A stretch of 64,000 bases of DNA from Prevotella melaninogenica ATCC 25845 (GCF_000144405.1 NC_014371.1:1210501-1274500); one strand, 5' to 3'; counted from the first letter of the stretch, positions 1 to 64,000 are shown. Translations and numbers: made by a program. Notes: generated by a model not told the origin, from the letters alone.

Positions 1-22
1 GGAAGGGCTATCCTTCCCTTTC
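1..22 (+). terminator. Hairpin at the window edge, possible terminator of an upstream gene
   Basis: GGAAGGG and CCTTCCC form a 7-bp stem with a very short loop, followed by TTTC. It could end transcription of a gene lying left of the window. A related GGAAGGG...CCCTTCC hairpin follows the second gene of the ATPase cassette at 2122-2149, so the cassette is bracketed by similar sequences. Confidence 0.35.
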
Positions 23-79
23 AACTGTCTTCTAACCAATAATTTCTCATATATTTTTCACTTAATACATTATTTTTCG

Positions 80-87
80 TATCTTTG
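80..87 (+). promoter_or_regulatory. Bacteroidota -7 element (TATCTTTG) of the ATPase/nuclease cassette
   Basis: TATCTTTG matches the TAnnTTTG -7 consensus of Bacteroidota sigma-ABfr. It lies about 74 bases before the ATG at 161. The -33 region is only weakly similar to TTTG. Confidence 0.5.
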
Positions 88-160
88 TGCCATAATATAT
101 GGTTTCTAACCACTCCGCCAAACCCGTGATGTAGAACCCATTTTACCAATATTGAATCAT

Positions 161-1429
161 ATGAAAAAGATAATTATAGACATTCATAAGTTCGGACCTT
201 TACTGGAAGTATCATTCCAGGTAGCACCATTCATGGTGTTTACGGGTATGTCAAAGCTGGGAAAGAGTTACGCGAACTATCTTGTTTATTATCTTTTCAC
301 GAGTTTATTAAACTACAAAGATGCAGCAAGATTAGGTGAACATTTGGTAGGTGAGAACTCTTCTGGCTCTTTTACGCTTTCGGGTGATTTCCTTTCAACA
401 TATCTTCATGATAATGTAACAGCATTTATGCGCGCATTATTAGGAGATCCGACCATAGAATGTGACGTAGATTTTCTCTTTCCAGAGTTTGGAGAGCCGC
501 TTCGTGTTGAATATCAAGAGGTAGCAGCAACAGAAGAAGATATAGAAAAGAGATTAGGTTATACTGTAAGCATCTCAATTAATGGTAAAAAAGTGAGCAG
601 GAATAGCATTATAAATACTGCATTTACAGTAGGCGAATACTGTCAGATGGTGCTTTCCCACAAATTACTTGAAAACTTTTACTATCACGCCTTAATCTTT
701 CCACCTGCAAACGGAGCGTTGATCAATGCCGATTATTCCCTTACCAACTCCATAAATCGCAACGGAATGTATGGCAGATTCTTACTTGACAACGACTATT
801 GCACCTCAACAAAAGTTACTGATGAGCAGTCTACCTATCTTAACCAGATTAAGAAGATAACTGATGGGGATATTGTTAAGAAAGAAGGTAAGGAATTTCT
901 GGTACTTGATGAAGGTAAACACGTAAACATGTCTGCCGCAGCTTCCTCTATAAAAGAGATTAGTCCGCTTTTGTTTCTATTAAAGAATCACTCTGGTACA
1001 GAGGTAGCAATATGTCTGGAAGAGCCTGAAGCACACCTGCATCCATCCATGCAGATTCAGGTGGCAGACCTTATTGCAGAATGCATCAATAATGGTTTCT
1101 TGTTCCATATCACGACACACAGCGATTATTTTATGGATAGATTGAACCAGCTTATCAAGTTAGGTAATATCCGTAAGAAGAATGAAGCAACCTTTAAAGG
1201 GTATTGTACCGTAAATGGTTTATCAGAAAAAACGTTCCTTGATGGTAATAATGTGAAGGCATATTTCTTCCATAGAGATGACGAGACAGGTAAGGTTGTG
1301 ATAGAAAAACTGCCTGTGGAAGAAGGTGGAATACCAATGAAGACCTTCTATGAGACGGTAGAAAAGATGCGTAAACAGGATGAACAGATTGATGAAATGT
1401 TGTACTCCCTTAATGCTTCTGACCAATGA
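161..1429 (+). CDS. AAA/ABC-type ATPase, putative defence ATPase
   Basis: This 422-residue protein is an ATPase of the AAA_15/AAA_21 type, related to SMC, OLD and ABC ATPases. Visible motifs are Walker A G29-MSKL-GKS36, a signature-like region (NMSAAASSIKEISPLLFLL), Walker B ICLEEPEAHLHP near residue 280 and an H-switch (ITTHSDYF). No membrane segment is present, so it is not a transporter subunit. I chose the ATG at 161 over an in-frame TTG at 152. Its stop overlaps the next start (ATGA), so the two are translationally coupled. ATPases of this build are the sensor or motor in many two-gene phage-defence systems, such as Septu and PARIS. The defence role here is inferred from that pairing and from the neighbouring tRNA gene. 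Confidence 0.75.
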   Translation: MKKIIIDIHKFGPLLEVSFQVAPFMVFTGMSKLGKSYANYLVYYLFTSLLNYKDAARLGEHLVGENSSGSFTLSGDFLSTYLHDNVTAFMRALLGDPTIECDVDFLFPEFGEPLRVEYQEVAATEEDIEKRLGYTVSISINGKKVSRNSIINTAFTVGEYCQMVLSHKLLENFYYHALIFPPANGALINADYSLTNSINRNGMYGRFLLDNDYCTSTKVTDEQSTYLNQIKKITDGDIVKKEGKEFLVLDEGKHVNMSAAASSIKEISPLLFLLKNHSGTEVAICLEEPEAHLHPSMQIQVADLIAECINNGFLFHITTHSDYFMDRLNQLIKLGNIRKKNEATFKGYCTVNGLSEKTFLDGNNVKAYFFHRDDETGKVVIEKLPVEEGGIPMKTFYETVEKMRKQDEQIDEMLYSLNASDQ

Positions 1430-2109
1430 TAGACTTCTCTGTCCTACGCAATTGCCTTTTACAAGCCTGCTTTTTTAAACAACATGACGGTAAAGTAACC
1501 AAATATGAGCAACAAAAAAAAGCCAATAAGCTTGAGCAAGTTACCTACAAACATGCTGGAGAAATAATTGAAATAGAGAACCATTTGCTAAAGAAATGTA
1601 AGGACTCTTTTAACAGTAAGGTCCCAGACTGCAGCTATCAGTGCGACTGTGATGGTATCTTCTTACTACAAGTGGGAGATAAGGACTATATCGTCTATTC
1701 TGAAATGAAGTCTAATTTTGATGAAAAAGCCATCTGGCAGATTAGTAGTTCGGTCGTAAGAACCAAGTTATTACTTAGCTCTATAAAGGATTTTGGCTTA
1801 GAAAATTATCAGGAATTGGGGATAATTATCAGTTATCCTATGCAGGTTGAGACAAAGATAGACGATAATGAATCCTTTAAAATCAACAAGAGGAAAATGA
1901 TAACCACTTATCATAAGGCTATATATAGATGTAAAGCGGAACTTAAAAAAGGAAAGATGACCAAGGTAAATGGCTCAGATTTCTCTATGTCCGATGCTCA
2001 CATTGCAGAACAATACCAACCTAACGATATGATTATCAAGCATGTAGCAGTACCTGCAGGGGACACCTCTTGCTCTGTAAATATAGATAACCTCATCGCA
2101 TCATTATAA
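1426..2109 (+). CDS. Unknown protein with a possible PD-(D/E)XK nuclease core, partner of the upstream ATPase
   Basis: I do not recognise this 227-residue protein as a named family. It is soluble and lysine-rich. Residues around 70-95 read CDCDGIFLL, then a short gap, then YIVYSEMKS. An Asp in a beta strand followed by ExK in the next strand is the arrangement of a PD-(D/E)XK nuclease active site, so a nuclease is my best guess. It overlaps the ATPase by 4 bases and has no promoter of its own, which argues for a two-protein complex. The alternative is a regulatory or substrate-binding partner. No toxin or methylase motif is visible. Confidence 0.5.
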   Translation: MIDFSVLRNCLLQACFFKQHDGKVTKYEQQKKANKLEQVTYKHAGEIIEIENHLLKKCKDSFNSKVPDCSYQCDCDGIFLLQVGDKDYIVYSEMKSNFDEKAIWQISSSVVRTKLLLSSIKDFGLENYQELGIIISYPMQVETKIDDNESFKINKRKMITTYHKAIYRCKAELKKGKMTKVNGSDFSMSDAHIAEQYQPNDMIIKHVAVPAGDTSCSVNIDNLIASL

Positions 2110-2121
2110 CGTTATCAAGAC

Positions 2122-2149
2122 GGAAGGGCATGTTCTGGACTCCCCTTCC
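2122..2149 (+). terminator. Weak hairpin after the ATPase cassette
   Basis: GGAAGGG (2122-2128) pairs with CCCTTCC (2143-2149) over a 14-base loop. There is no clear T-run afterwards, so termination is uncertain. The rest of 2150-2470 has no gene. It contains a half copy (about 2430-2456) of the dispersed AAATTCGTAG repeat seen again at 8181-8247. Confidence 0.35.
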
Positions 2150-2470
2150 ATCCATTTACTTAAACTTATCAAGGACGATTACACTATTAATACACACTAA
2201 AGGGACGTTGCTTAGCAGTCTTTTGCGCCACAGACATACCACTCTCGCATGCTAACACCTTACTATTTCACTCCTATTCATACCGCAGTAAAGGCTTATT
2301 TTCCGTTTTCCCTTTAATTAATCTCCGCATAAAATCATCTCACAAATAGTAAAAACTGATTATTAGAAGTCTGAGAAGGATATGTGTCAAAGGGTGAACG
2401 AATAAAAAGTTCAAAGGTATTACTAAATAATTTGTGTCATTCGAGAAATTCGTAGTTCGGAGAACAAAAA

Positions 2471-2497
2471 AAAGGAACACTCTCTCGAGTATTCCTT
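2471..2497 (-). terminator. Intrinsic terminator of tRNA-Arg
   Basis: On the minus strand a hairpin with arms AAAGGAA and TTCCTTT (one internal mismatch, then ACTC/GAGT) is followed by a run of T. It begins a few bases after the 3' end of the tRNA. Confidence 0.7.
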
Positions 2498-2500
2498 TTG

Positions 2501-2574
2501 TGATTCCGACAGGATTCAAACCTGTAACCTCTTGATCCGTAGTCAAGTGCTCTATTCAGTTGAGCTACGGAACC
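2501..2574 (-). tRNA. tRNA-Arg (anticodon ACG)
   Basis: The minus strand folds into a full cloverleaf. The acceptor stem is GGTTCCG with CGGAATC (one G-U pair), and the discriminator base is A. The D stem is GCTC/GAGC. The anticodon stem CTTGA/TCAAG encloses CTACGGA, giving anticodon ACG. The T arm is ACAGG-TTTGAAT-CCTGT. CCA is not encoded. tRNA genes are common integration sites, and the ATPase cassette lies just beyond its 3' end, although I see no repeated att half-site. Confidence 0.95.
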
Positions 2575-2663
2575 ATTATTATGGTCGCAACAGATAATGA
2601 TTTAGTTATCATTTCTGAATTGCGAGTGCAAAGGTATTGCTTTTTATCCGTTCCACCAAATGT

Positions 2664-3323
2664 TTAGCAATCTTTTTTATTATTTTTTTCGTCTTCATCG
2701 TGTAAAGTGGGGAGCGAGATGTGATAACCCACTGCAATAAAACGAATTAAACAGATTGCAAGGAATGTCACAATAACTGTTATCGGAAGTGGTAGTCCGA
2801 GCGAGAAGAGTGCCCAATAGATGAGTCCGCCACCCACACTTGCCACGGCGTAGATCTCTTTGTGGAAGATTACGGGGATATTGTTCAGCAATACGTCACG
2901 GATAACACCACCTGCCACACCAGTGATACAACCCATGATGACAGCTACCCAGAAGGGGTGTCCTAATGCGATTGTCTTCTGAATACCCGCAATAGTAAAG
3001 AGTGCCAAGCCGAGTGTGTCGAAGACGAACCACGCATTGCTAAGGCGTTGAATCCACCTACGCGACAAGATGACGAGGAAGAGCGCCAGACCTGTACAAA
3101 GAACATACATGATGTTTGCCATCCAGAACGGGCGCACTCCTAACATAGTGTCACGAATCGTACCGCCACCAATAGCGACGGCAAAGCCACATACATAACC
3201 TCCGAACCAGTCGAAGCGTTTCTGTGCGGCATGGCGGATGCCCGATATGGCAAACGCAAACGTTCCGAGAAACTCCAGTATCACCTGAAGTGTACGGACA
3301 AGATGTGGATCAGTGTAGATCAT
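2664..3323 (-). CDS. TRIC-type cation channel family protein (former UPF0126)
   Basis: The 219-residue membrane protein carries two similar halves. Each holds a Gly-rich GG.IRD motif: AIGGGTIRDTMLG in the first half and VAGGVIRDVLLN in the second. This tandem arrangement of about seven helices is typical of bacterial YadS/YicG proteins, now known to be homologous to animal TRIC potassium channels. Length matches the family (about 200-220). It probably forms a trimeric inner-membrane channel, but its physiological ion in this organism is unknown. The C-terminus is a short charged tail. It stands alone, with the tRNA downstream and a repeat-rich gap upstream. Confidence 0.85.
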   Translation of the reverse strand: MIYTDPHLVRTLQVILEFLGTFAFAISGIRHAAQKRFDWFGGYVCGFAVAIGGGTIRDTMLGVRPFWMANIMYVLCTGLALFLVILSRRWIQRLSNAWFVFDTLGLALFTIAGIQKTIALGHPFWVAVIMGCITGVAGGVIRDVLLNNIPVIFHKEIYAVASVGGGLIYWALFSLGLPLPITVIVTFLAICLIRFIAVGYHISLPTLHDEDEKNNKKDC

Positions 3324-3340
3324 ATTTGAATAAATAAAAG

Positions 3341-3372
3341 CCCCACCCCGACCCTCCCCGAAGGGGGAGGGA
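3341..3372. repeat. GC-rich palindromic repeat (copy 1)
   Basis: CCCTCCCCGAAGGGGGAGGG forms a strong hairpin preceded by CCCCACCCCGA. It stands out sharply from the AT-rich surroundings. The same unit occurs in reverse at 3677-3707 and 4819-4850. The rest of 3324-3711 holds a second variant (3380-3406) and no gene. Confidence 0.8.
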
Positions 3373-3676
3373 GAAAGCCTCCCCCAACCCCTCCGAAAGG
3401 AGGGGAGTGCAGATAGCTAAATGTCGCCCCAGTCCCTCCGAACAAACGGTCACTGACCGAAGGGAAGTAATGGGAGGGGAGTGCATATAGCTATGGGTGG
3501 TACTCTAAGTTGATGCAGCTAACAAGCATAGCTTACATGGAGGGATAAGTAATTATAATATGTAAATCAAATTTCTTTATTACTCCACAATGAGAAGATA
3601 GTCTTATTAGACCATGATAAGAAGATAGTCTTATTACTTTACCAAGAACATACAGCGAACCTTTTCCTATTTGTCT

Positions 3677-3707
3677 CCCTCCCCCTTCGGGGAGGGTCGG
3701 GGTGGGG
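3677..3707. repeat. GC-rich palindromic repeat (copy 2), just after hprA
   Basis: This is an inverted copy of the 3341-3372 unit. It lies 5 bases beyond the stop codon of the dehydrogenase gene, where its hairpin could act as an mRNA end or stabiliser. Confidence 0.75.
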
Positions 3708-3711
3708 CTTC

Positions 3712-4662
3712 TTACACCACGTTCTGTGGTTCCCCTGCTATAAACTTCTTAATATTCTCAACGCAGATAGCCATTAGGCGCTCACGTGCCTCACGTGTTG
3801 CCCACGCAATATGTGGAGTGATGAAGGCATTAGGCTGACGGAAGAGCGGATTGTCTGCACGAGGTGGCTCCTCAGTCATTACGTCGGCACAATAAGCACC
3901 GAGCTGACCACTCTCAAGGGCATCGGCAACAGCCTGATCGTCGACGAGTCCGCCACGTCCGGTATTGATAAGGATGGCACCACGACGTACGCCCTTCAGT
4001 GTCTCTGCATTGATCATACGCGTGTTCTCCGCCGTCAAAGGACAGTGCAAGGTGATAACGTCAGACGTACTGAGCAAGCCTTCAAGGGTTGTCTTACGAA
4101 TACACTCTGGTAGGTCGCTACTGTTCTTACTGGTGCAAGCTGAGATGTCCATACCCAGAGCATGTGCTATCATTGCCACCTTCTGACCAATATTGCCCAA
4201 GCCAACAATACCGAGTGTCTTACCAGCGAGTTCCATGAGTGGTGTGTCCCAGTAGCAGAAGTCCTGCTGCTTGCTCCATTCGCCACGGCGCACAGCCTCA
4301 GCATAATGGTCGACATGTGTGGTTGCGTTCAAGAGGAGGGCGAAGACATGCTGTGCAACACTATCCGTACTATATGCAGGGATGTTGCATACGACGATAC
4401 CACGCTCGCGTGCAGCCTCAACATCGATATTGTTATATCCTGTTGCTAACTCACCGATATACTTCAATTGTGGCAATTGGTCGAGTACCTCACGGGTGAT
4501 ATTTATCTTATTGATAAGAATACCGTCCGCATCCTTAGCTCGCTCAATAACTTGTTCCTGACTTGTGCGCTCATAGATAACGCACTCTGCTATTTCCTTT
4601 ATTGGTTCCCATGAAAGGTCACCAGGGTTGACTGCATGGCAGTCGAGAATTGCTATTTTCAT
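3712..4662 (-). CDS. hprA: D-2-hydroxyacid dehydrogenase (hydroxypyruvate/glycerate dehydrogenase-like)
   Basis: The 316-residue protein has the D-isomer 2-hydroxyacid dehydrogenase layout: a split catalytic domain around a Rossmann NAD-binding domain. Visible are GLGNIG (about residue 152, dinucleotide binding), NTGRGGLVDD with the substrate-binding Arg, an acidic residue in the AYCADVMTEEPP region, and the catalytic His in ITPHIAWAT. The reaction is NAD(P)H-linked reduction of 2-keto acids such as hydroxypyruvate to D-glycerate. The hprA-like assignment within the family is likely but not certain. SerA is less likely because there is no C-terminal ACT domain. It is transcribed in the same direction as rarA upstream, with a 147-base gap. 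Confidence 0.88.
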   Translation of the reverse strand: MKIAILDCHAVNPGDLSWEPIKEIAECVIYERTSQEQVIERAKDADGILINKINITREVLDQLPQLKYIGELATGYNNIDVEAARERGIVVCNIPAYSTDSVAQHVFALLLNATTHVDHYAEAVRRGEWSKQQDFCYWDTPLMELAGKTLGIVGLGNIGQKVAMIAHALGMDISACTSKNSSDLPECIRKTTLEGLLSTSDVITLHCPLTAENTRMINAETLKGVRRGAILINTGRGGLVDDQAVADALESGQLGAYCADVMTEEPPRADNPLFRQPNAFITPHIAWATREARERLMAICVENIKKFIAGEPQNVV

Positions 4663-4809
4663 GTTTGTTGGGTGTTGGGTGTTAAATGTTGGGTGGTGAT
4701 GATGTGAGATATTGGCTGATGGGTGGTAGGTATTGATGAATAGTATTTCTAAGTATTCCCCATTATTTCCCTTGGGTCAGTGACCGCTGGTTCGGGGAGG
4801 AGCTTTATC

Positions 4810-6027
4810 CTATTTGCCTCCCTCCCCCTTCGGGGAGGGTCGGGGTGGGGCTAACTCATCCGGCATATACTGTTGCTCGACATAATGTCCCGGATAATCG
4901 TGTGGATACTTATATCCATCGCTATAACCGAGGTCCTTCATTAGTTTTGTCGGTGCATTGCGAAGGTGGAGGGGAACAGGGAGGTTGCCTGTCTGGCGCA
5001 CTAACTCTATCGCTTTATTGATGCCTACGTATGCAGAATTATCTTTCTTCGACCGAGCTAAATAAACTACCGCCTCAGCCAATGGGATTCTACCTTCGGG
5101 CCAACCAATCTTCGTCACAGCGTCAAAGGCTGCATTCGCTAACAATAGGGCGTTAGGATTGGCGAGTCCGATATCTTCTGCCGCACTGATAACGACACGT
5201 CGCGCAATAAACTTTGGGTCTTCGCCACCTTCTATCATGCGTGCCATCCAGTAGAGTGCTGCATCTGGATCGGAGCCACGAATCGACTTGATGAATGCCG
5301 AGATAATATCATAGTGCATCTCGCCATCCTTGTCATACGCCAATGGATTCTCTTGCAGTCGTTCCTCCACCATCTTATCGGTAATCACGACATCGTTGCC
5401 AGATTCGGCTGAGATAATCAAGTCGAGGATATTCAGTAGCTTACGCGCATCACCCCCACTGTAACGCAGGAGCGCCCCCGTCTCATGCAGTTCGATATGA
5501 CGCTTCTTCAGTTCCACATCCTCCGTAATGGCTCGATGCAACAGCTTCAGCAAATCGTCTTTCTCCAGCGACTTCAGCGTATAGAGTTGACAACGAGAGA
5601 GCAACGGACGAATCACTTCGAACGATGGGTTCTCTGTTGTTGCACCAATAAGCGTCACCGTTCCCTTCTCTACCGCACCCAAGAGCGAATCTTGCTGCGA
5701 CTTTGAGAAACGATGGATTTCGTCGATAAAGAGAATCGGTGAAGCGGAATTGAAGAAACGACCGCTCTGTGCCCTTTCGATAACATCGCGCACATCCTTC
5801 ACACCACTCGTCACGGCAGAAAGCGTATAGAACGGTGTCTCTAAGCGATTAGCGATAATCTGTGCTAACGTAGTCTTGCCCACGCCCGGTGGTCCCCAAA
5901 GGATAAACGACGCAATGCGCCCCGAGTCGATCATACGTCGGAGCACAGCCCCCTCACCAACGAGGTGTTCCTGTCCGATATAATCGTCGAGCGTGCGTGG
6001 TCGCAATCGTTCTGCCAATGGTTCCAT
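4810..6027 (-). CDS. rarA: RarA/MgsA-type replication-associated recombination ATPase
   Basis: The 405-residue AAA+ protein resembles clamp-loader subunits and acts at stalled replication forks. Walker A GPPGVGKTT covers residues 45-53, Walker B LFIDEIHRF lies near residue 100, sensor 1 is in GATTENPSF, and the C-terminal tetramerisation domain ends in the conserved YKYPHDYPGHYVEQQYMPDE. Everything after that (ELAPPRPSPKGEGGK) is translated from the GC-rich repeat at 4819-4850, so the natural end has been replaced or extended by the repeat. Length otherwise matches the family (about 420). The promoter is at 6053-6084. Confidence 0.93.
   Translation of the reverse strand: MEPLAERLRPRTLDDYIGQEHLVGEGAVLRRMIDSGRIASFILWGPPGVGKTTLAQIIANRLETPFYTLSAVTSGVKDVRDVIERAQSGRFFNSASPILFIDEIHRFSKSQQDSLLGAVEKGTVTLIGATTENPSFEVIRPLLSRCQLYTLKSLEKDDLLKLLHRAITEDVELKKRHIELHETGALLRYSGGDARKLLNILDLIISAESGNDVVITDKMVEERLQENPLAYDKDGEMHYDIISAFIKSIRGSDPDAALYWMARMIEGGEDPKFIARRVVISAAEDIGLANPNALLLANAAFDAVTKIGWPEGRIPLAEAVVYLARSKKDNSAYVGINKAIELVRQTGNLPVPLHLRNAPTKLMKDLGYSDGYKYPHDYPGHYVEQQYMPDELAPPRPSPKGEGGK
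4819..4850. repeat. GC-rich palindromic repeat (copy 3), inside the 3' end of rarA
   Basis: This is the same hairpin unit as 3677-3707 and in the same orientation. The rarA frame runs through it and stops at 4810-4812, so it encodes the last dozen or so residues of the protein. Confidence 0.85.
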
Positions 6028-6052
6028 ATCTCTTCGTCTTTTATTATTGTTA

Positions 6053-6084
6053 CAAAAGTACTGAATTTATCTCATAATAACAAA
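6053..6084 (-). promoter_or_regulatory. Promoter of rarA
   Basis: On the minus strand TTTG (6081-6084), a 20-base spacer and TACTTTTG (6053-6060) match the Bacteroidota -33/-7 consensus. They lie 26 bases before the rarA ATG. Confidence 0.7.
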
Positions 6085-6207
6085 GAATGAAAGAAAGTTC
6101 TTCTGAAATATGGAGCGATAAAATAAGCCTACTACATGATAATTAACATTACAAAAATACAAGCCATAAGTTTGTATTTTGATAACACTACTGCTTTAAT
6201 GTCTTTC

Positions 6208-6265
6208 TTAAACCCAAATCTCTAAGTTTGCAAGCTGAATTACAAACTTAGAGATTTGGGTTTAA
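6208..6265. repeat. Perfect 23-bp inverted repeat with 12-base loop
   Basis: The arm 6208-6230 (TTAAACCCAAATCTCTAAG plus TTTG) is exactly complementary to 6243-6265. It lies in the divergent gap between rarA and a lipoprotein gene, so it terminates neither. The rest of 6085-6342 shows no gene. Confidence 0.9.
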
Positions 6266-6342
6266 CTTTAATAGATAAATTTAATAAAGAGCAAAGCAGG
6301 TTAACAAATCTGCAATTCTTAGTAGAGAAGGAAAGGTTTCTG

Positions 6343-6350
6343 TACCTTTG
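6343..6350 (+). promoter_or_regulatory. -7 element (TACCTTTG) of the lipoprotein pair
   Basis: TACCTTTG matches TAnnTTTG and lies 28 bases before the ATG at 6379. The -33 box is poor. Confidence 0.5.
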
Positions 6351-6378
6351 TACACATAAAACCAAATGACTTTTTACA

Positions 6379-7122
6379 ATGAAACTTCCCAAATCAAAGT
6401 TACTTATTGCTGTCGTATGTTTAGTCCTTCCACTTTTGTTTGCTTCATGTTCAAAAGATGAAGAAAGCGCAAACGACCACATGCCCTTTGTTCCTATCGA
6501 ACAAAATGATTTCACAGCTGATATCCTGCAACCTAATATTAACTATTCAATTCCTATCCAAGGAGACGACGCTAACCAATATTTCTTTAATGCTGTGGGT
6601 ACCTACGAGGGTACGCTAACCGTTTATGACCCTAAGACCAAACAGGTGATTCCTTCTAATTTTGATAATCATGTAAGTGCCAAGTTCGAATTATACTTAC
6701 ATCAGTTTTACTTGACTCCAGATCCTCTTCCTTTTACATTATATGCCTTAAAGAAGGATCAATATGCTTATGACATACTATATAAAATAATCAAAATATG
6801 GACCGTGATGAGAAATCGTAAGATACATGATTATCGTACAATACTCATCGGAAGAAACAAGAAGAATCCTTCAGAAGTGGCATTCCAATTGTATGACCCA
6901 TATAACTTCTACCCATATCTGGAAACTCCCCACCAGAATCGTTATGACTTGACTGAAATGTATTATAATATCTGTGGAACTATCAACAATACAACGAAAG
7001 AATTGACGGTTTACATAAAGCCTATGGGTGCCTTGTTTTATGACAGCATGGTTCAAAGCAATAAAATAAAAGCCGAATTCAACGACGTTTATTTTATATG
7101 CAAATTAAAGAAGACGGCATAG
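6379..7122 (+). CDS. Hypothetical lipoprotein, paralogue of the next gene
   Basis: The 247-residue protein begins with a lipoprotein signal peptide: positive MKLPKSK, a hydrophobic core, then the lipobox FASC with Cys at residue 24. A Ser-Lys-Asp-Glu-Glu linker of the kind used for Bacteroidota surface lipoproteins follows. The mature part is rich in Tyr and beta-forming residues and has no recognised domain. It resembles the next gene in overall plan: same signal type, an acidic linker, a YDPKTK motif near residue 88, and a similar C-terminal strand with ...YF/LVY...LKK. Tandem duplication followed by divergence is likely. Function is unknown. Confidence 0.75.
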   Translation: MKLPKSKLLIAVVCLVLPLLFASCSKDEESANDHMPFVPIEQNDFTADILQPNINYSIPIQGDDANQYFFNAVGTYEGTLTVYDPKTKQVIPSNFDNHVSAKFELYLHQFYLTPDPLPFTLYALKKDQYAYDILYKIIKIWTVMRNRKIHDYRTILIGRNKKNPSEVAFQLYDPYNFYPYLETPHQNRYDLTEMYYNICGTINNTTKELTVYIKPMGALFYDSMVQSNKIKAEFNDVYFICKLKKTA

Positions 7123-7174
7123 GAAACTGACTTCCCATATAACAAAAGAATAAACGATGAATAAAGAATAGATT

Positions 7175-7864
7175 ATGAATAAAAAGAACAAATACAACCT
7201 GCTCGTCGCTCTTTTCCTACTGTTGGTAGGCAGCTTTTCTGTTTCATGTTCGAAAGACGATGATGCAACAACAGACAACACCTCTACTTTCGCACCTATC
7301 GGTGGTGAAGAAGCAACTAAAGTGCAGAAATCTTTACTTAGCAAGTATAGAGGTAATGTGTATGTTTACGACCCTACAACCAAGAAGAATTATTATTTTA
7401 ATTCAAGGCTTGACCTCGATACTCTTACCATCTACGGTGCAAGAAAATCCTACTATGGCAATTTAACCTTGTCACGCGACACATATGTGAAGCTACACAA
7501 TATCGAAAAAACTGCGATAAACGATACACTATCAGAAATATTTACTCAGCGACACGAAAAGTCACATTTACTTCTTAATGGTATTCGTTTCACCAGCCGC
7601 AACCAACAAGACAGTTGCGTATATCGTTTTGAGGTATCACGAGGGATAGTTGAATTTGTAGACTCCAGTCCTAAAATAGGAAGCACAAGGTATCTTAGAA
7701 CTTATTTTAACGGCTACGGATATTATAACGTAAAAACAAGTAAGTTTAAGTTTTATCTTCGTCCTTTCAATGCCTACACAATGCTATATCATGAAACCTT
7801 GGAATACGGAAGAATTCCACTCACAGGACGTTATCTGGTTTATGAACTCACAAAGGTTCAATAA
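7175..7864 (+). CDS. Hypothetical lipoprotein, second of a paralogous pair
   Basis: The 229-residue protein has a signal peptide ending in the lipobox VSC (Cys near residue 27) and an acidic SKDDDATTD linker. The body contains VYDPTTKKNYYF, matching the YDPKTK motif of the preceding gene, and a C-terminal YLVYELTKV strand. It starts 52 bases after the previous stop and probably shares its transcript. No catalytic motif is visible. The ATG at 7175 is chosen because the n-region and lipobox follow directly. The strong hairpin at 7915-7951 probably ends the transcript. Confidence 0.75.
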   Translation: MNKKNKYNLLVALFLLLVGSFSVSCSKDDDATTDNTSTFAPIGGEEATKVQKSLLSKYRGNVYVYDPTTKKNYYFNSRLDLDTLTIYGARKSYYGNLTLSRDTYVKLHNIEKTAINDTLSEIFTQRHEKSHLLLNGIRFTSRNQQDSCVYRFEVSRGIVEFVDSSPKIGSTRYLRTYFNGYGYYNVKTSKFKFYLRPFNAYTMLYHETLEYGRIPLTGRYLVYELTKVQ

Positions 7865-7914
7865 GGTGTACTGACACATCTTCTTTTGTTGGATAATTTC
7901 ATAACCTAAAAATC

Positions 7915-8022
7915 AAAAGGGCGTTAATTCCATTCGAATTAACGCCCTTTTGGCTTGCTAAAGATGCCCTTTAAGAACCTTAATAACGCCCTTCTCAGAC
8001 CTTAGTAAGCACCTTCAAAACC
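7915..8022 (-). repeat. About 108-bp structured repeat (copy A)
   Basis: It starts with a 16-bp perfect hairpin (7915-7930 with 7936-7951; arm AAAAGGGCGTTAATTC). This is followed by degenerate sub-repeats of GGGC(G/A)TT(A/T) type. An inverted copy with roughly 85% identity by eye is at 15346-15453, beyond the susC gene, so the two copies bracket the sulfatase/sus operon. The hairpin can also serve as a terminator for the lipoprotein pair. Confidence 0.8.
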
Positions 8023-8130
8023 GCGACTTTACAAATAACTGATAACAAGATACTTACAAAGGTAACAAAAAAGCTGATTCTCGACTCTATTCCTCACCTT
8101 TTCCGGACCAGAAATGTAAAATAAATTCGG

Positions 8131-8172
8131 ACTTTGAACTTTGAACTTTGAACTTTGAACTTTGAACTTTAT
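8131..8172. repeat. Heptanucleotide tandem repeat ACTTTGA, five copies and a partial
   Basis: Five exact ACTTTGA units run from 8131 to 8165 and a partial unit follows. Similar CAAAGTTCAA-type sequence recurs at 8255-8320, 15680-15710 and 58440-58500. It is non-coding. Confidence 0.85.
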
Positions 8173-8180
8173 GATATGAA

Positions 8181-8247
8181 CTACGAATTTCTCTAATTGC
8201 ACGAATCCTTATTGCTAAAGAATTCGTGTCATTCGCGAAATTCGTAG
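8181..8247. repeat. Imperfect inverted repeat, arms CTACGAATTTC / GAAATTCGTAG
   Basis: The outer 11 bases of each arm are perfectly complementary and the inner parts partly so. A half copy lies at about 2430-2456. It lies downstream of the sulfatase gene and may form an mRNA 3' structure. Confidence 0.7.
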
Positions 8248-8312
8248 TCTTAGAGGTTAAAGTTCAAAGTTTTATGGTCAAATCATAAAGTTCAATGTTC
8301 AATGTTCAAAGC

Positions 8313-9857
8313 TCAATGTTTTAAGCGTATTGGATCATCATACTGCACCTGCAGTTGGAGGAGTTGTTTCTTAAGGTTCTTTGTGAGCTTCTCCGTACCT
8401 GGTTTACCATAGATATTATGCATCTGATCAGGGTCTTTCTTTAGGTCGTAAAGTTCCCAAGCATTGATATCATTGTAGAAGTGCATGAGCGAATAACGCT
8501 TCGTACGAATACCATAGTGACGGCAAACAGAGTGCTCGGCAGGGTATTCATAGTAGTGATAGTAAAGCGACTGACGCCAGTTGGCTGGCTTCTTACCCTC
8601 AAGGAGTGGGAGGAAAGACTGGCCCTGAATGTCAGAAGGCACCTTTGCACCAGCTACATCGAGGAAGGTTGGGGCATAGTCGATGTTCTGTACCATCTCT
8701 TTGACAACCCCATGCTTACCGCCCGGATAGTAAACCAACAATGGTGTGCGGAATGACTCTTCATACATGAAACGCTTGTCGAACCATCCATGTTCGCCCA
8801 TGTAGAAACCTTGATCAGAGGTATAGACAATCATTGTGTTGTCAAGAAGACCATGCTGGCGCAGATACTCGATGACACGACCGACGTTGCGATCGACAGA
8901 GTGAATCACACGCATATAGTCGTGCATATAACGTTGATACTTCCATTCAGCGAGTGCCTTACCAGAGAGTTTGTCTTCCTTAAACTTCTTGATGATTGGG
9001 TCATAGTAGCTATCCCACTGCGCACGCTGCGAAGGTGTCATACGTTTGTAGTTGCCACGTCCCCACTGCTCAAGTCCTGTAGTGGTGTGAATCTCGTTCT
9101 CCTTATCCGCCATCTTATTGTCGTAGACGAGGTCCATGTCCTTTATGATACTCATCTCCTGCTTCTGTGCAGCCAAACGACCAGCATAGTCATCATAGAA
9201 AGTCTTTGGCAACGGATAGGTCACATCGTCATAGAGGCGGAGGTCGCAGGTATCAGGATTCCACACACGGTGAGGCGCCTTGTTGTGCATCAACAGACAG
9301 AAAGGCTTGTTCTTGTCGCGTTTGTTCTCCATCCAGTCAATCGCCATGTCGGCAATGATGTTCGTCACATAGCCCGGACGGCGTATCTTCTTACCATTGC
9401 TGAGGAAGTCAGGGTTATAGTAGTCGCCCTGTCCGATAAGGATATCCCAGTAGTTGAAGCCTGTTGGCAGTGAGGTGAGATGCCACTTACCAATCATTGC
9501 CGTCTGATAGCCCTGCTTCTGGAGCAACTTAGGGAAGGTCTGCTGACCACCGTCAAAGGTCTTAGAGTTGTCCGTGAAGCCATTAGCATGACTGTGCTTA
9601 CCCGTCAGCATACACGCACGTGATGGACCGCTGAGGGAGTTGGCAACAAAGCTCTCTTGGAACTTCACACCATTGTCAGCTAACCAGTCGATGTTAGGTG
9701 TACTGATAAAACGCTTGTCGTAAGCGCTGATTGTCTGATACGAATGGTCATCGCTCATGATGAAGACGATGTTCATCGGTTTCTTCTGCGCTTGGGCAGG
9801 AACGAATGCACCCATTGCAATCGCTCCTGTCAAGCCGTATAAAACTTTATTTTGCAT
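8313..9857 (-). CDS. S1-family sulfatase, serine-type, secreted (N-acetylglucosamine-6-sulfatase-like)
   Basis: This 514-residue arylsulfatase-type enzyme has a signal peptide ending about AQA at residue 23. The metal-binding pair D36-D37 follows, then the sulfatase signature S76-GPSRA81, in which the Ser is converted to formylglycine. Further conserved blocks are GKWHL, the DQGFYMGEHGWFDKR region with metal ligands, and NIDYAPTFLDVAG. The serine-type signature means maturation by a radical-SAM anSME enzyme, which is not in this window. The sequence most resembles the S1_11 group acting on 6-O-sulfated GlcNAc in mucin or glycosaminoglycans. The substrate is inferred. It is the last gene of the susC-susD operon (24-base gap). 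Confidence 0.88.
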   Translation of the reverse strand: MQNKVLYGLTGAIAMGAFVPAQAQKKPMNIVFIMSDDHSYQTISAYDKRFISTPNIDWLADNGVKFQESFVANSLSGPSRACMLTGKHSHANGFTDNSKTFDGGQQTFPKLLQKQGYQTAMIGKWHLTSLPTGFNYWDILIGQGDYYNPDFLSNGKKIRRPGYVTNIIADMAIDWMENKRDKNKPFCLLMHNKAPHRVWNPDTCDLRLYDDVTYPLPKTFYDDYAGRLAAQKQEMSIIKDMDLVYDNKMADKENEIHTTTGLEQWGRGNYKRMTPSQRAQWDSYYDPIIKKFKEDKLSGKALAEWKYQRYMHDYMRVIHSVDRNVGRVIEYLRQHGLLDNTMIVYTSDQGFYMGEHGWFDKRFMYEESFRTPLLVYYPGGKHGVVKEMVQNIDYAPTFLDVAGAKVPSDIQGQSFLPLLEGKKPANWRQSLYYHYYEYPAEHSVCRHYGIRTKRYSLMHFYNDINAWELYDLKKDPDQMHNIYGKPGTEKLTKNLKKQLLQLQVQYDDPIRLKH

Positions 9858-9881
9858 ATATAATAAATTGGTTTATCGCAA

Positions 9882-11690
9882 TTATTTATCCCATCCGGGG
9901 TTCTGCTTCCACAGATTGTTGGTCAGTGTGAGCATACGCGTTTCGAACGGAAGGAGGTAATCACGCTTTGGATTAAACTTCCAACCGGTCTCATAGCCTG
10001 ATGGATTCACTGGCAATACGTAACGTTGTGCGTCGCCAGGCTTGCCAGAGAGGTAGAGATTATTGCCTTTGGGCTTGTCATAAACGAGGCTTGTGCCATA
10101 CTTTGCATGATGTTCGAGGTTGCTACCAATGAACAATGCACCGTGTGCACGCTTGCCAACGATCAGCTCATCGGCTGCTGCCCAACGGAAGATATCATCC
10201 AATCGACGACCCTCACAAGCCTGCTCAATACGACGTTCACGGCGAACTGCCTGCAAATACTTGTTGAGATTGTGGAAAGGATAGTCTGCCTCGGTGTTAT
10301 ACTCTCTGTCGAAGTCGACTGCTGGCATACCAACTCGGTCGCGCAAAGGCTTCAGAATGGCAATAATCTGACTCTCGTTAGCCGCACCATCGAGCTCTGC
10401 CAAAGCCTCAGCATAGTTTAAGAGGATGTCAGCATAGCGATACTGAATGGCTGGTGTGCTGCCTTTACCTTCCTGATCAAGGCTTCCCTTATAGTCAATC
10501 TGTACGTGCTTGAGCATTGAATAGCCTGTTTCATTCTTGTTATAGCCCGACCCATTGAGTGGTGGAACAACGTAACCGCCTTGGTCTGGACGCAGAATCT
10601 GACCCGGCATACACACTGTCTGGCACAGACGTGGGTCGCGAACAGTTGGCTTTAGCTCGTCGCCAAAGGTTGCCTTTGCAGTCAACACGGCTGGTCCGAC
10701 AAAGGGTTTACCGTCGATGGTGAGGTAGTCGTCAACCAATGATGCTGTAACACCGCTACTACCACCACCCTGATTGAGGTAGCGGTCAACGCTGTTACCA
10801 ACATTCACGCCGTCATAACGCTTAAACCATAACACCTCAGGGTTGGCGCTAAGGTCCTCTGTCTGGAAGATAACGCGGTAGTCGTTCAATGGATTACCCG
10901 TCGTATAGATTCTCCAGACACCTCTGTCAACAACGTCCTTACAAGCCTCAACACACTGATCTAAGTAAGACTTAATCTTCGCATCGGTAACAGTTGGGTC
11001 GAAGAAAGCATCGTTCTTTGCCTTATGATACCTCTCCCATGTAGCCTCATAGAGTGCCACCTCGCTCTTGAAAGCACGTGCCACATCCTTATGAACACGC
11101 ATCGAAGCACTGCTGTTCTGGGTATTAAGGTTGGCAATAGCCTTATCGAGGTCGGCAAGAATACTATCAGCAATCACGGTTCGTTCCTGTTGAGGCTGGT
11201 TCATCTCCTCCTCTTGTGGTTCGAGAGGGCGATTCACCCAAGCAATCTTACCATAGTTCTTGAACAACTGGAAGTAGAACCATGCACGGAAATAATATGC
11301 CTCGCCCACGCATTGCTTGTAGGCAGCGGAGTTCTTATCCTTGAAATTGAGGTTATTCAAGAAGAAGTTGACGTTGCGAATATTATAGTAATGACCGAGT
11401 TTGCCCGCATTAGCGAGAGTCAAACCACCATTGAGGCGGGTGTTAACAGAGCCACTTGCCATGTTATCGCTGTTCATATCGATACCAGCAATACCACCGC
11501 TACCCCATGAGTTAAAGTCTTGTCCCTTCACACCAGTCTGATAGAACTGGTCGAGATAACTGTTCATCTCACCCAAGGAGGTGAAAGGGTTGACCGTTGA
11601 AAGCACTCCTTCAGGAGACTTGTCCAAGTCGAAGCAACTTGTAAGTGTTGTTGCACTCAAGAGTGCTAAACATATATATTTAAGTTTCAT
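9882..11690 (-). CDS. SusD/RagB-like glycan-binding outer-membrane lipoprotein
   Basis: The 602-residue protein has a lipoprotein signal with lipobox TSC (Cys at residue 19) followed by FDLDKSPEG, the usual SusD start. Helical TPR-like segments carry AYYFRAWFYFQL and the C-terminal YRYADILLNYAEALAEL, both hallmarks of the family. LRDRVGMP and RRERRIEQACEGRRLDDIFRW are also typical. It sits on the cell surface as the lid of the SusC transporter and captures the glycan. It starts 20 bases after susC and is followed by the sulfatase. Confidence 0.93.
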   Translation of the reverse strand: MKLKYICLALLSATTLTSCFDLDKSPEGVLSTVNPFTSLGEMNSYLDQFYQTGVKGQDFNSWGSGGIAGIDMNSDNMASGSVNTRLNGGLTLANAGKLGHYYNIRNVNFFLNNLNFKDKNSAAYKQCVGEAYYFRAWFYFQLFKNYGKIAWVNRPLEPQEEEMNQPQQERTVIADSILADLDKAIANLNTQNSSASMRVHKDVARAFKSEVALYEATWERYHKAKNDAFFDPTVTDAKIKSYLDQCVEACKDVVDRGVWRIYTTGNPLNDYRVIFQTEDLSANPEVLWFKRYDGVNVGNSVDRYLNQGGGSSGVTASLVDDYLTIDGKPFVGPAVLTAKATFGDELKPTVRDPRLCQTVCMPGQILRPDQGGYVVPPLNGSGYNKNETGYSMLKHVQIDYKGSLDQEGKGSTPAIQYRYADILLNYAEALAELDGAANESQIIAILKPLRDRVGMPAVDFDREYNTEADYPFHNLNKYLQAVRRERRIEQACEGRRLDDIFRWAAADELIVGKRAHGALFIGSNLEHHAKYGTSLVYDKPKGNNLYLSGKPGDAQRYVLPVNPSGYETGWKFNPKRDYLLPFETRMLTLTNNLWKQNPGWDK

Positions 11691-11710
11691 AGTTATATTC
11701 TTTTAAAGGA

Positions 11711-14700
11711 TTAGAGATTAACCATAAGTCCAAATGAGATGACCTTATTCATTGGATAGTTCTTACCGCCTTCGCCTGTGTAGCCATTGGCAGTGAAGAT
11801 AACCTCTGGGTCGAGCATCTTCTTTAGTTTTGTGAAGGTAAGGAGGTTCTCACCAGAGAAGAACACTTTCACCTGCTGGAGTTTCATCTTCTGTGTCCAA
11901 GCCTGTGGGAGGGTGTAACTCAAGGTCAAGTTCTTCAAACGACAGTAAGCCGCACTCTGCAAGTATTGATCAGTAGGCTGGCTCTTTGTCTTCGCTGCAT
12001 ATGGACGAACGCCACCTGCTGAATTGATATAAGGCTTTGGATAGTAGGCGTTAGGATTGCTCTCTGACCAGTAGTCAAGATGGTCTTTGAAGAGCGTTAC
12101 CTGTGCGTAAGGACCTGTTCCCCAGAAGTAAACACTATTGGTTGGGTCCCAATCACGCTTGCCTACGCCTTGGAACATAAAGCTCAAGCTCAGTCCCTTC
12201 CAGCTAACCATACCGTTGATAGTATACTGATAACGAGGAGAGGTATTACCGATGATGGTCATATCGCCCATATCATCGAGTTTATTCTTACCATTGTTCA
12301 CATATTTGTCGTTGTTAAGATCGCGATAAGCAACGTCACCCGGTGTCCACTTCAAGGTTGAGAAGAAGGTGTTGTTATGGCTTGCATTGTAAGCATCAGC
12401 CTGCTCCTGTGTCTGCAACAAGCCGTCTGTACGATAGCCCCATATCTCTCCAACGCGTCTGCCTCTATACCAGTTGCTTGCTGGTGCCGTACCTGTTGGG
12501 TTAGCATAGTCTGTCACAATAGAGGTATAGTCAGCCAAAGAACCACCGATACTATAGTCGATGTCCTTACCAATCTTACCACGATAATTCAGCGTTAGCT
12601 CCCATCCACGATCGCGCAAAGAGGCGTTATTGGTTTGTGGGGCATTAGCACCGAAGAAGTCGGGGAAGTCTACACCAGGTCCCAACATATCCTTCGTCTT
12701 ACGCTCGTAGACGTCAAGACTACCCGTAAGGGCATTGTTCATGAAGCCGAAGTCTAAACCGATATTCTTGCTGCTTACCTTCTCCCATGTTGTTGCTGGA
12801 TTGACAACGCCTGGCGCAAGGAGGTAAGCATGACGACCATCAGCAAAGATATAGCTTCCTAATCCACCACTGAGATTCATGGTTGAAGCGAAGGTGTAGA
12901 GGGCTGCACCTGCCTGATTACCGAGCTTACCGTATGACATTCGCAACTTCAACTGCGATACTTTCTGGCTGAGCGGCTCCATAAACTTCTCACGACTGAT
13001 GTTCCAACCGAGGGATACAGATGGGAAGAAGCCCCAACGATGATCGCGTGCAAAGCGTGAAGAACCGTCATAACGGCCGTTTACTTCGAGCAAGTAACGA
13101 CCCTGATAGTCGTAGTTGATACGTCCGAAGAAGCCACGTGTTGCCCATCCGTTGCGGATATCGTCTGGCTGCTTGTCGCCTGTTCCCATTGCTGTATTAG
13201 GATTGTGCATTGAGTAAAGACCAGAGATAGCGTTCTTCAAGTAGTCTACCTTATTGTTTTCTTCCTGATAACCAGCCATCAAGACGATGTTATGATCCTC
13301 TGCAAGGGTCAACGAGTAGTTACCATAGAGGCTGATATTCTGATAGTGGATGTTATAGTTTGAACGCTGATACTTGCCATCAGGACTTGCATCCAACTCA
13401 CCTCGCACTCCCTTTGAAGTGGTTACGCCATCGGCTGCATAGATGTCTGGGGCAACGTTCAAAGCCTCGTATGAGGTCGAGATAAACTTATTGGTGTAAT
13501 CGGCATTGATAATCAATCCCTTTACTGGATTAAGCTCGAAGCCTAATGTGATGTCGTAATGATTGCGCTTTGTACGGGTGAAGGTACCACTCTGTAGGTA
13601 AGGTATCATTGACAACTCCGTGAAATGACCATGAGGATCAACCACTGAAATCGTCGGACGGAAACGTGCTAAGGAGTGATAGAAGCCTTCGCTCAAGCCG
13701 CCTGCACCAAAAGGAGTGTTATCAACAGAGTGAACATACTTCAAGTTAAGTTTCATCTTCATCCATGAGGTGAGACGAGAAGTGAGGTTGGAAGCGAGGT
13801 TCATACGCTCAAAGTTCATCTTCGCATAACGCAGAATACCGTCTTCCTTGAAGTAACCTCCTGATACATAATACTGTGCCTGCTTTCCACCACCGCTCAA
13901 ACTAACGTTGTGCTGCTGCTTAAAGGCATAGTCTTTATAATGTAACTTGAAGTAATCAACGTTTCCAATACCCTTCTCTGTGTTCTCAAAGGCTGGGTTC
14001 ATCAAGGAGTTGGCAGGGAGTTCTTGCCATGGATTTACACTTGATGGGTCGTTCATATACTGCTCTAAGAGCTTAATCTTTTCATCGCTGTAAAGACGAG
14101 AGGAGTTGGCATTCGTAACACCAGCATTCCACATCTTGGCAAACTCTACGGCATTTGCCATCTCAGGCAGTACGGTAGGACGGTTCCAACCCATACTTCC
14201 CTGATAGTTTACGTGCATCTTGCCTTCCTCGCCACGTTTCGTTGTGACCAAGATAACACCGTAGGCAGCACGTGCACCATAGATAGAACAAGCGGATGCA
14301 TCTTTCAATACGGAGATTGACTCGATATCATTTGGATTGACATCGGCAAGACTCATCTCGATTCCATCTACTAAAACATAAGGATGACCGGTGCCGGAGA
14401 GGTTGCCTTGACCACGCAATGACAAGGCTGCCGTGGCTCCCGGACGACCAGAGCTGCCATTAGATACCATCAAACCCGGTACCAATCCCTGAAGACTCTG
14501 CGACGCATCGGTCACTGGGCGCATCTCAAGTGCATCGCCCTTAACAGATGAAACAGAACCGGTGAGGTTTACCTTCTTTTGTACTCCATAGCCTACGACA
14601 ACCACTTCGTTCAATGCTTGGTTGTCATCCTGCAGACTAACGGTATAATTGGTCATACCTGCCTTGACGGTTACAGACTGAGGCTTAAAGCCCACATAAC

Positions 14701-15007
14701 TTACTTGTAGCACAGCACCGGGTGCAGCTGAAAGCGAGAAGTTGCCATCAACATCCGTAACAGCCATGGCAACTCCATTAACCATCACAGAGGCACCGAT
14801 AACGGGTTCACCATGGGTATCTTTCACAACACCCTTGATAGCCTGCTTTTGCTGCTGTGTACTCTCAAACGTTTTTACATTCGCACTCGTAGAACTAAGT
14901 GCTGGGGTAGCGACGAATAAACTCAGACACAAAGAGAGTGCCACCCCTCCCATTGCGAATGGGGGATGCTTCCTTATACCCAGGAAGACAGTAGTAGATT
15001 TAGACAT
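11711..15007 (-). CDS. SusC/RagA-type TonB-dependent outer-membrane transporter
   Basis: The 1098-residue protein has a long N-terminal signal region. A carboxypeptidase-like regulatory domain follows (IKGVVKDTHGEPVIGASV to VSYVGFKPQSV), then the TonB box (NEVVVVGYG near residue 138), a plug domain (LRGQGNLSGTG, YGARAAYGVILVTTKRG) and a 22-strand barrel ending in a terminal aromatic-type strand (VISFGLMVNL). It imports oligosaccharides with the SusD lipoprotein and energy from TonB/ExbBD. No HTCS, ECF-sigma or SusR-type regulator lies beside it, so regulation comes from elsewhere. Two or three residues of the signal region are unusually charged, but the start is supported by the promoter at 15035. 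Confidence 0.94.
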   Translation of the reverse strand: MSKSTTVFLGIRKHPPFAMGGVALSLCLSLFVATPALSSTSANVKTFESTQQQKQAIKGVVKDTHGEPVIGASVMVNGVAMAVTDVDGNFSLSAAPGAVLQVSYVGFKPQSVTVKAGMTNYTVSLQDDNQALNEVVVVGYGVQKKVNLTGSVSSVKGDALEMRPVTDASQSLQGLVPGLMVSNGSSGRPGATAALSLRGQGNLSGTGHPYVLVDGIEMSLADVNPNDIESISVLKDASACSIYGARAAYGVILVTTKRGEEGKMHVNYQGSMGWNRPTVLPEMANAVEFAKMWNAGVTNANSSRLYSDEKIKLLEQYMNDPSSVNPWQELPANSLMNPAFENTEKGIGNVDYFKLHYKDYAFKQQHNVSLSGGGKQAQYYVSGGYFKEDGILRYAKMNFERMNLASNLTSRLTSWMKMKLNLKYVHSVDNTPFGAGGLSEGFYHSLARFRPTISVVDPHGHFTELSMIPYLQSGTFTRTKRNHYDITLGFELNPVKGLIINADYTNKFISTSYEALNVAPDIYAADGVTTSKGVRGELDASPDGKYQRSNYNIHYQNISLYGNYSLTLAEDHNIVLMAGYQEENNKVDYLKNAISGLYSMHNPNTAMGTGDKQPDDIRNGWATRGFFGRINYDYQGRYLLEVNGRYDGSSRFARDHRWGFFPSVSLGWNISREKFMEPLSQKVSQLKLRMSYGKLGNQAGAALYTFASTMNLSGGLGSYIFADGRHAYLLAPGVVNPATTWEKVSSKNIGLDFGFMNNALTGSLDVYERKTKDMLGPGVDFPDFFGANAPQTNNASLRDRGWELTLNYRGKIGKDIDYSIGGSLADYTSIVTDYANPTGTAPASNWYRGRRVGEIWGYRTDGLLQTQEQADAYNASHNNTFFSTLKWTPGDVAYRDLNNDKYVNNGKNKLDDMGDMTIIGNTSPRYQYTINGMVSWKGLSLSFMFQGVGKRDWDPTNSVYFWGTGPYAQVTLFKDHLDYWSESNPNAYYPKPYINSAGGVRPYAAKTKSQPTDQYLQSAAYCRLKNLTLSYTLPQAWTQKMKLQQVKVFFSGENLLTFTKLKKMLDPEVIFTANGYTGEGGKNYPMNKVISFGLMVNL

Positions 15008-15034
15008 AATTACATTGATTTAGGTTTACAGGTG

Positions 15035-15042
15035 CAAATATA
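15035..15042 (-). promoter_or_regulatory. -7 element of the susC-susD-sulfatase operon
   Basis: On the minus strand TATATTTG matches TAnnTTTG and lies 27 bases before the susC ATG. The -33 box is not clear. Confidence 0.6.
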
Positions 15043-15057
15043 ACACTTTTTTTATTA

Positions 15058-15213
15058 ATTCAGAATTCATAATTCAAAATTCATAATCCTCTGTTAATTC
15101 ATAATTCAAAATTCACAATTCATAATTATGATTACTACTGTTAACTGTGATTTATCGCTACAATTAACTCGTTTACTTGTTTACTTGTCAACTCGTCTAC
15201 TCGTCAACTACCA
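15058..15213 (+). repeat. AATTCATAATT/TTATGATTACTACTG repeat, copy upstream of HipBST
   Basis: A stretch of AATTCATAATT units leads into TTATGATTACTACTGTTAAC, then TTTATCGCTACAATTAACT, then ACTCGTC-type repeats. A near-identical stretch in the same orientation lies at 17441-17572, so the two flank the toxin-antitoxin locus. Shorter copies are at 58320-58400 and 63885-63925. Confidence 0.8.
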
Positions 15214-15345
15214 ATGTGCGAGATTTAACGCAGCAGAGTAAAGAAATATATTAACAAAACAATCAAAGAAAAGACAGCAAATCGGACTCAAAACGTATAT
15301 TTTCAAAACTCTTGTAAGTCTTTTGTTATCAATCAGTTGCAGAAG

Positions 15346-15453
15346 TGGTTTTCAAAAGGTGCTTAGTAAGGCTTCAAAAGGGCGTTAATAAGACCTCAAA
15401 AGGGCATCTTTTGCAAGCTAAAAGGGCGTTAATTCGAATGGAATTAACGCCCT
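15346..15453 (+). repeat. About 108-bp structured repeat (copy B, inverted relative to copy A)
   Basis: It ends in the same 16-bp hairpin as 7915-7951 and carries the same internal GGGCATCTTT and GTGCTTAGTAAGG blocks. A more diverged relative is at 54876-54956. The remainder of 15214-15860 holds ACTTGTCTACTCGTCAAC-type repeats (15545-15670), a GC-rich palindrome and no supportable gene. Confidence 0.8.
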
Positions 15454-15743
15454 CTTATTTTTCAAGGTTTGAATTTCCTTTACAATACAGAGGAACAAAA
15501 GAAGACAGAAGAATAAAAAACAAAGATTATCTGTTTTATTGCCACAAGCAACTTGTTAACTTGTCTACTCGTAAACCTGTCTACTCGCCAACTTGTTAAC
15601 TCGTCTACTCGTTCTTATGTTACTATGTCTTCCTCACAAGCAACTTGTTAACTTGTCTACTCGTCAACTACCCATATCATAAAGTTCAATGTTCAAAGTT
15701 AATAGTTCAAAGGAAAAAGCATCCCTCAGCAAACTGTTTCCAG

Positions 15744-15790
15744 CACTCCCCCTCTCTCTCGGAGAGGGGGTTGGGGGGTGAGGTCCCTCC
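15744..15790. repeat. GC-rich palindromic repeat (variant)
   Basis: CCCCCTCTC and GAGAGGGGG form a hairpin followed by TTGGGGGGTGAGG. It lies 60 bases before the HipB-like promoter. Confidence 0.65.
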
Positions 15791-15849
15791 CCGATAGGGT
15801 ATATTTACGTTAAATAAACCAAACTTTATACCCTTTAGGGATTATCTGT

Positions 15850-15893
15850 TTTGTTTTTCATAGATATTTCGTACATTTGTACCCGTAAAGGTA
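15850..15893 (+). promoter_or_regulatory. HipBST promoter with overlapping palindromic operator
   Basis: TTTG (15850-15853), an 18-base spacer and TACATTTG (15872-15879) form a good promoter. TACC-N6-GGTA (15880-15893) follows immediately at the predicted start of transcription. A second palindrome, CCCTTTAGGG, is at 15831-15840. E. coli HipB binds TATCC-N8-GGATA sites, so these are candidate autoregulatory operators. Confidence 0.65.
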
Positions 15894-15901
15894 TAATCAG
15901 C

Positions 15902-16111
15902 ATGGAGAAGAATCAACTATCAATCACATTAAAGCAACTGCGGAAGGAATATCATCTAACGCAGGAGGATATGGCTTTCAAAGCAGGTGTAGGACTCCGC
16001 TTTGTCCGTGAGATGGAACAAGGAAAAGCTACACTACGCATGGACAAAGTCAACCAAGTACTCGAGCTGTTCAACCTACAGTTAGGACCAGTACCCATTC
16101 CAAAGGACTAA
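15902..16111 (+). CDS. hipB: HipB-like Xre-family antitoxin/regulator
   Basis: The 69-residue helix-turn-helix protein (LTQEDMAFKAGVGLRFVREMEQGK) is followed by VNQVLELFNLQLGPVP, the typical C-terminal strand of HipB. The start is set at the ATG at 15902, because the longer frame from 15851 would read through the promoter. It is the first gene of a three-gene operon. The next open frame begins right after its stop. In the HipBST family HipB mainly binds DNA and represses the operon. Confidence 0.85.
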   Translation: MEKNQLSITLKQLRKEYHLTQEDMAFKAGVGLRFVREMEQGKATLRMDKVNQVLELFNLQLGPVPIPKD

Positions 16112-16132
16112 GTGACAAAAAAAATCAACATC

Positions 16133-16468
16133 ATGAGACAAGGAAAAGTATATGTAAAAGATAAGCCGGCAGGCATTATCACAGAAGACGAGAGGGGATA
16201 TAGCTTCGCTTATCTTCAAGAGTATTTGGATAGTAGTAAGCCAACCCCCGTAAGTCTGACTTTGCCATTACGTGCAGAACATTATCATAATAATGTACTT
16301 TTTTCTTTCTTCGATGGTCTTATTCCAGAAGGTTGGATGCTGAATATTGCTGAACGAAACTGGAAAATCAACCGTAGAGACCGCATGGGATTACTCCTCT
16401 CGTGCTGCCGTGACTGTATAGGAGATATTAGCATCGTACCCATAGAAAAGGAGGAGGAAAGAAGATGA
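16133..16468 (+). CDS. hipS: HipS-like protein (separate HipA N-terminal subdomain)
   Basis: The 111-residue protein corresponds to the N-terminal subdomain of HipA (MRQGKVYVKDKPAGIITED, then SLTLPLRAEHY, then LFSFFDGLIPEGWML and RRDRMGLLLSCCRDCIGDISI). In E. coli HipA this is fused to the kinase; here it is a separate gene. In HipBST of enteropathogenic E. coli the equivalent HipS is the main antitoxin. The ATG at 16133 begins where HipA homologues begin. A GTG at 16112, directly after the hipB stop and preceded by AAAGGA, would add seven residues and cannot be excluded. It overlaps the kinase gene by 4 bases. Confidence 0.85.
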   Translation: MRQGKVYVKDKPAGIITEDERGYSFAYLQEYLDSSKPTPVSLTLPLRAEHYHNNVLFSFFDGLIPEGWMLNIAERNWKINRRDRMGLLLSCCRDCIGDISIVPIEKEEERR

Positions 16469-17412
16469 AACGTTGCCTGTGTTGTTATAAGCCGTTAAAG
16501 GCTGGGGAAGTTGACTATCACTCACATTGTGCAAAGAAAATGTTTGGAGCCGCAATAGCCCCTATCCTTCCCTACACACGAAAGGATATTAACCGTTTGG
16601 CACAGATTGTCGTTGAAAAACGAACAACAGTGACAGGTGTGCAATCAAAACTATCAATTGACCTTGAGCATGACGCAGCAGGAAATCCACAACGTCTAAC
16701 GATAGTAGGCGTTATGGGACGATATATCCTTAAACCCCAAACAGAGCAGTTTGAATGCCTCCCAGAGATAGAGGATTTATCCATGCATCTGGCTGAGATT
16801 GCGAAGATTCCAACAGTTCCGCATTCTCTTATCCGTTTTGCTGATGGTGAACTAAACTATATCACAAAAAGAATTGATAGAACCGACGATGGACGAAAGC
16901 TTCCTATGGAGGATATGTGTCAACTAAGTGGTAAACTGACGGAACAGAAATATCAAGGAAGTTATGAAATGATAGCCCGTTTCCTCGACCAATATTCCAG
17001 TGTCTCTATGTTAGACAAAGTGAACTATTGGCAGCAGGTTGTTTTCTCGTGGATTATAGGCAATGCGGATATGCACCTTAAAAACTTCTCTTTGTATAGC
17101 ATACGAGAAGGACACTATGTACTCTGTCCAACCTACGATCAGGTTTCCACAAAGATTGTTATGCCAGAAGACACAGAGGATATGGCATTGTCGCTCAACG
17201 GATTCAAGAAATCACTTCTTGTCTATGACTTCCGAGAAGCTATGTTTTCGACAGGACTCTCCGAAGTGGTTGCTAACAGAATATTATCTGGTTTTGCTAA
17301 GTTTAGGGACAAATGGATAGTGTGTATTGATAACTCTTTTATCTCTGATAATCAGAAAGAACAATACAAGAAACTTATTGACCACAGATTGGAAACCTTA
17401 GCAAAAGAATAA
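16465..17412 (+). CDS. hipT: HipT-like serine/threonine kinase toxin
   Basis: The 315-residue protein is the HipA kinase core. It carries an ATP-loop segment TVTGVQSKLS (about residues 54-63), the catalytic GNADMHLKN (199-207, Asp202) and a DFG-equivalent Asp225 in PTYDQVSTK. A short N-terminal extension MKRCLCCYKPL...HSHC looks like a CxxC...HxxxC zinc-binding knuckle. HipT of E. coli phosphorylates tryptophanyl-tRNA synthetase and HipA phosphorylates glutamyl-tRNA synthetase; the target here is not predictable. It overlaps hipS by ATGA. All catalytic residues are intact, so the toxin is probably active. Confidence 0.88.
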   Translation: MKRCLCCYKPLKAGEVDYHSHCAKKMFGAAIAPILPYTRKDINRLAQIVVEKRTTVTGVQSKLSIDLEHDAAGNPQRLTIVGVMGRYILKPQTEQFECLPEIEDLSMHLAEIAKIPTVPHSLIRFADGELNYITKRIDRTDDGRKLPMEDMCQLSGKLTEQKYQGSYEMIARFLDQYSSVSMLDKVNYWQQVVFSWIIGNADMHLKNFSLYSIREGHYVLCPTYDQVSTKIVMPEDTEDMALSLNGFKKSLLVYDFREAMFSTGLSEVVANRILSGFAKFRDKWIVCIDNSFISDNQKEQYKKLIDHRLETLAKE

Positions 17413-17440
17413 GACTGATTTAATTCAGAAGCCTCTGTTA

Positions 17441-17572
17441 ATTCAGAATTCATAATCCTTTATTAATTCATAATTCATAATTCACAATTCATAATTATGA
17501 TTACTACTGTTAACTATGCTTTATCACTACAATTAACTTGTTAACTCGTCAACTCGTCAACTACCACTCAGC
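17441..17572 (+). repeat. AATTCATAATT/TTATGATTACTACTG repeat, copy downstream of HipBST
   Basis: This is a direct repeat of 15058-15213, in the same order of blocks (AATTCATAATT units, TTATGATTACTACTGTTAAC, TTATC.CTACAATTAACT, ACTCGTCAAC units). Confidence 0.8.
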
Positions 17573-17583
17573 AATACTATAAG

Positions 17584-18252
17584 TTAGAAATAACCACCAA
17601 CTCTTAAGAAGAAGGTATTATTCAACTTCTTTTTAGGATAGAAATCGTCAAATGCCTTCCCTTGGACTGATATCTTCCGATAGGATGAGTAAACATCAAA
17701 ATCAGAAAGTCCATAACCAAGAGCAACGAAAATATTATTACTTTCGACCCTAACAGTAGGGCGTATATCCCAAAAGCACCACTGCATATCGTTTGTGTGT
17801 ATGCTTTTTTGCTGTGAGGCTTGTGTTGTTGTATTAATATACTTTACATTAACAAGGGTATACGGAAGCTGGAACATTACACCAAAGTCTACTCCGAGTT
17901 TGAAAGTCCAGTTTCCCACTTGAGCTATAGTAGGGCTATTTAGTGATAACGTAGGCTCTAAATAGATATTCTGTGGTTTACAATCCTTTTCTGATAACTT
18001 CCAATAGTCCCATTCCCCATGATGGAGTTCTGACTGCGGGATATGATTAGCGTGCCATTGCTTATAATATCCGAAAGAAGCACCCACACCAATACTTTTG
18101 TTCAAGTAATATAGATAGGTTAGTCGAGTATCATAAGCTTGATTTGTCATAATACCTGCACTCATGGATATTTCATGACAAGCATTCTCCCCTTGCGCCA
18201 TAGCACACAATGGTAAAAAAGAAATTAAATAAATGATATTTCTGAATTTCAT
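17584..18252 (-). CDS. Putative outer-membrane beta-barrel protein
   Basis: The 222-residue protein has a Sec signal peptide (KFRNIIYLISFLPLCAMAQG, cleavage near Ala-Gln). Alternating hydrophobic strands follow: ISMSAGIMTN, LTYLYYLNKSIGVGASFGYY, FKLGVDFGVMF and VALGYGLSDFDVY. It ends in FFLRVGGYF, a terminal Phe as expected for BAM-dependent barrel insertion. This is a porin-like or OmpW/OprF-sized barrel with no specific assignment. I used the ATG at 18252; one three codons upstream is also possible. It is a single-gene unit bounded by repeats. Confidence 0.7.
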   Translation of the reverse strand: MKFRNIIYLISFLPLCAMAQGENACHEISMSAGIMTNQAYDTRLTYLYYLNKSIGVGASFGYYKQWHANHIPQSELHHGEWDYWKLSEKDCKPQNIYLEPTLSLNSPTIAQVGNWTFKLGVDFGVMFQLPYTLVNVKYINTTTQASQQKSIHTNDMQWCFWDIRPTVRVESNNIFVALGYGLSDFDVYSSYRKISVQGKAFDDFYPKKKLNNTFFLRVGGYF

Positions 18253-18443
18253 TTCGTTCAAAAATTCCTTATCTGTTATGAATCATGATTACCTCTATTG
18301 ACCATGTTTCCCTAAACGCATAGTAAACACGTAAACTACCACTCATAAGTACCGATGTTAACTGTGGTTTATCGCTACAAATAACTTGTCTACTCGTAAA
18401 CCTGTCTACTCGTCAACTCACACAAGGGGTATCTCGCATTTCA

Positions 18444-18480
18444 CGCCCCTCCCTATGGGGGAGGGGTCGGGGGAGGGGCC
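18444..18480. repeat. GC-rich palindromic repeat with GGGGTATCTCG leader
   Basis: CCCCTCCCTATGGGGGAGGGG plus a GGGGGAGGGG tail, preceded by GGGGTATCTCG at 18427. The same composite is found at 42434 (reverse), 58836 and 60519. The rest of 18262-18519 has ACTTGTCTACTCG-type repeats and no gene. Confidence 0.8.
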
Positions 18481-18519
18481 AGTTGTTTTGTTGTTTTGTT
18501 GTTTTGTTATTTTTCCTTT

Positions 18520-19149
18520 TTACAGCAAGCTCTCTCCAAATATCGCGTTCTTAATATCCTTCTCGTGTTCGAATACGAAGCGAGCAACGATAGCACTCAA
18601 TAGGGCTGTTGAAGGAAGTTTCACACTCGTAGCAGACTTCAGACGGTCGAGGACACCCTTGAGGTCTGAGTCGATGTAAACGGTAGCCAAACGAGAGTCG
18701 CGTGCCTTATAGTCGCGTGCCAAGTCGAGAAAAATCTGCCAGCTATCCTCACCGCTATCCTTTGCAAGAGAATATTCGCGTGCTAACTGTCTGCCCTCCG
18801 CCTTTGGGAGCTTCTTTGCTGCTGGTGCAGTACGGTCCTTACGATCAGTGCCCTCTTGTTTTGGCTCTACACGACCAAACGGACTTGCAGGAGTCGTTGG
18901 TGCTGCTGGCTCGTCAACATCTCCAATAGCTTCAGCATACTCCTCTGGCTGCTGTTCCTCAACCTGAGTACGCACCTCCTGCTCAACATTGTTCGTATCA
19001 TACTGTGCAGGCTCGTTAGCTTCCTGCTCATCCGTCGTCGTCTCCTCTGAATTAGTAGTAGGATTTGGTCTTGCACTCTTCTGTACGCTATGTGCCAAGT
19101 CGGTCATTGCACCAGGCATCATAACCATTGTTTTCTTCTTCTTAGCCAT
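18520..19149 (-). CDS. Putative ParB-like/centromere-binding partner of ParA
   Basis: The 209-residue protein has a basic start (MAKKKKT) and a long acidic, Pro/Thr/Gln-rich, probably disordered middle (about residues 25-115). The compact C-terminal domain (about 150-209: TVYIDSDLKGVLDRLKSATS...TALLSAIVARFVFEHEKDIKNAI) has the strand-helix-helix order of a ribbon-helix-helix DNA-binding fold. It is also similar in style to DUF3408 proteins of Bacteroides conjugative elements. It lies downstream of parA in the same direction, with three 28-bp direct repeats in between. I infer that it binds those repeats. Confidence 0.6.
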   Translation of the reverse strand: MAKKKKTMVMMPGAMTDLAHSVQKSARPNPTTNSEETTTDEQEANEPAQYDTNNVEQEVRTQVEEQQPEEYAEAIGDVDEPAAPTTPASPFGRVEPKQEGTDRKDRTAPAAKKLPKAEGRQLAREYSLAKDSGEDSWQIFLDLARDYKARDSRLATVYIDSDLKGVLDRLKSATSVKLPSTALLSAIVARFVFEHEKDIKNAIFGESLL

Positions 19150-19282
19150 TGTATCTTAATTTCTTTGTTTTTACTTTATTATATATAAACGTGGGACCTT
19201 ATCATTTCCTTTCACTTGGTGTGTCCCCTCGTCATCGTCTCTCCCCTATTGCGCCCTCACGAAGTCTTCCCGGTTAGCATCG

Positions 19283-19380
19283 TCTAACATCGTTTGTCTA
19301 ACCAATTTTATTAGATTTTATTTATCTAATCAGTTTTATCAGACCCTATTTATCTAACCAGTTTTATCCAACTTCATCCC
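19283..19380. repeat. Three 28-bp direct repeats, candidate partition site
   Basis: TCTAAyCArTTTTATy begins at 19297, 19325 and 19353, giving an exact 28-bp period with a shared TATTTA tail in the first two copies. A short extra TCTAACAT is 14 bases before the first. It lies between parA and the ParB-like gene, the usual place for a plasmid-type centromere. Confidence 0.75.
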
Positions 19381-19386
19381 GTTAGG

Positions 19387-19420
19387 CACTCCCCCTCTTT
19401 CGGAGGGGGCTGGGGGGAGG
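19387..19420 (-). repeat. GC-rich palindromic repeat at the end of parA
   Basis: CCCCCTCTTTCGGAGGGGG forms a hairpin just beyond the parA stop at 19425. It may serve as an mRNA end. Confidence 0.65.
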
Positions 19421-19424
19421 TTTT

Positions 19425-20087
19425 TTACTTCATCCTCCTCAGCATATAATCAAACGCCTTCTTCACCGCATCACGCTGTGTACCGAGCAATTCGAAAGTG
19501 TTTGTACGCTTTAGTGTCGCACGGCTGTTGACAACTGGTGTGACACGTCCGAAGTTTCCAAACACCTCATCGGTTCTGCGCCACATCTCCTGCTCCTCAG
19601 CCGTACCGATACGTGGGTCGATGCGGTTTGGAACGAAGAAGAGTTGTGCGGTCATCTGTGGGTTATGCTCGCGAAGTACGTTAAGCACCTGAACGAAGAC
19701 GCCCGTTGAGTCCAACGCCTTATCCTCATATTCGTAAGGACAAACGATGTAGTCTGCACCCACGAAGAGCGGAGCCAAACCGTCCTCACTGATATTACCA
19801 GGAGAGTCAAACAATACGAATCCTTCTACCTGTGAAGCTGAGTCAACTAATGTCTGCATTGTCTCGACATCAGTCACGTCAAAGTCCTGAACGTTATAAG
19901 GTTCTTCCTCACCCTCATAGATCAGCTTATCCTTTCGACGCTGCATCAGAATCGTCTTCTGCAAGTCGGTATCAATGATACATACGTCCTTACCCTTTGC
20001 AGCGAGATAGTTGGCAAAGAGGATGCACAGCGTACTCTTCCCTACTCCACCTTTCTGATTTGCAAAAACAATCTTCTTATTCTTCAT
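19425..20087 (-). CDS. parA: ParA-family partition ATPase
   Basis: The 220-residue protein has the deviant Walker A KGGVGKST (residues 12-19), DTDLQK (switch/Walker A'), FDSPGN (Walker B-like) and the C-terminal MLRRMK. The short length and absence of an N-terminal HTH place it with type Ib plasmid ParA or the TraA-like ParA of Bacteroides mobile elements, not Soj. It positions DNA by an ATP-driven gradient on the nucleoid. Its partner is the gene at 18520-19149. No Spo0J/ParB-type gene or classic parS motif is visible nearby. Confidence 0.88.
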   Translation of the reverse strand: MKNKKIVFANQKGGVGKSTLCILFANYLAAKGKDVCIIDTDLQKTILMQRRKDKLIYEGEEEPYNVQDFDVTDVETMQTLVDSASQVEGFVLFDSPGNISEDGLAPLFVGADYIVCPYEYEDKALDSTGVFVQVLNVLREHNPQMTAQLFFVPNRIDPRIGTAEEQEMWRRTDEVFGNFGRVTPVVNSRATLKRTNTFELLGTQRDAVKKAFDYMLRRMK

Positions 20088-20665
20088 TGTTTATATATTT
20101 ATATTTTTAATTTCTTATCTTTTTCTTTATTTACGTATTTGCGTGTTCGAATATTTATATTTTCATTCGTTCACTTGTTTACGTATTAATCGCCTTTGCC
20201 GTTTCCTCATTCGGAGTCTTGCAAGTTGACTGCCTCTCCCCCGCTCTGCTCTTTGTGTCGATTCTCTCTTTCTTTGAGCGAGGAAAGGACTTTTCAATGG
20301 TTTTCTCCTTTCAATTTATCTTTTTGCGCCTTTTAAACGCTATTTCCTTCTCTTTCATCAACAAGTTTGATAGTGTTAAAAATATCTTTTTGATACTTAT
20401 ACCTATCTTTTCTCCCACCTTTTCATCAGAGCAGTTTACATTTTTCCACATTGACATAGCGTAACGCTTTCTTTCTGTAAATTCTCCTCCACTTCATCAG
20501 GGCTCATTTCTGCAATATTTTTTATTCTTCGTCCCTCTACCCACAAATTCTGAAGTTATAAATTACTTATTTCTTCCCTCTCGTCTGAGAAACTCAACTT
20601 TCTGGTGTCAAGGGTTCAGACGAGCAAGAGCATCAATTAGTGAGTAACTTCTTAATTCTGCTTTT
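20088..20665. other. Gene-free pyrimidine-rich spacer upstream of parA
   Basis: The plus strand is T/C-rich, with only a shadow-like frame at 20219-20464 that has biased composition and no domain. I see no tRNA and no clear promoter element for parA. Confidence 0.5.
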
Positions 20666-21355
20666 TTAGTCATCAACTACCATAGTCGTCTTCAACACGC
20701 AGAATGGAATCAAAGCAAGAACGAAGTTTAACAGAGAGGTAATAGTAAAAATGTTCGTAATCTCTGTCATCGTCGCACCACTAACCCATGTATATACAAC
20801 AAAGTATGCGAAATCTATCAACCACGTCAAAACTTGACAGCCAAACAAAGATGCACCAAACAAACGAATCTTACCAGCATAAGTACGCACTAATTGCACA
20901 CACAGAACTAACTTCGTAATAAAAAACACAAGGAAAGCTACTTTCGTGAAATAAGCAAAATATGATGGTAATCCACCATGAAGAATTGCCATCATTTCCT
21001 CCTCTTGAGTAAAAAGCAACTGTGGCAAAGCACCTGCAAGAGCTAAGCAAAATATAAGCACCATCATAATTGTGACAGTCAACTGTACAGCCTTATCACC
21101 ATTCTTATTTAAGCATCTACGAAATACCTCCAGCATCGCTAACTTTGTCGCAGCAATGACAAAATACTCAATAGCACGAATAAAGCTATACGACTGCGCT
21201 GTCGCAAAAGCATTCGTAAGAACTCCCTGCCCAGCATTGGGCACTGATGTCCATCCATCGATCAGATTGAAAACACTAAAAACAACGAACAAGCCTAAGC
21301 TCCAATTTAAAACCTGGCCCTCTTTAGGTGTAATAGAAAAAGCCTTTAATTTCAT
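20666..21355 (-). CDS. Hypothetical multi-pass membrane protein
   Basis: The 229-residue protein has about six hydrophobic segments: LNWSLGLFVVFSVF, AIEYFVIAATKLAML, VTIMMVLIFCLALAGAL, YFTKVAFLVFFITKLVL, SLFGCQVLTWLIDFAYFVVY and SLLNFVLALIPFCVL. There are charged loops and no recognised transporter or enzyme motif. It is the last gene before the A-rich tract and has a good promoter (21423-21454). Function is unknown. Its position upstream of the partition genes, in the same direction, is the only context. Confidence 0.7.
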   Translation of the reverse strand: MKLKAFSITPKEGQVLNWSLGLFVVFSVFNLIDGWTSVPNAGQGVLTNAFATAQSYSFIRAIEYFVIAATKLAMLEVFRRCLNKNGDKAVQLTVTIMMVLIFCLALAGALPQLLFTQEEEMMAILHGGLPSYFAYFTKVAFLVFFITKLVLCVQLVRTYAGKIRLFGASLFGCQVLTWLIDFAYFVVYTWVSGATMTEITNIFTITSLLNFVLALIPFCVLKTTMVVDD

Positions 21356-21422
21356 ATATATTTATATAAAGGTTGAATTAAATAAATACGCACATATTGA
21401 TGTGGTTATATTTTTATACTTG

Positions 21423-21454
21423 CAAATATACATCTATTTATCGAAACAAGCAAA
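21423..21454 (-). promoter_or_regulatory. Promoter of the membrane-protein gene
   Basis: On the minus strand TTTG (21451-21454), a 20-base spacer and TATATTTG (21423-21430) match the consensus, 68 bases before the ATG at 21355. Confidence 0.7.
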
Positions 21455-23229
21455 TACATCTAAACATTTTTAATGAGAAAAATAAAAAGATAAGAAAGCA
21501 AAAATGCAATAAAATATTTATCCTTTTGCTTTTTAATCTTTATATATATTTATGTAGATACATACTAATAAAACAAATAAACAAAATAAAGAAAAAACAT
21601 CAATTAGAAAAGAAAAACACAAAGAGTAAAATAAAATATAATCTATATTTATATATTTATATGCTTAATAAGATATAAAGCAAAATAAATCTGATATGTA
21701 TTTACATTATTATATATCTTTGTAATTAACGATTTGAACATTTAAATAATAACACAAACAAATAAAGAGCAAGACAAAAGAAAAAAGTGAGCGTAAAAGG
21801 AAACAAACGTATAGGATCAGAAAACTACATTTGAAAAGAAAAAGGAAAGCATTTGTCAACGATAACAGAGAAAAGCTAAAAGCCAAAACACGATGAATTC
21901 GAACAAAAACGCATAAACATATTTAATCAAATATATAAAAACATAGAATCCTAATAATCAATAGGAAAAGCAAACAACAAAGCACAAAGAAACCCTATCA
22001 TATAGAATCAATAAATAGATAAACATAAGAAAAACAACGATTTCATCGAGAGGAAAACAACAAAACGACTTTAGACAAACAAGAAAAGAATATCCATTGA
22101 AACGAAAGAGAAAAAGCAAAAGAAATAGAAAGATAAAAACATAAATATGCGTTTAAGTAAATATATATAATATTGATATTCTGACATTTATAACACATTA
22201 GAAAAAAATAATGCAAAACAAAAATATAAAGACCGATTTATACAAAAACATAAATAAGAAAACACACAGAAAAAAGAAAACGCTTGGCAAAAAGAAATTG
22301 AAAGCGACAAAATAAACAAACAAAGAAGGAACCACAAAGAAGAATCTTAATAGCAAAGTGAGAAAACTAATAAAATAAACAAAAGTAAGAGAAGCTACTA
22401 AATAATACAGAGAGAATAAAATAAAAGACACCAAGAAGAACTAAATACATTTATATATTTACGTATTTAAGAGCTAATCAAAACGCAACATTGAATCTTT
22501 TATTTATTTCAATATTTAATTAATCATGTAATTACATATGCTAAAACATATTTATATATTTATCAAACATAAACACACAAAAATAATATTATATGGTTAT
22601 ATAAATATAGAATTATATTATAACACATTAAATTAAAAAGTCAATTACATAAATAATAAACGAAAATAAAAACAAAGTAGATAAACAAACAAAGAAATAA
22701 AACGATAAAAGTATTTTTATATACTTAAATATTCAAGCAAAAATATCAAAAAATAAACAGATGAAAGGGTAAAAATGAAGCCAAAATGAGAGGGAAAAAA
22801 GGGGAAAGGAAGTGCGACAAAAAGATGAAAAGAGACAGAAAGACAAAGAAGAGACAGAATGACATAAAGACAAAATAAGAGGAAAGACAGAATGACATAA
22901 AGACAAAGTGATAAAAAAGACAGAGTAACAGGAAAGACAGAATACATAAAAAAATACGATCCTGAAATAAGAAAAGTAAGGTTAAAAAAAAACAGGCTAT
23001 AAACAGAGATGGGTAACAAACAAATTAAAAAGAATAGATAACTAACAAGAAGAGTTTTGATTTAAATTGCTGTCACTTTTAACAAATAGGACAAAACAAC
23101 TATAAACCAAAGGGTTCCAGAATAAAATTGAGTGAGAGGAGTGACAGTAAAACGAAAAATACTTCAAAACAATGAAAGGAAAGACAATAATCTTCTGAAG
23201 TATAGAGGAATAAAACAAAACTCTTATAT
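21455..23229. other. Gene-free, extremely A-rich tract with 33-bp and GTGCGAC repeats
   Basis: For about 1.8 kb the plus strand is dominated by A with few C or T in the right half. No frame has a recognisable protein. At 22853, 22886 and 22919 GACAG(A)-units recur with a 33-bp period (GACAGAATGACATAAAGAC is shared by the first two). At 22812 there is GTGCGACAAAAAGATG, one of the dispersed motifs that cluster at 40.6-42.2 kb. An origin or other easily melted DNA element is possible. Confidence 0.6.
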
Positions 23230-23678
23230 CCTTAATTCCGCAGTATTTTTTCTTGTGAGAAAATTTTATATGTTGAGACGTCTTTTTGGGGCTCTATATG
23301 TTGATATGAGGTGCTTCGGTGTTTCTTGGCTCTTTTCTAAGCATAAAATCCCCCACCCAAACCAATGGGGAAGTATGAAAAACCACAAAAAATACTTCCA
23401 TAACAGAATGCTTTGCCGCTACTTCCACGTTTACCCAATACAGATTCGGTAAGTTTTTCAAAGCCCAACTTTGAGAAAACATCCATAATGTGATAAATTC
23501 CACCGAAAGAAGTGATATTCACGTTTTTAATTGCTACCTTTGCCATGTCAGATTTTTGCTTACTTGTTATGTTTGCAGCATCAAGATAGGTGAAATTTCT
23601 GACATATCCAAGTGTTTTGAGAACCTTGTTTCTCAGACACATGGAGTTCTTACAAGAGTTTATGCTGCGGAATTAAGG
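23230..23678. mobile_element. Internally deleted IS1380-like element (449 bp)
   Basis: The ends are inverted repeats: CCTTAATTCCGCAG(T)AT at 23230 and its complement ATGCTGCGGAATTAAGG ending at 23678, about 16-17 bp with one mismatch. More weakly paired sequence (TCTTGTGAGAA against TCTTGTAAGAA) continues inward. The interior has only the beginning of a transposase gene. No clear target duplication is visible (TATAT on the left, TAAGG on the right). It can only move if a full relative supplies transposase. Confidence 0.65.
23337..23546 (-). pseudogene. IS1380-family transposase, N-terminal fragment
   Basis: From the ATG at 23546 the minus strand encodes MAKVAIKNVNITSFGGIYHI and continues MDVFSKLGFEKLTESVLG. 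This resembles the N-terminus of IS1380-family transposases common in Bacteroides and Prevotella. About 50 residues later the similarity stops in GSIFCGFSYFPIGLGGG, and the DDE catalytic core is missing. It is an inactive remnant. Confidence 0.6.
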
Positions 23679-23693
23679 TAAGGTAAACCATAT

Positions 23694-24977
23694 ATGAACC
23701 ATCATTTTATCAACTCTATACTTCAATGGCTGCTCATTGCTATTGTCTTGACAGCAATCGGAGCATTGGTCTTAGGGGTCGTTGCCGATGGCGGTAAGGG
23801 GCCGACAGTGATAGGTCTGCTCATCGGCGGGGCGCTCATCTGGGCAGAGCATTACACCAAGAAGCGGGCCGAGAAGCGTGACGTGCTGGAGATGGAGACG
23901 TCGGCAGATAAGGCGGAGGACGGCACGGATGCATTGCCAGCGAGCGAGGAAGCACCGACCGAGAGCTATCGCATCGAACGGGAAGACAATTTTTCCACAG
24001 CCATAGAGGCACTGACGCATCAGGAGATTGCCGCAGGGCAGAATAGAGTGCTTGCATTTGAAGACTCGATGGTGTACACCTATGAGCTGACGGAGGTAGG
24101 ATTGCTCACGGGAAGCGGAGAGCAGATGCGCTTCTCGGTGGTGATTCCGCTGCGTCGCAGCAACTGGCAGACAGAGCAGGAAGAGATAGAGAGAAGGCTC
24201 GCAGAGGTATGGAGGTGTCTGTGGCAAGACTATGGTTTTGAGACGGCGCATGCGTTGTCAGAGAGCAGCCTGATGCTCAAGATAGAGGCTTGCGGGCCGG
24301 TAGCCCACGCCGTGAAAGCGTTGAAGCCCACGCAAGATATACTTCACGAGATTATCATACGTCGGGATCTGCATCTGTTAGACTCGTATTTGCTCATTCA
24401 CGGCTATGATTGGCCAGAATATGCCTATCTTAGAGGTGGACAGGTGGTGCACGATTTCAGAGAAGAAGAGGGTGTGGCAAGAAGTGTGTACCATGAAGAT
24501 GAGGCGATGGCTGTGGCACGACTGTACGACTTCCAAGACTGCCAACGCATCAGCGAGGCGGAGTATTTAGAGGCACTTTCCTCTTACGCCCACCTGCCTT
24601 TTGCGTATCATGGTTCTTACATGGCGTATAAAAACAATAAGTTCAAAGGCGTAGTCTTCACCCTGATTGCGGGCAAATTCCACTTGTTTTGCGGTATTGA
24701 CGAGGCCTACTTTACGACGGATCTGAGCATGTTTGACCTTTGGGAGGAGACACGTCAGTATAACTGTCGAGTGATGGAGGTACGCTTCAGATACGACCAT
24801 CTGCCCATGATGCGCCTGCTGACAGGAGAGATATTATATATCGATGTGGTGCCGGACAAGTGTGGGCCATTATATTATCTTGTTTCAAGCTCGTATGGCA
24901 GCAGAGATTATGCTCACATCAAGGCCGATTATGATGCCGCGAAGGTGGCAGAGATAGGGGTGAAGATAAAACTTTAA
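23694..24977 (+). CDS. Hypothetical protein with two N-terminal membrane segments
   Basis: The 427-residue protein starts 16 bases after the IS remnant. Residues about 9-31 and 37-50 are hydrophobic (LQWLLIAIVLTAIGALVLGVV; PTVIGLLIGGALIWAE). A charged linker and a soluble domain of about 340 residues rich in Trp, Tyr and acidic residues follow, with no motif I recognise. The segment FSVVIPLRRSNWQTEQEEIERRLAEV suggests an alpha/beta domain. The gene is visibly richer in G and C than the tracts on both sides. It is probably anchored in the inner membrane with the domain in the cytoplasm. Function is unknown. Confidence 0.7.
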   Translation: MNHHFINSILQWLLIAIVLTAIGALVLGVVADGGKGPTVIGLLIGGALIWAEHYTKKRAEKRDVLEMETSADKAEDGTDALPASEEAPTESYRIEREDNFSTAIEALTHQEIAAGQNRVLAFEDSMVYTYELTEVGLLTGSGEQMRFSVVIPLRRSNWQTEQEEIERRLAEVWRCLWQDYGFETAHALSESSLMLKIEACGPVAHAVKALKPTQDILHEIIIRRDLHLLDSYLLIHGYDWPEYAYLRGGQVVHDFREEEGVARSVYHEDEAMAVARLYDFQDCQRISEAEYLEALSSYAHLPFAYHGSYMAYKNNKFKGVVFTLIAGKFHLFCGIDEAYFTTDLSMFDLWEETRQYNCRVMEVRFRYDHLPMMRLLTGEILYIDVVPDKCGPLYYLVSSSYGSRDYAHIKADYDAAKVAEIGVKIKL

Positions 24978-25221
24978 TATAGTATAGCCTCAAATCCGCA
25001 ACTAAGCCTTTCAACGTCCTTCTTGCGTGTACACATCCTCTCATTACTGAATTTGCAGATAATTTGAACTTGAAGCACCCACTTTTGCCTACAATATCCC
25101 CTTACCCCACAATGTGACTTGAGGCAATACGCAATATCATTCCCATAAGTTGGGCTCTTCAGCAATAGGGAGTGATAATCTGAATCTATTACACAATAAG
25201 CCAGACTGAGTTTCAAAAGAA

Positions 25222-25725
25222 CTATTTCCTCTTTACCTTCCTCAATACCATTCTCAACGAATCAGTGACTACCCTTTTCTCATTACACATAATGAAATCT
25301 GAGGGCAAAACAAATAAGGCTAATGTATCTTCGTCGCCTTCACCTTGGCGTTCATAACGTAATTTAACTGAAATGATTTTATTCTTTACGTGCGTATTAT
25401 TATTCTTATATGTATTGGTTCCAGAGAACGGAAAAGACTTCCCCACCTTTATATTCTTATCACAAAAGTCCAACCGTAAGGAATCGGGATTCAATACATA
25501 GTCTCCTTTTAAATTAAAGAGAAGGTAATACCAGCCACCGAAGTACATACTACTGACCTTCACCATACGATTCTCTGATAAAGGAATATCGTGGCTAAAC
25601 TTATTGTTATCTAACGGAAGAACAAATCCAGTATCACATGATAGAAGTGATAACAAGAAGAAAATACAAAGCCCAAGCCATTTAATGCGCCAACAGCTAA
25701 CTATCATTTTCGATAAAATCTTCAT
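25222..25725 (-). CDS. Hypothetical small lipoprotein
   Basis: The 167-residue protein has a signal sequence WLGLCIFFLLSLLSC with a lipobox LLSC (Cys near residue 30). The mature part of about 135 residues is predicted to be mostly beta, with no known domain. The gene starts 40 bases after the HigA-ImmA stop in the same direction, so it may be transcribed with the toxin-antitoxin genes. A second possible ATG is six codons in. The gap to its right (24978-25221) holds only a low-quality frame that I did not annotate. Confidence 0.6.
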   Translation of the reverse strand: MKILSKMIVSCWRIKWLGLCIFFLLSLLSCDTGFVLPLDNNKFSHDIPLSENRMVKVSSMYFGGWYYLLFNLKGDYVLNPDSLRLDFCDKNIKVGKSFPFSGTNTYKNNNTHVKNKIISVKLRYERQGEGDEDTLALFVLPSDFIMCNEKRVVTDSLRMVLRKVKRK

Positions 25726-25765
25726 AACGCAACTTGTATAAACCCATACTAATCAAATTGATAAT

Positions 25766-26881
25766 CTATAAAATCTTGTTCTCAAAACAATTCTTTATTT
25801 TGTACATGCCAATCTCATACTTATATCTACCAAAAAGTATTTGTGGGTTTACACCATACTTTTCAGCTTCAGCCTTTATATAAGGAGCAATCTTATAAGG
25901 TACGACGTCGCGAGTTCTTGCCAAGAATTTCTTCCAATCAGAGGCTGGCATAACTGCATTCAAGGCAAATTCGTCAGCCTCCGTTTCCTCCGAAGTTTTC
26001 TTATCGTCAGGGATATTTATCATTGTCTGTCCATCCTTTTCAAGATGATTGTAAACATGACCAACCTCATGTAAAATTGTAAAAGCAAAATTATCAATAG
26101 AGGGTATACGCTCGGTAACAACGATGGTAGGATTATCGCCCGTCCAAAACGACATACCATCCACTGGGACCTGACCAATTTTCGCGACATGTAAGAATCG
26201 AATACCAAATTTATTCAGAAGCGTTGCTGTCTTTTTGATAGTATCCTTGTTCTCTTTAAACACTACATTCAGCCCTTTTGTTAATTGACCTGCAGCATTC
26301 TTGTCGAAATTGCCCAAAGAAGACTTATCATGTTGCGAAAGATATCGACAGTAGTATTTCCAAGAAAAAATATCTATAGGATTTGTTGTCACTTTTTCTG
26401 ACTTACGATAATAGTAAGAAAATTCTTTTTCCTTTGCTTTAAGTTCCAAGAAACTATCTAAACAGTCGACAGAAAAAACATCAAAGATTCTTTTGACATC
26501 GTCGATGACATTGCCATTTATAATACCAACCTTCTTAAAAAATAGTGTGTTTATTTGTTCTTTGAGAACATTCCATACATCTAACATTTTTGTCTGCAAC
26601 ACAACTCTTTCGCTCAGTTTTGCACTGTCTAATTCGTATTGTGCCTGAACCTGCATGAGAAATGTTGCAGAAATATTGAGCACTTTTTCCAATAATAATG
26701 CCATTTCAGGCGTTAGAGAACGCTTGCCTTTTATGACATCATTCAGAATTGGTCTCTGTATGCCAGTGAGTCCAGACAATTCACTCTGCTTCATGTCGCG
26801 AGCAGAGAGCTCGTCCTTAATCACTTCTCCCACATGAGTTGCCTCAAAGGGAACAGCCTGATTAAAGCTAAACTTAGTCAT
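25766..26881 (-). CDS. higA: HigA-like antitoxin fused to an ImmA/IrrE-type metallopeptidase
   Basis: The 371-residue protein begins with a HigA-type helix-turn-helix (HVGEVIKDELSARDMKQSELSGLTGIQRPILNDVIKGKRSLTPEMALLLEKVL, about residues 17-69). A middle region of about 150 residues follows. The C-terminal ImmA/IrrE (DUF955) zinc peptidase carries HEVGH near residue 270, with a third ligand candidate in EETEADEFA. ImmA proteases cleave repressors in mobile elements, so the fusion may let the antitoxin respond to a signal. It overlaps the toxin gene by 8 bases. The plain HigA antitoxin is only about 100 residues. Confidence 0.85.
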   Translation of the reverse strand: MTKFSFNQAVPFEATHVGEVIKDELSARDMKQSELSGLTGIQRPILNDVIKGKRSLTPEMALLLEKVLNISATFLMQVQAQYELDSAKLSERVVLQTKMLDVWNVLKEQINTLFFKKVGIINGNVIDDVKRIFDVFSVDCLDSFLELKAKEKEFSYYYRKSEKVTTNPIDIFSWKYYCRYLSQHDKSSLGNFDKNAAGQLTKGLNVVFKENKDTIKKTATLLNKFGIRFLHVAKIGQVPVDGMSFWTGDNPTIVVTERIPSIDNFAFTILHEVGHVYNHLEKDGQTMINIPDDKKTSEETEADEFALNAVMPASDWKKFLARTRDVVPYKIAPYIKAEAEKYGVNPQILFGRYKYEIGMYKIKNCFENKIL

Positions 26882-27194
26882 AATGATGTGAAATTTCTAA
26901 TAGTTCAATGTTTGTAATAATGACGCTTTCATCAATGAGAGAACGTCTGAATATCAACCGCCAAGCTCCATTGCAACGTACTGACTCTTGCCCTCTTCTT
27001 TTACCTTTCAGGGCTTCGTAGTTAAGTCCTTTCAAAGGGAAGAGGTCTTCTATTCGCCGAGCAGCTTTCATATAATCTACGGCTTTCTTAAACCCCTTTG
27101 TCACTTGGGGCGGCAAACTCCTATATCTTTTATCTGATGTCTTGCCATTTGTATATAATTCGATGAGAGCTTCGTCTTCTGAGGTTATGTTCAT
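26874..27194 (-). CDS. higB: HigB-like RelE-superfamily toxin
   Basis: The 106-residue protein ends in the RelE/HigB core: LKGLNYEALKGKRRGQESVRCNGAWRLIFRR, then VIITNIELLEISHHYD. This core carries the conserved basic residues used for ribosome-dependent mRNA cleavage. It precedes its antitoxin gene, as is typical for HigBA, and overlaps it by 8 bases. The length is normal. The toxin looks intact. Confidence 0.85.
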   Translation of the reverse strand: MNITSEDEALIELYTNGKTSDKRYRSLPPQVTKGFKKAVDYMKAARRIEDLFPLKGLNYEALKGKRRGQESVRCNGAWRLIFRRSLIDESVIITNIELLEISHHYD

Positions 27195-27219
27195 AAGCTT
27201 CAGGTATATGTAGATGATG

Positions 27220-27267
27220 CAAAGATAACAACTTTGTTTTAATTATCAAAATAGATAATTAATTATC
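27220..27267 (-). promoter_or_regulatory. higBA promoter with palindromic operator
   Basis: On the minus strand TTTG (27247-27250), a 19-base spacer and TATCTTTG (27220-27227) form a good promoter. AATTATC-N6-GATAATT (27241-27260) and GATAATTAATTATC (27254-27267) overlap the -33 box and are candidate HigA operators. Confidence 0.7.
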
Positions 27268-27801
27268 TTCATTAAAATAACTATTTTTATATAATTAAAC
27301 TGTTTTATAGACAATATATCCACACTTTATTACGTAAAAGTTAATTTATTTGATAATCGAGTATATAAATATAAGCATAGAAAAACAACATCTTTTTGAG
27401 GGTCATAGATTCTGTCCACTTCTATTCAACAGGAAATCAAAAATATTCAGAATGAGTATACCATCATCATTGCAGAAAGTGGGCTACATACCTCCTACAA
27501 TAACAACTTTCAAAAAACGGTCTTTAATCTGTTTGAGTTATCGTAGTTATTTATGCGTAAAGACGCAATCTTTGCCCGCAAAAGACTCAAGAATATTGTA
27601 TCTGTCAGATAATCAACAAAATAAAAATGGATAAAGAGTAAATGGGGCACAAGATGGAAACGAGCAAGTTTCTTTCCCGTTCTTTATTCTGCATTGTCTC
27701 AAAGAACACTTAATCTTATAATTCAAAGACTATCATTTTCCGATGAAATACAATTCTAAAACAAGAATTTTATACGGAAAAAACAATTACTTTTAAATAT
27801 G
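27268..27801. other. Gene-free AT-rich spacer between higBA and the type I system
   Basis: Divergent promoters lie at both ends. The open frame at 27350-27634 has no domain and poor composition, so I left it out. Confidence 0.5.
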
Positions 27802-27833
27802 TTTGGAGAAACAACCTTAAGAGTGTATCTTTG
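27802..27833 (+). promoter_or_regulatory. Promoter of the type I restriction operon
   Basis: TTTG (27802-27805), a 20-base spacer and TATCTTTG (27826-27833) lie 25 bases before the Xre-type regulator ATG. Confidence 0.75.
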
Positions 27834-27857
27834 TACTTACGCATTCTGCAATATACA

Positions 27858-28076
27858 ATGATAAATCAACAGAAAAAGGCGATATATAGGATTAAAGCTG
27901 TTTTGGCAGAAAAACAATTGTCTGGCAAATGGCTGGCGAATGAAATAGGTCGTACAGAGAATACCGTTTCACGGTGGTGTTCCAATAAAGTGCAGCCGTT
28001 CCTTGAGAACCTTCTTGAAATCGCCAAGGCACTAAAGGTTGATGTAAGAGATTTACTTAGGTCAACCGAAGAATAA
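27858..28076 (+). CDS. Xre-family regulator heading the type I restriction operon
   Basis: The 72-residue protein is a single helix-turn-helix domain (IKAVLAEKQLSGKWLANEIGRTENTVSRWCSNK). It is similar in length and sequence to the controller at 54130-54327 of the MORC-like system (both have (K/N)KWLA..., a W-C-(S/T)N turn, and a C-terminal LL...V segment). It probably works like a controller protein that times expression of hsdR after entry into a new cell. The start is the ATG at 27858; an upstream frame would overlap the promoter. Confidence 0.8.
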   Translation: MINQQKKAIYRIKAVLAEKQLSGKWLANEIGRTENTVSRWCSNKVQPFLENLLEIAKALKVDVRDLLRSTEE

Positions 28077-28116
28077 CCTTATATGCTAAACAAATAATAA
28101 CTAAAGAATAATAAAT

Positions 28117-30960
28117 ATGCCAGTACAAAGTGAAGCGGCCCTTGAGAACGGACTTATTGCTACTCTTCAGCAAATGAACTATGAATATGTACAGATTGAA
28201 GAAGAGAAAAATCTACGGACAAATTTCAAAAGTCAACTTGAGAAACATAACAGGAAGAGACTGGAAGAGATTGGGCGTACGGAGTTTACTGAAGCCGAAT
28301 TTGAGAAAATCTTGATTTATCTTGAGGGTGGCACACGTTTTGAAAAGGCAAAGAAACTCCGTGACCTCTTTCCACTTGAACTGGATAATGGAGAACGCCT
28401 GTGGGTGGAATTCCTGAACCGCACCCACTGGTGTCAGAACGAGTTTCAGGTTTCCCATCAGATTACTGTTGAAGGAAGAAAGAAGTGTCGTTATGACGTG
28501 ACGATACTAATAAATGGTTTACCTTTGGTTCAGATAGAGCTAAAGCGCAGAGGGGTAGAGCTGAAACAGGCTTACAACCAGATACAACGTTATCATAAGA
28601 CCTCGTTCCATGGACTGTTTGACTATGTGCAGCTGTTTGTTATCTCCAACGGAGTGAACACGCGTTATTTTGCCAACAATCCGAATAGTGGCTACAAATT
28701 CACATTCAATTGGACAGACGCTGCTAATGTACCTTTCAATGAATTGGAAAAGTTCGCCACCAGCTTCTTTGATAAATGCACGTTAGGCAAGATAATAGGC
28801 AAGTATATCGTACTGCACGAAGGAGATAAATGCCTAATGGTGTTGCGTCCTTACCAGTTCTATGCCGTCGAGAAGATACTTGACCGTGTGAAAAATTCCA
28901 ATAACAATGGCTATATATGGCATACAACTGGTGCGGGAAAAACGCTGACTTCATTTAAGGCTGCCCAGCTTGTAGCCGAATTAGACGATGTGGACAAGGT
29001 TATGTTTGTTGTTGACAGGCACGACCTTGACACACAGACGCAGTCCGAATATGAGGCATTTGAGCCAGGTGCTGTTGACAGTACCGATAACACAGATGAA
29101 CTTGTGAAGCGCCTTCATGGTAATTCCAAAATTATCATCACCACCATCCAGAAGCTCAATGCTGCTGTAAGTAAGCAGTGGTATAGCAGGCGGATTGAAG
29201 AAATCCGTCATGCTCGTATCGTGATGATTTTTGATGAGTGTCATCGCAGTCATTTCGGAGATTGCCATAAGAATATCGTCAGGTTTTTCGACAATACACA
29301 GATATTCGGATTTACAGGTACACCTATCTTCGTTGAGAATGCTGTGGATGGTCATACAACAAAGGAAATCTTCGGCAATTGCCTCCACAAGTATCTGATA
29401 AAGGATGCCATTGCTGATGAAAATGTACTTGGTTTCCTCGTAGAATATTATCATGGCAATGCCGATGTAGATAATGCTAACCAAAACCGTATGACGGAAA
29501 TTGCCAAATTTATCCTTAATAATTTCAATAAATCAACATTTGATGGCGAATTTGATGCTTTGTTTGCCGTGCAGTCTGTATCAACACTTATTCGATATTA
29601 TAAAATATTCAAGAGTCTTAATCCCAAAATAAGAATAGGAGCCGTGTTTACATACGCATCTAACAGCAGCCAGGACGACGCCCTTACAGGTATGAATACT
29701 GGTAGCTATGTGAGTGAAAGTACGGGCGAAGCAGATGAGTTACAGGCTATTATGGATGATTATAATGATATGTTCGGTACAAGTTTCACTACAGAAAACT
29801 TCCGTGCATATTATGACGACATCAATCTTCGTATGAAGAAAAAGAAAACAGACATGAAGCCACTTGACCTCTGTCTGGTAGTCGGCATGTTCCTAACGGG
29901 CTTTGACAGCAAGAAACTCAATACACTCTATGTGGATAAGAATATGGACTATCATGGATTATTACAAGCATTCAGTCGTACAAACCGTGTTTTGAATGAA
30001 AAGAAACGTTTTGGCAAGATTGTTTGCTTCCGTGATTTGAAAAGCAATGTGGATGCTTCTATCAAGCTTTTCAGTAACAGCAATAATCTTGAAGATATTG
30101 TCCGTCCGCCTTTTAATGAAGTCAAGAAGAATTATCAGGAACTTACGACAAACTTCTTAGAACAATACCCAACTCCCAGCAGCATAGATTTGTTGCAGAG
30201 CGAGAAAGATAAAAAGCAGTTTATCCTTGCATTCCGTGATGTCATTAAGAAACATGCAGAGATTCAGGTTTACGATGAATTTGAAGAAGATGCTGCAGAT
30301 CTTGGTATGACAGAGCAGCAATTTATGGACTTCCGAAGCAAATACCTTGATATTTACGATACATTTGCCGGTGGCTGTAAGCCTTCAGAAGAAAATCAAA
30401 CGCCTGACGAAGATACAGAGTCCACGGAAACCTCAACAGAGTCAGGTATTGATGATATTGATTTCTGTTTAGAATTGTTGCATAGTGATATTATCAATGT
30501 AACTTACATACTTGAACTGATCGCTGATCTTAATCCTTACAGCGCAGATTATAAGGAAAAACGTACGTATATTATTGATACGATGATTAAAGATGCTGAG
30601 TTACGTAACAAGGCAAAACTGATTGATGGCTTTATACAGCAGAACGTCGATGATGACCGAGATAACTTTATGGCACGCAAACAGAAGTTTGACGGTACAA
30701 GCGACCTTGAAGAACGATTGAACAATTACATCACGACTGAGCGGAACAACGCAGTAGATAAACTTGCAAAAGAAGAGGGTTTGGATGTAACGGTTCTCAA
30801 TCATTACTTGTCTGAATATGACTACTTGCAAAAGGAACAACCAGAAATTATACAAGAGGCGTTGAAAGAAAAGCATTTAGGATTAATAAAAAAACGCAAA
30901 ACATTGACAAGGATTCTCGACCGCTTGAAGTCTATCATACGAACATTCAGTTGGGAATAA
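28117..30960 (+). CDS. hsdR: Type I restriction enzyme, endonuclease/translocase subunit
   Basis: The 947-residue protein has the HsdR order. The N-terminal PD-(D/E)XK nuclease has YDVTILINGLPLVQIELKR near residues 125-145. The superfamily 2 motor has HTTGAGKTLTSF (Walker A near 272), MIFDECHRSHFG (DECH near 373), FGFTGTPIF and VGMFLTGFDSKKLNTLYVDK. A helical C-terminal region binds HsdM. It pumps DNA past the complex and cuts at random distance from unmethylated sites. Length is normal for the short HsdR group. All motifs are intact. Confidence 0.94.
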   Translation: MPVQSEAALENGLIATLQQMNYEYVQIEEEKNLRTNFKSQLEKHNRKRLEEIGRTEFTEAEFEKILIYLEGGTRFEKAKKLRDLFPLELDNGERLWVEFLNRTHWCQNEFQVSHQITVEGRKKCRYDVTILINGLPLVQIELKRRGVELKQAYNQIQRYHKTSFHGLFDYVQLFVISNGVNTRYFANNPNSGYKFTFNWTDAANVPFNELEKFATSFFDKCTLGKIIGKYIVLHEGDKCLMVLRPYQFYAVEKILDRVKNSNNNGYIWHTTGAGKTLTSFKAAQLVAELDDVDKVMFVVDRHDLDTQTQSEYEAFEPGAVDSTDNTDELVKRLHGNSKIIITTIQKLNAAVSKQWYSRRIEEIRHARIVMIFDECHRSHFGDCHKNIVRFFDNTQIFGFTGTPIFVENAVDGHTTKEIFGNCLHKYLIKDAIADENVLGFLVEYYHGNADVDNANQNRMTEIAKFILNNFNKSTFDGEFDALFAVQSVSTLIRYYKIFKSLNPKIRIGAVFTYASNSSQDDALTGMNTGSYVSESTGEADELQAIMDDYNDMFGTSFTTENFRAYYDDINLRMKKKKTDMKPLDLCLVVGMFLTGFDSKKLNTLYVDKNMDYHGLLQAFSRTNRVLNEKKRFGKIVCFRDLKSNVDASIKLFSNSNNLEDIVRPPFNEVKKNYQELTTNFLEQYPTPSSIDLLQSEKDKKQFILAFRDVIKKHAEIQVYDEFEEDAADLGMTEQQFMDFRSKYLDIYDTFAGGCKPSEENQTPDEDTESTETSTESGIDDIDFCLELLHSDIINVTYILELIADLNPYSADYKEKRTYIIDTMIKDAELRNKAKLIDGFIQQNVDDDRDNFMARKQKFDGTSDLEERLNNYITTERNNAVDKLAKEEGLDVTVLNHYLSEYDYLQKEQPEIIQEALKEKHLGLIKKRKTLTRILDRLKSIIRTFSWE

Positions 30961-30971
30961 TATATTCAACA

Positions 30972-31622
30972 ATGATAAAGATAATAAGAGGTTTAGATAT
31001 AACAGCTTTGGGAGTCTGTGTGTATAACCGTAAGTGGCAATCTGTCCATCTACAACAAGGAGATATGGATGGAGCTTGCGCCGTTTATTCAATGATGATG
31101 AATCTTATAGTACTAAAGGTCTTCACTCGTAATCAAGTTACAAACTTAAATACATCGTTTAAAGGCAACACTGCCAAGGGAAGGCTTTTCAAGGAGTTTT
31201 TTGTAAAGGAAGGGTTGTGTCGTGATGGCTTCTATTTCTCAGAAATCAAAGAAAAGTTGTCTCATTCTTTTGCAAAAGAGGTTATGTCGTCAGCTCGGCA
31301 ATATATGATTTCTCAATCAGCCCAAGCTTCGTATGTAGAGGAACTTAAAAAAGGAATAGACGACAACTTACCTTTGGTTACTGCAATTACATTTAAAGGT
31401 GGTGCTCATGCAATACTTGCCATTGGTTATGAAGAGGAAGAAGGTGTTATTAGGAAAATATTTTGTTTAGACCCTGGGCATGCAATAAGTCAAACCGCCT
31501 TATGGAATAGCGTTATAATTCTAAATGAGGGGAAAGGTATGTATTGCCATCAGTATATAACAGATAAAGACGATGAAAACGTCTTTGTTAGTGAAACGTT
31601 GAAAATAGAAAGGAAAAAATAA
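30972..31622 (+). CDS. Putative papain-like/C39-like cysteine peptidase embedded in the type I operon
   Basis: The 216-residue protein has a candidate Cys-His-Asp triad. C36 is in GDMDGACAVYS, at a helix start as in C39/papain folds. H146 is in FKGGAHAILAIGYEEE. D167 is in FCLDPGH. The GxHAxxxIGY strand is typical of peptidase C39-like proteins. I prefer the ATG at 30972; a TTG at 30951 would overlap hsdR. It ends one base before hsdM, so it is clearly part of the operon, yet no protease belongs to standard type I systems. It lacks a signal peptide. Whether it is a suicide effector, a regulator of the complex or an active protease at all is open. Confidence 0.6.
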   Translation: MIKIIRGLDITALGVCVYNRKWQSVHLQQGDMDGACAVYSMMMNLIVLKVFTRNQVTNLNTSFKGNTAKGRLFKEFFVKEGLCRDGFYFSEIKEKLSHSFAKEVMSSARQYMISQSAQASYVEELKKGIDDNLPLVTAITFKGGAHAILAIGYEEEEGVIRKIFCLDPGHAISQTALWNSVIILNEGKGMYCHQYITDKDDENVFVSETLKIERKK

Positions 31623-31623
31623 T

Positions 31624-33180
31624 ATGAGCGAAGAATTACAACAGAAACTCCGTGACCAACTTTGGGAAGTTGCTAACAAACTGCGTGGCAATATGTCGGC
31701 AAGTGACTTCATGTATTTCACCCTTGGCTTTATCTTCTACAAGTATTTGTCGGAGAAGATAGAGAAACACGCCAATGATGCATTGGTGGATGATGAGGTC
31801 ACCTTCAAGGAATTATGGTCAATGGAAAAAGATACCGATATCGAAGAGCTACAAGAGAGCGTAAAGACCGAATGTATCGAAAATATTGGCTATTTCATAG
31901 AACCTAACTTCTTGTTCTCATCCGTTATTGAGAGTATTAAAAAGAAAGAAAATATCCTGCCGATACTTGAGCGTTCTTTGAAGCGTATTGAAGATAGTAC
32001 TCTGGGGCAAGATAGCGAAGAGGACTTTGGCGGTTTGTTCTCAGACATAGACCTCGCCTCGCCTAAATTGGGAAAGACAGCCGATGATAAAAATACATTG
32101 GTCAGTAATGTACTTCTTGCCCTCGATGACATAGATTTTGGCGTAGAGGCTTCACAAGAGATTGATATTCTTGGCGATGCTTATGAGTATATGATTAGCC
32201 AGTTTGCCGCCGGTGCAGGAAAGAAAGCCGGTGAGTTTTACACTCCGCAGGAAGTTAGCCGTATCTTGGCTGAAATTGTAACCCTCGGCCATGCACGCCT
32301 TCGCAATGTTTATGATCCAACCTGCGGTAGCGGCTCGTTACTGCTCCGTGCAGCAAGTATAGGACATGCTAATGAGATATTCGGACAGGAGAAGAATCCC
32401 ACAACCTACAATCTTGCTCGCATGAATATGCTCCTTCATGGCATCAAATTCAGCAACTTCCGTATAGAGAATGGCGACACACTCGAAGCCGATGCTTTTG
32501 GTGACACTCAGTTTGATGCAGTTGTTGCCAACCCTCCGTTCTCTGCTGAGTGGAGTGCTGCTGATAAGTTCAACAATGATGACCGTTTCAGCAAGGCAGG
32601 ACGGCTTGCTCCACGCAAGACAGCTGATTATGCGTTCATCCTCCACATGCTTTATCACTTAAACGAGGGTGGAACTATGGCTTGCGTTGCTCCTCATGGT
32701 GTTCTCTTCCGTGGAAATGCTGAGGGGGTAATCCGCCGCTTCCTCATTGAGAAGAAAAACTATGTGGATGCTATCATCGGTCTACCTGCCAACATTTTCT
32801 ATGGCACAAGCATCCCTACCTGTATTCTGGTGTTTAAGAAATGCCGTAAGGAAGACGACAGTATTCTCTTCATTGATGCCAGCAAGGATTTTGAGAAGAT
32901 AAAGACACAGAACAAGCTCCGCCCACAGCATATACAGAAGATTGTTGACACCTACCGTGATCGCAAGGAGATTGAGAAATACAGCCACCTTGCCACCTTG
33001 GAGGAGATAGCCGAAAACGATTACAACCTCAACATTCCTCGTTACGTTGATACTTTCGAGGAGGAAGAACCTATTGACATCCATGCCGTAATGAAGGAAA
33101 TCAAGGATCTGGAAGCCAAGCGTGCCGACCTTGACAAAGAAATTGAAGGTTATTTGAAAGAATTGGGATTGGTTGAATAA
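31624..33180 (+). CDS. hsdM: Type I restriction enzyme, adenine methyltransferase subunit
   Basis: The 518-residue protein has the HsdM N-terminal helical domain (EVANKLRGNMSASDFMYFTLGFIFYKYLSEKI). It carries GEFYTPQEVSRILAEI, the SAM motif DPTCGSGSLLL and the catalytic NPPF in VVANPPFSAEW (about residue 300). It transfers a methyl group to N6 of adenine in the HsdS-defined site and is the core of the M2S1 methylase and R2M2S1 restriction complex. It is close-packed with the peptidase upstream and the GmrSD-like gene downstream (18-base gap). Confidence 0.95.
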   Translation: MSEELQQKLRDQLWEVANKLRGNMSASDFMYFTLGFIFYKYLSEKIEKHANDALVDDEVTFKELWSMEKDTDIEELQESVKTECIENIGYFIEPNFLFSSVIESIKKKENILPILERSLKRIEDSTLGQDSEEDFGGLFSDIDLASPKLGKTADDKNTLVSNVLLALDDIDFGVEASQEIDILGDAYEYMISQFAAGAGKKAGEFYTPQEVSRILAEIVTLGHARLRNVYDPTCGSGSLLLRAASIGHANEIFGQEKNPTTYNLARMNMLLHGIKFSNFRIENGDTLEADAFGDTQFDAVVANPPFSAEWSAADKFNNDDRFSKAGRLAPRKTADYAFILHMLYHLNEGGTMACVAPHGVLFRGNAEGVIRRFLIEKKNYVDAIIGLPANIFYGTSIPTCILVFKKCRKEDDSILFIDASKDFEKIKTQNKLRPQHIQKIVDTYRDRKEIEKYSHLATLEEIAENDYNLNIPRYVDTFEEEEPIDIHAVMKEIKDLEAKRADLDKEIEGYLKELGLVE

Positions 33181-33198
33181 AAACGAAAGGAACTAAGT

Positions 33199-35307
33199 AT
33201 GAAAGGTTATGCAAAACCATTATATGAATTTATAGAAGGCAATAAAATCCAATTTGTAATTCCTGTCTATCAGCGTAATTACGATTGGTTGATAGATAAT
33301 TGCGATCAGCTGCTTAGCGACTTGGTAAAACTAAGTCGCTTAAACAGATATTCTCATTTCTTTGGTTCTATCGTCACATCGTCTGCCGATAATAATAGCT
33401 ACAATAGGTTGGTAATAGATGGACAGCAACGTTTGACCACCATTTCACTTCTTCTTTTGGCTGGAATAAAGGCAGTAAAAGATGATGCTATAGAAATAAG
33501 TGATAAGAAGAGAGTTGAAGAAGCTTATGAGGTTTTCTTGAATGCTAAGTTCTGTAACGCCGAACGTAAAATTAAATTAGTACCTATTGAGAATGACCGA
33601 ATTGCCTACGACAAGATTTTTAATGGTGAGGGTTCCTTTAATGAAGAGTCTAAGATTACTCGCAATTATCACCATTTCTATGAGAAGTTGACGAGAAGAC
33701 CACAATTATTGTCATTTGACCAATTGCTTGATGCCATCGAACGCTTGCAAATCATTTCAATAGAATTGGACAAAGATGATGATGCACAGCTCATTTTTGA
33801 AAGTCTTAACTCTACTGGATTGGCTCTTACAGAGGCAGACAAGATACGCAATTATCTTCTGATGTCCTTGACACCAGAAGAGCAACTGGAGTGTTTCAAG
33901 AACTATTGGCAAAAGATAGAACTTGCAACAGAAAGCCAACCAACAAGATTTTTGCGCGATTATCTCACCATCAAGCAACAGCTGCAACGCCCTGTTCGTT
34001 TGTCTAATATTTATTACGAATGGAAGAAGTACATGGAAGGGCATGACCGTAAAGAAGAATTGATTGAAATGTTGGACTATGCACATTACTATCAGCAAGT
34101 GGTGGAGGCAAAACTCTTCACCGCCAAACTTTCTGAGAAAATGCGTCATATCTGCAATATCGAAACAGACGTGGCCAATGTATTCTTCATTCAATTTTTG
34201 AAGTATGCCTCTACTAATGAACTTTCAGAAGCAGAAATGTACAAAGTGATTGACTTGGTGGAAAACTATTTGGCAAGACGTATTGTATGCAACATGCCTG
34301 GCAATGCACTTACACAGGTGTTCTGTGCTTTGCATAAGGATGTACTGAAAAGTCTTGAAGAATATGCCTCTGCTAATATTGAACTTGATTATTCTTATTC
34401 AGATATATTGACTTTTCACATTATGCGTCGTGATGGCAACTATCAGTTGCCAAGAGATGTACAGTTTGTGGAATCAATAAAGACCCGAGATGCCTATCAC
34501 ATGCTTAAGCCGTTCCAAATTTTCCTCTTTGAAAGGTTGGAGAATTCTGTGCATGGTGAATACAATGACGTAGCTATTGATATGAAAAAGAAGGATGCCA
34601 CTATTGAACATATTATGCCGCAAACACTCAGTGGAGAGTGGAAAGCAATGCTTGGTGATAATTTTGAAGAGATACAAGAGAAATACCTTCACACATTTGC
34701 CAACCTGACATTGACAGGCATCAATAGCGAACTTAGCAACAAGCCTTTTGCTATAAAGCGTGATGGCAAGGCAATCGGAAATGAAATATATCCAGGTTAC
34801 AGAAATTCCAAGTATCGCTTGACTAAAAATGTCACTTTGTGCGAGAAGTGGACTGAAACTGAATTGCAAAATCGCAGCAATGAAATTGTGACAATATTTT
34901 TGCGTCTCTATCCATTGCCACAAACCACATTCAAGCCATTGCCTAAGCCTGTTGATGAAGTGTCTCTGGAAGAGGAATCTTTCACTCCGACAAACAGGCA
35001 GCTAAAAGGCTTCCGTCTTTTTGGCAACGAATATACCGAGACAACATGGAAGGAAATGTTATTACGAGTGGTTAAGATGGTTGAACAACAATATACAGAC
35101 ATTGTAGATACACTCTATGATGCTGAAGGCTTCTTTTGGTCAGCCCAACAAGCTGATACAAGATATTGCACACAGATTGCTCCACAAAAATACTTGTGGA
35201 CATCTATGGACAACAGAAGCAAGCTCCGCTGTTTACGATTCCTTTTTGAAAAGTGTGACATTGCCGAGTCTGAATTAGTAATGTTGCTTGAACCTATAAG
35301 AGAATAA
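33199..35307 (+). CDS. GmrSD-like DUF262/DUF1524 protein, putative modification-dependent nuclease
   Basis: The 702-residue protein has an N-terminal DUF262 (ParB-like NTPase) domain: FVIPVYQRNYDW, FFGSIV and VIDGQQRLTTISLLLLAG. The DUF1524 HNH nuclease motif IEHIMPQT (near residue 473) is followed by ANLTLTGINSELSN. About 100 further residues (RQLKGFRLFGNEYTETTWKEMLLRV...) form an extra C-terminal domain. In GmrSD this pair of domains makes a type IV enzyme that cuts glucosylated or other modified DNA. Its place inside a type I operon would cover phages that evade the type I enzyme by modification. Confidence 0.85.
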   Translation: MKGYAKPLYEFIEGNKIQFVIPVYQRNYDWLIDNCDQLLSDLVKLSRLNRYSHFFGSIVTSSADNNSYNRLVIDGQQRLTTISLLLLAGIKAVKDDAIEISDKKRVEEAYEVFLNAKFCNAERKIKLVPIENDRIAYDKIFNGEGSFNEESKITRNYHHFYEKLTRRPQLLSFDQLLDAIERLQIISIELDKDDDAQLIFESLNSTGLALTEADKIRNYLLMSLTPEEQLECFKNYWQKIELATESQPTRFLRDYLTIKQQLQRPVRLSNIYYEWKKYMEGHDRKEELIEMLDYAHYYQQVVEAKLFTAKLSEKMRHICNIETDVANVFFIQFLKYASTNELSEAEMYKVIDLVENYLARRIVCNMPGNALTQVFCALHKDVLKSLEEYASANIELDYSYSDILTFHIMRRDGNYQLPRDVQFVESIKTRDAYHMLKPFQIFLFERLENSVHGEYNDVAIDMKKKDATIEHIMPQTLSGEWKAMLGDNFEEIQEKYLHTFANLTLTGINSELSNKPFAIKRDGKAIGNEIYPGYRNSKYRLTKNVTLCEKWTETELQNRSNEIVTIFLRLYPLPQTTFKPLPKPVDEVSLEEESFTPTNRQLKGFRLFGNEYTETTWKEMLLRVVKMVEQQYTDIVDTLYDAEGFFWSAQQADTRYCTQIAPQKYLWTSMDNRSKLRCLRFLFEKCDIAESELVMLLEPIRE

Positions 35308-35313
35308 AGTCAT

Positions 35314-36759
35314 ATGGAATATATAGATTTCAAGAAATTGATTGATGCTCTGACAGCCAAGCCAAAAGAAACAGAGTGGTTAGAGTTTAAGCACAATTTT
35401 CATTCTAAAGAAGAGATAGGGGAAAGAATCTCAGCCTTGTCGAATAGTTCCTATTTGTGTAATATGCCATTTGGCTATATTGTATTCGGTGTTGATGATA
35501 AAAGCCATGATGTTGTTGGCACCGACTTGTACGGCAAACAAATAATGGTTGGCAACGAAGAACTTGAATCTTGGCTATCAACTCGCTTGAATCCTCGTAT
35601 AGACTTCGAGATTATTGACGATTTCAATTATGAGGATAAAGGTCATGTCTGTATCTTCAAAATTCCAGCAACAATCAATCGCCCTGTAAGTTTCCTACAT
35701 GAAGCATACGTTAGAGTCGGCACAATAACACGCAAGTTGAAGGACTTTCCTGCAAAGGAGGCTAAGATTTGGAAAGGCGATCGTAAATCTTTGGAAAAGA
35801 TTGTCTTGAAAAAAGGATTATCTGGTCAAGACGTTTTCTCCTACCTTAGTGCAGAAACTTATTTTGACATGATGCACTTACCTCTTCCACAAGATACAAA
35901 TGGTATTTTGGATAGGTTTTTAGCTGAAAATTTGATAACGAAAGATGAGATTGGCTACAGTATTACTGAACTTGGGGCCATTCTGTTTGCCAAGCACCTA
36001 TCTGATTTCGATGGTCTGAAGCGAAAAATGGTTAGAGTCATCGTCTATAAAGGCAAAAATAAGATTGAGACCATTCGTGAACAGACTTTCGATAAAGGCT
36101 ATGCCATAGGCTTTGAAGAAATGGTTGCATGGATAAACAGCCAGCTGCCTGCCAATGAGGAGATAGGCATGGCTTTAAGAAAGGATGCCCGTATGTACCC
36201 GGAAATATCCATTCGAGAATTGGCGGCAAACATGATTATTCATCAAGATTTTGCTGTACAGGGCTTTCCGATGATTGAAATCTATTCTGATCGTATTGAA
36301 TTTTCCAACCCAGGGCAACCCCTTATCAGTGTGGAGCGTTTCATAGATGAATATCAGTCAAGAAACGATACTCTTGCAGACATCATGCGCAGAATGGGCA
36401 TTTGTGAGGAAAAAGGTAGTGGTATGGATAAGACCATATTCTATGTGGAACTGTATCAGTTACCACCAGTACGTTTCCAGCTCTATGAAAGCCGAACCAC
36501 TGCAACGGTATTCTCTTATCGGAAATTTGCAGATTTGGATAAGTCCGAGAGAGTGAGGGCTTGTTATCAACACGCCTGTCTCAAATATGTCTCCAATGAA
36601 AAGATGAACAATCAATCTCTTCGCACACGCCTGGGAATAGAGGATAAGAATTATCCAATGGCATCAAGGATAATCAAGGATGCTTTGGAAGCGAAACTGA
36701 TAAAAGAGGAAAATGCAGAGGGAGGTAATAGGCATAACTATATCCCATATTGGGCATAG
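35314..36759 (+). CDS. AlbA_2 (Schlafen-like) plus HATPase-type ATP-binding protein
   Basis: The 481-residue protein opens with the AlbA_2 domain: ETEWLEFKHNFHSKEEIGERISALSNSSYL, GYIVFGVDDKSHDVVGT and YVRVGTITRKL. A GHKL-like ATP-binding segment follows (IRELAANMIIHQDFAVQGFPMIEIYSDRIEFSNPG and EEKGSGMDK). The C-terminal 90 residues look like a winged-helix domain. Proteins of this build are often called transcriptional regulators. They also occur inside many type I restriction loci, where their role is unknown. The gene starts 6 bases after the GmrSD-like gene. Confidence 0.85.
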   Translation: MEYIDFKKLIDALTAKPKETEWLEFKHNFHSKEEIGERISALSNSSYLCNMPFGYIVFGVDDKSHDVVGTDLYGKQIMVGNEELESWLSTRLNPRIDFEIIDDFNYEDKGHVCIFKIPATINRPVSFLHEAYVRVGTITRKLKDFPAKEAKIWKGDRKSLEKIVLKKGLSGQDVFSYLSAETYFDMMHLPLPQDTNGILDRFLAENLITKDEIGYSITELGAILFAKHLSDFDGLKRKMVRVIVYKGKNKIETIREQTFDKGYAIGFEEMVAWINSQLPANEEIGMALRKDARMYPEISIRELAANMIIHQDFAVQGFPMIEIYSDRIEFSNPGQPLISVERFIDEYQSRNDTLADIMRRMGICEEKGSGMDKTIFYVELYQLPPVRFQLYESRTTATVFSYRKFADLDKSERVRACYQHACLKYVSNEKMNNQSLRTRLGIEDKNYPMASRIIKDALEAKLIKEENAEGGNRHNYIPYWA

Positions 36760-36761
36760 GC

Positions 36762-36869
36762 CATGTAACTACCATGTAACTGAAGGTTCAAATAAGTGCC
36801 AAACTTAGCCCCAAACCCTCATATAATGGGGTATGGAGCATATACCGACCATGTAACTGGCATGTAACT
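36762..36869 (+). repeat. Two pairs of CATGTAACT direct repeats
   Basis: CATGTAACT occurs at 36762, 36773, 36850 and 36861. Within each pair the spacing is 11 bases, about one helical turn, and the pairs are 77 bases apart. They fill the gap between the AlbA_2 gene and hsdS and may bind a regulator. Confidence 0.75.
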
Positions 36870-36904
36870 GAGATATGATTGGCAACTAAAATTAAGGATT
36901 CAAA

Positions 36905-38128
36905 ATGACAACAACGATAGATAACGAACAAAAGACACTCAATGTCCCAAATCTAAGATTTCCGGAGTTTGAGGGAGAGTGGCAGGAGGAGCGTTTGTCC
37001 GATATTGCAGACATTTCTAAAGGTATAGGCATATCCAAAGACCAACTATCTGCTGACGGTGAACCATGTATTTTGTATGGTGAACTTTACACAAAGTACA
37101 AATCAGAGACAATAAAAGAAGTTATTAGCAAAACCAATATAGATAATACAAAATTGGTAAAGAGTAAGGCTAATGACGTTATAATTCCATGCTCTGGAGA
37201 GACAGCAGAGGAGATTGCAACTGCTCGTTGTGTCCTAAAAGATGATGTTCTTTTGGGTGGGGACTTGAACATTATACGCTTGCATGGATATGATGGCTCG
37301 TTTATGAGCTATCAGTTGAATGGTAAACGTAAGTATGACATAGCCAAAGTTGCGCAAGGGGTATCTGTTGTGCACCTTTATGGTGAACATCTGAAAAATA
37401 TCAAGACAATCAATCCAAGTTTGAATGAACAGAAGAAAATTGCAAATCTTTTGTCCCTTCTTGACGAGCGTATTTCTACCCAAAACAAAATCATTGACAA
37501 GTTAGAATCTTTAATTAAAGGAATTATGGTTGAACTGCAAAAGCAAGGACAAAATAAAGGCAATTGGAGAAATGTACTTCTTAGTAAAGTTCTCAAGGAA
37601 AGGGATGAACGTAACACTAACTTATATCAAGTTTTTTCTGTTTCTGTTAGTCAAGGTGTTATTAATCAAGTAGATTATCTTGGACGTTCATATGCAGCAA
37701 GAGACACATCAAAATATAATGTAGTACATTATGGTGACTTAGTTTATACAAAAAGTCCTACGGGAGCATATCCTTATGGTATAGTTAAACAAAACTTTAA
37801 CCAAGAAAATGTTGCAGTTTCACCACTATATGGTGTTTATATACCCAATAGTCTTTCTGTTGGAAGATATCTCCATGAATATTTTAGGAGTGAAATAAAT
37901 ACGCACAACTATTTGCATCCGCTGATTCAAAAAGGAGCAAAGAACACCATTAACATTACAAATCAACGATTCTTAGAAAATAGTGTCCCGATTCCTGTAT
38001 GTGCTAATGAACTATTGCTGATCTCAAAATTGTTACTTTCTTTTAATGACAAAATTAAATATCAGCAAAGCATACTACAACAATATCAGAAACAAAAACA
38101 ATACTTGCTCCGCCAGATGTTTATATAA
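36905..38128 (+). CDS. hsdS: Type I restriction enzyme, specificity subunit (expressed copy)
   Basis: The 407-residue protein has two target-recognition domains separated by a conserved helical spacer (EQKKIANLLSLLDERISTQNKIIDKLESLIKG, about 180-210), and a matching spacer at the C-terminus (LLRQMFI end). Each TRD reads half of a bipartite DNA site. The 5' segment NVPNLRFPEFEGEWQ, the central spacer and the last residues are each repeated, inverted, in the start-less hsdS at 38121-39347. This is the layout of an invertible specificity locus. The two genes meet tail to tail at a 16-bp palindrome (38117-38132). Confidence 0.93.
   Translation: MTTTIDNEQKTLNVPNLRFPEFEGEWQEERLSDIADISKGIGISKDQLSADGEPCILYGELYTKYKSETIKEVISKTNIDNTKLVKSKANDVIIPCSGETAEEIATARCVLKDDVLLGGDLNIIRLHGYDGSFMSYQLNGKRKYDIAKVAQGVSVVHLYGEHLKNIKTINPSLNEQKKIANLLSLLDERISTQNKIIDKLESLIKGIMVELQKQGQNKGNWRNVLLSKVLKERDERNTNLYQVFSVSVSQGVINQVDYLGRSYAARDTSKYNVVHYGDLVYTKSPTGAYPYGIVKQNFNQENVAVSPLYGVYIPNSLSVGRYLHEYFRSEINTHNYLHPLIQKGAKNTINITNQRFLENSVPIPVCANELLLISKLLLSFNDKIKYQQSILQQYQKQKQYLLRQMFI
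36941..36982 (+). repeat. hsdS 5' inverted repeat (expressed copy)
   Basis: These 42 bases (AATGTCCCAAATCTAAGA...) match the reverse complement of 39291-39332 with two mismatches. They are a candidate crossover site for swapping the first target-recognition domain. Confidence 0.9.
37481..37524 (+). repeat. hsdS central inverted repeat (expressed copy)
   Basis: 44 bases (CAAAACAAAATCATTGACAA...) are identical to the reverse complement of 38713-38756. They encode the spacer helix between the two recognition domains and are a candidate crossover site for swapping the second domain. Confidence 0.92.
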
Positions 38129-38132
38129 ACAT
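38117..38132. repeat. 16-bp palindrome at the hsdS/hsdS' junction
   Basis: ATGTTTATATAAACAT is perfectly palindromic and contains the shared stop codons of both hsdS frames. Confidence 0.85.
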
Positions 38133-38712
38133 TTGACGGAGAAGGTAATGGCGTAATTTTTTATATAGATTTAAATGCTCAAGTTCGTTTTGTGAACAAT
38201 TTTTTAGTCTTTGAATTTTCTGATAGAAAAAAGTTTGTTCTGATAATGATGGTATTCTTATTTTATATGACAAGAAATCTTCAGGCGAAACAGACATTCT
38301 TTCATATACTGTGCCTTGCTCAAACTTTCGTATTTTTTCTATAAAATTACGATTGGTAAGATATAGCTCAATAAATCCAATATTGACTTTTTTTGAAATC
38401 TCAAAAGTTACATATATTGGTGAAAATATTAAATCACCATATATATTTCTACAAATAACCCCGAACTTTAAGTTGGCTGGATTATAACAAATATCATCAA
38501 GATGAGTAATTTTATATTTCTTATTTTCTTCTTTTACAAGGAAATCTCTATTCCAACGTTCTGTTTTTGGGAAAAGTCCATCTTTTGAAAGTGTTCCATG
38601 AACAAACGTTCCATCTTTGCAACAATATTCATTTCTTTCTTTGAGGATATCTCTTAATCTTATACTTTTCATTTCCTGACTATGCGATAACTTCAAAAAA
38701 TAGTTGTTACAT

Positions 38713-38756
38713 ATTCCTTTAATTAAAGATTCTAACTTGTCAATGATTTTGTTTTG
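38713..38756 (-). repeat. hsdS central inverted repeat (silent copy)
   Basis: Reverse complement is identical to 37481-37524 over 44 bases. Confidence 0.92.
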
Positions 38757-39290
38757 AGTAGAGATGCGTTCGTCTATTAACCGAAGCAACGTGGCAATTT
38801 TCTTCTGTTCTCCTTTTGAAGGAATACCAATATAACATTCTGAAAAGTTCTTGCTGTTAATTGAATATATCTTTGTGCCCTGTGCAATTCTTCTAATCTG
38901 TTGATGAAATGCCGTAGAAGAAAAGGCATACCCTTTATATCCAACAATGGTTTTATGCTGGTTGTCTCTTCCATGAATAGTATGCAATCCACAAATCACA
39001 TCCTTGCCGTTAAGATTATAGAACTCAACAGCTTTAGCAACTTCGTTCGTATCTTCCGAAGCATCAGCAAAAGCAATATCCCCTTCTTGACAAAGCTCAT
39101 AGTTTTTGGGAGTGTTGCCACTCACAATATTAGGCAATTTGTCATTATCAAGGTCAACCATTGTTGGCAATCCTACATGTATCAAACCATAATGTAAATT
39201 CTGAATAGCATTCGTGCCATATTCTAATTTATCCCAACTAAGTGAGTTTGTTGAATAGAAGTCCAACAACTCCGAAACCTTACAGTTCTT

Positions 39291-39332
39291 CCACTCCCCC
39301 TCAAACTCCGGGAATCTTAGATTTGGGACATT
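39291..39332 (-). repeat. hsdS 5' inverted repeat (silent copy)
   Basis: Reverse complement matches 36941-36982 with two mismatches in 42 bases. Confidence 0.9.
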
Positions 39333-39385
39333 AGTTAATACGTTTCTCTAATTATTATGTACCTTTTCTATATTAAGGATTAAAT

Positions 39386-40312
39386 ATGAAAACAAAAACT
39401 ATTAGAGAAATTTCGTTGGCTTGGAAAAGAGACAAGCAACGCTACGTCAAGCAGTCTACATACGCTGCTTATGTGTTAGTTTTGGAAAATCACATACTTT
39501 CATCGTTTGGTGATTGTGACAGTCTTAGTGAAAAACTTGTACAAGAATTTGTGCTACAAAAACTTAATGCTGGTCTCAGCATTAAAACGGTGAAGGACAT
39601 TCTCATTGTGTTGAAAATGGTGATGAAGTTCGGAGTAAAGAACGGTTGGATGAACTATTGCGAATGGGACATCAAGTATCCAACTACAGTAATCAATAAA
39701 GAAATGGAGGTGCTGACAGTGACACACCACAAAAAGATTCTCGATTTCATCAAGCAGAACTTTACATTTCGCAACCTTGGCATCTACATTAGTCTAACCA
39801 CAGGCTTGCGGATTGGTGAGGTATGCGGCTTGAAATGGTCGGACATCAATACAGACAGCGGTATAATCACCGTAAACCGTACCATTGAGCGTATCTACAT
39901 CGTAGAAGGTGAGCGCAGGCACACAGAATTAGTCATCAACAGCCCAAAGACCAAGAACTCTTGCCGTGAGATACCAATGAACAAAGAACTCTTGGCTATG
40001 GTGAAACCACTGAAAAAGGTAGTAAATATTAATTTCTATGTGCTGACCAACGAAGAAAAACCTACTGAGCCACGAACCTATCGAAACTATTATCATCGGT
40101 TAATGAAGCATTTGGACATTCCTCGGCTGAAATATCACGGGCTGCGCCACAGTTTCGCCACACGCTGCATCGAAAGTAACTGTGAATATAAGACGGTTAG
40201 CGTGTTGCTCGGGCATGCGAACATCACTACAACTCTCAACCTCTATGTTCATCCCAATATGGAACAGAAGAAGCGGTGTATTACGCAGATGCTTAAATAC
40301 CTCAGGAAGTAA
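39386..40312 (+). CDS. Tyrosine recombinase, probable hsdS invertase
   Basis: The 308-residue protein has an N-terminal SAM-like DNA-binding domain and a C-terminal catalytic domain. The full active-site set is present: R142 (TGLRIGEV), H251 and R254 (HGLRHSFATR), H277 (LLGHAN) and nucleophile Y287 (LNLYVHP). It cleaves and rejoins DNA strands at short sites. It lies directly beside the silent hsdS cassette. Related recombinases in Bacteroides invert hsdS segments, so this is most probably its job. An alternative is integration of the island, but no att duplication is visible. Confidence 0.88.
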   Translation: MKTKTIREISLAWKRDKQRYVKQSTYAAYVLVLENHILSSFGDCDSLSEKLVQEFVLQKLNAGLSIKTVKDILIVLKMVMKFGVKNGWMNYCEWDIKYPTTVINKEMEVLTVTHHKKILDFIKQNFTFRNLGIYISLTTGLRIGEVCGLKWSDINTDSGIITVNRTIERIYIVEGERRHTELVINSPKTKNSCREIPMNKELLAMVKPLKKVVNINFYVLTNEEKPTEPRTYRNYYHRLMKHLDIPRLKYHGLRHSFATRCIESNCEYKTVSVLLGHANITTTLNLYVHPNMEQKKRCITQMLKYLRK

Positions 40313-40347
40313 TTCTATTCTACATTTTTTGCGATAGTCAATTGTCA

Positions 40348-40380
40348 AACTCACCGTCAGCTCTTGAAAGACGGTGAGTT
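40348..40380 (+). terminator. Intrinsic terminator after the recombinase
   Basis: AACTCACCGTC (40348-40358) pairs with GACGGTGAGTT (40370-40380) and is followed by CTTTT. Confidence 0.75.
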
Positions 40381-40621
40381 CTTTTGTCAGACGTATTAGT
40401 TCATGCAACAACACCTTTACGCTTTTATCAGCCGTATAAACTCAAATCGGTCATTAGACCACAATGTTTCAGGAATTCTTTTTTGGGGCTTCAGAATTTT
40501 GGAAGTCCCCCCTCACCTTACTAACGCTCCGCACTCTAAGTGCGAAGGCTTAGCACCACATGTGCAGAGGACCTATAACATTAAAAGAATAGGAAAAACC
40601 TCAGCAAACGTATGGTGAATA

Positions 40622-41650
40622 GTGCGACATATAGGGAGAAAAAACTGAATGTAAAGCATTCGTGAGAGTCGACAAAAAAGGAACATATTTGGCACTTATA
40701 GATTAAATAGGTGGAAACAGACTGTCGAAAGTTCTGCTATAAATCAAAAATACGCTGCTTGGCGAGCATAAAGCGACAAAAAGGGAATATTTTTTTAAGA
40801 CGCAATAAAACAGTATAACTCACTGATTATCATCATAAGTACGAATATTGATAAAAGTAAAGTGCGACAAAAAAGTGACAAGTTTTTGTACTTTTCTAAC
40901 GTAAAAGAGAAAGGGAATATCCATAACTTACTTAATATCAATGCTTTATCAAATAAATAGAGTAGGGTAGTGTCGAAAATAGCTTCCCTATTTGTCTCCG
41001 CTATCTTTAAACGATAAAACAGCGTTTTGCGAATGATTAAGAACGAAAAAGGGCTTAGGTGCGACAAAAAAGGAGGAAAAACTCTCATGCCAAAACCTAT
41101 AAAAAGTATGTCGACAAAGTCATGAAAAGGAGAAAACTCAATGCGAATAACCTTCCTAAAATGTGAACATAAAAACCGAAAAGTTTGAACAATGAAAAGA
41201 AGAAATAATCCTTCTAAATTCGATACGAATACCGACAAGCTGATGACAAAGAAAAACATACAAACGTTCTGGCGCATCACCGCCCTTTAATCATTGAACA
41301 CAAGGAAGTAAAGAATAGCCTCTAAGATGATTAAAAGTCGATAATATACTGATACACAAATATATAAAAACATATTTGAAGATAATAAGGATTCTGTATA
41401 ACCGCCTAAAAAACAACCGAATAAAGCAAAGATCAACGGTAATAAAAATAAGAAAACGAAACAAAACCTACTACCAAACCGACATGAATCTCACCAAAAT
41501 TTCCTACCCGAAACCACCGACTAAAAACCCACAAAACCATGAAACGGAAATGAAAACCCGACTCAAAACACTCGTCCTACAAGCCTACAGCAAAACAGAA
41601 AACGCCTGCACCGCTCCTAAAACGTATGTGCGACAAAAAGGGAGGTTGCG
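40622..41650 (+). repeat. Dispersed (G)TGCGACAAAAAGGGA motif cluster in a gene-free tract
   Basis: Versions of TGCGACAAAAAGGGA, or the shorter GTCGACAAA form, occur at about 40622, 40667, 40771, 40862, 41059, 41110, 41231 and 41628, nearly all on the plus strand. The open frames here (40795-41280 minus and 41376-41732 plus) are biased in composition and read through the motifs, so I treat the tract as non-coding. Confidence 0.75.
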
Positions 41651-41812
41651 CCCAAAAACTTTGTTTAAAGTCTTCTTCCCCCAGCGAAAAAGTATATATT
41701 TTCTCAAAACAAAACACCTCTTCTTAACTTAGAATATCGTTATATATTCTTTATTAGATATTAGTAGAGGCCCTCAAAGCCATTGAACCTTAAATAGTTA
41801 CACGACTAATCG

Positions 41813-41954
41813 ACGACAAATTAGTAACTTAGCGGCGACAGATTAGTAAGTAGGTTGCGACAAATTAGTAACTATGGTGCGACACTTTAGTAGCTATTGG
41901 GGTGGGGTAGTCGACAAGTTAGGAGGTTAGGTGCGACGAATAGGGAAAGAATAA
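41813..41954 (+). repeat. Six iteron-like direct repeats, mostly 22 bp apart
   Basis: Units starting GCGACAAATTAGTAAC begin at 41813, 41835, 41857, 41879, 41911 and 41933. The spacings are 22, 22, 22, 32 and 22 bases. The first four units share CGACA..TTAGTA; the last two shade into the CGACAA..TAGGGA form. Two-turn spacing on one face of the helix is characteristic of initiator-binding iterons. One more GCGACAAATTAGTAAC-type copy is near 42180, and another is at 58195. Confidence 0.85.
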
Positions 41955-42239
41955 GGCTTCGTTATGAAAAATATAAACAAATTCTCTCTTTTTATAACGA
42001 ATATTCCTTTCTTTCACTTCTTTTCCAGTGCTTCTTCCATAAATAAACTTGTGATTTTCTGAATTTGGTCTTCTTTATTTTATCTTATAAACTATTGTAT
42101 TTTTGATAGTTACGAATTCTTCTCTAAACGTTCGAGACAAAAAGGGAAGATATCGCCCAATCTTCTGTTTACTATTTCTCGACAAATTAGTAAGTTCGTA
42201 AAAATACTTTACATAAAAGACCCTTTAAACCAGACATAA

Positions 42240-42430
42240 TGAACGGAAGACATAATGGACAGAGTATGTAAAAGACAAAGTAACAGGGGAACAGAAGCCA
42301 TAATGACATAATGGACAGAAGCCAAAATGACAGACAGAATGAACAGAAGTTATAATGACAGACAGAATGCCGCAGAAGCCATAATGACATAATGGACAGA
42401 AGTCATAATGACATAAGTAAAAAGACATAG
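42240..42430 (+). repeat. GACAGA/ATAATGACATAATGG repeat block
   Basis: CAGAAGCCATAATGACATAA occurs at 42292 and 42373 (81 bases apart), with many partial GACAGAATGA units between. The same word set appears at 22853-22940 and 46960-47000. Frames on the minus strand (MSLWLLRHSVCHYNF and similar) are translations of the repeat and not genes. Confidence 0.75.
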
Positions 42431-42433
42431 AAG

Positions 42434-42479
42434 TGCCCCTCCCCCGTAGGGAGGGGAGTGAACACCGAGATACCCTTTA
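42434..42479 (-). repeat. GC-rich palindromic repeat with GGGTATCTCG leader (reverse)
   Basis: Reverse orientation of the composite found at 18427, 58836 and 60519. Confidence 0.75.
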
Positions 42480-42482
42480 GGC

Positions 42483-42606
42483 TGTGGCAAGAAATAGTAA
42501 ACGGAAGCTAATAAGCCTTCTTTGCCTTAAAAAAACTCTTAGATTGTGGCAAGAAATAGTAAACGGAAACTAACAAATCCTCTTTGTCTTAAAAGCCTTC
42601 TTAAGC
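42483..42606 (+). repeat. 62-bp tandem duplication
   Basis: TGTGGCAAGAAATAGTAAAC begins at 42483 and 42545, and similarity continues through CCT(T/C)CTTTG(C/T)CTTAAAA. It lies upstream of the McrB-like gene. Confidence 0.8.
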
Positions 42607-42659
42607 TTATAAGGCTTATTAGCACTATTCTTCCAATATAATATCCCAAGCTTTGTTTT

Positions 42660-42691
42660 TTTGTCATTCTGTCTGAAAATGATTACCTTTG
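42660..42691 (+). promoter_or_regulatory. Promoter of the McrBC/LlaJI-like pair
   Basis: TTTG (42660-42663), a 20-base spacer and TACCTTTG (42684-42691) match the consensus. The leader to the ATG at 42885 would be about 185 bases. Confidence 0.6.
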
Positions 42692-42884
42692 CAGTGAGTA
42701 TGTATAACACTGTTTTGTACTAAATGAGGCGAGAGCTATAACCAACAATCACTGCGGTAGATGGTAATAGAATAAGGCTCTTGAAAGCACTCAAAACGCA
42801 TAGAAATACTTAGTTATATTGCTCATAACTATTACCGATATATTGGATATAACTAAATCATATTAGGCTAAATGAATATAAATT

Positions 42885-44747
42885 ATGGGGTTGAATAACA
42901 GATTACAGATAGGGGATGTATCAAACAATGGTCAGGTAGAGATTGTTGATGAGGACAGATTATGTTATTTGGTAAGGTCAACAAGTAAAGGTGCTACAGG
43001 TTTACGTACAATCTCAAAGAGTCTGTTGGAAGAATATGTAAACTATTGGAGTGAGCATTCTGATGCTACATCTGAATCTGCAAGGCAAGCATTGTCTGGA
43101 ACCAGTGAGATAGATAAGTATGAGTATGGTTATACGTCCACACTGTCGGTAATGGCTCAAATGGTTCTTCAATCAACTCACAAAGTAAAGAATAACGTAA
43201 GCAGTCTCCCCCGCCAGCAAATCTTCTACGGTGCACCAGGCACTGGTAAGTCATTTACAATCAATCAGGAGATAAAGGGGGAGGACGTAATTCGTACTAC
43301 GTTCCATCCTGATAGTGACTATTCGTCTTTTGTGGGAGCGTATAAGCCGACGACACGAGAGATAACGATGCGTGACTTGTCGGGACATCCTGTTGTTGAG
43401 CATGGGCAGACACTGACGGAGGAGAAGATTGTCTATGAGTTTGTACCGCAGGCTTTTCTACAAGCATATATTGGAGCATGGGAGAAGTATGCTGCGTGTG
43501 ATGAAGGCAATCCACATCGACAGTTCTTAGTGATAGAAGAGATTAATCGAGGTAACTGTGCACAGATCTTTGGTGATTTATTCCAGCTCTTAGACCGCAA
43601 CCATAGCGGTTTCTCTGACTATCCTGTGAAGGCAGATACCGATATGAAACGTTATGTGGCTAAAGCACTAAAGGGATTGACTATTCCTCAGGCAGGTGCC
43701 ATCAATAGCCTTTATGGTGGTCGTGATGTAGTGAGCGAGGTGTTGGAGGGTAATATTCTCCTACTGCCAAGTAATCTGTTTATTTGGGCAACGATGAACA
43801 CCAGCGACCAGAGTCTGTTCCCTATAGACTCAGCTTTTAAGCGTCGTTGGGATTGGAGCTATATGCCAATATCGGATGCAAAGAAAGGTTATGTCATTGA
43901 TGTTGCGGGCAGTCAATATGACTGGTGGCAGTTCTTAGAGGAGATAAACGAGAAGATAGAGAACACGACCAATTCGGAGGATAAGAAGTTGGGCTATTTC
44001 TTTTGTAAGGCACATGGAGGCGTTATTAGCGCAGAGACATTTGTGGGTAAGGTTGTCTTCTACCTTTGGAATGATGTATTTAAGGACTTCGATTTAGTAG
44101 GTCCTATCTTTGATGATACAGTTGAAGGTGGAAGACTAACGTTTGCAAAGTTCTATACTGAGGGCGAAATGAAGACCAAGGTAAGGGCGGAGAAAGTGGC
44201 ACAGTTCCTTGGTAACTTAGGCTTAACACCACTTGAGGAAAGCGAAGAGGAATACAACGGACAGGCTGAGAGTACAGATGACTCTGAGAATCCAAGGGCG
44301 ACATGGTCGGTGACAGAACGAAAGCGTTATGATTTTTGGCAGGCATTCTTAGCCTATGCACAAAAGAATGACGAGTTTAAGACTTACTTTGGAGGAACCA
44401 AGAAGGCTGGTAAGGATCATTGGAAGAATTTCTATGTATCTGGTGCCGATTTCTATATGTCTGTAGTTCTGAAACTTTGGGAGCGTGCTATTGCACTGCA
44501 AGTATATTTCGATAGAACCACAGATACCTATTATCATCTTGCTACGCAGAAAAAAGAGATTGAAGCAGAGATGGATACAACGTATGAGTGGCGTGAGAAT
44601 CCAGAAAAGAAATCAAGTACGATTGTAGAGCGGATAGACGATATAGATTTTGAGGATAAAGAACATTGGACTACTATTTTCGATCTTATTATTACACGAA
44701 CACTTCGTATGCGTGAGGTCTTTGTTAAGTATTCAAAGCAGCAGTAG
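42885..44747 (+). CDS. McrB-like AAA+ GTPase/ATPase restriction subunit
   Basis: The 620-residue protein has an N-terminal domain of about 110 residues, presumably DNA-binding. The McrB motor carries FYGAPGTGKSFT (Walker A, about 114-125), TTFHPDSDYSSFVGAYKP, FLVIEEINRGNCAQIFGDLFQLLDR (Walker B) and the guanine-selecting MNTSDQSLFPIDSAFKRRWDW. McrB hexamers translocate DNA and activate the McrC-type nuclease. The C-terminal extension of about 200 residues (RATWSVTERKRYDFWQAFLAYAQ...) looks like a DUF4268-style domain. The next gene starts 9 bases later. Confidence 0.9.
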   Translation: MGLNNRLQIGDVSNNGQVEIVDEDRLCYLVRSTSKGATGLRTISKSLLEEYVNYWSEHSDATSESARQALSGTSEIDKYEYGYTSTLSVMAQMVLQSTHKVKNNVSSLPRQQIFYGAPGTGKSFTINQEIKGEDVIRTTFHPDSDYSSFVGAYKPTTREITMRDLSGHPVVEHGQTLTEEKIVYEFVPQAFLQAYIGAWEKYAACDEGNPHRQFLVIEEINRGNCAQIFGDLFQLLDRNHSGFSDYPVKADTDMKRYVAKALKGLTIPQAGAINSLYGGRDVVSEVLEGNILLLPSNLFIWATMNTSDQSLFPIDSAFKRRWDWSYMPISDAKKGYVIDVAGSQYDWWQFLEEINEKIENTTNSEDKKLGYFFCKAHGGVISAETFVGKVVFYLWNDVFKDFDLVGPIFDDTVEGGRLTFAKFYTEGEMKTKVRAEKVAQFLGNLGLTPLEESEEEYNGQAESTDDSENPRATWSVTERKRYDFWQAFLAYAQKNDEFKTYFGGTKKAGKDHWKNFYVSGADFYMSVVLKLWERAIALQVYFDRTTDTYYHLATQKKEIEAEMDTTYEWRENPEKKSSTIVERIDDIDFEDKEHWTTIFDLIITRTLRMREVFVKYSKQQ

Positions 44748-44756
44748 ACACTCGTT

Positions 44757-46931
44757 ATGCGAATCCTTATAGAAGAATATCAGTACGATGTCTCTAAGGT
44801 TAGGGACATTCTCTATGGTATTGATGCCTTAGAGAATATGGAGGGTAGGGTGTCTATCCATTACGTAGGGTATTATTATAACACCCTACTCAAAGACTGT
44901 GTGTTTATTCTTCCGAAGGTATTGCTGAAGAATGTTGATGGTCAGGATCTCGTTTTAGGGAAGTATAAGCCAGAGGATATTGCTAACGTAGACAGGTATA
45001 ATTCAATTGACGAAGTAGAGCGTAGTTTCATCTATAAGTTTGCAGTATGGATTTATCGTGCTATTGTGGTCTATAAGAATGACAAGCGCAGTGACACAAC
45101 GATTGTATGCCATTCTCGCATAGCACAGATGGGTAATGGAGGTCGTCGATTGAGCAACACCTACCTCGATATTCTCTTGTCGCTGATACAATTCAATCAT
45201 GACAACCAAAGTTTTTTCTTCTTTGTTATAAAGAATCTGCATAGCGGACTAAACAAGATTAATTGGCAACGAACGATAGCAACGAAGCCGGCTATTATTC
45301 AAGATGGGCAGGCGGTCTATCTAAATCCTGTTAATAAGCGTAGACAAGTAAACTTTGATGAAGAATTACTCGTTATCTTCTTCTCTATCTTGAATTATAT
45401 CGGTGACACCTATGGTTTCCCGAAAGATATCTGTTGTCAGTTTCCACTCATTACAGGGAAACGTTTTGAAACCTATCTCAAAGGATTAGGCAAGACGCGA
45501 TTACGACAGATAAAGTATAAGTATTTCTCTGATAAAGCCCTGCGGCTATGGAATTTGTGTTATACCTTCTTTAAGGAGGCACGGCAGATATCTGTTTCTA
45601 CAGAACAGCGAGAATACCTGTTGGTAAAGAACTTCAATATAGTCTTTGAAGCCATTATCGACGAGCTGATAGGCGATAAGGAGCCGCCACGAGGACTGAA
45701 AGAGCAAGACGACGGTAAGCGGGTAGACCATATTTACAGTTACCGTAATCTCACGAACAACGAGGAAGATAGACCGATTTATTATATTGGCGACAGTAAG
45801 TATTATAAGATTGGTAATAAGATTTCAGACGAGTCAGTCTATAAGCAGTTTACCTATGCTCGTAATGTGATACAGTGGAACCTTAATCTCTTTTTAGATA
45901 ACAGTGAAGAGAATGCCGCATTGCGCAAGGAACACCCAATATACAGGGACGAACTAACGGAGGGATATAACATTGTTCCAAACTTCTTTATCAGTGCGAA
46001 GATGGATGAAAAGCTGTCGTATGCAGATAATGTTTCGACCACAAACCGTGAGAATAATACTTTCCTCTCTCGTCATTTTGAGAATCGTCTTTTCGATCGT
46101 GATACGCTGTTAGTATATCACTATGATGTAAACTTCCTCTACGTTGTTTCGCTCTATGCGAGAGAAAATGCACACCAGAAGGCGCAATGGAAGCAGAAGG
46201 TGCGTGAACTCTTTAGAGAGAAGATACAAGCCGCATTAGAGGAGAACTACAAGTTCTACGCCATGACACCGAAGCCGGGAGTGAATCATGAGGAATATCT
46301 ACGTGAGAACTTCCAAGAGCTGTTGGGCAAGGTGTATCGTCCCTTTGATGACACCAACTACCTCTCATTGGCGTTGGATAAGCAAAAAGAGTCAGAAAAT
46401 AAAGATTTACTGGATAAACTGCAGAAAGACTATTATGTGGTAGAATGTCCGTTAGGAAAGAATCCAACGTCCGTGTTGAGTGGCGAGAAGGCTCAAAATA
46501 GTTCTGAGGCTGTTCATGGTCGTAAGGGCGTATTGATGGTGATGATGGAGAAATATGCGACTAAGTCAGCTAATTTCTCTCATGGTAAACTGGCTATTGC
46601 TATTAAGATGACCGTAGAGAGTATGGATATTGTGGAAAACCTTAGTAATATTGGTTATGTGCTCTTTCATCATCGTAGCGATAACGACCAGCACCTCTTT
46701 TCAGTCAAGGGAACGTGCACGATAAAGGCTGCAGGCGAGTTAGAAGACGACCGCTATAAGAATATGGGCAACAAAGAACTGTATATCTCTGTAGATATTG
46801 ATACAACCGAACTTCCCAACGATAATCTCCATGCGTCAATGATAAAACCCGCATCAAAGGAAACAAGATATGATGCGCAGTTCGCATGGTTGAGCGATTT
46901 GGAAAGTGACAATAGTAAAGTTGCTGAATAA
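44757..46931 (+). CDS. McrC/LlaJI-type restriction endonuclease
   Basis: The 724-residue protein resembles the LlaJI family of McrC-like nucleases. The N-terminal half has no clear motif. A PD-(D/E)XK active site is readable as KRVDHIY, then about 20 residues, then YYIGDSKYYK (Asp, then D-x-K, about residues 330-355). Past residue 560 there is an extra C-terminal region with conserved-looking blocks. It should be the cutting subunit recruited by the McrB-like gene. A canonical McrC is about 350 residues, so this is a long form. No methyltransferase is in this pair. Confidence 0.82.
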   Translation: MRILIEEYQYDVSKVRDILYGIDALENMEGRVSIHYVGYYYNTLLKDCVFILPKVLLKNVDGQDLVLGKYKPEDIANVDRYNSIDEVERSFIYKFAVWIYRAIVVYKNDKRSDTTIVCHSRIAQMGNGGRRLSNTYLDILLSLIQFNHDNQSFFFFVIKNLHSGLNKINWQRTIATKPAIIQDGQAVYLNPVNKRRQVNFDEELLVIFFSILNYIGDTYGFPKDICCQFPLITGKRFETYLKGLGKTRLRQIKYKYFSDKALRLWNLCYTFFKEARQISVSTEQREYLLVKNFNIVFEAIIDELIGDKEPPRGLKEQDDGKRVDHIYSYRNLTNNEEDRPIYYIGDSKYYKIGNKISDESVYKQFTYARNVIQWNLNLFLDNSEENAALRKEHPIYRDELTEGYNIVPNFFISAKMDEKLSYADNVSTTNRENNTFLSRHFENRLFDRDTLLVYHYDVNFLYVVSLYARENAHQKAQWKQKVRELFREKIQAALEENYKFYAMTPKPGVNHEEYLRENFQELLGKVYRPFDDTNYLSLALDKQKESENKDLLDKLQKDYYVVECPLGKNPTSVLSGEKAQNSSEAVHGRKGVLMVMMEKYATKSANFSHGKLAIAIKMTVESMDIVENLSNIGYVLFHHRSDNDQHLFSVKGTCTIKAAGELEDDRYKNMGNKELYISVDIDTTELPNDNLHASMIKPASKETRYDAQFAWLSDLESDNSKVAE

Positions 46932-47005
46932 AAAACTTAATCCTGATAAAGGCAGAAGGCAAAGAATACGACAAGACAAAGTAACATAGAGATAGAAGGT
47001 ACAAG

Positions 47006-47047
47006 AAACAGATTTATTCTTTTATGGATAAAAATATAGATCTGTTT
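47006..47047 (+). terminator. Weak terminator after the LlaJI-like gene
   Basis: AAACAGAT (47006-47013) pairs with ATCTGTTT (47040-47047), followed by TTTTG. The loop is long (26 bases). Confidence 0.4.
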
Positions 47048-47108
47048 TTTGTAGCTTTTTTGGGGTGCTTTATGTTATTCTGTCTTATTTTGCTTATCTT
47101 TGCAACAG

Positions 47109-47190
47109 AAATAGGAAAGGTTTCTCAAATACCGCGTCGGATTGCAGTTTCGAAGGGAAGGGTTTGAGAAGCCTTTTCTTTTCTTTTTTC
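47109..47190 (+). ncRNA. Candidate small RNA with its own -7 element and terminator
   Basis: TATCTTTG at 47095-47102 is a promoter-like element pointing into a stretch without a gene on that strand. About 80 bases later comes a 14-bp stem: AAAGGTTTCTCAAA at 47116-47129 with TTTGAGAAGCCTTT at 47163-47176 and one G-U pair. A T-rich tail (TCTTTTCTTTTTTC) follows. A -33 box is not obvious. It may instead be only a two-way terminator between convergent operons. Confidence 0.4.
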
Positions 47191-47208
47191 TTTTAGAAAC
47201 AATGTAAA

Positions 47209-47988
47209 TTATCTTTTGTAAAGATTATTATCGTTTTGTAGATACTTCCTTATCACCTGAGACCAGTCTGCAAATGACATTTTAGGATAGTATGTGGAAA
47301 ACTCATTCATGCAGTCTGCAACTATCTCCAGGACAGAATTGTTTTGAGCCATAGAATCAATCTTCAACTGGATTGAAACATCTTCCTCTACGCTTACAAT
47401 CCTTCCCTGAACATGGTTTCCAAGTTTCTTCTGAGTATTATAATCTGTTGGAGGCTCGGAAACACTTCTCGTATCTGTTTGGGTGTCGTCATGCTTTAAT
47501 TCTTCGAAGTGGGTATCTATCATTTGGAAAAATGATACTGCATCTACACGCTTAAAGAGGACGAACTTATCTCCATTTGTGAGATATTCGTCACGGATTT
47601 TTCCTTCTTCAACACTTTCTTGAATGGAGAGACGGCTGTAAAACGAGACATAACTCCTGTTATTTAGTCGTGGTTTTACCTTAGCAGGCTCCCAACATAC
47701 GAAAAGGTCATTGTCAATGTCGTAGCCAAGAAACAAGAAAGGTATATTATCATTCTTGATTTTGTCAAACTCAGGACGCTGTGGTAACTGAGATCTGCGG
47801 TGTTCCAAAGGATAAGGGTTGCCCTCGTGAGTAATACACTTAAAGTAAAGGTAATACTCCTGCCCCTCAAAACTGATATAATAATATGGCAAACCTTTCG
47901 AGTGTTCTTTATAGCTCGGCTCTTTTGCCAAGACATCAAGTAACAGTCTTGCCAGTTTTTCGCCCTTGGGGTAATTCACTTTTGCCAT
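47209..47988 (-). CDS. Unknown protein, last gene of the MORC/Mza-like operon
   Basis: I do not recognise this 259-residue protein. It begins YYYISFEGQEYYLYFKCI, followed by PYPLEHRRSQLPQRPEF, PFLFLGYDIDNDLFVCWEP and NNRSYVSFYSR. This looks like one compact alpha/beta domain of about 130 residues. The rest is a charged linker and a helical tail. It starts one base after the DUF4420-like gene, so it belongs to the operon. The first domain could be a DNA-recognition or nuclease domain. In Mza operons an AIPR protein is often the last partner; this protein is too short and lacks AIPR motifs. Confidence 0.65.
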   Translation of the reverse strand: MAKVNYPKGEKLARLLLDVLAKEPSYKEHSKGLPYYYISFEGQEYYLYFKCITHEGNPYPLEHRRSQLPQRPEFDKIKNDNIPFLFLGYDIDNDLFVCWEPAKVKPRLNNRSYVSFYSRLSIQESVEEGKIRDEYLTNGDKFVLFKRVDAVSFFQMIDTHFEELKHDDTQTDTRSVSEPPTDYNTQKKLGNHVQGRIVSVEEDVSIQLKIDSMAQNNSVLEIVADCMNEFSTYYPKMSFADWSQVIRKYLQNDNNLYKR

Positions 47989-47989
47989 A

Positions 47990-48958
47990 TCACATAAACT
48001 TTAATAAACCGCTATTGGTTGCAGATAAATCAATCGGCTCTACATCTTTCAGACATGATGCAAAATGTACCGAGGTAACACCTGACGGAACATGCTCACT
48101 CTTTATAGATGGCACATCGCGATAGTCGAACTTCATATATGAATTGAGTGCAAGCGTGAAATCATATTTTATCTTTTTTGCTTCTTCAAGGTGTGGGCCG
48201 ATAGTCAAATAGGCTATCTCCTGAATCTTTGACATCTGCTCTATTGATAGCCCTCTTTGACTGATAGTATCAAGAACGTCAAAGACGTTTACACCTTGAC
48301 CAGACCTAACCGTTATGACGGATGCAATAGCAAGTTCAGAGCCAGCATTTGGGTTAAGCTGCTCTAAAGCAAATGTGTGAACACGATCAAGGTTGCTCGT
48401 TGATTTTACTTCTATCTTATCCTTACCATCGTTAAAGTCATATTTATCTTCAGCTGTAACGTGCCATGCTTTAGCTAAATCTTCTGGAGATTTTGCATTG
48501 GCTATCACAAACAACTCTGCCCATAAACCCTGTATCACAACTGCGGAGAATGAGGGCGGCATCATAAAGATTTTTGCCACTTTGGATATTTCTGCTTTTA
48601 GGAGAGAAACACTGGGGGTGCTGGAAAACTTATTCAGCACCATAGCAAAAACTTCAAGAAAATAGCTTTGCAGGTCTGCTTCCAAAGAATTAAGCACAAT
48701 GATAGTGTATTTCTTCGTTAGTGTTTCTCCTCCAGCATCCTTTAAAGTGCAGAGTTGGCTGAAATCAACACTTATCGCTTTTAAGCGGATAGGAGTTGAA
48801 ACAGCATCATCACAACATTCTACGAAGATAACAGGAAATCCATCCTCGGTTGCACCAAATTTGTGTGGTTTTCCAATAATGAAATCTTCTACCTCGTAGA
48901 GACCTGACTCCTTTCTTCTTTCTCTGAGTTGAGAGTATGTTGAATATAGGTTGCTCAT
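47990..48958 (-). CDS. DUF4420-like PD-(D/E)XK nuclease
   Basis: The 322-residue protein matches the 'PD-(D/E)XK motif protein' family (DUF4420). It has an N-terminal beta-rich region and VIQGLWAELFVIANAKSPEDLAKAWH. The active-site block YDFNDGKDKIEVKSTSNLDR (about residues 194-213) gives Asp then E-x-K. It then has FALEQLNPN. It is expected to cut DNA in the MORC/Mza-like system. It starts 17 bases after the Z1 gene. Confidence 0.82.
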   Translation of the reverse strand: MSNLYSTYSQLRERRKESGLYEVEDFIIGKPHKFGATEDGFPVIFVECCDDAVSTPIRLKAISVDFSQLCTLKDAGGETLTKKYTIIVLNSLEADLQSYFLEVFAMVLNKFSSTPSVSLLKAEISKVAKIFMMPPSFSAVVIQGLWAELFVIANAKSPEDLAKAWHVTAEDKYDFNDGKDKIEVKSTSNLDRVHTFALEQLNPNAGSELAIASVITVRSGQGVNVFDVLDTISQRGLSIEQMSKIQEIAYLTIGPHLEEAKKIKYDFTLALNSYMKFDYRDVPSIKSEHVPSGVTSVHFASCLKDVEPIDLSATNSGLLKFM

Positions 48959-48975
48959 AGCCTTATCATTTAATC

Positions 48976-51189
48976 TTAATCATCCTCGTCATCACTATCC
49001 AAACCGACAAAGGAAGTAGCCAAGTTTTCGGGATAGTAAATACAAAGGTTATATAAGTCCTTACTATTAAGCCTATGCAAAGGCTGCTTAATCTTTATAT
49101 GGTGTACCTGTACACATACCTCATTATCTGTACAGAATTTTATATCACCAGGGTATGAGCCATTTGCGGCACGACCAGCTTGCAGGTTGTTAGGCTTGTC
49201 ATCCTTTATGCTACGAGTACGAATGTCGCCAGATTGCACGGTGGCTTTATACGCCATTTCATACAAGCGAATATGGTCAACATTCACAGAATCGCGGAGA
49301 TAATACAGATACTGAATCGTAACTATCTTACGGGTAATGTTCGGTGCATCCTCATACTTAACCAATTTAAAGAAGTCGATAAAATCATTGATAGGAATAT
49401 TCACCCAACGATGGTTACGAATTGGGTTATTACCGTAGTTTTCGCAATCCGTATATGCGGTTGAAGGAATGTTAGATAGGAAACTCTCAAAGAGAATTTT
49501 GTTGTTGTCGATGCAATCTAAAGACGGCATCTGTTTCCAACCAGACAACTTGTTGCGAACTAATTTAGACGACAAGATATTGGTTCTTGTTGGGTTAAGA
49601 GTCTCGGCTAACAACATTGCATGGCTATGCTTAGAGAACTCTTCCAAAGTCTCACATTGAGACAGGTTAGCACGCAAGGTCTCCTCGTGTTCAACATAAT
49701 CGTTGTATTCCACAAGACTCTTTTTCGACAAGTAGATACGACAAATATCAGCATAGTCCATCTTATAACCAAAGAAACGGCAACGCTGTTCTATGGTGTC
49801 AGCATTAGACTTCCCTTGTGTCGTTCTTGTCATGTAGGTCATCGAGAGTTTTTCAATAGTAAAACCGCGATTGAGCATATCAGCACCAATCAGAATGTTT
49901 GCCTTTGCCGACTTCCACGAGATACCGTCGTCACCAACAGACCCACCTTGTGATTGTACCAAATGAATTTTGGTACGCAGAATAACCTTGACCATATTCT
50001 TCATCACTTCATCAAATGATGGAGGATTTTGAATATAGCGTGTCATTTCGTCGTAGGCATTTTTGAATTTCTTGCAGACGAGCTTTCTGCCTGGATCTTT
50101 CTCGTCAAGTGTAAGAATATCAATCCACTGCTGAAGAGCGTTTTTCGTCCAGTTGGCAAATAATGTATTTGTGTCACATCGTCCATCGACGTGAATCATC
50201 ATAGATAGGAAATCTACATTCTTACGTTTCTGAATGAACACAACAATAGCTACACTAACAAGGAACTGTTGCAACGACTCAATCAGAGATTTCGGAGTTG
50301 TTGTTAGTGGGTTTCTCTTGTGGTGATAAACTTCTGCATCATCAACAAGGTGCACCAGTTGATAGTTCTTGTTCTTGAAAAAGAACTTACCACCAGTATA
50401 ACCCTTGCCGGGTGTCAAAACAGTGTGGTATGTTGGTGATAGAATATCGCTGTTATCAATCAAGAAAGCTGCTTGTGGAGTGGCTGTATATTGAATATAC
50501 GAATGATTGGGCAAGGATTTCTTCAGTGCAAGAATACTTGCATATGTTTTACTGAAATCATCCTCAATCCAGTCAGGATTAGCTGTGTTCTTTTTTGCAA
50601 ATGTGTTGAAGCTGGACTGGTCTGCCTCGTCATCTATAATGATAACTCCCAAGTTGTTTAGGCAACTCTTTAGAGTGGGAGAAACAAATGTGTCAGCCAG
50701 TCTTTGAATGTGCTTGTAGTGCTTCAATATAGGAATAAGGATAACATCATCAGTGTGTATCAAGAAATTCTTAATACTGGTGTCTAAGGTGAAGTTATCA
50801 TCAATTCCAGACATAAGATTATAGACATCCGAGGAGTCGGTGTCTAAATCGGATGCCAGACGGTCAGAAGTCTGCTTTTCAAGATTTGTTTTTGTTCCAG
50901 TAAGATATATTATCATTCGATACCCATTATCTGCCGCAAGTGCGGTTAAGGTAGTGAATGATAAAGTCTTTCCACTTTGTACATATCCAACAGCAATATT
51001 CGTTATTGAATCATTAGTGCCAGGTTTGACGCAATGACTTAAAATTTTCATAGCTTCATCTATGATGATTGACTTGCCTTCATCGTCAAGTTTACTTTGC
51101 GAATCCATGAAATGCAAGGTGTTGTTCCCAATGACCACTTGGTTGTTTTGCTTGTTGGTCGGATTGATTACTTGTATGGTAGATGACAT
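48976..51189 (-). CDS. Z1-domain helicase/ATPase
   Basis: The 737-residue protein is a Z1-type superfamily 2 ATPase. It has GYVQSGKTLSF (Walker A, about 68-78), LTGTKTNLEKQT, VIIIDDEADQSS (Walker B DDEAD), YIQYTATPQA, and the Z1-specific ILIGADMLNRGFTIEKLSMTYMTRT followed by ADTIEQRCRFFGYK. Z1 proteins occur with MutL/MORC-like ATPases and methyltransferases in bacterial restriction systems, where they probably translocate DNA. It is encoded 12 bases after the GHKL gene. Confidence 0.9.
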   Translation of the reverse strand: MSSTIQVINPTNKQNNQVVIGNNTLHFMDSQSKLDDEGKSIIIDEAMKILSHCVKPGTNDSITNIAVGYVQSGKTLSFTTLTALAADNGYRMIIYLTGTKTNLEKQTSDRLASDLDTDSSDVYNLMSGIDDNFTLDTSIKNFLIHTDDVILIPILKHYKHIQRLADTFVSPTLKSCLNNLGVIIIDDEADQSSFNTFAKKNTANPDWIEDDFSKTYASILALKKSLPNHSYIQYTATPQAAFLIDNSDILSPTYHTVLTPGKGYTGGKFFFKNKNYQLVHLVDDAEVYHHKRNPLTTTPKSLIESLQQFLVSVAIVVFIQKRKNVDFLSMMIHVDGRCDTNTLFANWTKNALQQWIDILTLDEKDPGRKLVCKKFKNAYDEMTRYIQNPPSFDEVMKNMVKVILRTKIHLVQSQGGSVGDDGISWKSAKANILIGADMLNRGFTIEKLSMTYMTRTTQGKSNADTIEQRCRFFGYKMDYADICRIYLSKKSLVEYNDYVEHEETLRANLSQCETLEEFSKHSHAMLLAETLNPTRTNILSSKLVRNKLSGWKQMPSLDCIDNNKILFESFLSNIPSTAYTDCENYGNNPIRNHRWVNIPINDFIDFFKLVKYEDAPNITRKIVTIQYLYYLRDSVNVDHIRLYEMAYKATVQSGDIRTRSIKDDKPNNLQAGRAANGSYPGDIKFCTDNEVCVQVHHIKIKQPLHRLNSKDLYNLCIYYPENLATSFVGLDSDDEDD

Positions 51190-51201
51190 ATACCGTATTC
51201 G

Positions 51202-52767
51202 TTAAATAGTTCCAAATAGATTGTTGAAGGTAGAGCGGAACTTGGTTGCAGCATCACTACCTCCTTTAATCATACTTATCTCAGAAGCGACCATCACCTC
51301 AATCATATACGACAACTGCTCTTGTCCTTCTTGTGTTGATAGGGAACTTGCAAATCGCTGGAATACATTATTTTTCAGGTTGATAGTAGCTTCGTATTTA
51401 TCATCTGCTATTTCGTTAAAAGTGTACAAACCTGCTACGGCCTCTCCTGTTTTGATAGTCAGTTCGACTTTCTCATTATTATCTAACAAGATGTCAACTG
51501 GTATGCCATCGAACAAATCAGTTGGAGTTGATTTGATTTGTTCTACCTTGGCTTGAGTCTGTGGAGTAGTTACGGGGATAACCAGCGCTGGCTTTTTAGG
51601 TGTTGTATCGTTAGGGGTTGAAATAGTTGTGCTTGGCGTGTGCACAATAGGTTTCGTAAAACCAGATATGATTTGTTTTACGAGCTTAGTTCCAATGTTC
51701 TTTATCTCCTTTTGAGTTCTGGGCTTGGTGTAGTGTTGTCCCTGCGCAAAGAGGTCAAATGTTTTGTCCTTGTTGAGATCTTCACGAAGAAGTTTGATTA
51801 ATTCTGCGAAATCATCATCTTCTTGGAATGAGTTTTTGGTAAAACTTACATCGAAGCCTGTAAGATACAGTTCTCCAAATACACGCTTGTAGAGCGGTGA
51901 TCCTTCCTGACCGCACAACTCCTTTGGGCGGTATCGTTCATCATAACTGCTACCGATAACACGTCCACGTCTGAACAGCAAGAAACCATTATCTATCGAA
52001 GTGCTCATGGTGTCAAGCAAAGCAATAAATCCACTAATAGCGTATCTTTCGCCAAAGGTCAGATTTATGTCTTTCTTCCATAAAATAGGTTTGCCGTTAG
52101 GCTCATTGTATTTAGGTGCATTCAGTATGGTAAGTTCCTTATATTCCAATGGCTCGTCATTCACAATAAGTTCGAGCGTTTGCTTTCTAAGATGTAGTGT
52201 ATAAATACTTGCCAGATGCTTCTTGATATACGAAAGTTGTCTTGGTGTTGGCTTATTTCCAGACAAATGAGACAAGGTGATTCTTGTAAAGTGAGCCTCC
52301 TTGTCACATGACTCTTCCGTAACAGGAAGAGACAATTCTTCGTTTTCAACAACTTCATTGAGGTCAAAGGTAACAGTTTTCAGAACATCATCACCATAGG
52401 CTGTTGTTTCTACTTTCCATACATTACTCAACCATATTGAGGACACTTTCATTCCCATGCCAAACTCGTTGAGTCCCTTGTTGTCAAGAGGAATGTTTGC
52501 CAATTCAAATGCCCTTTGATAATTCTCTTCAGTGATACCAAAGGCATTATCCTCTATGATAATGGTGTCATTCTCGAAGTCCATGTTAATTGACACACGA
52601 AGTTTAATACCATCGGGATTTATTTTAGAGAGAACATCCTGATGGTCGAGAAAACTTTGAATAGAGTTATCTATATATTCAGCAAGGGCATTCCAAACCT
52701 TGTTACTGATATACCTAAAGGTGCTATACACTAAAGGTCTTGTTGCTATTGATACATTACTTGGCAT
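51202..52767 (-). CDS. MORC/MutL-like GHKL ATPase
   Basis: The 521-residue protein has the GHKL ATP-binding set. The N box is ALAEYIDNSIQ (about 28-38), G1 is IIEDNAFGI and G2 is NEFGMGMKVSSIW. A transducer-like domain follows with LFRRGRVIG, and then a Pro/Thr-rich linker (about 360-410) and a C-terminal beta/helical domain. ATP-driven dimer closure on DNA is the family mechanism. Bacterial homologues in restriction operons are regarded as the source of eukaryotic MORC proteins. Its start overlaps the methyltransferase end by 11 bases. Confidence 0.88.
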   Translation of the reverse strand: MPSNVSIATRPLVYSTFRYISNKVWNALAEYIDNSIQSFLDHQDVLSKINPDGIKLRVSINMDFENDTIIIEDNAFGITEENYQRAFELANIPLDNKGLNEFGMGMKVSSIWLSNVWKVETTAYGDDVLKTVTFDLNEVVENEELSLPVTEESCDKEAHFTRITLSHLSGNKPTPRQLSYIKKHLASIYTLHLRKQTLELIVNDEPLEYKELTILNAPKYNEPNGKPILWKKDINLTFGERYAISGFIALLDTMSTSIDNGFLLFRRGRVIGSSYDERYRPKELCGQEGSPLYKRVFGELYLTGFDVSFTKNSFQEDDDFAELIKLLREDLNKDKTFDLFAQGQHYTKPRTQKEIKNIGTKLVKQIISGFTKPIVHTPSTTISTPNDTTPKKPALVIPVTTPQTQAKVEQIKSTPTDLFDGIPVDILLDNNEKVELTIKTGEAVAGLYTFNEIADDKYEATINLKNNVFQRFASSLSTQEGQEQLSYMIEVMVASEISMIKGGSDAATKFRSTFNNLFGTI

Positions 52768-54118
52768 AATCTAATAGTTTTTTTGCAATCATCTTCACTA
52801 ACTCAACATTTACTGCATTGCCAAGAGCTTCATAGCTTCTTGCCAGTGATAGTCTAAAATCATCGTTGCCAAAAGATAGTTCTCGCATACCTTGGACGGA
52901 CGCTGCTTCATGCAGTGTCATGTAGCGTCCTTTGGTTAAGCCTATCTCTGGCTTCTGCATATCTTTGGGAAGTTCTATCCACGGGAATATAGGTACTTGT
53001 GTTCCTACAAGATTTAGTGCAGGTACAAACGTGGGCTTCTTCACCCTTATTCCAGAAGCACGGAATTGAACAATCTTATTCTCTATGTGAGGCTCTACGT
53101 TTACGCCACAGTTCCATTCCATTTTTAGGTGGCTATTCTCAAAGTGAACGACTTTCTTCATCCAACCTTTAAGCCAACTTTTATGCTTGTTATAAAAGTC
53201 ACGGTTTTGTTGGATGTATCTAATCTTCCAAACAGGGAAAACTCGTGTTTTATCCGTTTGGGAATAGTTAGGCAACTGTGCTAAACATTCCTTTAATGTC
53301 GTTCCTCTAATAATCTTCCCAAGTTTTCCTTTTTTCTCAACTAATTGCTCGATTGATTGAAAAGCAGGAGCTACTGTCTCAAAATCGTATGATGCCCCAA
53401 ATTCCATTGCCCAAATGGGGAATGTTGGTATCGTACCACCATTGGCAATAGTTTTGTCTATAAACTCTTGCCATATATTCAACTGATAGTGGGTTTCCTC
53501 CTTAATAGGAGTAATATCTTTTGCGTTTGCCTCGATGATGTCATTTACATCACAGACCGGCTTATTTCCTTTTGGGAAAGTAAAGTTATCGAGCAAACCT
53601 AAATCTTTGCGGATGCAAACAATGTAGATACGCTTTCTGTGTTGTGGAATTCCAAATTCATGAGGAGAAAGAATTTCTGCCTTTACGGAATACTCCTGCT
53701 CGTCGAGTTTTTCTTGTATTATGCGCCAAGTGTTGCCATTATCATGCCCTTTCAAGTTTGAAACATTTTCCAAAATAATATATTTGGGCTTATGATATGC
53801 CACAATATCAATGATGTAATCAAAGAGCGTACCACGTCCTTTTTCATCATTGAAACCTTGTCGGTTACCAGCCTGACTAAACGGCTGACATGGAAAACCT
53901 GCACAAATAATGTCATGCGCAGGAATATCTTTGGGCGCAATCTTGGTTATATCGCCCTCTATTCTTACACCAGGATAGTTTATCTGATATAGCTTGCGTA
54001 AATCCTCTTTTAGTTCAGAGGAGAAAACACACTTGCATCCAAGTTTGCTTAGAGCAAGATGGAATCCTCCTAATCCAGCAAAGAGGTCTATAAATTGAAG
54101 TTGTTTCTTCTTAGCCAT
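52757..54118 (-). CDS. DNA (cytosine-5-)methyltransferase
   Basis: The 453-residue protein has all main 5mC methyltransferase motifs: I FIDLFAGLGGF (about 9-19), IV GFPCQPFSQAGNRQGF with nucleophile C77, VI ENVSNLKG, VIII PQHRKRIYIV and X YEALGNAVNVELV. The long segment between VIII and X (about 200-400) is the target-recognition region and defines a sequence that cannot be read from here. It should protect host DNA from the Z1/DUF4420 nuclease arm. It starts 11 bases after the controller stop. Confidence 0.93.
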   Translation of the reverse strand: MAKKKQLQFIDLFAGLGGFHLALSKLGCKCVFSSELKEDLRKLYQINYPGVRIEGDITKIAPKDIPAHDIICAGFPCQPFSQAGNRQGFNDEKGRGTLFDYIIDIVAYHKPKYIILENVSNLKGHDNGNTWRIIQEKLDEQEYSVKAEILSPHEFGIPQHRKRIYIVCIRKDLGLLDNFTFPKGNKPVCDVNDIIEANAKDITPIKEETHYQLNIWQEFIDKTIANGGTIPTFPIWAMEFGASYDFETVAPAFQSIEQLVEKKGKLGKIIRGTTLKECLAQLPNYSQTDKTRVFPVWKIRYIQQNRDFYNKHKSWLKGWMKKVVHFENSHLKMEWNCGVNVEPHIENKIVQFRASGIRVKKPTFVPALNLVGTQVPIFPWIELPKDMQKPEIGLTKGRYMTLHEAASVQGMRELSFGNDDFRLSLARSYEALGNAVNVELVKMIAKKLLDYAK

Positions 54119-54129
54119 TCTCTAATACT

Positions 54130-54327
54130 TTATTCGGAAACAATAAGTTCACTAACAGGAATATTTAATAGTCCTGCTATCTTTTTCAAAGTATAGAGGT
54201 TTAGCTGTGTCGTATTAGTACACCATTTAGAAAAAGTTGTAGGATTAACTTTCAACTGTTCTGCAAGCCACTTGTTAGTTTTCTTGGATTTAACAAGAGC
54301 AAGCTTTATTTGATTTATATCTTCCAT
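54130..54327 (-). CDS. Xre-family controller of the MORC/Mza-like operon
   Basis: The 65-residue protein is a single helix-turn-helix domain (KLALVKSKKTNKWLAEQLKVNPTTFSKWCTNTTQLNLYTLKKIAGLLNIPVSELI). It sits first in the operon, as C-proteins do. A TAAATTTG element (54351-54358, minus) lies 24 bases upstream. It resembles the regulator at 27858-28076. Confidence 0.8.
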   Translation of the reverse strand: MEDINQIKLALVKSKKTNKWLAEQLKVNPTTFSKWCTNTTQLNLYTLKKIAGLLNIPVSELIVSE

Positions 54328-54479
54328 TGATTTGCTTATTGCTTTGAATGCAAATTTAGTGATTTTTTAGCAAAAAGCATTCGCTCACGAATGGATATTT
54401 ATGGGTGATAAGCATTTTGGAACATACTGGTAAGCATAAGCTTCGTCTAAAATTAGTTAAAGTTCAATAATGCGCTCTC

Positions 54480-54779
54480 TTGAAAAATGTAATTAGTCAT
54501 GTGGGTTATATCTTCCTCAATCGTTTCGGGCAACGAATCACGACACGAGGGATAGCTCAGCAATTGAAGCATTTTGCAGAGAAATACGGATTGAATCGTG
54601 ATGTGGTCTATCCTCACTCTTTCCGTCACCGCTTTGCCAAGAATTTCCTCGACCGCTTCAATGATCTTGCTTTGTTAGCCGACCTTATGGGGCATGAGAG
54701 TATAGAGACAACACGTATCTACCTGCGACGTACCGCAAGCGAACAGCAGAAAATTGTAGATAGGGTAGTGAATTGGTAG
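54480..54779 (+). pseudogene. Truncated tyrosine recombinase (C-terminal fragment)
   Basis: The reading frame (ILNRFGQRITTRGIAQQLKHF..., then PHSFRHRFAKNFLDR, LLADLMGHESIETTRIYLRRT) holds the HxxR, His and Tyr part of the catalytic domain. It lacks the first catalytic Arg and the whole N-terminal domain. Its TTG start is only where the similarity begins. It lies at the right edge of the defence genes and is probably the remains of the recombinase that brought in part of the island. Confidence 0.75.
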
Positions 54780-54875
54780 AATAACTTATAACTTTTAGAG
54801 GTGGTAGCTTACACCTCTAAGTTTTCTTGTATCTCATCTAAGGCGGAAAATTAGTTGGTTATGAAGGCGTGCAAG

Positions 54876-54956
54876 AAAAGATGCCTAATTAGACTTCAAA
54901 AGGGCCTTAGTAAGGGGCTTAAAGGACATCTTTTCCAAGTTAATTAGGCATCTTTT
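54876..54956 (+). repeat. Diverged member of the 108-bp repeat family
   Basis: AAAAGATGCCTAATTA and its complement enclose AAAAGGGCCTTAGTAAGGGGCTTAAAGG-type sequence similar to the interior of 15346-15453. Confidence 0.6.
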
Positions 54957-55012
54957 AGAATCAAAAAGTGCATGTGGATTCTAATAAAAAAATATATATT
55001 TTATCTCTTTTG

Positions 55013-55369
55013 CTATTTAAACGTTATTGCAATAGTAGAGATTCCATCAGGAACACTAAATCCAAAGGAAATTGCTACAGGTACTTGCTGGATACTATTT
55101 TTGTTCAATTGGACTTTATATTTCCCTGTCTGTACTTTACTTATTGTCATAAAGTCAAATTCTATTTTCTGGAGTATGCCATTGTTGCAGTAGATAGTGG
55201 CTTTGTTGCCATCAGAAAGTTCTACAACAGTCTGTGCCTTTGATAAAATGTCCTTGATTATTCTTTTTGAGATGTTCGAAAAGAGTTTACAAATCTGTCT
55301 TCCAGTCCACTCGTCCACTAACTTGTGTTCTTCTGTTACCTTGTCTTTTATTAGAAACAACTCGTCCAC
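55013..55369 (-). CDS. Hypothetical protein, possibly partial
   Basis: This 118-residue frame has plausible composition in its C-terminal two-thirds (KAQTVVELSDGNKATIYCNNGILQKIEFDFMTISKVQTGKYKVQL). Its first 30 residues lie over ACTCGTCCACTTGTCAAC-type repeats and start with GTG. The N-terminus may therefore be artificial and the gene a fragment. No domain is recognised and there is no partner gene. Confidence 0.35.
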   Translation of the reverse strand: MDELFLIKDKVTEEHKLVDEWTGRQICKLFSNISKRIIKDILSKAQTVVELSDGNKATIYCNNGILQKIEFDFMTISKVQTGKYKVQLNKNSIQQVPVAISFGFSVPDGISTIAITFK

Positions 55370-55440
55370 TTGTCAACCTTGTTTACTTGTCTACTCACAT
55401 TACTACATATATCTTCCTTGGAATCGGTTTTTTAGTGTTG

Positions 55441-55448
55441 TACCTTTG
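55441..55448 (+). promoter_or_regulatory. -7 element (TACCTTTG) of the M15 peptidase gene
   Basis: TACCTTTG lies 66 bases before the ATG at 55515, with CTTG (55417-55420) about 20 bases upstream as an imperfect -33 box. Confidence 0.5.
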
Positions 55449-55514
55449 CATCGTCATTAGGAATGAAGGGATGACGAACGGAGTTTTAATGAACCAAATA
55501 ATCTATAATAATTA

Positions 55515-56006
55515 ATGTGTATGATCAACGATAGTCATTCTAATGAAATAGATTTTGAGGAGCGACTCTCTCCACATTTTACGGTGGGCGAGATGATGCG
55601 CTCGGGAAAGGCGGTGGGCATGGGTATTAAGAACGTGCCTGAGGAGAATCCTGCGCCCGGGGAGGCTTCGAGAGCGGAGGTGATAGAGAACCTTCGGGAG
55701 CTTTGTAGATGCGTCTTAGAACCGCTTAGGCGGCGTGTGGGACGTGTGATAGTCGTGGGAGGTTATCGCTGTGAGGCTGTGAATAGGGCTGTTCATGGGG
55801 CTGAACATTCGCAACATTTGCGGGGAGAGGCGGCTGATATTCATGTCACAGGACTGGAAATGTGTCGGAAATATGCGGCAATTCTCTCTCAAACAGACTT
55901 CGATCAGATGATTCTTGAGCCGCAGGAGTCGATAAAAAAGCGGTGGATTCACATCAGTTATAGGCGTGATGGGAAGAATAGACACCAGATTCTTGGGGCA
56001 AAATAG
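55515..56006 (+). CDS. M15-family D,D-peptidase (peptidoglycan hydrolase-like)
   Basis: The 163-residue protein has the M15 zinc site: SQHLRGEAADIHV (S-x-H-x-x-G-x-A-x-D, about 106-118) and the third ligand in RWIHISYR. The start SPHFTVGEMMRSG is the usual opening of the M15A group found in phage endolysins and in Bacteroidota genomes. It cleaves peptide links in peptidoglycan. There is no signal peptide, so release would need a holin-like route. It is close to a HU-HIG gene and a smalltalk peptide. Confidence 0.85.
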   Translation: MCMINDSHSNEIDFEERLSPHFTVGEMMRSGKAVGMGIKNVPEENPAPGEASRAEVIENLRELCRCVLEPLRRRVGRVIVVGGYRCEAVNRAVHGAEHSQHLRGEAADIHVTGLEMCRKYAAILSQTDFDQMILEPQESIKKRWIHISYRRDGKNRHQILGAK

Positions 56007-56623
56007 GGGAGAAAATGCGGTGAAAGATTTCACTTTTTTGTCGCCGAAAGTCTGAGAAATACTTTTTAAGTTACTGACTGTAAATATTTTAATTATTTAC
56101 GTGAATATCTTTTCATATTTTTAATCGTTTATGTTTATGATGAAGTATGTTTTTACGTTTTTGTGTTTTCCGACTTTTACCTTTATATTTTTATACGTTT
56201 TTGCGTTATTGTGTTTTTAGTTATTTCTGTGTTTATCTTTTTATTTGTTTACGTGTTCATTTATTTACTTGTTTACTCGTTTACATAATTTTACACTTTT
56301 TTGTCGCAGTATGTCTTTTAGGTGGTTGTCCCTCCCCCTTCTTTTTGTGTGGGGAGGGGGTGAGGACTGGCGAACGGCAAGGGCGATGAGGAGTGGGAAG
56401 AAGGGTCTTCAGTAATAGGTTTGCCACTTAGTTTTAAGGTAGTATCACACAGAGAAAAGGAGGACACGGAAGAGTAATAAGAATAAAGCGATGTAAGTCA
56501 CGGAGGCACCGTCGTGCGTGGAGCCACGGAGAGGATTTGCCTCTGTCTTATTAGAGCATAGAGTTAAGATTTCATTTTTTCATTTCAATAATTTCTTTGT
56601 TTCACTTTTTAAATTTTCAAGTT
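56007..56623. other. Gene-free spacer with T-rich DNA, two TTTTTTGTCGC motifs and repeats
   Basis: CACTTTTTTGTCGC occurs at about 56031 and 56293; this is the reverse of the TGCGACAAAAAAGTG motif found at 40862. A GC-rich hairpin is at 56330-56365 and a CACGGAGGCACCGTCG repeat is near 56495-56535. The frame at 56147-56389 is a low-complexity artefact. Confidence 0.6.
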
Positions 56624-57145
56624 ATGTCAATCAAATTTCGTATGTATCAGGACAATCGTAAGAACAGCAAGCGCAAGGGTTATTGGTATGCCCGTGCGGT
56701 GTCTCCCGACCTTGTTAGTGTTAAGGATCTCGCTCTGCGTATCAGTGAGCGTTGCACCGTAACTGAGCCCGACATTTTGGCTGTCATCAGTGCGTTGGTG
56801 TTCGAGATGAATCAGGTCCTCAAGGATGGTAACCGTGTGAAGCTCGACGGATTGGGAACTTTCCGCGTAGGTATTCACTCACAGGGTGTTCAGAAGGCGG
56901 AAGACTTTAACGCACAGAGAGATATCTATGGTGCGCATGTACTTTTCTCGCCAACGGTGACTATCGATGCGATGAAGCGTCGTGTGAAGACCCTCATCAG
57001 CGGTTTGCGTATTCAGGAGGCTGTGCAGTATGATGCGCCTAAGGCTGCCGAGAAGGCGAAGAACAAGGGCAAGAAGAAGGAGAACAAGCCTTCTGCTGGT
57101 CCAGAGCCGGGTGAGGCTACTGCCACTACTGAGGGCCACGCATAG
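56624..57145 (+). CDS. HU-HIG/IHF-like DNA-binding protein
   Basis: The 173-residue protein is a HU-related histone-like protein. The core reads VKDLALRISERCTVTEPDILAVISALVFEMNQVLKDGNRVKLDGLGTFRVGI, with the DNA-intercalating arm region after it. The C-terminal tail is Lys/Ala/Pro-rich (KAAEKAKNKGKKKENKPS). The start MSIKFRMYQDN is the conserved opening of this Bacteroidota family, so I use the ATG at 56624 over an upstream TTG. It probably bends DNA. The usual neighbours, smalltalk and a cell-wall hydrolase, are both present. Confidence 0.88.
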   Translation: MSIKFRMYQDNRKNSKRKGYWYARAVSPDLVSVKDLALRISERCTVTEPDILAVISALVFEMNQVLKDGNRVKLDGLGTFRVGIHSQGVQKAEDFNAQRDIYGAHVLFSPTVTIDAMKRRVKTLISGLRIQEAVQYDAPKAAEKAKNKGKKKENKPSAGPEPGEATATTEGHA

Positions 57146-57702
57146 TCGATTGGTTTGAGAGATGAGCGTGGGGAGTGTCAAGTTTGCGCCCCTCCGCTCT
57201 CCGTTTACTCTAAATCGCTTATTAGGAAACAATGTTATTGTAAGAACGTAACATATTGGCTTCTGATGAGCGAGAGGGATAGGGTGTTGGGTGTTGAATG
57301 TTGGGTGATGAGTTTTGCCACTTGTGTTTAGAGTTTGAAGCAATGTCACACGGAGTCACGGAGAGAACGGAGGTAAATGCAATGTTATGGAGGCACCGTC
57401 GGTGCATAGAGTGACAGAGCTTGTTTGCCAATTTTATTAGCTTAAATACAAAGCATTTATCCAAAAATAATTGTCAAGAATCTGTAAACTATACCTCCGT
57501 CGCTCTTTGTGCCGTCGGCACCTCCGTAACATTGTGCGTTACCTCCGTTGCCTCTGTGACTCCGTGTGCCTATTACCCCATATTTCGGAAGAACCTTTAG
57601 TATTCACTTTTAGTCCAAATCGGCTCGGATACAATGCCGTTAACAAGAAGGGACGGCAGTGTGATCTGCTTGCCGATTGGGCTTTTAATTTATTTAGACG
57701 TT
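57146..57702. other. Gene-free spacer with CACGGAG/CACCGTCGG repeats
   Basis: A GAGGCACCGTCGGTGC repeat lies at about 57402-57418, and its inverted relatives (CCGTCGGCACCTCCG) lie at about 57511-57526. Together with the copy near 56500 they form a dispersed family. GGGTGTTGGGTGTTG-type sequence at 57281-57310 is shared with 4665-4700. Confidence 0.6.
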
Positions 57703-57795
57703 ATGATTAAACCTATTTGGAAGAATATCCTGCATATTCTCGTTACCGTACTCACAGCGTTAGCAACCACGTTGGGCGTCAGTTCTTGTATGTAA
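57703..57795 (+). CDS. Smalltalk protein (30-residue membrane peptide)
   Basis: The frame reads ATG ATT AAA CCT ATT TGG AAG and encodes a 30-residue peptide that opens MIKPIWKNIL, continues through a hydrophobic stretch with ALATTLGV, and ends SSCM. Basic/aromatic start, one hydrophobic helix with ALATTLGV and a Ser-Cys near the end are the hallmarks of the Bacteroidales smalltalk family, usually next to an N-acetylmuramoyl-L-alanine amidase or other wall hydrolase. It is well below normal gene-finder size limits. Function is unknown; a membrane peptide partner of the hydrolase is plausible. Confidence 0.85.
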   Translation: MIKPIWKNILHILVTVLTALATTLGVSSCM

Positions 57796-58937
57796 AACTC
57801 CTCCCATAAACTTCAGTCTTGGACTTAGACAATCATTGTCAGTCACTTTTTAAGACTTAGTTAGACATTCTTATATATTTGAAGTACAGGTGCTTACGCT
57901 GAAAATAGGCGACGTATATGTAGGTTACGTGCGACTTCATGGGAGGTTGTCCCCGACAGCGAAGTAGCTTCTGTGCGACAAAAAGGGAGTCTTTTTCCTC
58001 ATTGTTCGACGGATAGGGAGGAGTGGAGAGACGGATAAGGAGGTTTGTCTCCTTATCTTTCTCTTTTCTTTACAAATATATCCTATTTGTGTTCTTTTCC
58101 TTTTGTTTTCATCGTTACTAATTTGTTTGCTACTGTTTTTCGTTTGATTTTCTACCTTTGTAATGTCATGTAAATCAAATGATTGTGGAATATCGCGACA
58201 AATTAGTAACTTTCTTCGGTTGAGGCTGTTTGCTGATCTGCGACAAATAGGTAGATTGCTGAAATAATTAAACTTTACACTTTTTTGTCGCAGGATTATA
58301 TAAATATATATTCTTTTATAATTCATAGTTCATAATTCAAAATTCATAATTATGATTACTACTATAATTCAGAATTATTCGAATGAAGTTCTCATCAGTA
58401 CGTCATAATTATGATTACCGATGTAGTGACAGTTCAAAGCTCAAGGGTTAAAACACAAATCATAAAGTTCAAAGCTCAAAGTTCAAAATTCAAAGGATTA
58501 ACGGATTCGGGCAATTTGAGAAATTAGTAGTTCTTGAAGGTTCTATGATAAAGAGTAAATTTGTTTTTGTGTTACGAAGTTGACGAGTTAACAAGTTAGA
58601 CGGGTTGACAAGTTGCTTGTGATAAAGCTAAATTTGTTCTCATGTTACTTTGTCTCTCTTGGGAGTTGACGAGTAGACAAGTTGGATGAGTTAGCAAGTT
58701 GCTTGTTATAAAGTCTAAAAAAAACAGAGCAACAAATTAGCTTGTTACTCTATTTTTATGATTCTATAAAAGAAGTCTTACTGTTTACGCCCCTCTTTCT
58801 CATAAATCAGCGATTACAAGTTTGGAGAACCCTTGGGGTATCTCGGTAATCACTCCCCTCCCTACGGGGGAGGGGCAAGGGGGAGGGGCCAGTTGTTTTC
58901 TTGTCTTCTTGTTTTCTTGTTCTTTGTTTGCTTGTTT
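57796..58937. other. Gene-free, repeat-dense spacer
   Basis: It contains TGCGACAAAAAGGGA at 57974 and CGACGGATAGGGAG at 58006. GCGACAAATTAGTAAC is at 58195 and TGCGACAAATAGGTAG at 58239, 45 bases apart. The reversed CACTTTTTTGTCGCA is near 58278. AATTCATAATT repeats (58320-58400), CAAAGTTCAAA repeats (58435-58500) and ACTTGTC/GACGAGTTAAC repeats (58570-58700) follow. The 58851-58890 GC-rich palindrome ends it. The frame at 57937-58326 (minus) is not convincing as a gene. Confidence 0.6.
58851..58890. repeat. GC-rich palindromic repeat with GGGGTATCTCG leader
   Basis: Hairpin CCCCTCCCTACGGGGGAGGGG with a GGGGGAGGGG tail, 48 bases past the nhaA stop. The leader is at 58836. Confidence 0.8.
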
Positions 58938-60263
58938 TTACTTACTTTTCTTATTCAGCAGCACATACCCACCTATTCCACCTAAGATGGAGGCGAGGAA
59001 GATACCCAACTTTGCTTGTGTCATCAATAGCTCGTCGGTGAAGGCGAGGGTAGAGATGAACATTGACATGGTGAAGCCGATAGAGGCAAGCATACCTAAG
59101 CCCAGCAGTGTGCGACGAGTGATGGCGCTTGGAAGGGTTGCCCAACGCATTTTTACCATTAAGAAAGTTGCTCCGATAATACCAATCGGTTTTCCTAAGA
59201 GCAGACCCAATGTCACTCCGAGTGCTACGTGGGTAGAGAAGATGTCAGATAGACTTAAATCCGTAAAGCTGATACCAGCATTGGCAATTGCAAAGATAGG
59301 CATGATCAAGAAGGTAACGATAGGTGACATCTTATGTTCAAGCTGTTGCAGCAAAGGTATTGCAATCTCGGTGTCGTGCTGTATATGTGTCAGCACGTCC
59401 ACCTGTCCCTCCTCCAAGGTTCTCACCTCGTTAGGTTCCTCTTTCTCGAAACGTCTTGTCAGTTTCTTCATACGCTTGAGATAGACCGACTCGTTAATCT
59501 TTGCATCGGCTGGAATCATAAAGGCAGCAAGTACGGCAGCAATCGTTGCGTGGATTCCTGACAGCAAGAAGGTTACCCATACACCACCGATACCGAGTGC
59601 GGCATAGAAGAATAGGCTCTTGATACCGAGTCTGTTGCCTATAAACATCACTGCAAGAAAGCCCAGACCAAAGAGCAAACTCGCAATAGAGAGTTCGGAA
59701 GTGTAGAAGAAGGCGATGACAAGCACAGCTCCAAGGTCGTCTACTATGGCAAGCGTTGTAAGGAAAACCTTTGCCGATGCGGGTACTTTATCGCCCAAAA
59801 GATATACTACTCCTAAGGCAAAAGCAATGTCAGTTGCCATCGGTATTCCCCATCCCATCGTTTGTGGGGTACCTATGTTCAGACTTAAAAATATCAAGGC
59901 AGGTACAATCATACCGCCTATTGCTGCGCCGATAGGTAGAATGGTGTTTCTGATGTCAGCCAGTTCGCCACCGATGAATTCTCTTTTCAACTCTAAGCCG
60001 ACCACAAAGAAGAACATAGCCATTAAGCCATCATTAATCCAATGGTGCAGACTATAATTCAGATACGGCTCTCCGTTGACGATAAAGCCTACTTCCTGTT
60101 CAAAGAAATGGAAGTAGCTCTCAGCAATATTGCTGTTTGCCAATATCATTGCTAAGGTGACACTGAGAATCAGAACGATACCTCCTGACTTCTCCCTACC
60201 CATAAACAGTTTTATCGGTAGCATCAAATGCTGGTTTAGCTTCTTTTCAACTCGTTGTCTCAT
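58938..60263 (-). CDS. nhaA: Na+/H+ antiporter NhaA
   Basis: The 441-residue protein matches NhaA. It has GLELKREFIGGELADIR, PMATDIAFALGVVYLLG (pump Asp), FLTTLAIVDDLGAVLVIAFFYT (the Asp-Asp ion site) and SGIHATIAAVLAAFMIP. A cytoplasmic loop of about 60 residues (YLKRMKKLTRRFEKEEPNEVRTLEEGQVDVL...) is longer than in E. coli but common in Bacteroidota. The C-terminal half is LGKPIGIIGATFLMVK and ITRRTLLGLGMLASIGFTMSMFIS. It exchanges Na+ for H+ across the inner membrane. Single gene unit. Confidence 0.96.
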   Translation of the reverse strand: MRQRVEKKLNQHLMLPIKLFMGREKSGGIVLILSVTLAMILANSNIAESYFHFFEQEVGFIVNGEPYLNYSLHHWINDGLMAMFFFVVGLELKREFIGGELADIRNTILPIGAAIGGMIVPALIFLSLNIGTPQTMGWGIPMATDIAFALGVVYLLGDKVPASAKVFLTTLAIVDDLGAVLVIAFFYTSELSIASLLFGLGFLAVMFIGNRLGIKSLFFYAALGIGGVWVTFLLSGIHATIAAVLAAFMIPADAKINESVYLKRMKKLTRRFEKEEPNEVRTLEEGQVDVLTHIQHDTEIAIPLLQQLEHKMSPIVTFLIMPIFAIANAGISFTDLSLSDIFSTHVALGVTLGLLLGKPIGIIGATFLMVKMRWATLPSAITRRTLLGLGMLASIGFTMSMFISTLAFTDELLMTQAKLGIFLASILGGIGGYVLLNKKSK

Positions 60264-60371
60264 AATTTTCTTCTTATCCTTATTTTACAATATATATAAA
60301 AGGTGAAGAACGCTATAAGCCTTATACAATAAAAGTATATAAAGCCTATGCCCTAAACACTCTTCGATTTA

Positions 60372-60417
60372 AACGGAATACCCTCGTAAGCCAATATACT
60401 TGTGAGGGTATTCTGTT
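60372..60417 (-). terminator. Hairpin between yfhO and nhaA
   Basis: GAATACCCTC (60376-60385) pairs with GAGGGTATTC (60404-60413), extended by AAC/GTT. It lies about 165 bases past the yfhO-like gene in its direction. T-richness is stronger on the plus strand. Confidence 0.5.
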
Positions 60418-60536
60418 TTATTCTTTTTTATCTTCCAGCTTTCATCCTTTATGGGGAATATCCTTGTCCTTTCCCCTAACTTCCCTTCTCGCAATGACCG
60501 CAAGTTCAGAAATGATTGGGGGTATCTCGCATTCTA

Positions 60537-60572
60537 CGCCCCTCCCTATGGGGGAGGGGACGGGGGAGGGGC
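60537..60572. repeat. GC-rich palindromic repeat with GGGGTATCTCG leader, after the YfhO-like gene
   Basis: Same composite as 18427 and 58836. It ends 9 bases before the stop codon of the YfhO-like gene. Confidence 0.8.
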
Positions 60573-60580
60573 TTCTTCTT

Positions 60581-63082
60581 CTACTTCTTCTTCCTCCACT
60601 CCATATACCCTGCACCCGCAATCGCCAAGAGCAAGATAACAATCGCAATGTAAGCGATGGTCTCAGTAGTAGAGATACTTGTTGGGTGGAAGTCGAGGAC
60701 TACGGTATGCTTACCCGGCTTCACGCTTACTGCACGGAGGATATAGTTAACACGTCCCAGCTCTGCAGGCTGACCGTCGATAGTGGCTGTCCAACCCGGA
60801 TAGTAGATCTCAGAGAAGACAACAACACCACCATTCTTAGAGTTGACAGTGTATTGCAGGTTGTTAGGCTCATACTTATCGAGCTTCACGATTGCAGTAG
60901 AATCGTTCACCTTCGCCTGACCTAAAGCCGCCTCAAACTTCTTATCAGCTACCGCCTCATGGCGCACGTCAATCTTACCCACCTCAGCATATTCAGCGTT
61001 GGCATCGTCAACATAGTTGAGCTTATTGACAAACCAGCCGTTGCCCTGTGCATATGGGTTCTGTATTGGTGCCGTTGTGCCACCCTGCAGTGGAAGGATA
61101 AAGTACTTCGTGTTCAGCATATTCAATACAGGGAAGGTCTTCACGCCATCAACCGCCTGCATGTTACCACCTGCAGCAGCAATCGCCTGCATCGTCTTCT
61201 GCATCTCTGGAGCGATGTAAGCATCAATCATCTCCTGATAACGACGGAGCTTAGCAGGGTGATAACCACCGATACTCTTATGGAAGTAAGAAGTCTCGTT
61301 CTCGTTGAATGTATTTGAAGCAAAGTTCAGCACACGATAGTCGAGGCTCTTGTCCTTATTAATCTCAAGGTCGGCTGCTGTTGGTTGCTGTGGCATATCG
61401 CGCTCACTCTTTGGTACGAACATCTCGTCATTGAGGTAACGCTTGTCCACCTGCCACATATCAACGAGGCAAAGCACCAAAAGACCAGCCACCATATAGT
61501 CGGCACGCAACTTCTTCATCTTATAAGCGAAGAGCAGCGCAAAGCCGATAAGGATAACGATAACCGAACGCCAAGCATCAGAGCTGACCATTGCAGCACG
61601 CATCGCAGAGACATTCGCGAGGATTGTTCCTGCTGTATTGCTGTCCATGCCCTGAATACTATTAATCATCTGGCGTTCCTGATCGCTGACAAACGGACCC
61701 ATCATGTCTGGGAATACAGCCACTAAAAGGGCTACACCCGCTGTCAAACCAAGGCTGATATAAGCATACTTCATCTTCTGTCCTAAGAGTTCAGGCTCGT
61801 CAACAAGGCGTTTTAAGGTCAGTGCTGCCAAGAGCGGGATGGTGAACTCAGCGATAACAAGGATACTTGCCACCGTTCGGAACTTCGCATACATCGGGAT
61901 GTAATCGAGGAAGAAGTTGGTAAAGCCCATGAAGTTATGACCCCATGAGAGAAGAACGGAGAGGATTGTAGCTGCTAAGAGTGCCCACTTCATCGTACCC
62001 TTCACCAAGAAAAGTCCTAAGATGAAGAGGAAAAGCACGAAGGCACCCACGTAAACTGGTCCGCTCGTACCCGGCTGTGTACCGAAATACTGTGGGAAAG
62101 CGTCATAGAGCTGTGGAATCATTGACTGTATCTGTGGGTCAACCTTCGACATAGCCGTACTGCTTTGGCTCAATGGAACACTCGCACCACCCTTTGCATC
62201 AGGTACGAGTAAGGTCATTGTCTCATCAATACCATAACTCCACTGCGTGATATAGTCGCGATCAAGACCAGAGCTTGTCTGGTTCGCGCCATCAGCCTTC
62301 AGCAACTCACTTTTGCCACGCATACTCTCTTTCTGATACTCCCATGTGTGGTAAAGGCTTGAGAGATTGATTAATATACCAATCAATGCCGCTACAGCCA
62401 ATACGCCCGAAGCCTTGAGGAAACCCACGAGTTGCTTCTGGCGAACGGCTTGAACGAGATAGCCAATGACCATAAAGAGGACGATAAAGAGATAGTAATA
62501 TGTCATCTGCACGTGGTTGGCTTTCACCTCAAAGGCGGTGAAGATAGCCGTCACGATGAATCCCGACAAGTAACGTCCTCGATAAGCCAAGACAATACCG
62601 GCAATCATTGGTGGAAGATAAGCCAATGCCATTACCTTCCAGAGGTGACCGGCAGCAATGATGATGAGGAAATAGGACGAGAAAGCCCACATGATACTAC
62701 CCAATGCCGCCAACGACTGTCGGAAGTCAAAGGCTCGCAACAGAATATAAAAGCCTAAGAGATAGACAAAAAGAAACCATACATTGTCGGGCAACCAAAG
62801 GTGGTAAGCGTTCATCACCTGCGACAGTCCGTCTGTTGACTGATACGATGGTGACATCTGATAGGTAGGCATACCACCGAAGATAGCGTTTGTCCAGCGT
62901 GTTGCCTCACCAGTACGGTTCTGATACTCTGTCATTTCCTGTGCCGAACCGACACCTGCTGAGGCATCGTGGCGATAGAGAATCTTACCCTGAGTGACCG
63001 GTACGAAGAAGTAAGCGAACGAGATGACCGCAAACAACACGACTACCAGTACATCGGGTAGAAATCTTTTCCAAGTTTTCAT
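60581..63082 (-). CDS. YfhO-family multi-pass membrane protein
   Basis: The 833-residue protein begins with a transmembrane helix and a conserved extracytoplasmic block containing FFVPVTQGKILYRHD. It has about twelve further helices, then a soluble region and a last helix (IAYIAIVILLLAIAGAGYM) before the basic tail MEWRKKK. The late block VVFSEIYYPGWTATIDGQPAEL is diagnostic for YfhO. Gram-positive relatives act in glycosylation of lipoteichoic acid, and the architecture resembles GT-C glycosyltransferases. The Bacteroidota role is not established. A -7 element TAACTTTG (63126-63133, minus) lies 44 bases upstream. Confidence 0.85.
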   Translation of the reverse strand: MKTWKRFLPDVLVVVLFAVISFAYFFVPVTQGKILYRHDASAGVGSAQEMTEYQNRTGEATRWTNAIFGGMPTYQMSPSYQSTDGLSQVMNAYHLWLPDNVWFLFVYLLGFYILLRAFDFRQSLAALGSIMWAFSSYFLIIIAAGHLWKVMALAYLPPMIAGIVLAYRGRYLSGFIVTAIFTAFEVKANHVQMTYYYLFIVLFMVIGYLVQAVRQKQLVGFLKASGVLAVAALIGILINLSSLYHTWEYQKESMRGKSELLKADGANQTSSGLDRDYITQWSYGIDETMTLLVPDAKGGASVPLSQSSTAMSKVDPQIQSMIPQLYDAFPQYFGTQPGTSGPVYVGAFVLFLFILGLFLVKGTMKWALLAATILSVLLSWGHNFMGFTNFFLDYIPMYAKFRTVASILVIAEFTIPLLAALTLKRLVDEPELLGQKMKYAYISLGLTAGVALLVAVFPDMMGPFVSDQERQMINSIQGMDSNTAGTILANVSAMRAAMVSSDAWRSVIVILIGFALLFAYKMKKLRADYMVAGLLVLCLVDMWQVDKRYLNDEMFVPKSERDMPQQPTAADLEINKDKSLDYRVLNFASNTFNENETSYFHKSIGGYHPAKLRRYQEMIDAYIAPEMQKTMQAIAAAGGNMQAVDGVKTFPVLNMLNTKYFILPLQGGTTAPIQNPYAQGNGWFVNKLNYVDDANAEYAEVGKIDVRHEAVADKKFEAALGQAKVNDSTAIVKLDKYEPNNLQYTVNSKNGGVVVFSEIYYPGWTATIDGQPAELGRVNYILRAVSVKPGKHTVVLDFHPTSISTTETIAYIAIVILLLAIAGAGYMEWRKKK

Positions 63083-63125
63083 TTTTATTTAATTTTGCTT
63101 ATGTCGGACAAATGATTAATCTCTG

Positions 63126-63133
63126 CAAAGTTA
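63126..63133 (-). promoter_or_regulatory. -7 element of the YfhO-like gene
   Basis: TAACTTTG on the minus strand matches TAnnTTTG. It is divergent from the mtnN element at 63177. Confidence 0.5.
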
Positions 63134-63176
63134 CAAAAAACTAAGAACTTACAATATCCAACTTGTAACTTTTTCG

Positions 63177-63184
63177 TACCTTTG
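63177..63184 (+). promoter_or_regulatory. -7 element of mtnN, only four bases before the start codon
   Basis: TACCTTTG ends at 63184 and the ATG is at 63189. Transcription would start at or very near the start codon, implying a leaderless mRNA. The -33 box is not clear. Confidence 0.55.
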
Positions 63185-63188
63185 CAGT

Positions 63189-63896
63189 ATGAAAATAGGA
63201 ATCATCGTTGCGATGGACAAAGAGTTCGCGCAACTTAAAGCAATTCTTTCCAACACCGAGACGAAACATTTTAATCATAAAGACTTCGTTACGGGACGGT
63301 TGGGAGATAAGGAAATCATTCTGCAGCAGTGTGGTATCGGTAAGGTAAACTCTGCCATCGGTGCTGTAGAGATGATTAATCATTACCACCCTGACCTTGT
63401 TATCTCAAGTGGTTGTGCGGGTGGAGCCGACACTTCATTGGAGGTTACTGATGTGGTGGTGGCAACGGAGTGTGCTTACCACGATGCCTACTGTGGCGAT
63501 GAGGTAGCTTACGGTCAGATTATCGGTATGCCTGCTCGCTTCAAGGCTCCTACGGAGTTGATTGAAAAGGCGCTGTCGTTGAACAACCTACCTGATTGTA
63601 AGGACCTGCATGTCAAGGCAGGACTGACCGTCAGTGGCGAGTGGTTTGTTAACTCACGTGAGAAGATGCAACAGATTATGGACCACTTCCCAGAAGCAAC
63701 AGCCGTAGACATGGAGAGTTGTTCTATTGCGCAGGTCTGCCACATCTATCAAACCCCCTTCGTCTCCTTCCGTGTCATCAGCGATGTTCCGCTCAAAGAC
63801 AATAAAGCCAGCCAGTACTACGACTTCTGGGAGCGCATCGCCAACGGCAGCTTTGAGGTGACAAGGCACTTTATAGAGGCAATTCATAATTCATAA
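63189..63896 (+). CDS. mtnN: 5'-methylthioadenosine/S-adenosylhomocysteine nucleosidase
   Basis: The 235-residue protein starts MKIGIIVAMDKEF, the canonical opening of the family. It has QCGIGKVNSAIGA, ISSGCAGGADTSLEVTDVVV, FPEATAVDMESCSIAQVC (substrate-binding Glu) and RVISDVPLKDN with the catalytic Asp. It removes adenine from MTA and SAH, recycling by-products of methylation and polyamine synthesis. Length is normal. The last residues (IHNS) are read from the AATTCATAATT repeat that begins at 63885. Confidence 0.95.
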   Translation: MKIGIIVAMDKEFAQLKAILSNTETKHFNHKDFVTGRLGDKEIILQQCGIGKVNSAIGAVEMINHYHPDLVISSGCAGGADTSLEVTDVVVATECAYHDAYCGDEVAYGQIIGMPARFKAPTELIEKALSLNNLPDCKDLHVKAGLTVSGEWFVNSREKMQQIMDHFPEATAVDMESCSIAQVCHIYQTPFVSFRVISDVPLKDNKASQYYDFWERIANGSFEVTRHFIEAIHNS

Positions 63897-63925
63897 TTCA
63901 CAATTCATAATTATGATTACCGAGG
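63885..63925 (+). repeat. AATTCATAATT/TTATGATTAC repeat at the end of mtnN
   Basis: AATTCATAATTCATAATTCA and TTATGATTACC match the blocks at 15058, 17441 and 58320. It overlaps the last codons of mtnN. Confidence 0.75.
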
Positions 63926-64000
63926 TAGGCAGAGTTTATAGAATAAGTAATTTGTTTACTTATCCGCTTGATTCTATCACGGAACTAAAGATATACAGAT

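What the first reader, a model, noticed from the sequence alone, without database searches (positions are those of the whole stretch)
36905..40312. Invertible hsdS locus: three inverted repeat sets, silent cassette and recombinase
The expressed and silent hsdS share a 42-bp 5' repeat (two mismatches), a 44-bp identical central repeat and the palindromic 3' end, while all four recognition domains differ. The silent copy has no start codon. Inversion at either repeat set predicts four specificities and four methylomes. The adjacent tyrosine recombinase has all catalytic residues.
Basis: partly seen in the sequence, partly recalled or inferred. Interest (0 to 1): 0.72.

Follow-up and report, generated by a model that had tools for sequence, protein, structure and literature searches.

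The report
DNA-flipping restriction-modification specificity switch
This is a bacterial restriction-modification system in which a neighbouring recombinase can flip DNA segments to swap the parts that choose which sequence is methylated and cut, giving four predicted versions; it is a well-formed example of a mechanism already known in other bacteria, including a related Prevotella.

Summary
A complete type I system (hsdR, hsdM, hsdS) is followed by a convergent, start-less second hsdS and an intact tyrosine recombinase. Two inverted repeat pairs (45 nt at 93%; 62 nt at 94%, with 44 nt identical) bracket four dissimilar recognition domains. In silico inversion gives four open HsdS frames (407, 415, 403, 419 aa). 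The claimed third repeat set is one self-complementary 3' junction and does not behave as a crossover site.

I fetched 80 related loci, nearly all Bacteroidales. All 39 well-covered ones with the recombinase carry an antisense hsdS. In Prevotella sp. S7-1-8, between collinear flanks, the window's silent first domain lies inverted, in the expressed slot (95.6% over 477 bp). Within loci the repeat copies share synonymous codons (89% versus 54% between loci at the 5' site), and the central homogenised block is about 15 bp. Draft contigs break at these sites more often than chance (17 of 33, p about 2e-9). Inversion is very likely real and recurrent.

It is a new member of a known kind: inverting type I loci (Atack 2020; pneumococcal cod/SpnIII; P. 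intermedia). What is added here is the crossover map and family survey.

The parts
28117..30960 (+). hsdR, type I restriction subunit, 947 aa
   Evidence: Pfam HSDR_N, SWI2_SNF2, EcoR124_C; TIGR00348 over cut-off
30951..31622 (+). C39-peptidase-like accessory gene between hsdR and hsdM (role unknown)
   Evidence: Weak Pfam Peptidase_C39_2, E 2e-4, just below cut-off; relatives at the same place in other Prevotellaceae loci
31624..33180 (+). hsdM, type I methyltransferase subunit, 518 aa
   Evidence: N6_Mtase, HsdM_N; TIGR00497 hsdM over cut-off
33199..35307 (+). GmrSD-type (type IV-like) gene nested between hsdM and hsdS; cargo, not needed for the switch
   Evidence: GmrSD_N and GmrSD_C; absent from most related loci
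35314..36759 (+). AlbA_2/Schlafen-type gene nested between hsdM and hsdS; cargo
   Evidence: SLFN_AlbA_2, HATPase_c_4
36905..38128 (+). Expressed hsdS, 407 aa, domains A then B
   Evidence: Methylase_S; PADLOC Specificity_I over full length
36941..36985 (+). 5' inverted repeat, left copy (crossover site 1)
   Evidence: 45 nt, 93%; homogenised within loci
36986..37426 (+). Recognition domain A (first slot, expressed)
   Evidence: Family found in 5 expressed and 5 silent first slots, window included
37463..37524 (+). Central inverted repeat, left copy (crossover site 2); core CAAAACAAAATCATTGA at 37481-37497
   Evidence: 62 nt, 94%; core match; per-base homogenisation
37525..38075 (+). Recognition domain B (second slot, expressed)
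   Evidence: Family in 3 expressed and 4 silent second slots plus 2 half-cassettes
38117..38132 (.). 3' palindrome ATGTTTATATAAACAT shared by the two convergent gene ends; not a useful inversion pair
   Evidence: at least 15 of 16 bases in 55 of 77 related genes; C-terminal codons not homogenised
38124..39332 (-). Silent hsdS', open frame without start codon, domains C then D
   Evidence: Frame and upstream stop; Methylase_S
38174..38712 (-). Recognition domain D (second slot, silent)
   Evidence: 99.3% DNA identity over 539 bp in the silent copy of Hallella colorans (L025)
38713..38774 (-). Central inverted repeat, right copy; core at 38740-38756
38811..39287 (-). Recognition domain C (first slot, silent)
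   Evidence: Lies inverted, in the expressed slot, in Prevotella sp. S7-1-8 (L024), 95.6% over 477 bp
39288..39332 (-). 5' inverted repeat, right copy
39386..40312 (+). Tyrosine recombinase, 308 aa, presumed inversion enzyme
   Evidence: Phage_integrase; R142 K188 H251 R254 H277 Y287 invariant in 39 of 39 sequences; nearest solved relative Int 6EMY

Best explanation
An inverting (shufflon-type) type I restriction-modification locus. The adjacent tyrosine recombinase crosses over between the two 5' repeats, or between the two central repeats, and flips the DNA between them. Flipping at the central site swaps the second recognition domain of the expressed hsdS with that of the silent copy; flipping at the 5' site swaps both domains; the two together give the fourth combination. 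Only the copy joined to the fixed start codon at 36905 is translated, so a cell has one of four HsdS proteins (A-B, C-D, A-D, C-B) and one of four predicted methylation and restriction specificities. Shown: the anatomy, open frames in all four states, conservation. Inferred from comparative evidence: that inversion happens, with crossovers in the two short cores. Inferred from association only: that this recombinase does it, and that the outcome is methylome switching.
For: Two inverted repeat pairs around four dissimilar domains. All four simulated states keep a full frame: 407, 415, 403, 419 aa. Domain C lies inverted, in the expressed slot, between collinear 99.2% and 90.7% flanks in L024. 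Families of domains A, B and C occur in expressed and in silent genes. Repeat copies are homogenised within loci: same-residue codons identical 0.89 within versus 0.54 between at the 5' site and 0.89 versus 0.74 at TQNKII, with flat controls (0.44/0.40 upstream, 0.51/0.51 at the C-terminus) and 0 of 2000 permutations. 17 of 33 contigs that break in this region end within 50 bp of a core, about 10% expected, p 1.8e-9. All 39 well-covered loci with the recombinase have an antisense hsdS. Catalytic residues invariant. A 2371-bp hsdS inversion and multiple type I motifs were observed in P. intermedia (PMC5608340).
Against: No reads or methylome from this strain. L024 is another species whose other three domains differ, so its inverted domain C also involved domain replacement. 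Homogenisation could partly come from gene conversion. In pneumococcus the longer repeats can invert without PsrA, so the recombinase may not serve both pairs.
Confidence: 0.9

Rival explanations
1. Inversion happens, but by RecA-type homologous recombination or an unlinked recombinase; the adjacent recombinase is a relic or acts elsewhere.
For: Recombinase-independent inversion at the 298-bp and 85-bp repeats is reported for pneumococcus. The genome has about 15 tyrosine-recombinase matches.
Against: The homogenised central block is only about 15 bp, very short for RecA. The recombinase is intact, adjacent and present in all 39 well-covered loci that have it together with an antisense hsdS. 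No other copies of the repeats were found in the genome at the search threshold.
Confidence: 0.1
2. A frozen locus: the second hsdS is a dead duplicate that no longer recombines in this strain.
For: No orientation data for this strain. Relatives show decay: hsdS lost and hsdM broken in L104, frame breaks in L105.
Against: The silent frame is fully open with no start codon, the repeats are 93-94% identical and the recombinase is intact. A gene that is never expressed should decay.
Confidence: 0.06
3. Slow between-strain exchange of domains by horizontal transfer explains the swapped domains; within-cell inversion is rare or absent.
For: Closely related loci carry different domain sets, and HsdM is 98-99% identical across genera, a sign of transfer.
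Against: Transfer alone does not explain the inverted repeats, the antisense silent gene in every well-covered locus with the recombinase, within-locus codon matching, or contig breaks at the cores.
Confidence: 0.07
4. Both hsdS copies are expressed at once, giving two fixed specificities.
For: An in-frame TTG at 39269 could start a 382-aa product.
Against: That start lies after the conserved 5' segment, so the product would lack the conserved N-terminus, and the copy is antisense to the operon.
Confidence: 0.03

Closest known systems
Inverting type I R-M loci (Atack et al. 2020, PMC7394358), including the Streptococcus suis four-way switch
   Same: hsdS plus a second variable hsdS' directly downstream, inverted repeats before the first domain and between the domains, four predicted alleles, often a recombinase at the locus
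   Different: No difference in kind found; different host group and sequences, and extra defence genes between hsdM and hsdS
Phase-variable type I systems of Prevotella intermedia (PMC5608340, PMC5690328)
   Same: Rearranging hsdS pair in the same genus; a 2371-bp inversion observed and several type I motifs reported
   Different: The ATCC 25611 study mentions no recombinase or inverted repeats in its text; sequence relationship not tested here
Streptococcus pneumoniae cod/SpnIII locus with PsrA (PMC4948785, PMC7096588)
   Same: Tyrosine recombinase at the locus, inverted repeats in hsdS genes, one expressed copy, a 15-bp repeat strictly dependent on PsrA
   Different: Three hsdS genes and three repeat pairs there; two genes and two pairs here. 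Some Bacteroidales relatives with half-cassettes look closer to it. Site and enzyme sequences not compared
Streptococcus pneumoniae SpnIV/tvr locus (PMC6265443)
   Same: Recombinase-linked shuffling of hsdS domains
   Different: Excision and reintegration rather than inversion; the window's locus has inverted pairs instead

Membership tests
Type I restriction-modification system | HsdR, HsdM and HsdS subunits encoded together | tested here: met
Inverting type I R-M locus | Second variable hsdS in opposite orientation directly downstream | tested here: met
Inverting type I R-M locus | Inverted repeats upstream of the first domain and between the domains | tested here: met
Inverting type I R-M locus | All recombined states give an intact hsdS frame | tested here: met
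Inverting type I R-M locus | Recombinase/integrase at the locus (common, not universal) | tested here: met
Inverting type I R-M locus | Alternative orientations seen in nature | tested here: inconclusive
   Inverted domain C in a different species with near-identical flanks and contig breaks at the sites; no within-strain reads
Inverting type I R-M locus | Different methylation motifs per allele | not testable with these tools
   Needs long-read methylomes
Tyrosine recombinase | R-K-H-R-H/W-Y catalytic set | tested here: met
   R142 K188 H251 R254 H277 Y287, invariant in 39 of 39 sequences
SpnIII/cod-type locus | Three hsdS genes with three inverted repeat pairs | tested here: not met
   Two hsdS genes and two useful pairs
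SpnIV/tvr-type locus | Direct repeats in hsdS copies with excision and reintegration | tested here: not met
   Repeats in the hsdS region are inverted; no direct-repeat family among the listed ones lies within the hsdS genes

The most novel reading that the evidence does not exclude
A Bacteroidales-wide, horizontally spread family of hsdS shufflons in which one dedicated recombinase acts on two different short cores (a 5' core starting at GTNCC and a central core of about 15 bp, CAAAACAAAATCATTGA). Because the cores differ, crossovers stay within a pair, so first- and second-position domains are shuffled largely independently. Relatives with spare second-domain half-cassettes would reach more than four specificities, and the operon doubles as a landing site for other defence genes.
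Probability: 0.5. Interest if true: 0.45.

Novelty: new member of a known kind. Interest (0 to 1): 0.33.

Why it matters
It predicts four methylomes and four restriction specificities in one strain, which affects phage defence, transformability and any methylation study of this Prevotella. The comparative mapping narrows the crossovers to short cores shared by dozens of Bacteroidales loci. That makes the recombinase reaction directly testable on plasmids and gives a simple signature for finding such switches.

Tried and rejected
The 3' palindrome as a third crossover site was rejected: C-terminal codons are not homogenised within loci (0.51 versus 0.51), and a single self-complementary junction cannot invert anything in a two-gene locus. 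Strict slot fidelity of domains was rejected as an absolute rule: at 55% identity there are 31 first-slot/second-slot pairs against 206 first-first and 105 second-second; at 70% none remains between full-gene slots. The 70% inverted match of domain C in L152 (same contig as L030) was dropped as evidence because it sits in the second slot. The central core was not found in the Bacillota relative L102 or in L114. No other repeat copies were found elsewhere in the genome at the search threshold. No paper held P. melaninogenica together with phase variation and restriction-modification. A half-site common to the 5', central and 3' repeats was looked for by eye only and not established. Comparison with the pneumococcal repeat sequence was not possible: its letters did not appear in the passages read.

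Full report
WHAT IS THERE. The window lies in a 3,168,282-base genome of two contigs, 1,796,408 and 1,371,874 bases. From memory these are the sizes for Prevotella melaninogenica ATCC 25845; I did not test the name. A run of genes on the plus strand reads hsdR (28117-30960), a C39-peptidase-like gene (30951-31622), hsdM (31624-33180), a GmrSD-type gene (33199-35307), an AlbA_2/Schlafen-type gene (35314-36759) and hsdS (36905-38128); domain assignments are. A second hsdS on the minus strand runs tail to tail with the first. Its frame is open from an in-frame TAG just upstream of the 5' repeat to a stop that lies in overlap with the first gene, and has no ATG, GTG or TTG before or within the 5' repeat. 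A 308-aa tyrosine recombinase follows at 39386-40312.

REPEATS. The 5' pair is 45 nt at 93% (36941-36985 / 39288-39332). The central pair is 62 nt at 94% (37463-37524 / 38713-38774) with 44 identical bases. The central and 5' cores occur without mismatch only twice each in the window, against 0.07 and 0.03 expected in shuffles, and a whole-genome DNA search found no further copy at its threshold. The four recognition domains between the repeats are dissimilar; only B and D show clear though remote similarity, 23%. The third set in the finding is a 16-bp palindrome where both genes end; it is one site, not a pair.

LOGIC. With domains A-B expressed and C-D silent, inversion at the central pair gives A-D, at the 5' pair C-D, and both give C-B. 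Doing this in silico keeps a full frame from the same ATG each time: 403, 415 and 419 aa, against 407 now. This is the four-allele scheme drawn by Atack et al. 2020, PMC7394358.

RELATED LOCI. A scan of GTDB genomes with HsdM returned 80 loci, nearly all Bacteroidales, 73-99% identical with one Bacillota outlier at 57%. About forty reach from hsdM through to the recombinase and share the plan: expressed hsdS, antisense hsdS', recombinase. Many also carry second-domain half-cassettes of about 200 aa in alternating orientation. Among 47 loci with at least 4.5 kb held downstream of hsdM, all 39 with the recombinase have an antisense hsdS. Three have neither, including the Bacillota outlier with a single hsdS. 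The other five have an antisense hsdS but their contigs end before any recombinase.

DIRECT TRACE OF INVERSION. Prevotella sp. S7-1-8 (L024) has flanks 99.2% (490 bp, left) and 90.7% (979 bp, right, with the recombinase) identical and collinear with the window. Domain C, silent in the window, lies there in reverse orientation, in the expressed slot, 95.6% identical over 477 bp and 99% as protein. Hallella colorans (L025) has a relative of domain A expressed (79%) and domain D silent (98%), with other partners. The caveat is that L024's remaining domains differ from the window's, so domain replacement also occurred in one of the lineages. Across loci, families of domains A, B and C occur in both expressed and silent genes.

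CROSSOVER MAP. In about 32 loci I compared the two copies of each repeat with each other and with copies from other loci, using only codons for the same residue. At the 5' site 310 of 349 (0.89) are identical within loci and 0.54 between. At TQNKII in the centre the figures are 0.89 and 0.74. Controls show little or no effect: the codons just upstream (xEQKKIAxLLxL) 0.44 and 0.40, the C-terminal codons 0.51 and 0.51. None of 2000 permutations reached the observed identity at either site. Base by base, the central block with full identity lies within CAAAACAAAATCATTGA, and the 5' block begins sharply at the V codon, GTNCC. Loci whose two copies have different coiled-coil tails still share this central block. 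This is the pattern expected if strand exchange repeatedly happens there; gene conversion would look similar.

ASSEMBLY BREAKS. Of 33 contigs that end between hsdM and the recombinase, 17 end within 50 bp of a 5' or central core; about 10% were expected, p 1.8e-9. I classed the 17 by reading the contig ends, with one doubtful case (L063) counted as a miss. Because the repeats are shorter than common assembly k-mers, branching there suggests mixed orientations in the sequenced samples, but this is indirect.

RECOMBINASE. R142, K188, H251, R254, H277 and Y287 are invariant in 39 sequences. The nearest solved structure by sequence is the Int protein 6EMY. It reaches no NCBIfam cut-off. Its role in inversion is inferred from position, conservation and analogy with PsrA.

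KNOWN OR NEW. The mechanism is known. Atack 2020 found such repeats in 3.9% of hsdS genes and names Bacteroides fragilis among the carriers. Haigh 2017 (PMC5690328) reports phase-variable type I systems in all P. intermedia genomes it sequenced. The P. intermedia ATCC 25611 study (PMC5608340) observed a 2371-bp inversion, variants in one library and several type I motifs. A 2018 survey (PMC5903667) found signs of inversion at type I systems in 13 species. In pneumococcus PsrA strictly needs a 15-bp repeat, close in size to the central core mapped here; I did not compare sequences. I therefore file this as a new member of a known kind.

LIMITS. No reads, methylomes or expression data were available. 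The genome collections hold one genome per species, so orientation differences within a species could not be counted. The within-locus comparison treats loci as independent although some are related.

Noticed in passing
L114 (G000 C1:1408000-1424000), coordinates 2459-12216: A second type I system in the same genome with hsdM, its own tyrosine recombinase, a full hsdS, two half-size hsdS genes and a Fic-like gene, with direct (not inverted) repeats of up to 104 nt between the hsdS copies. It looks like the excision-type (SpnIV/tvr) arrangement, so one genome may hold two different hsdS shuffling mechanisms.
   Followed up: partly
window 30951-31622: A C39-peptidase-like gene sits between hsdR and hsdM here and in at least ten related loci. 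Half of 74 related loci (36) have a gap of over 300 bp there, with other gene types in other loci. Whether it tempers self-restriction after a switch is an open guess.
   Followed up: partly
window 33199-36759: A GmrSD-type and an AlbA_2/Schlafen-type gene are nested between hsdM and hsdS; close relatives keep both, most others lack them, so the operon seems to collect defence genes.
   Followed up: partly
window 38117-38132 and the same junction in related loci: The 3' palindrome ATGTTTATATAAACAT is kept at 15 or 16 of 16 bases in 55 of 77 related hsdS genes although it shows no sign of being a crossover site. Overlapping convergent stops may explain part of it; the rest is unexplained.
   Followed up: partly
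L035, L037, L042, L044, L048, L052, L064, L066, L073, L080, L084, L088: Extra second-domain half-cassettes of about 200 aa lie between the two full hsdS genes in alternating orientation, which should raise the number of reachable specificities above four.
   Followed up: partly
L104 and L105 (same genus, recombinase 98% and 96% identical): Decayed versions of the locus: in L104 hsdS is missing and hsdM is broken while the recombinase remains; in L105 both hsdS copies have frame breaks, which could be sequencing error.
   Followed up: partly
window 40600-42640: A 2-kb stretch between the recombinase and the next gene pair holds many diverged copies of short motifs such as GCGACAAAAAAGG, CGACAAATTAGTAA and GACATAATGGACAGAAG, some in tandem, of unknown nature.
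   Followed up: no
window 42885-46931: A gene pair with an AAA domain protein carrying a DUF4268 end, followed by a 724-aa protein without Pfam match; probably a McrBC-like restriction pair.
   Followed up: no
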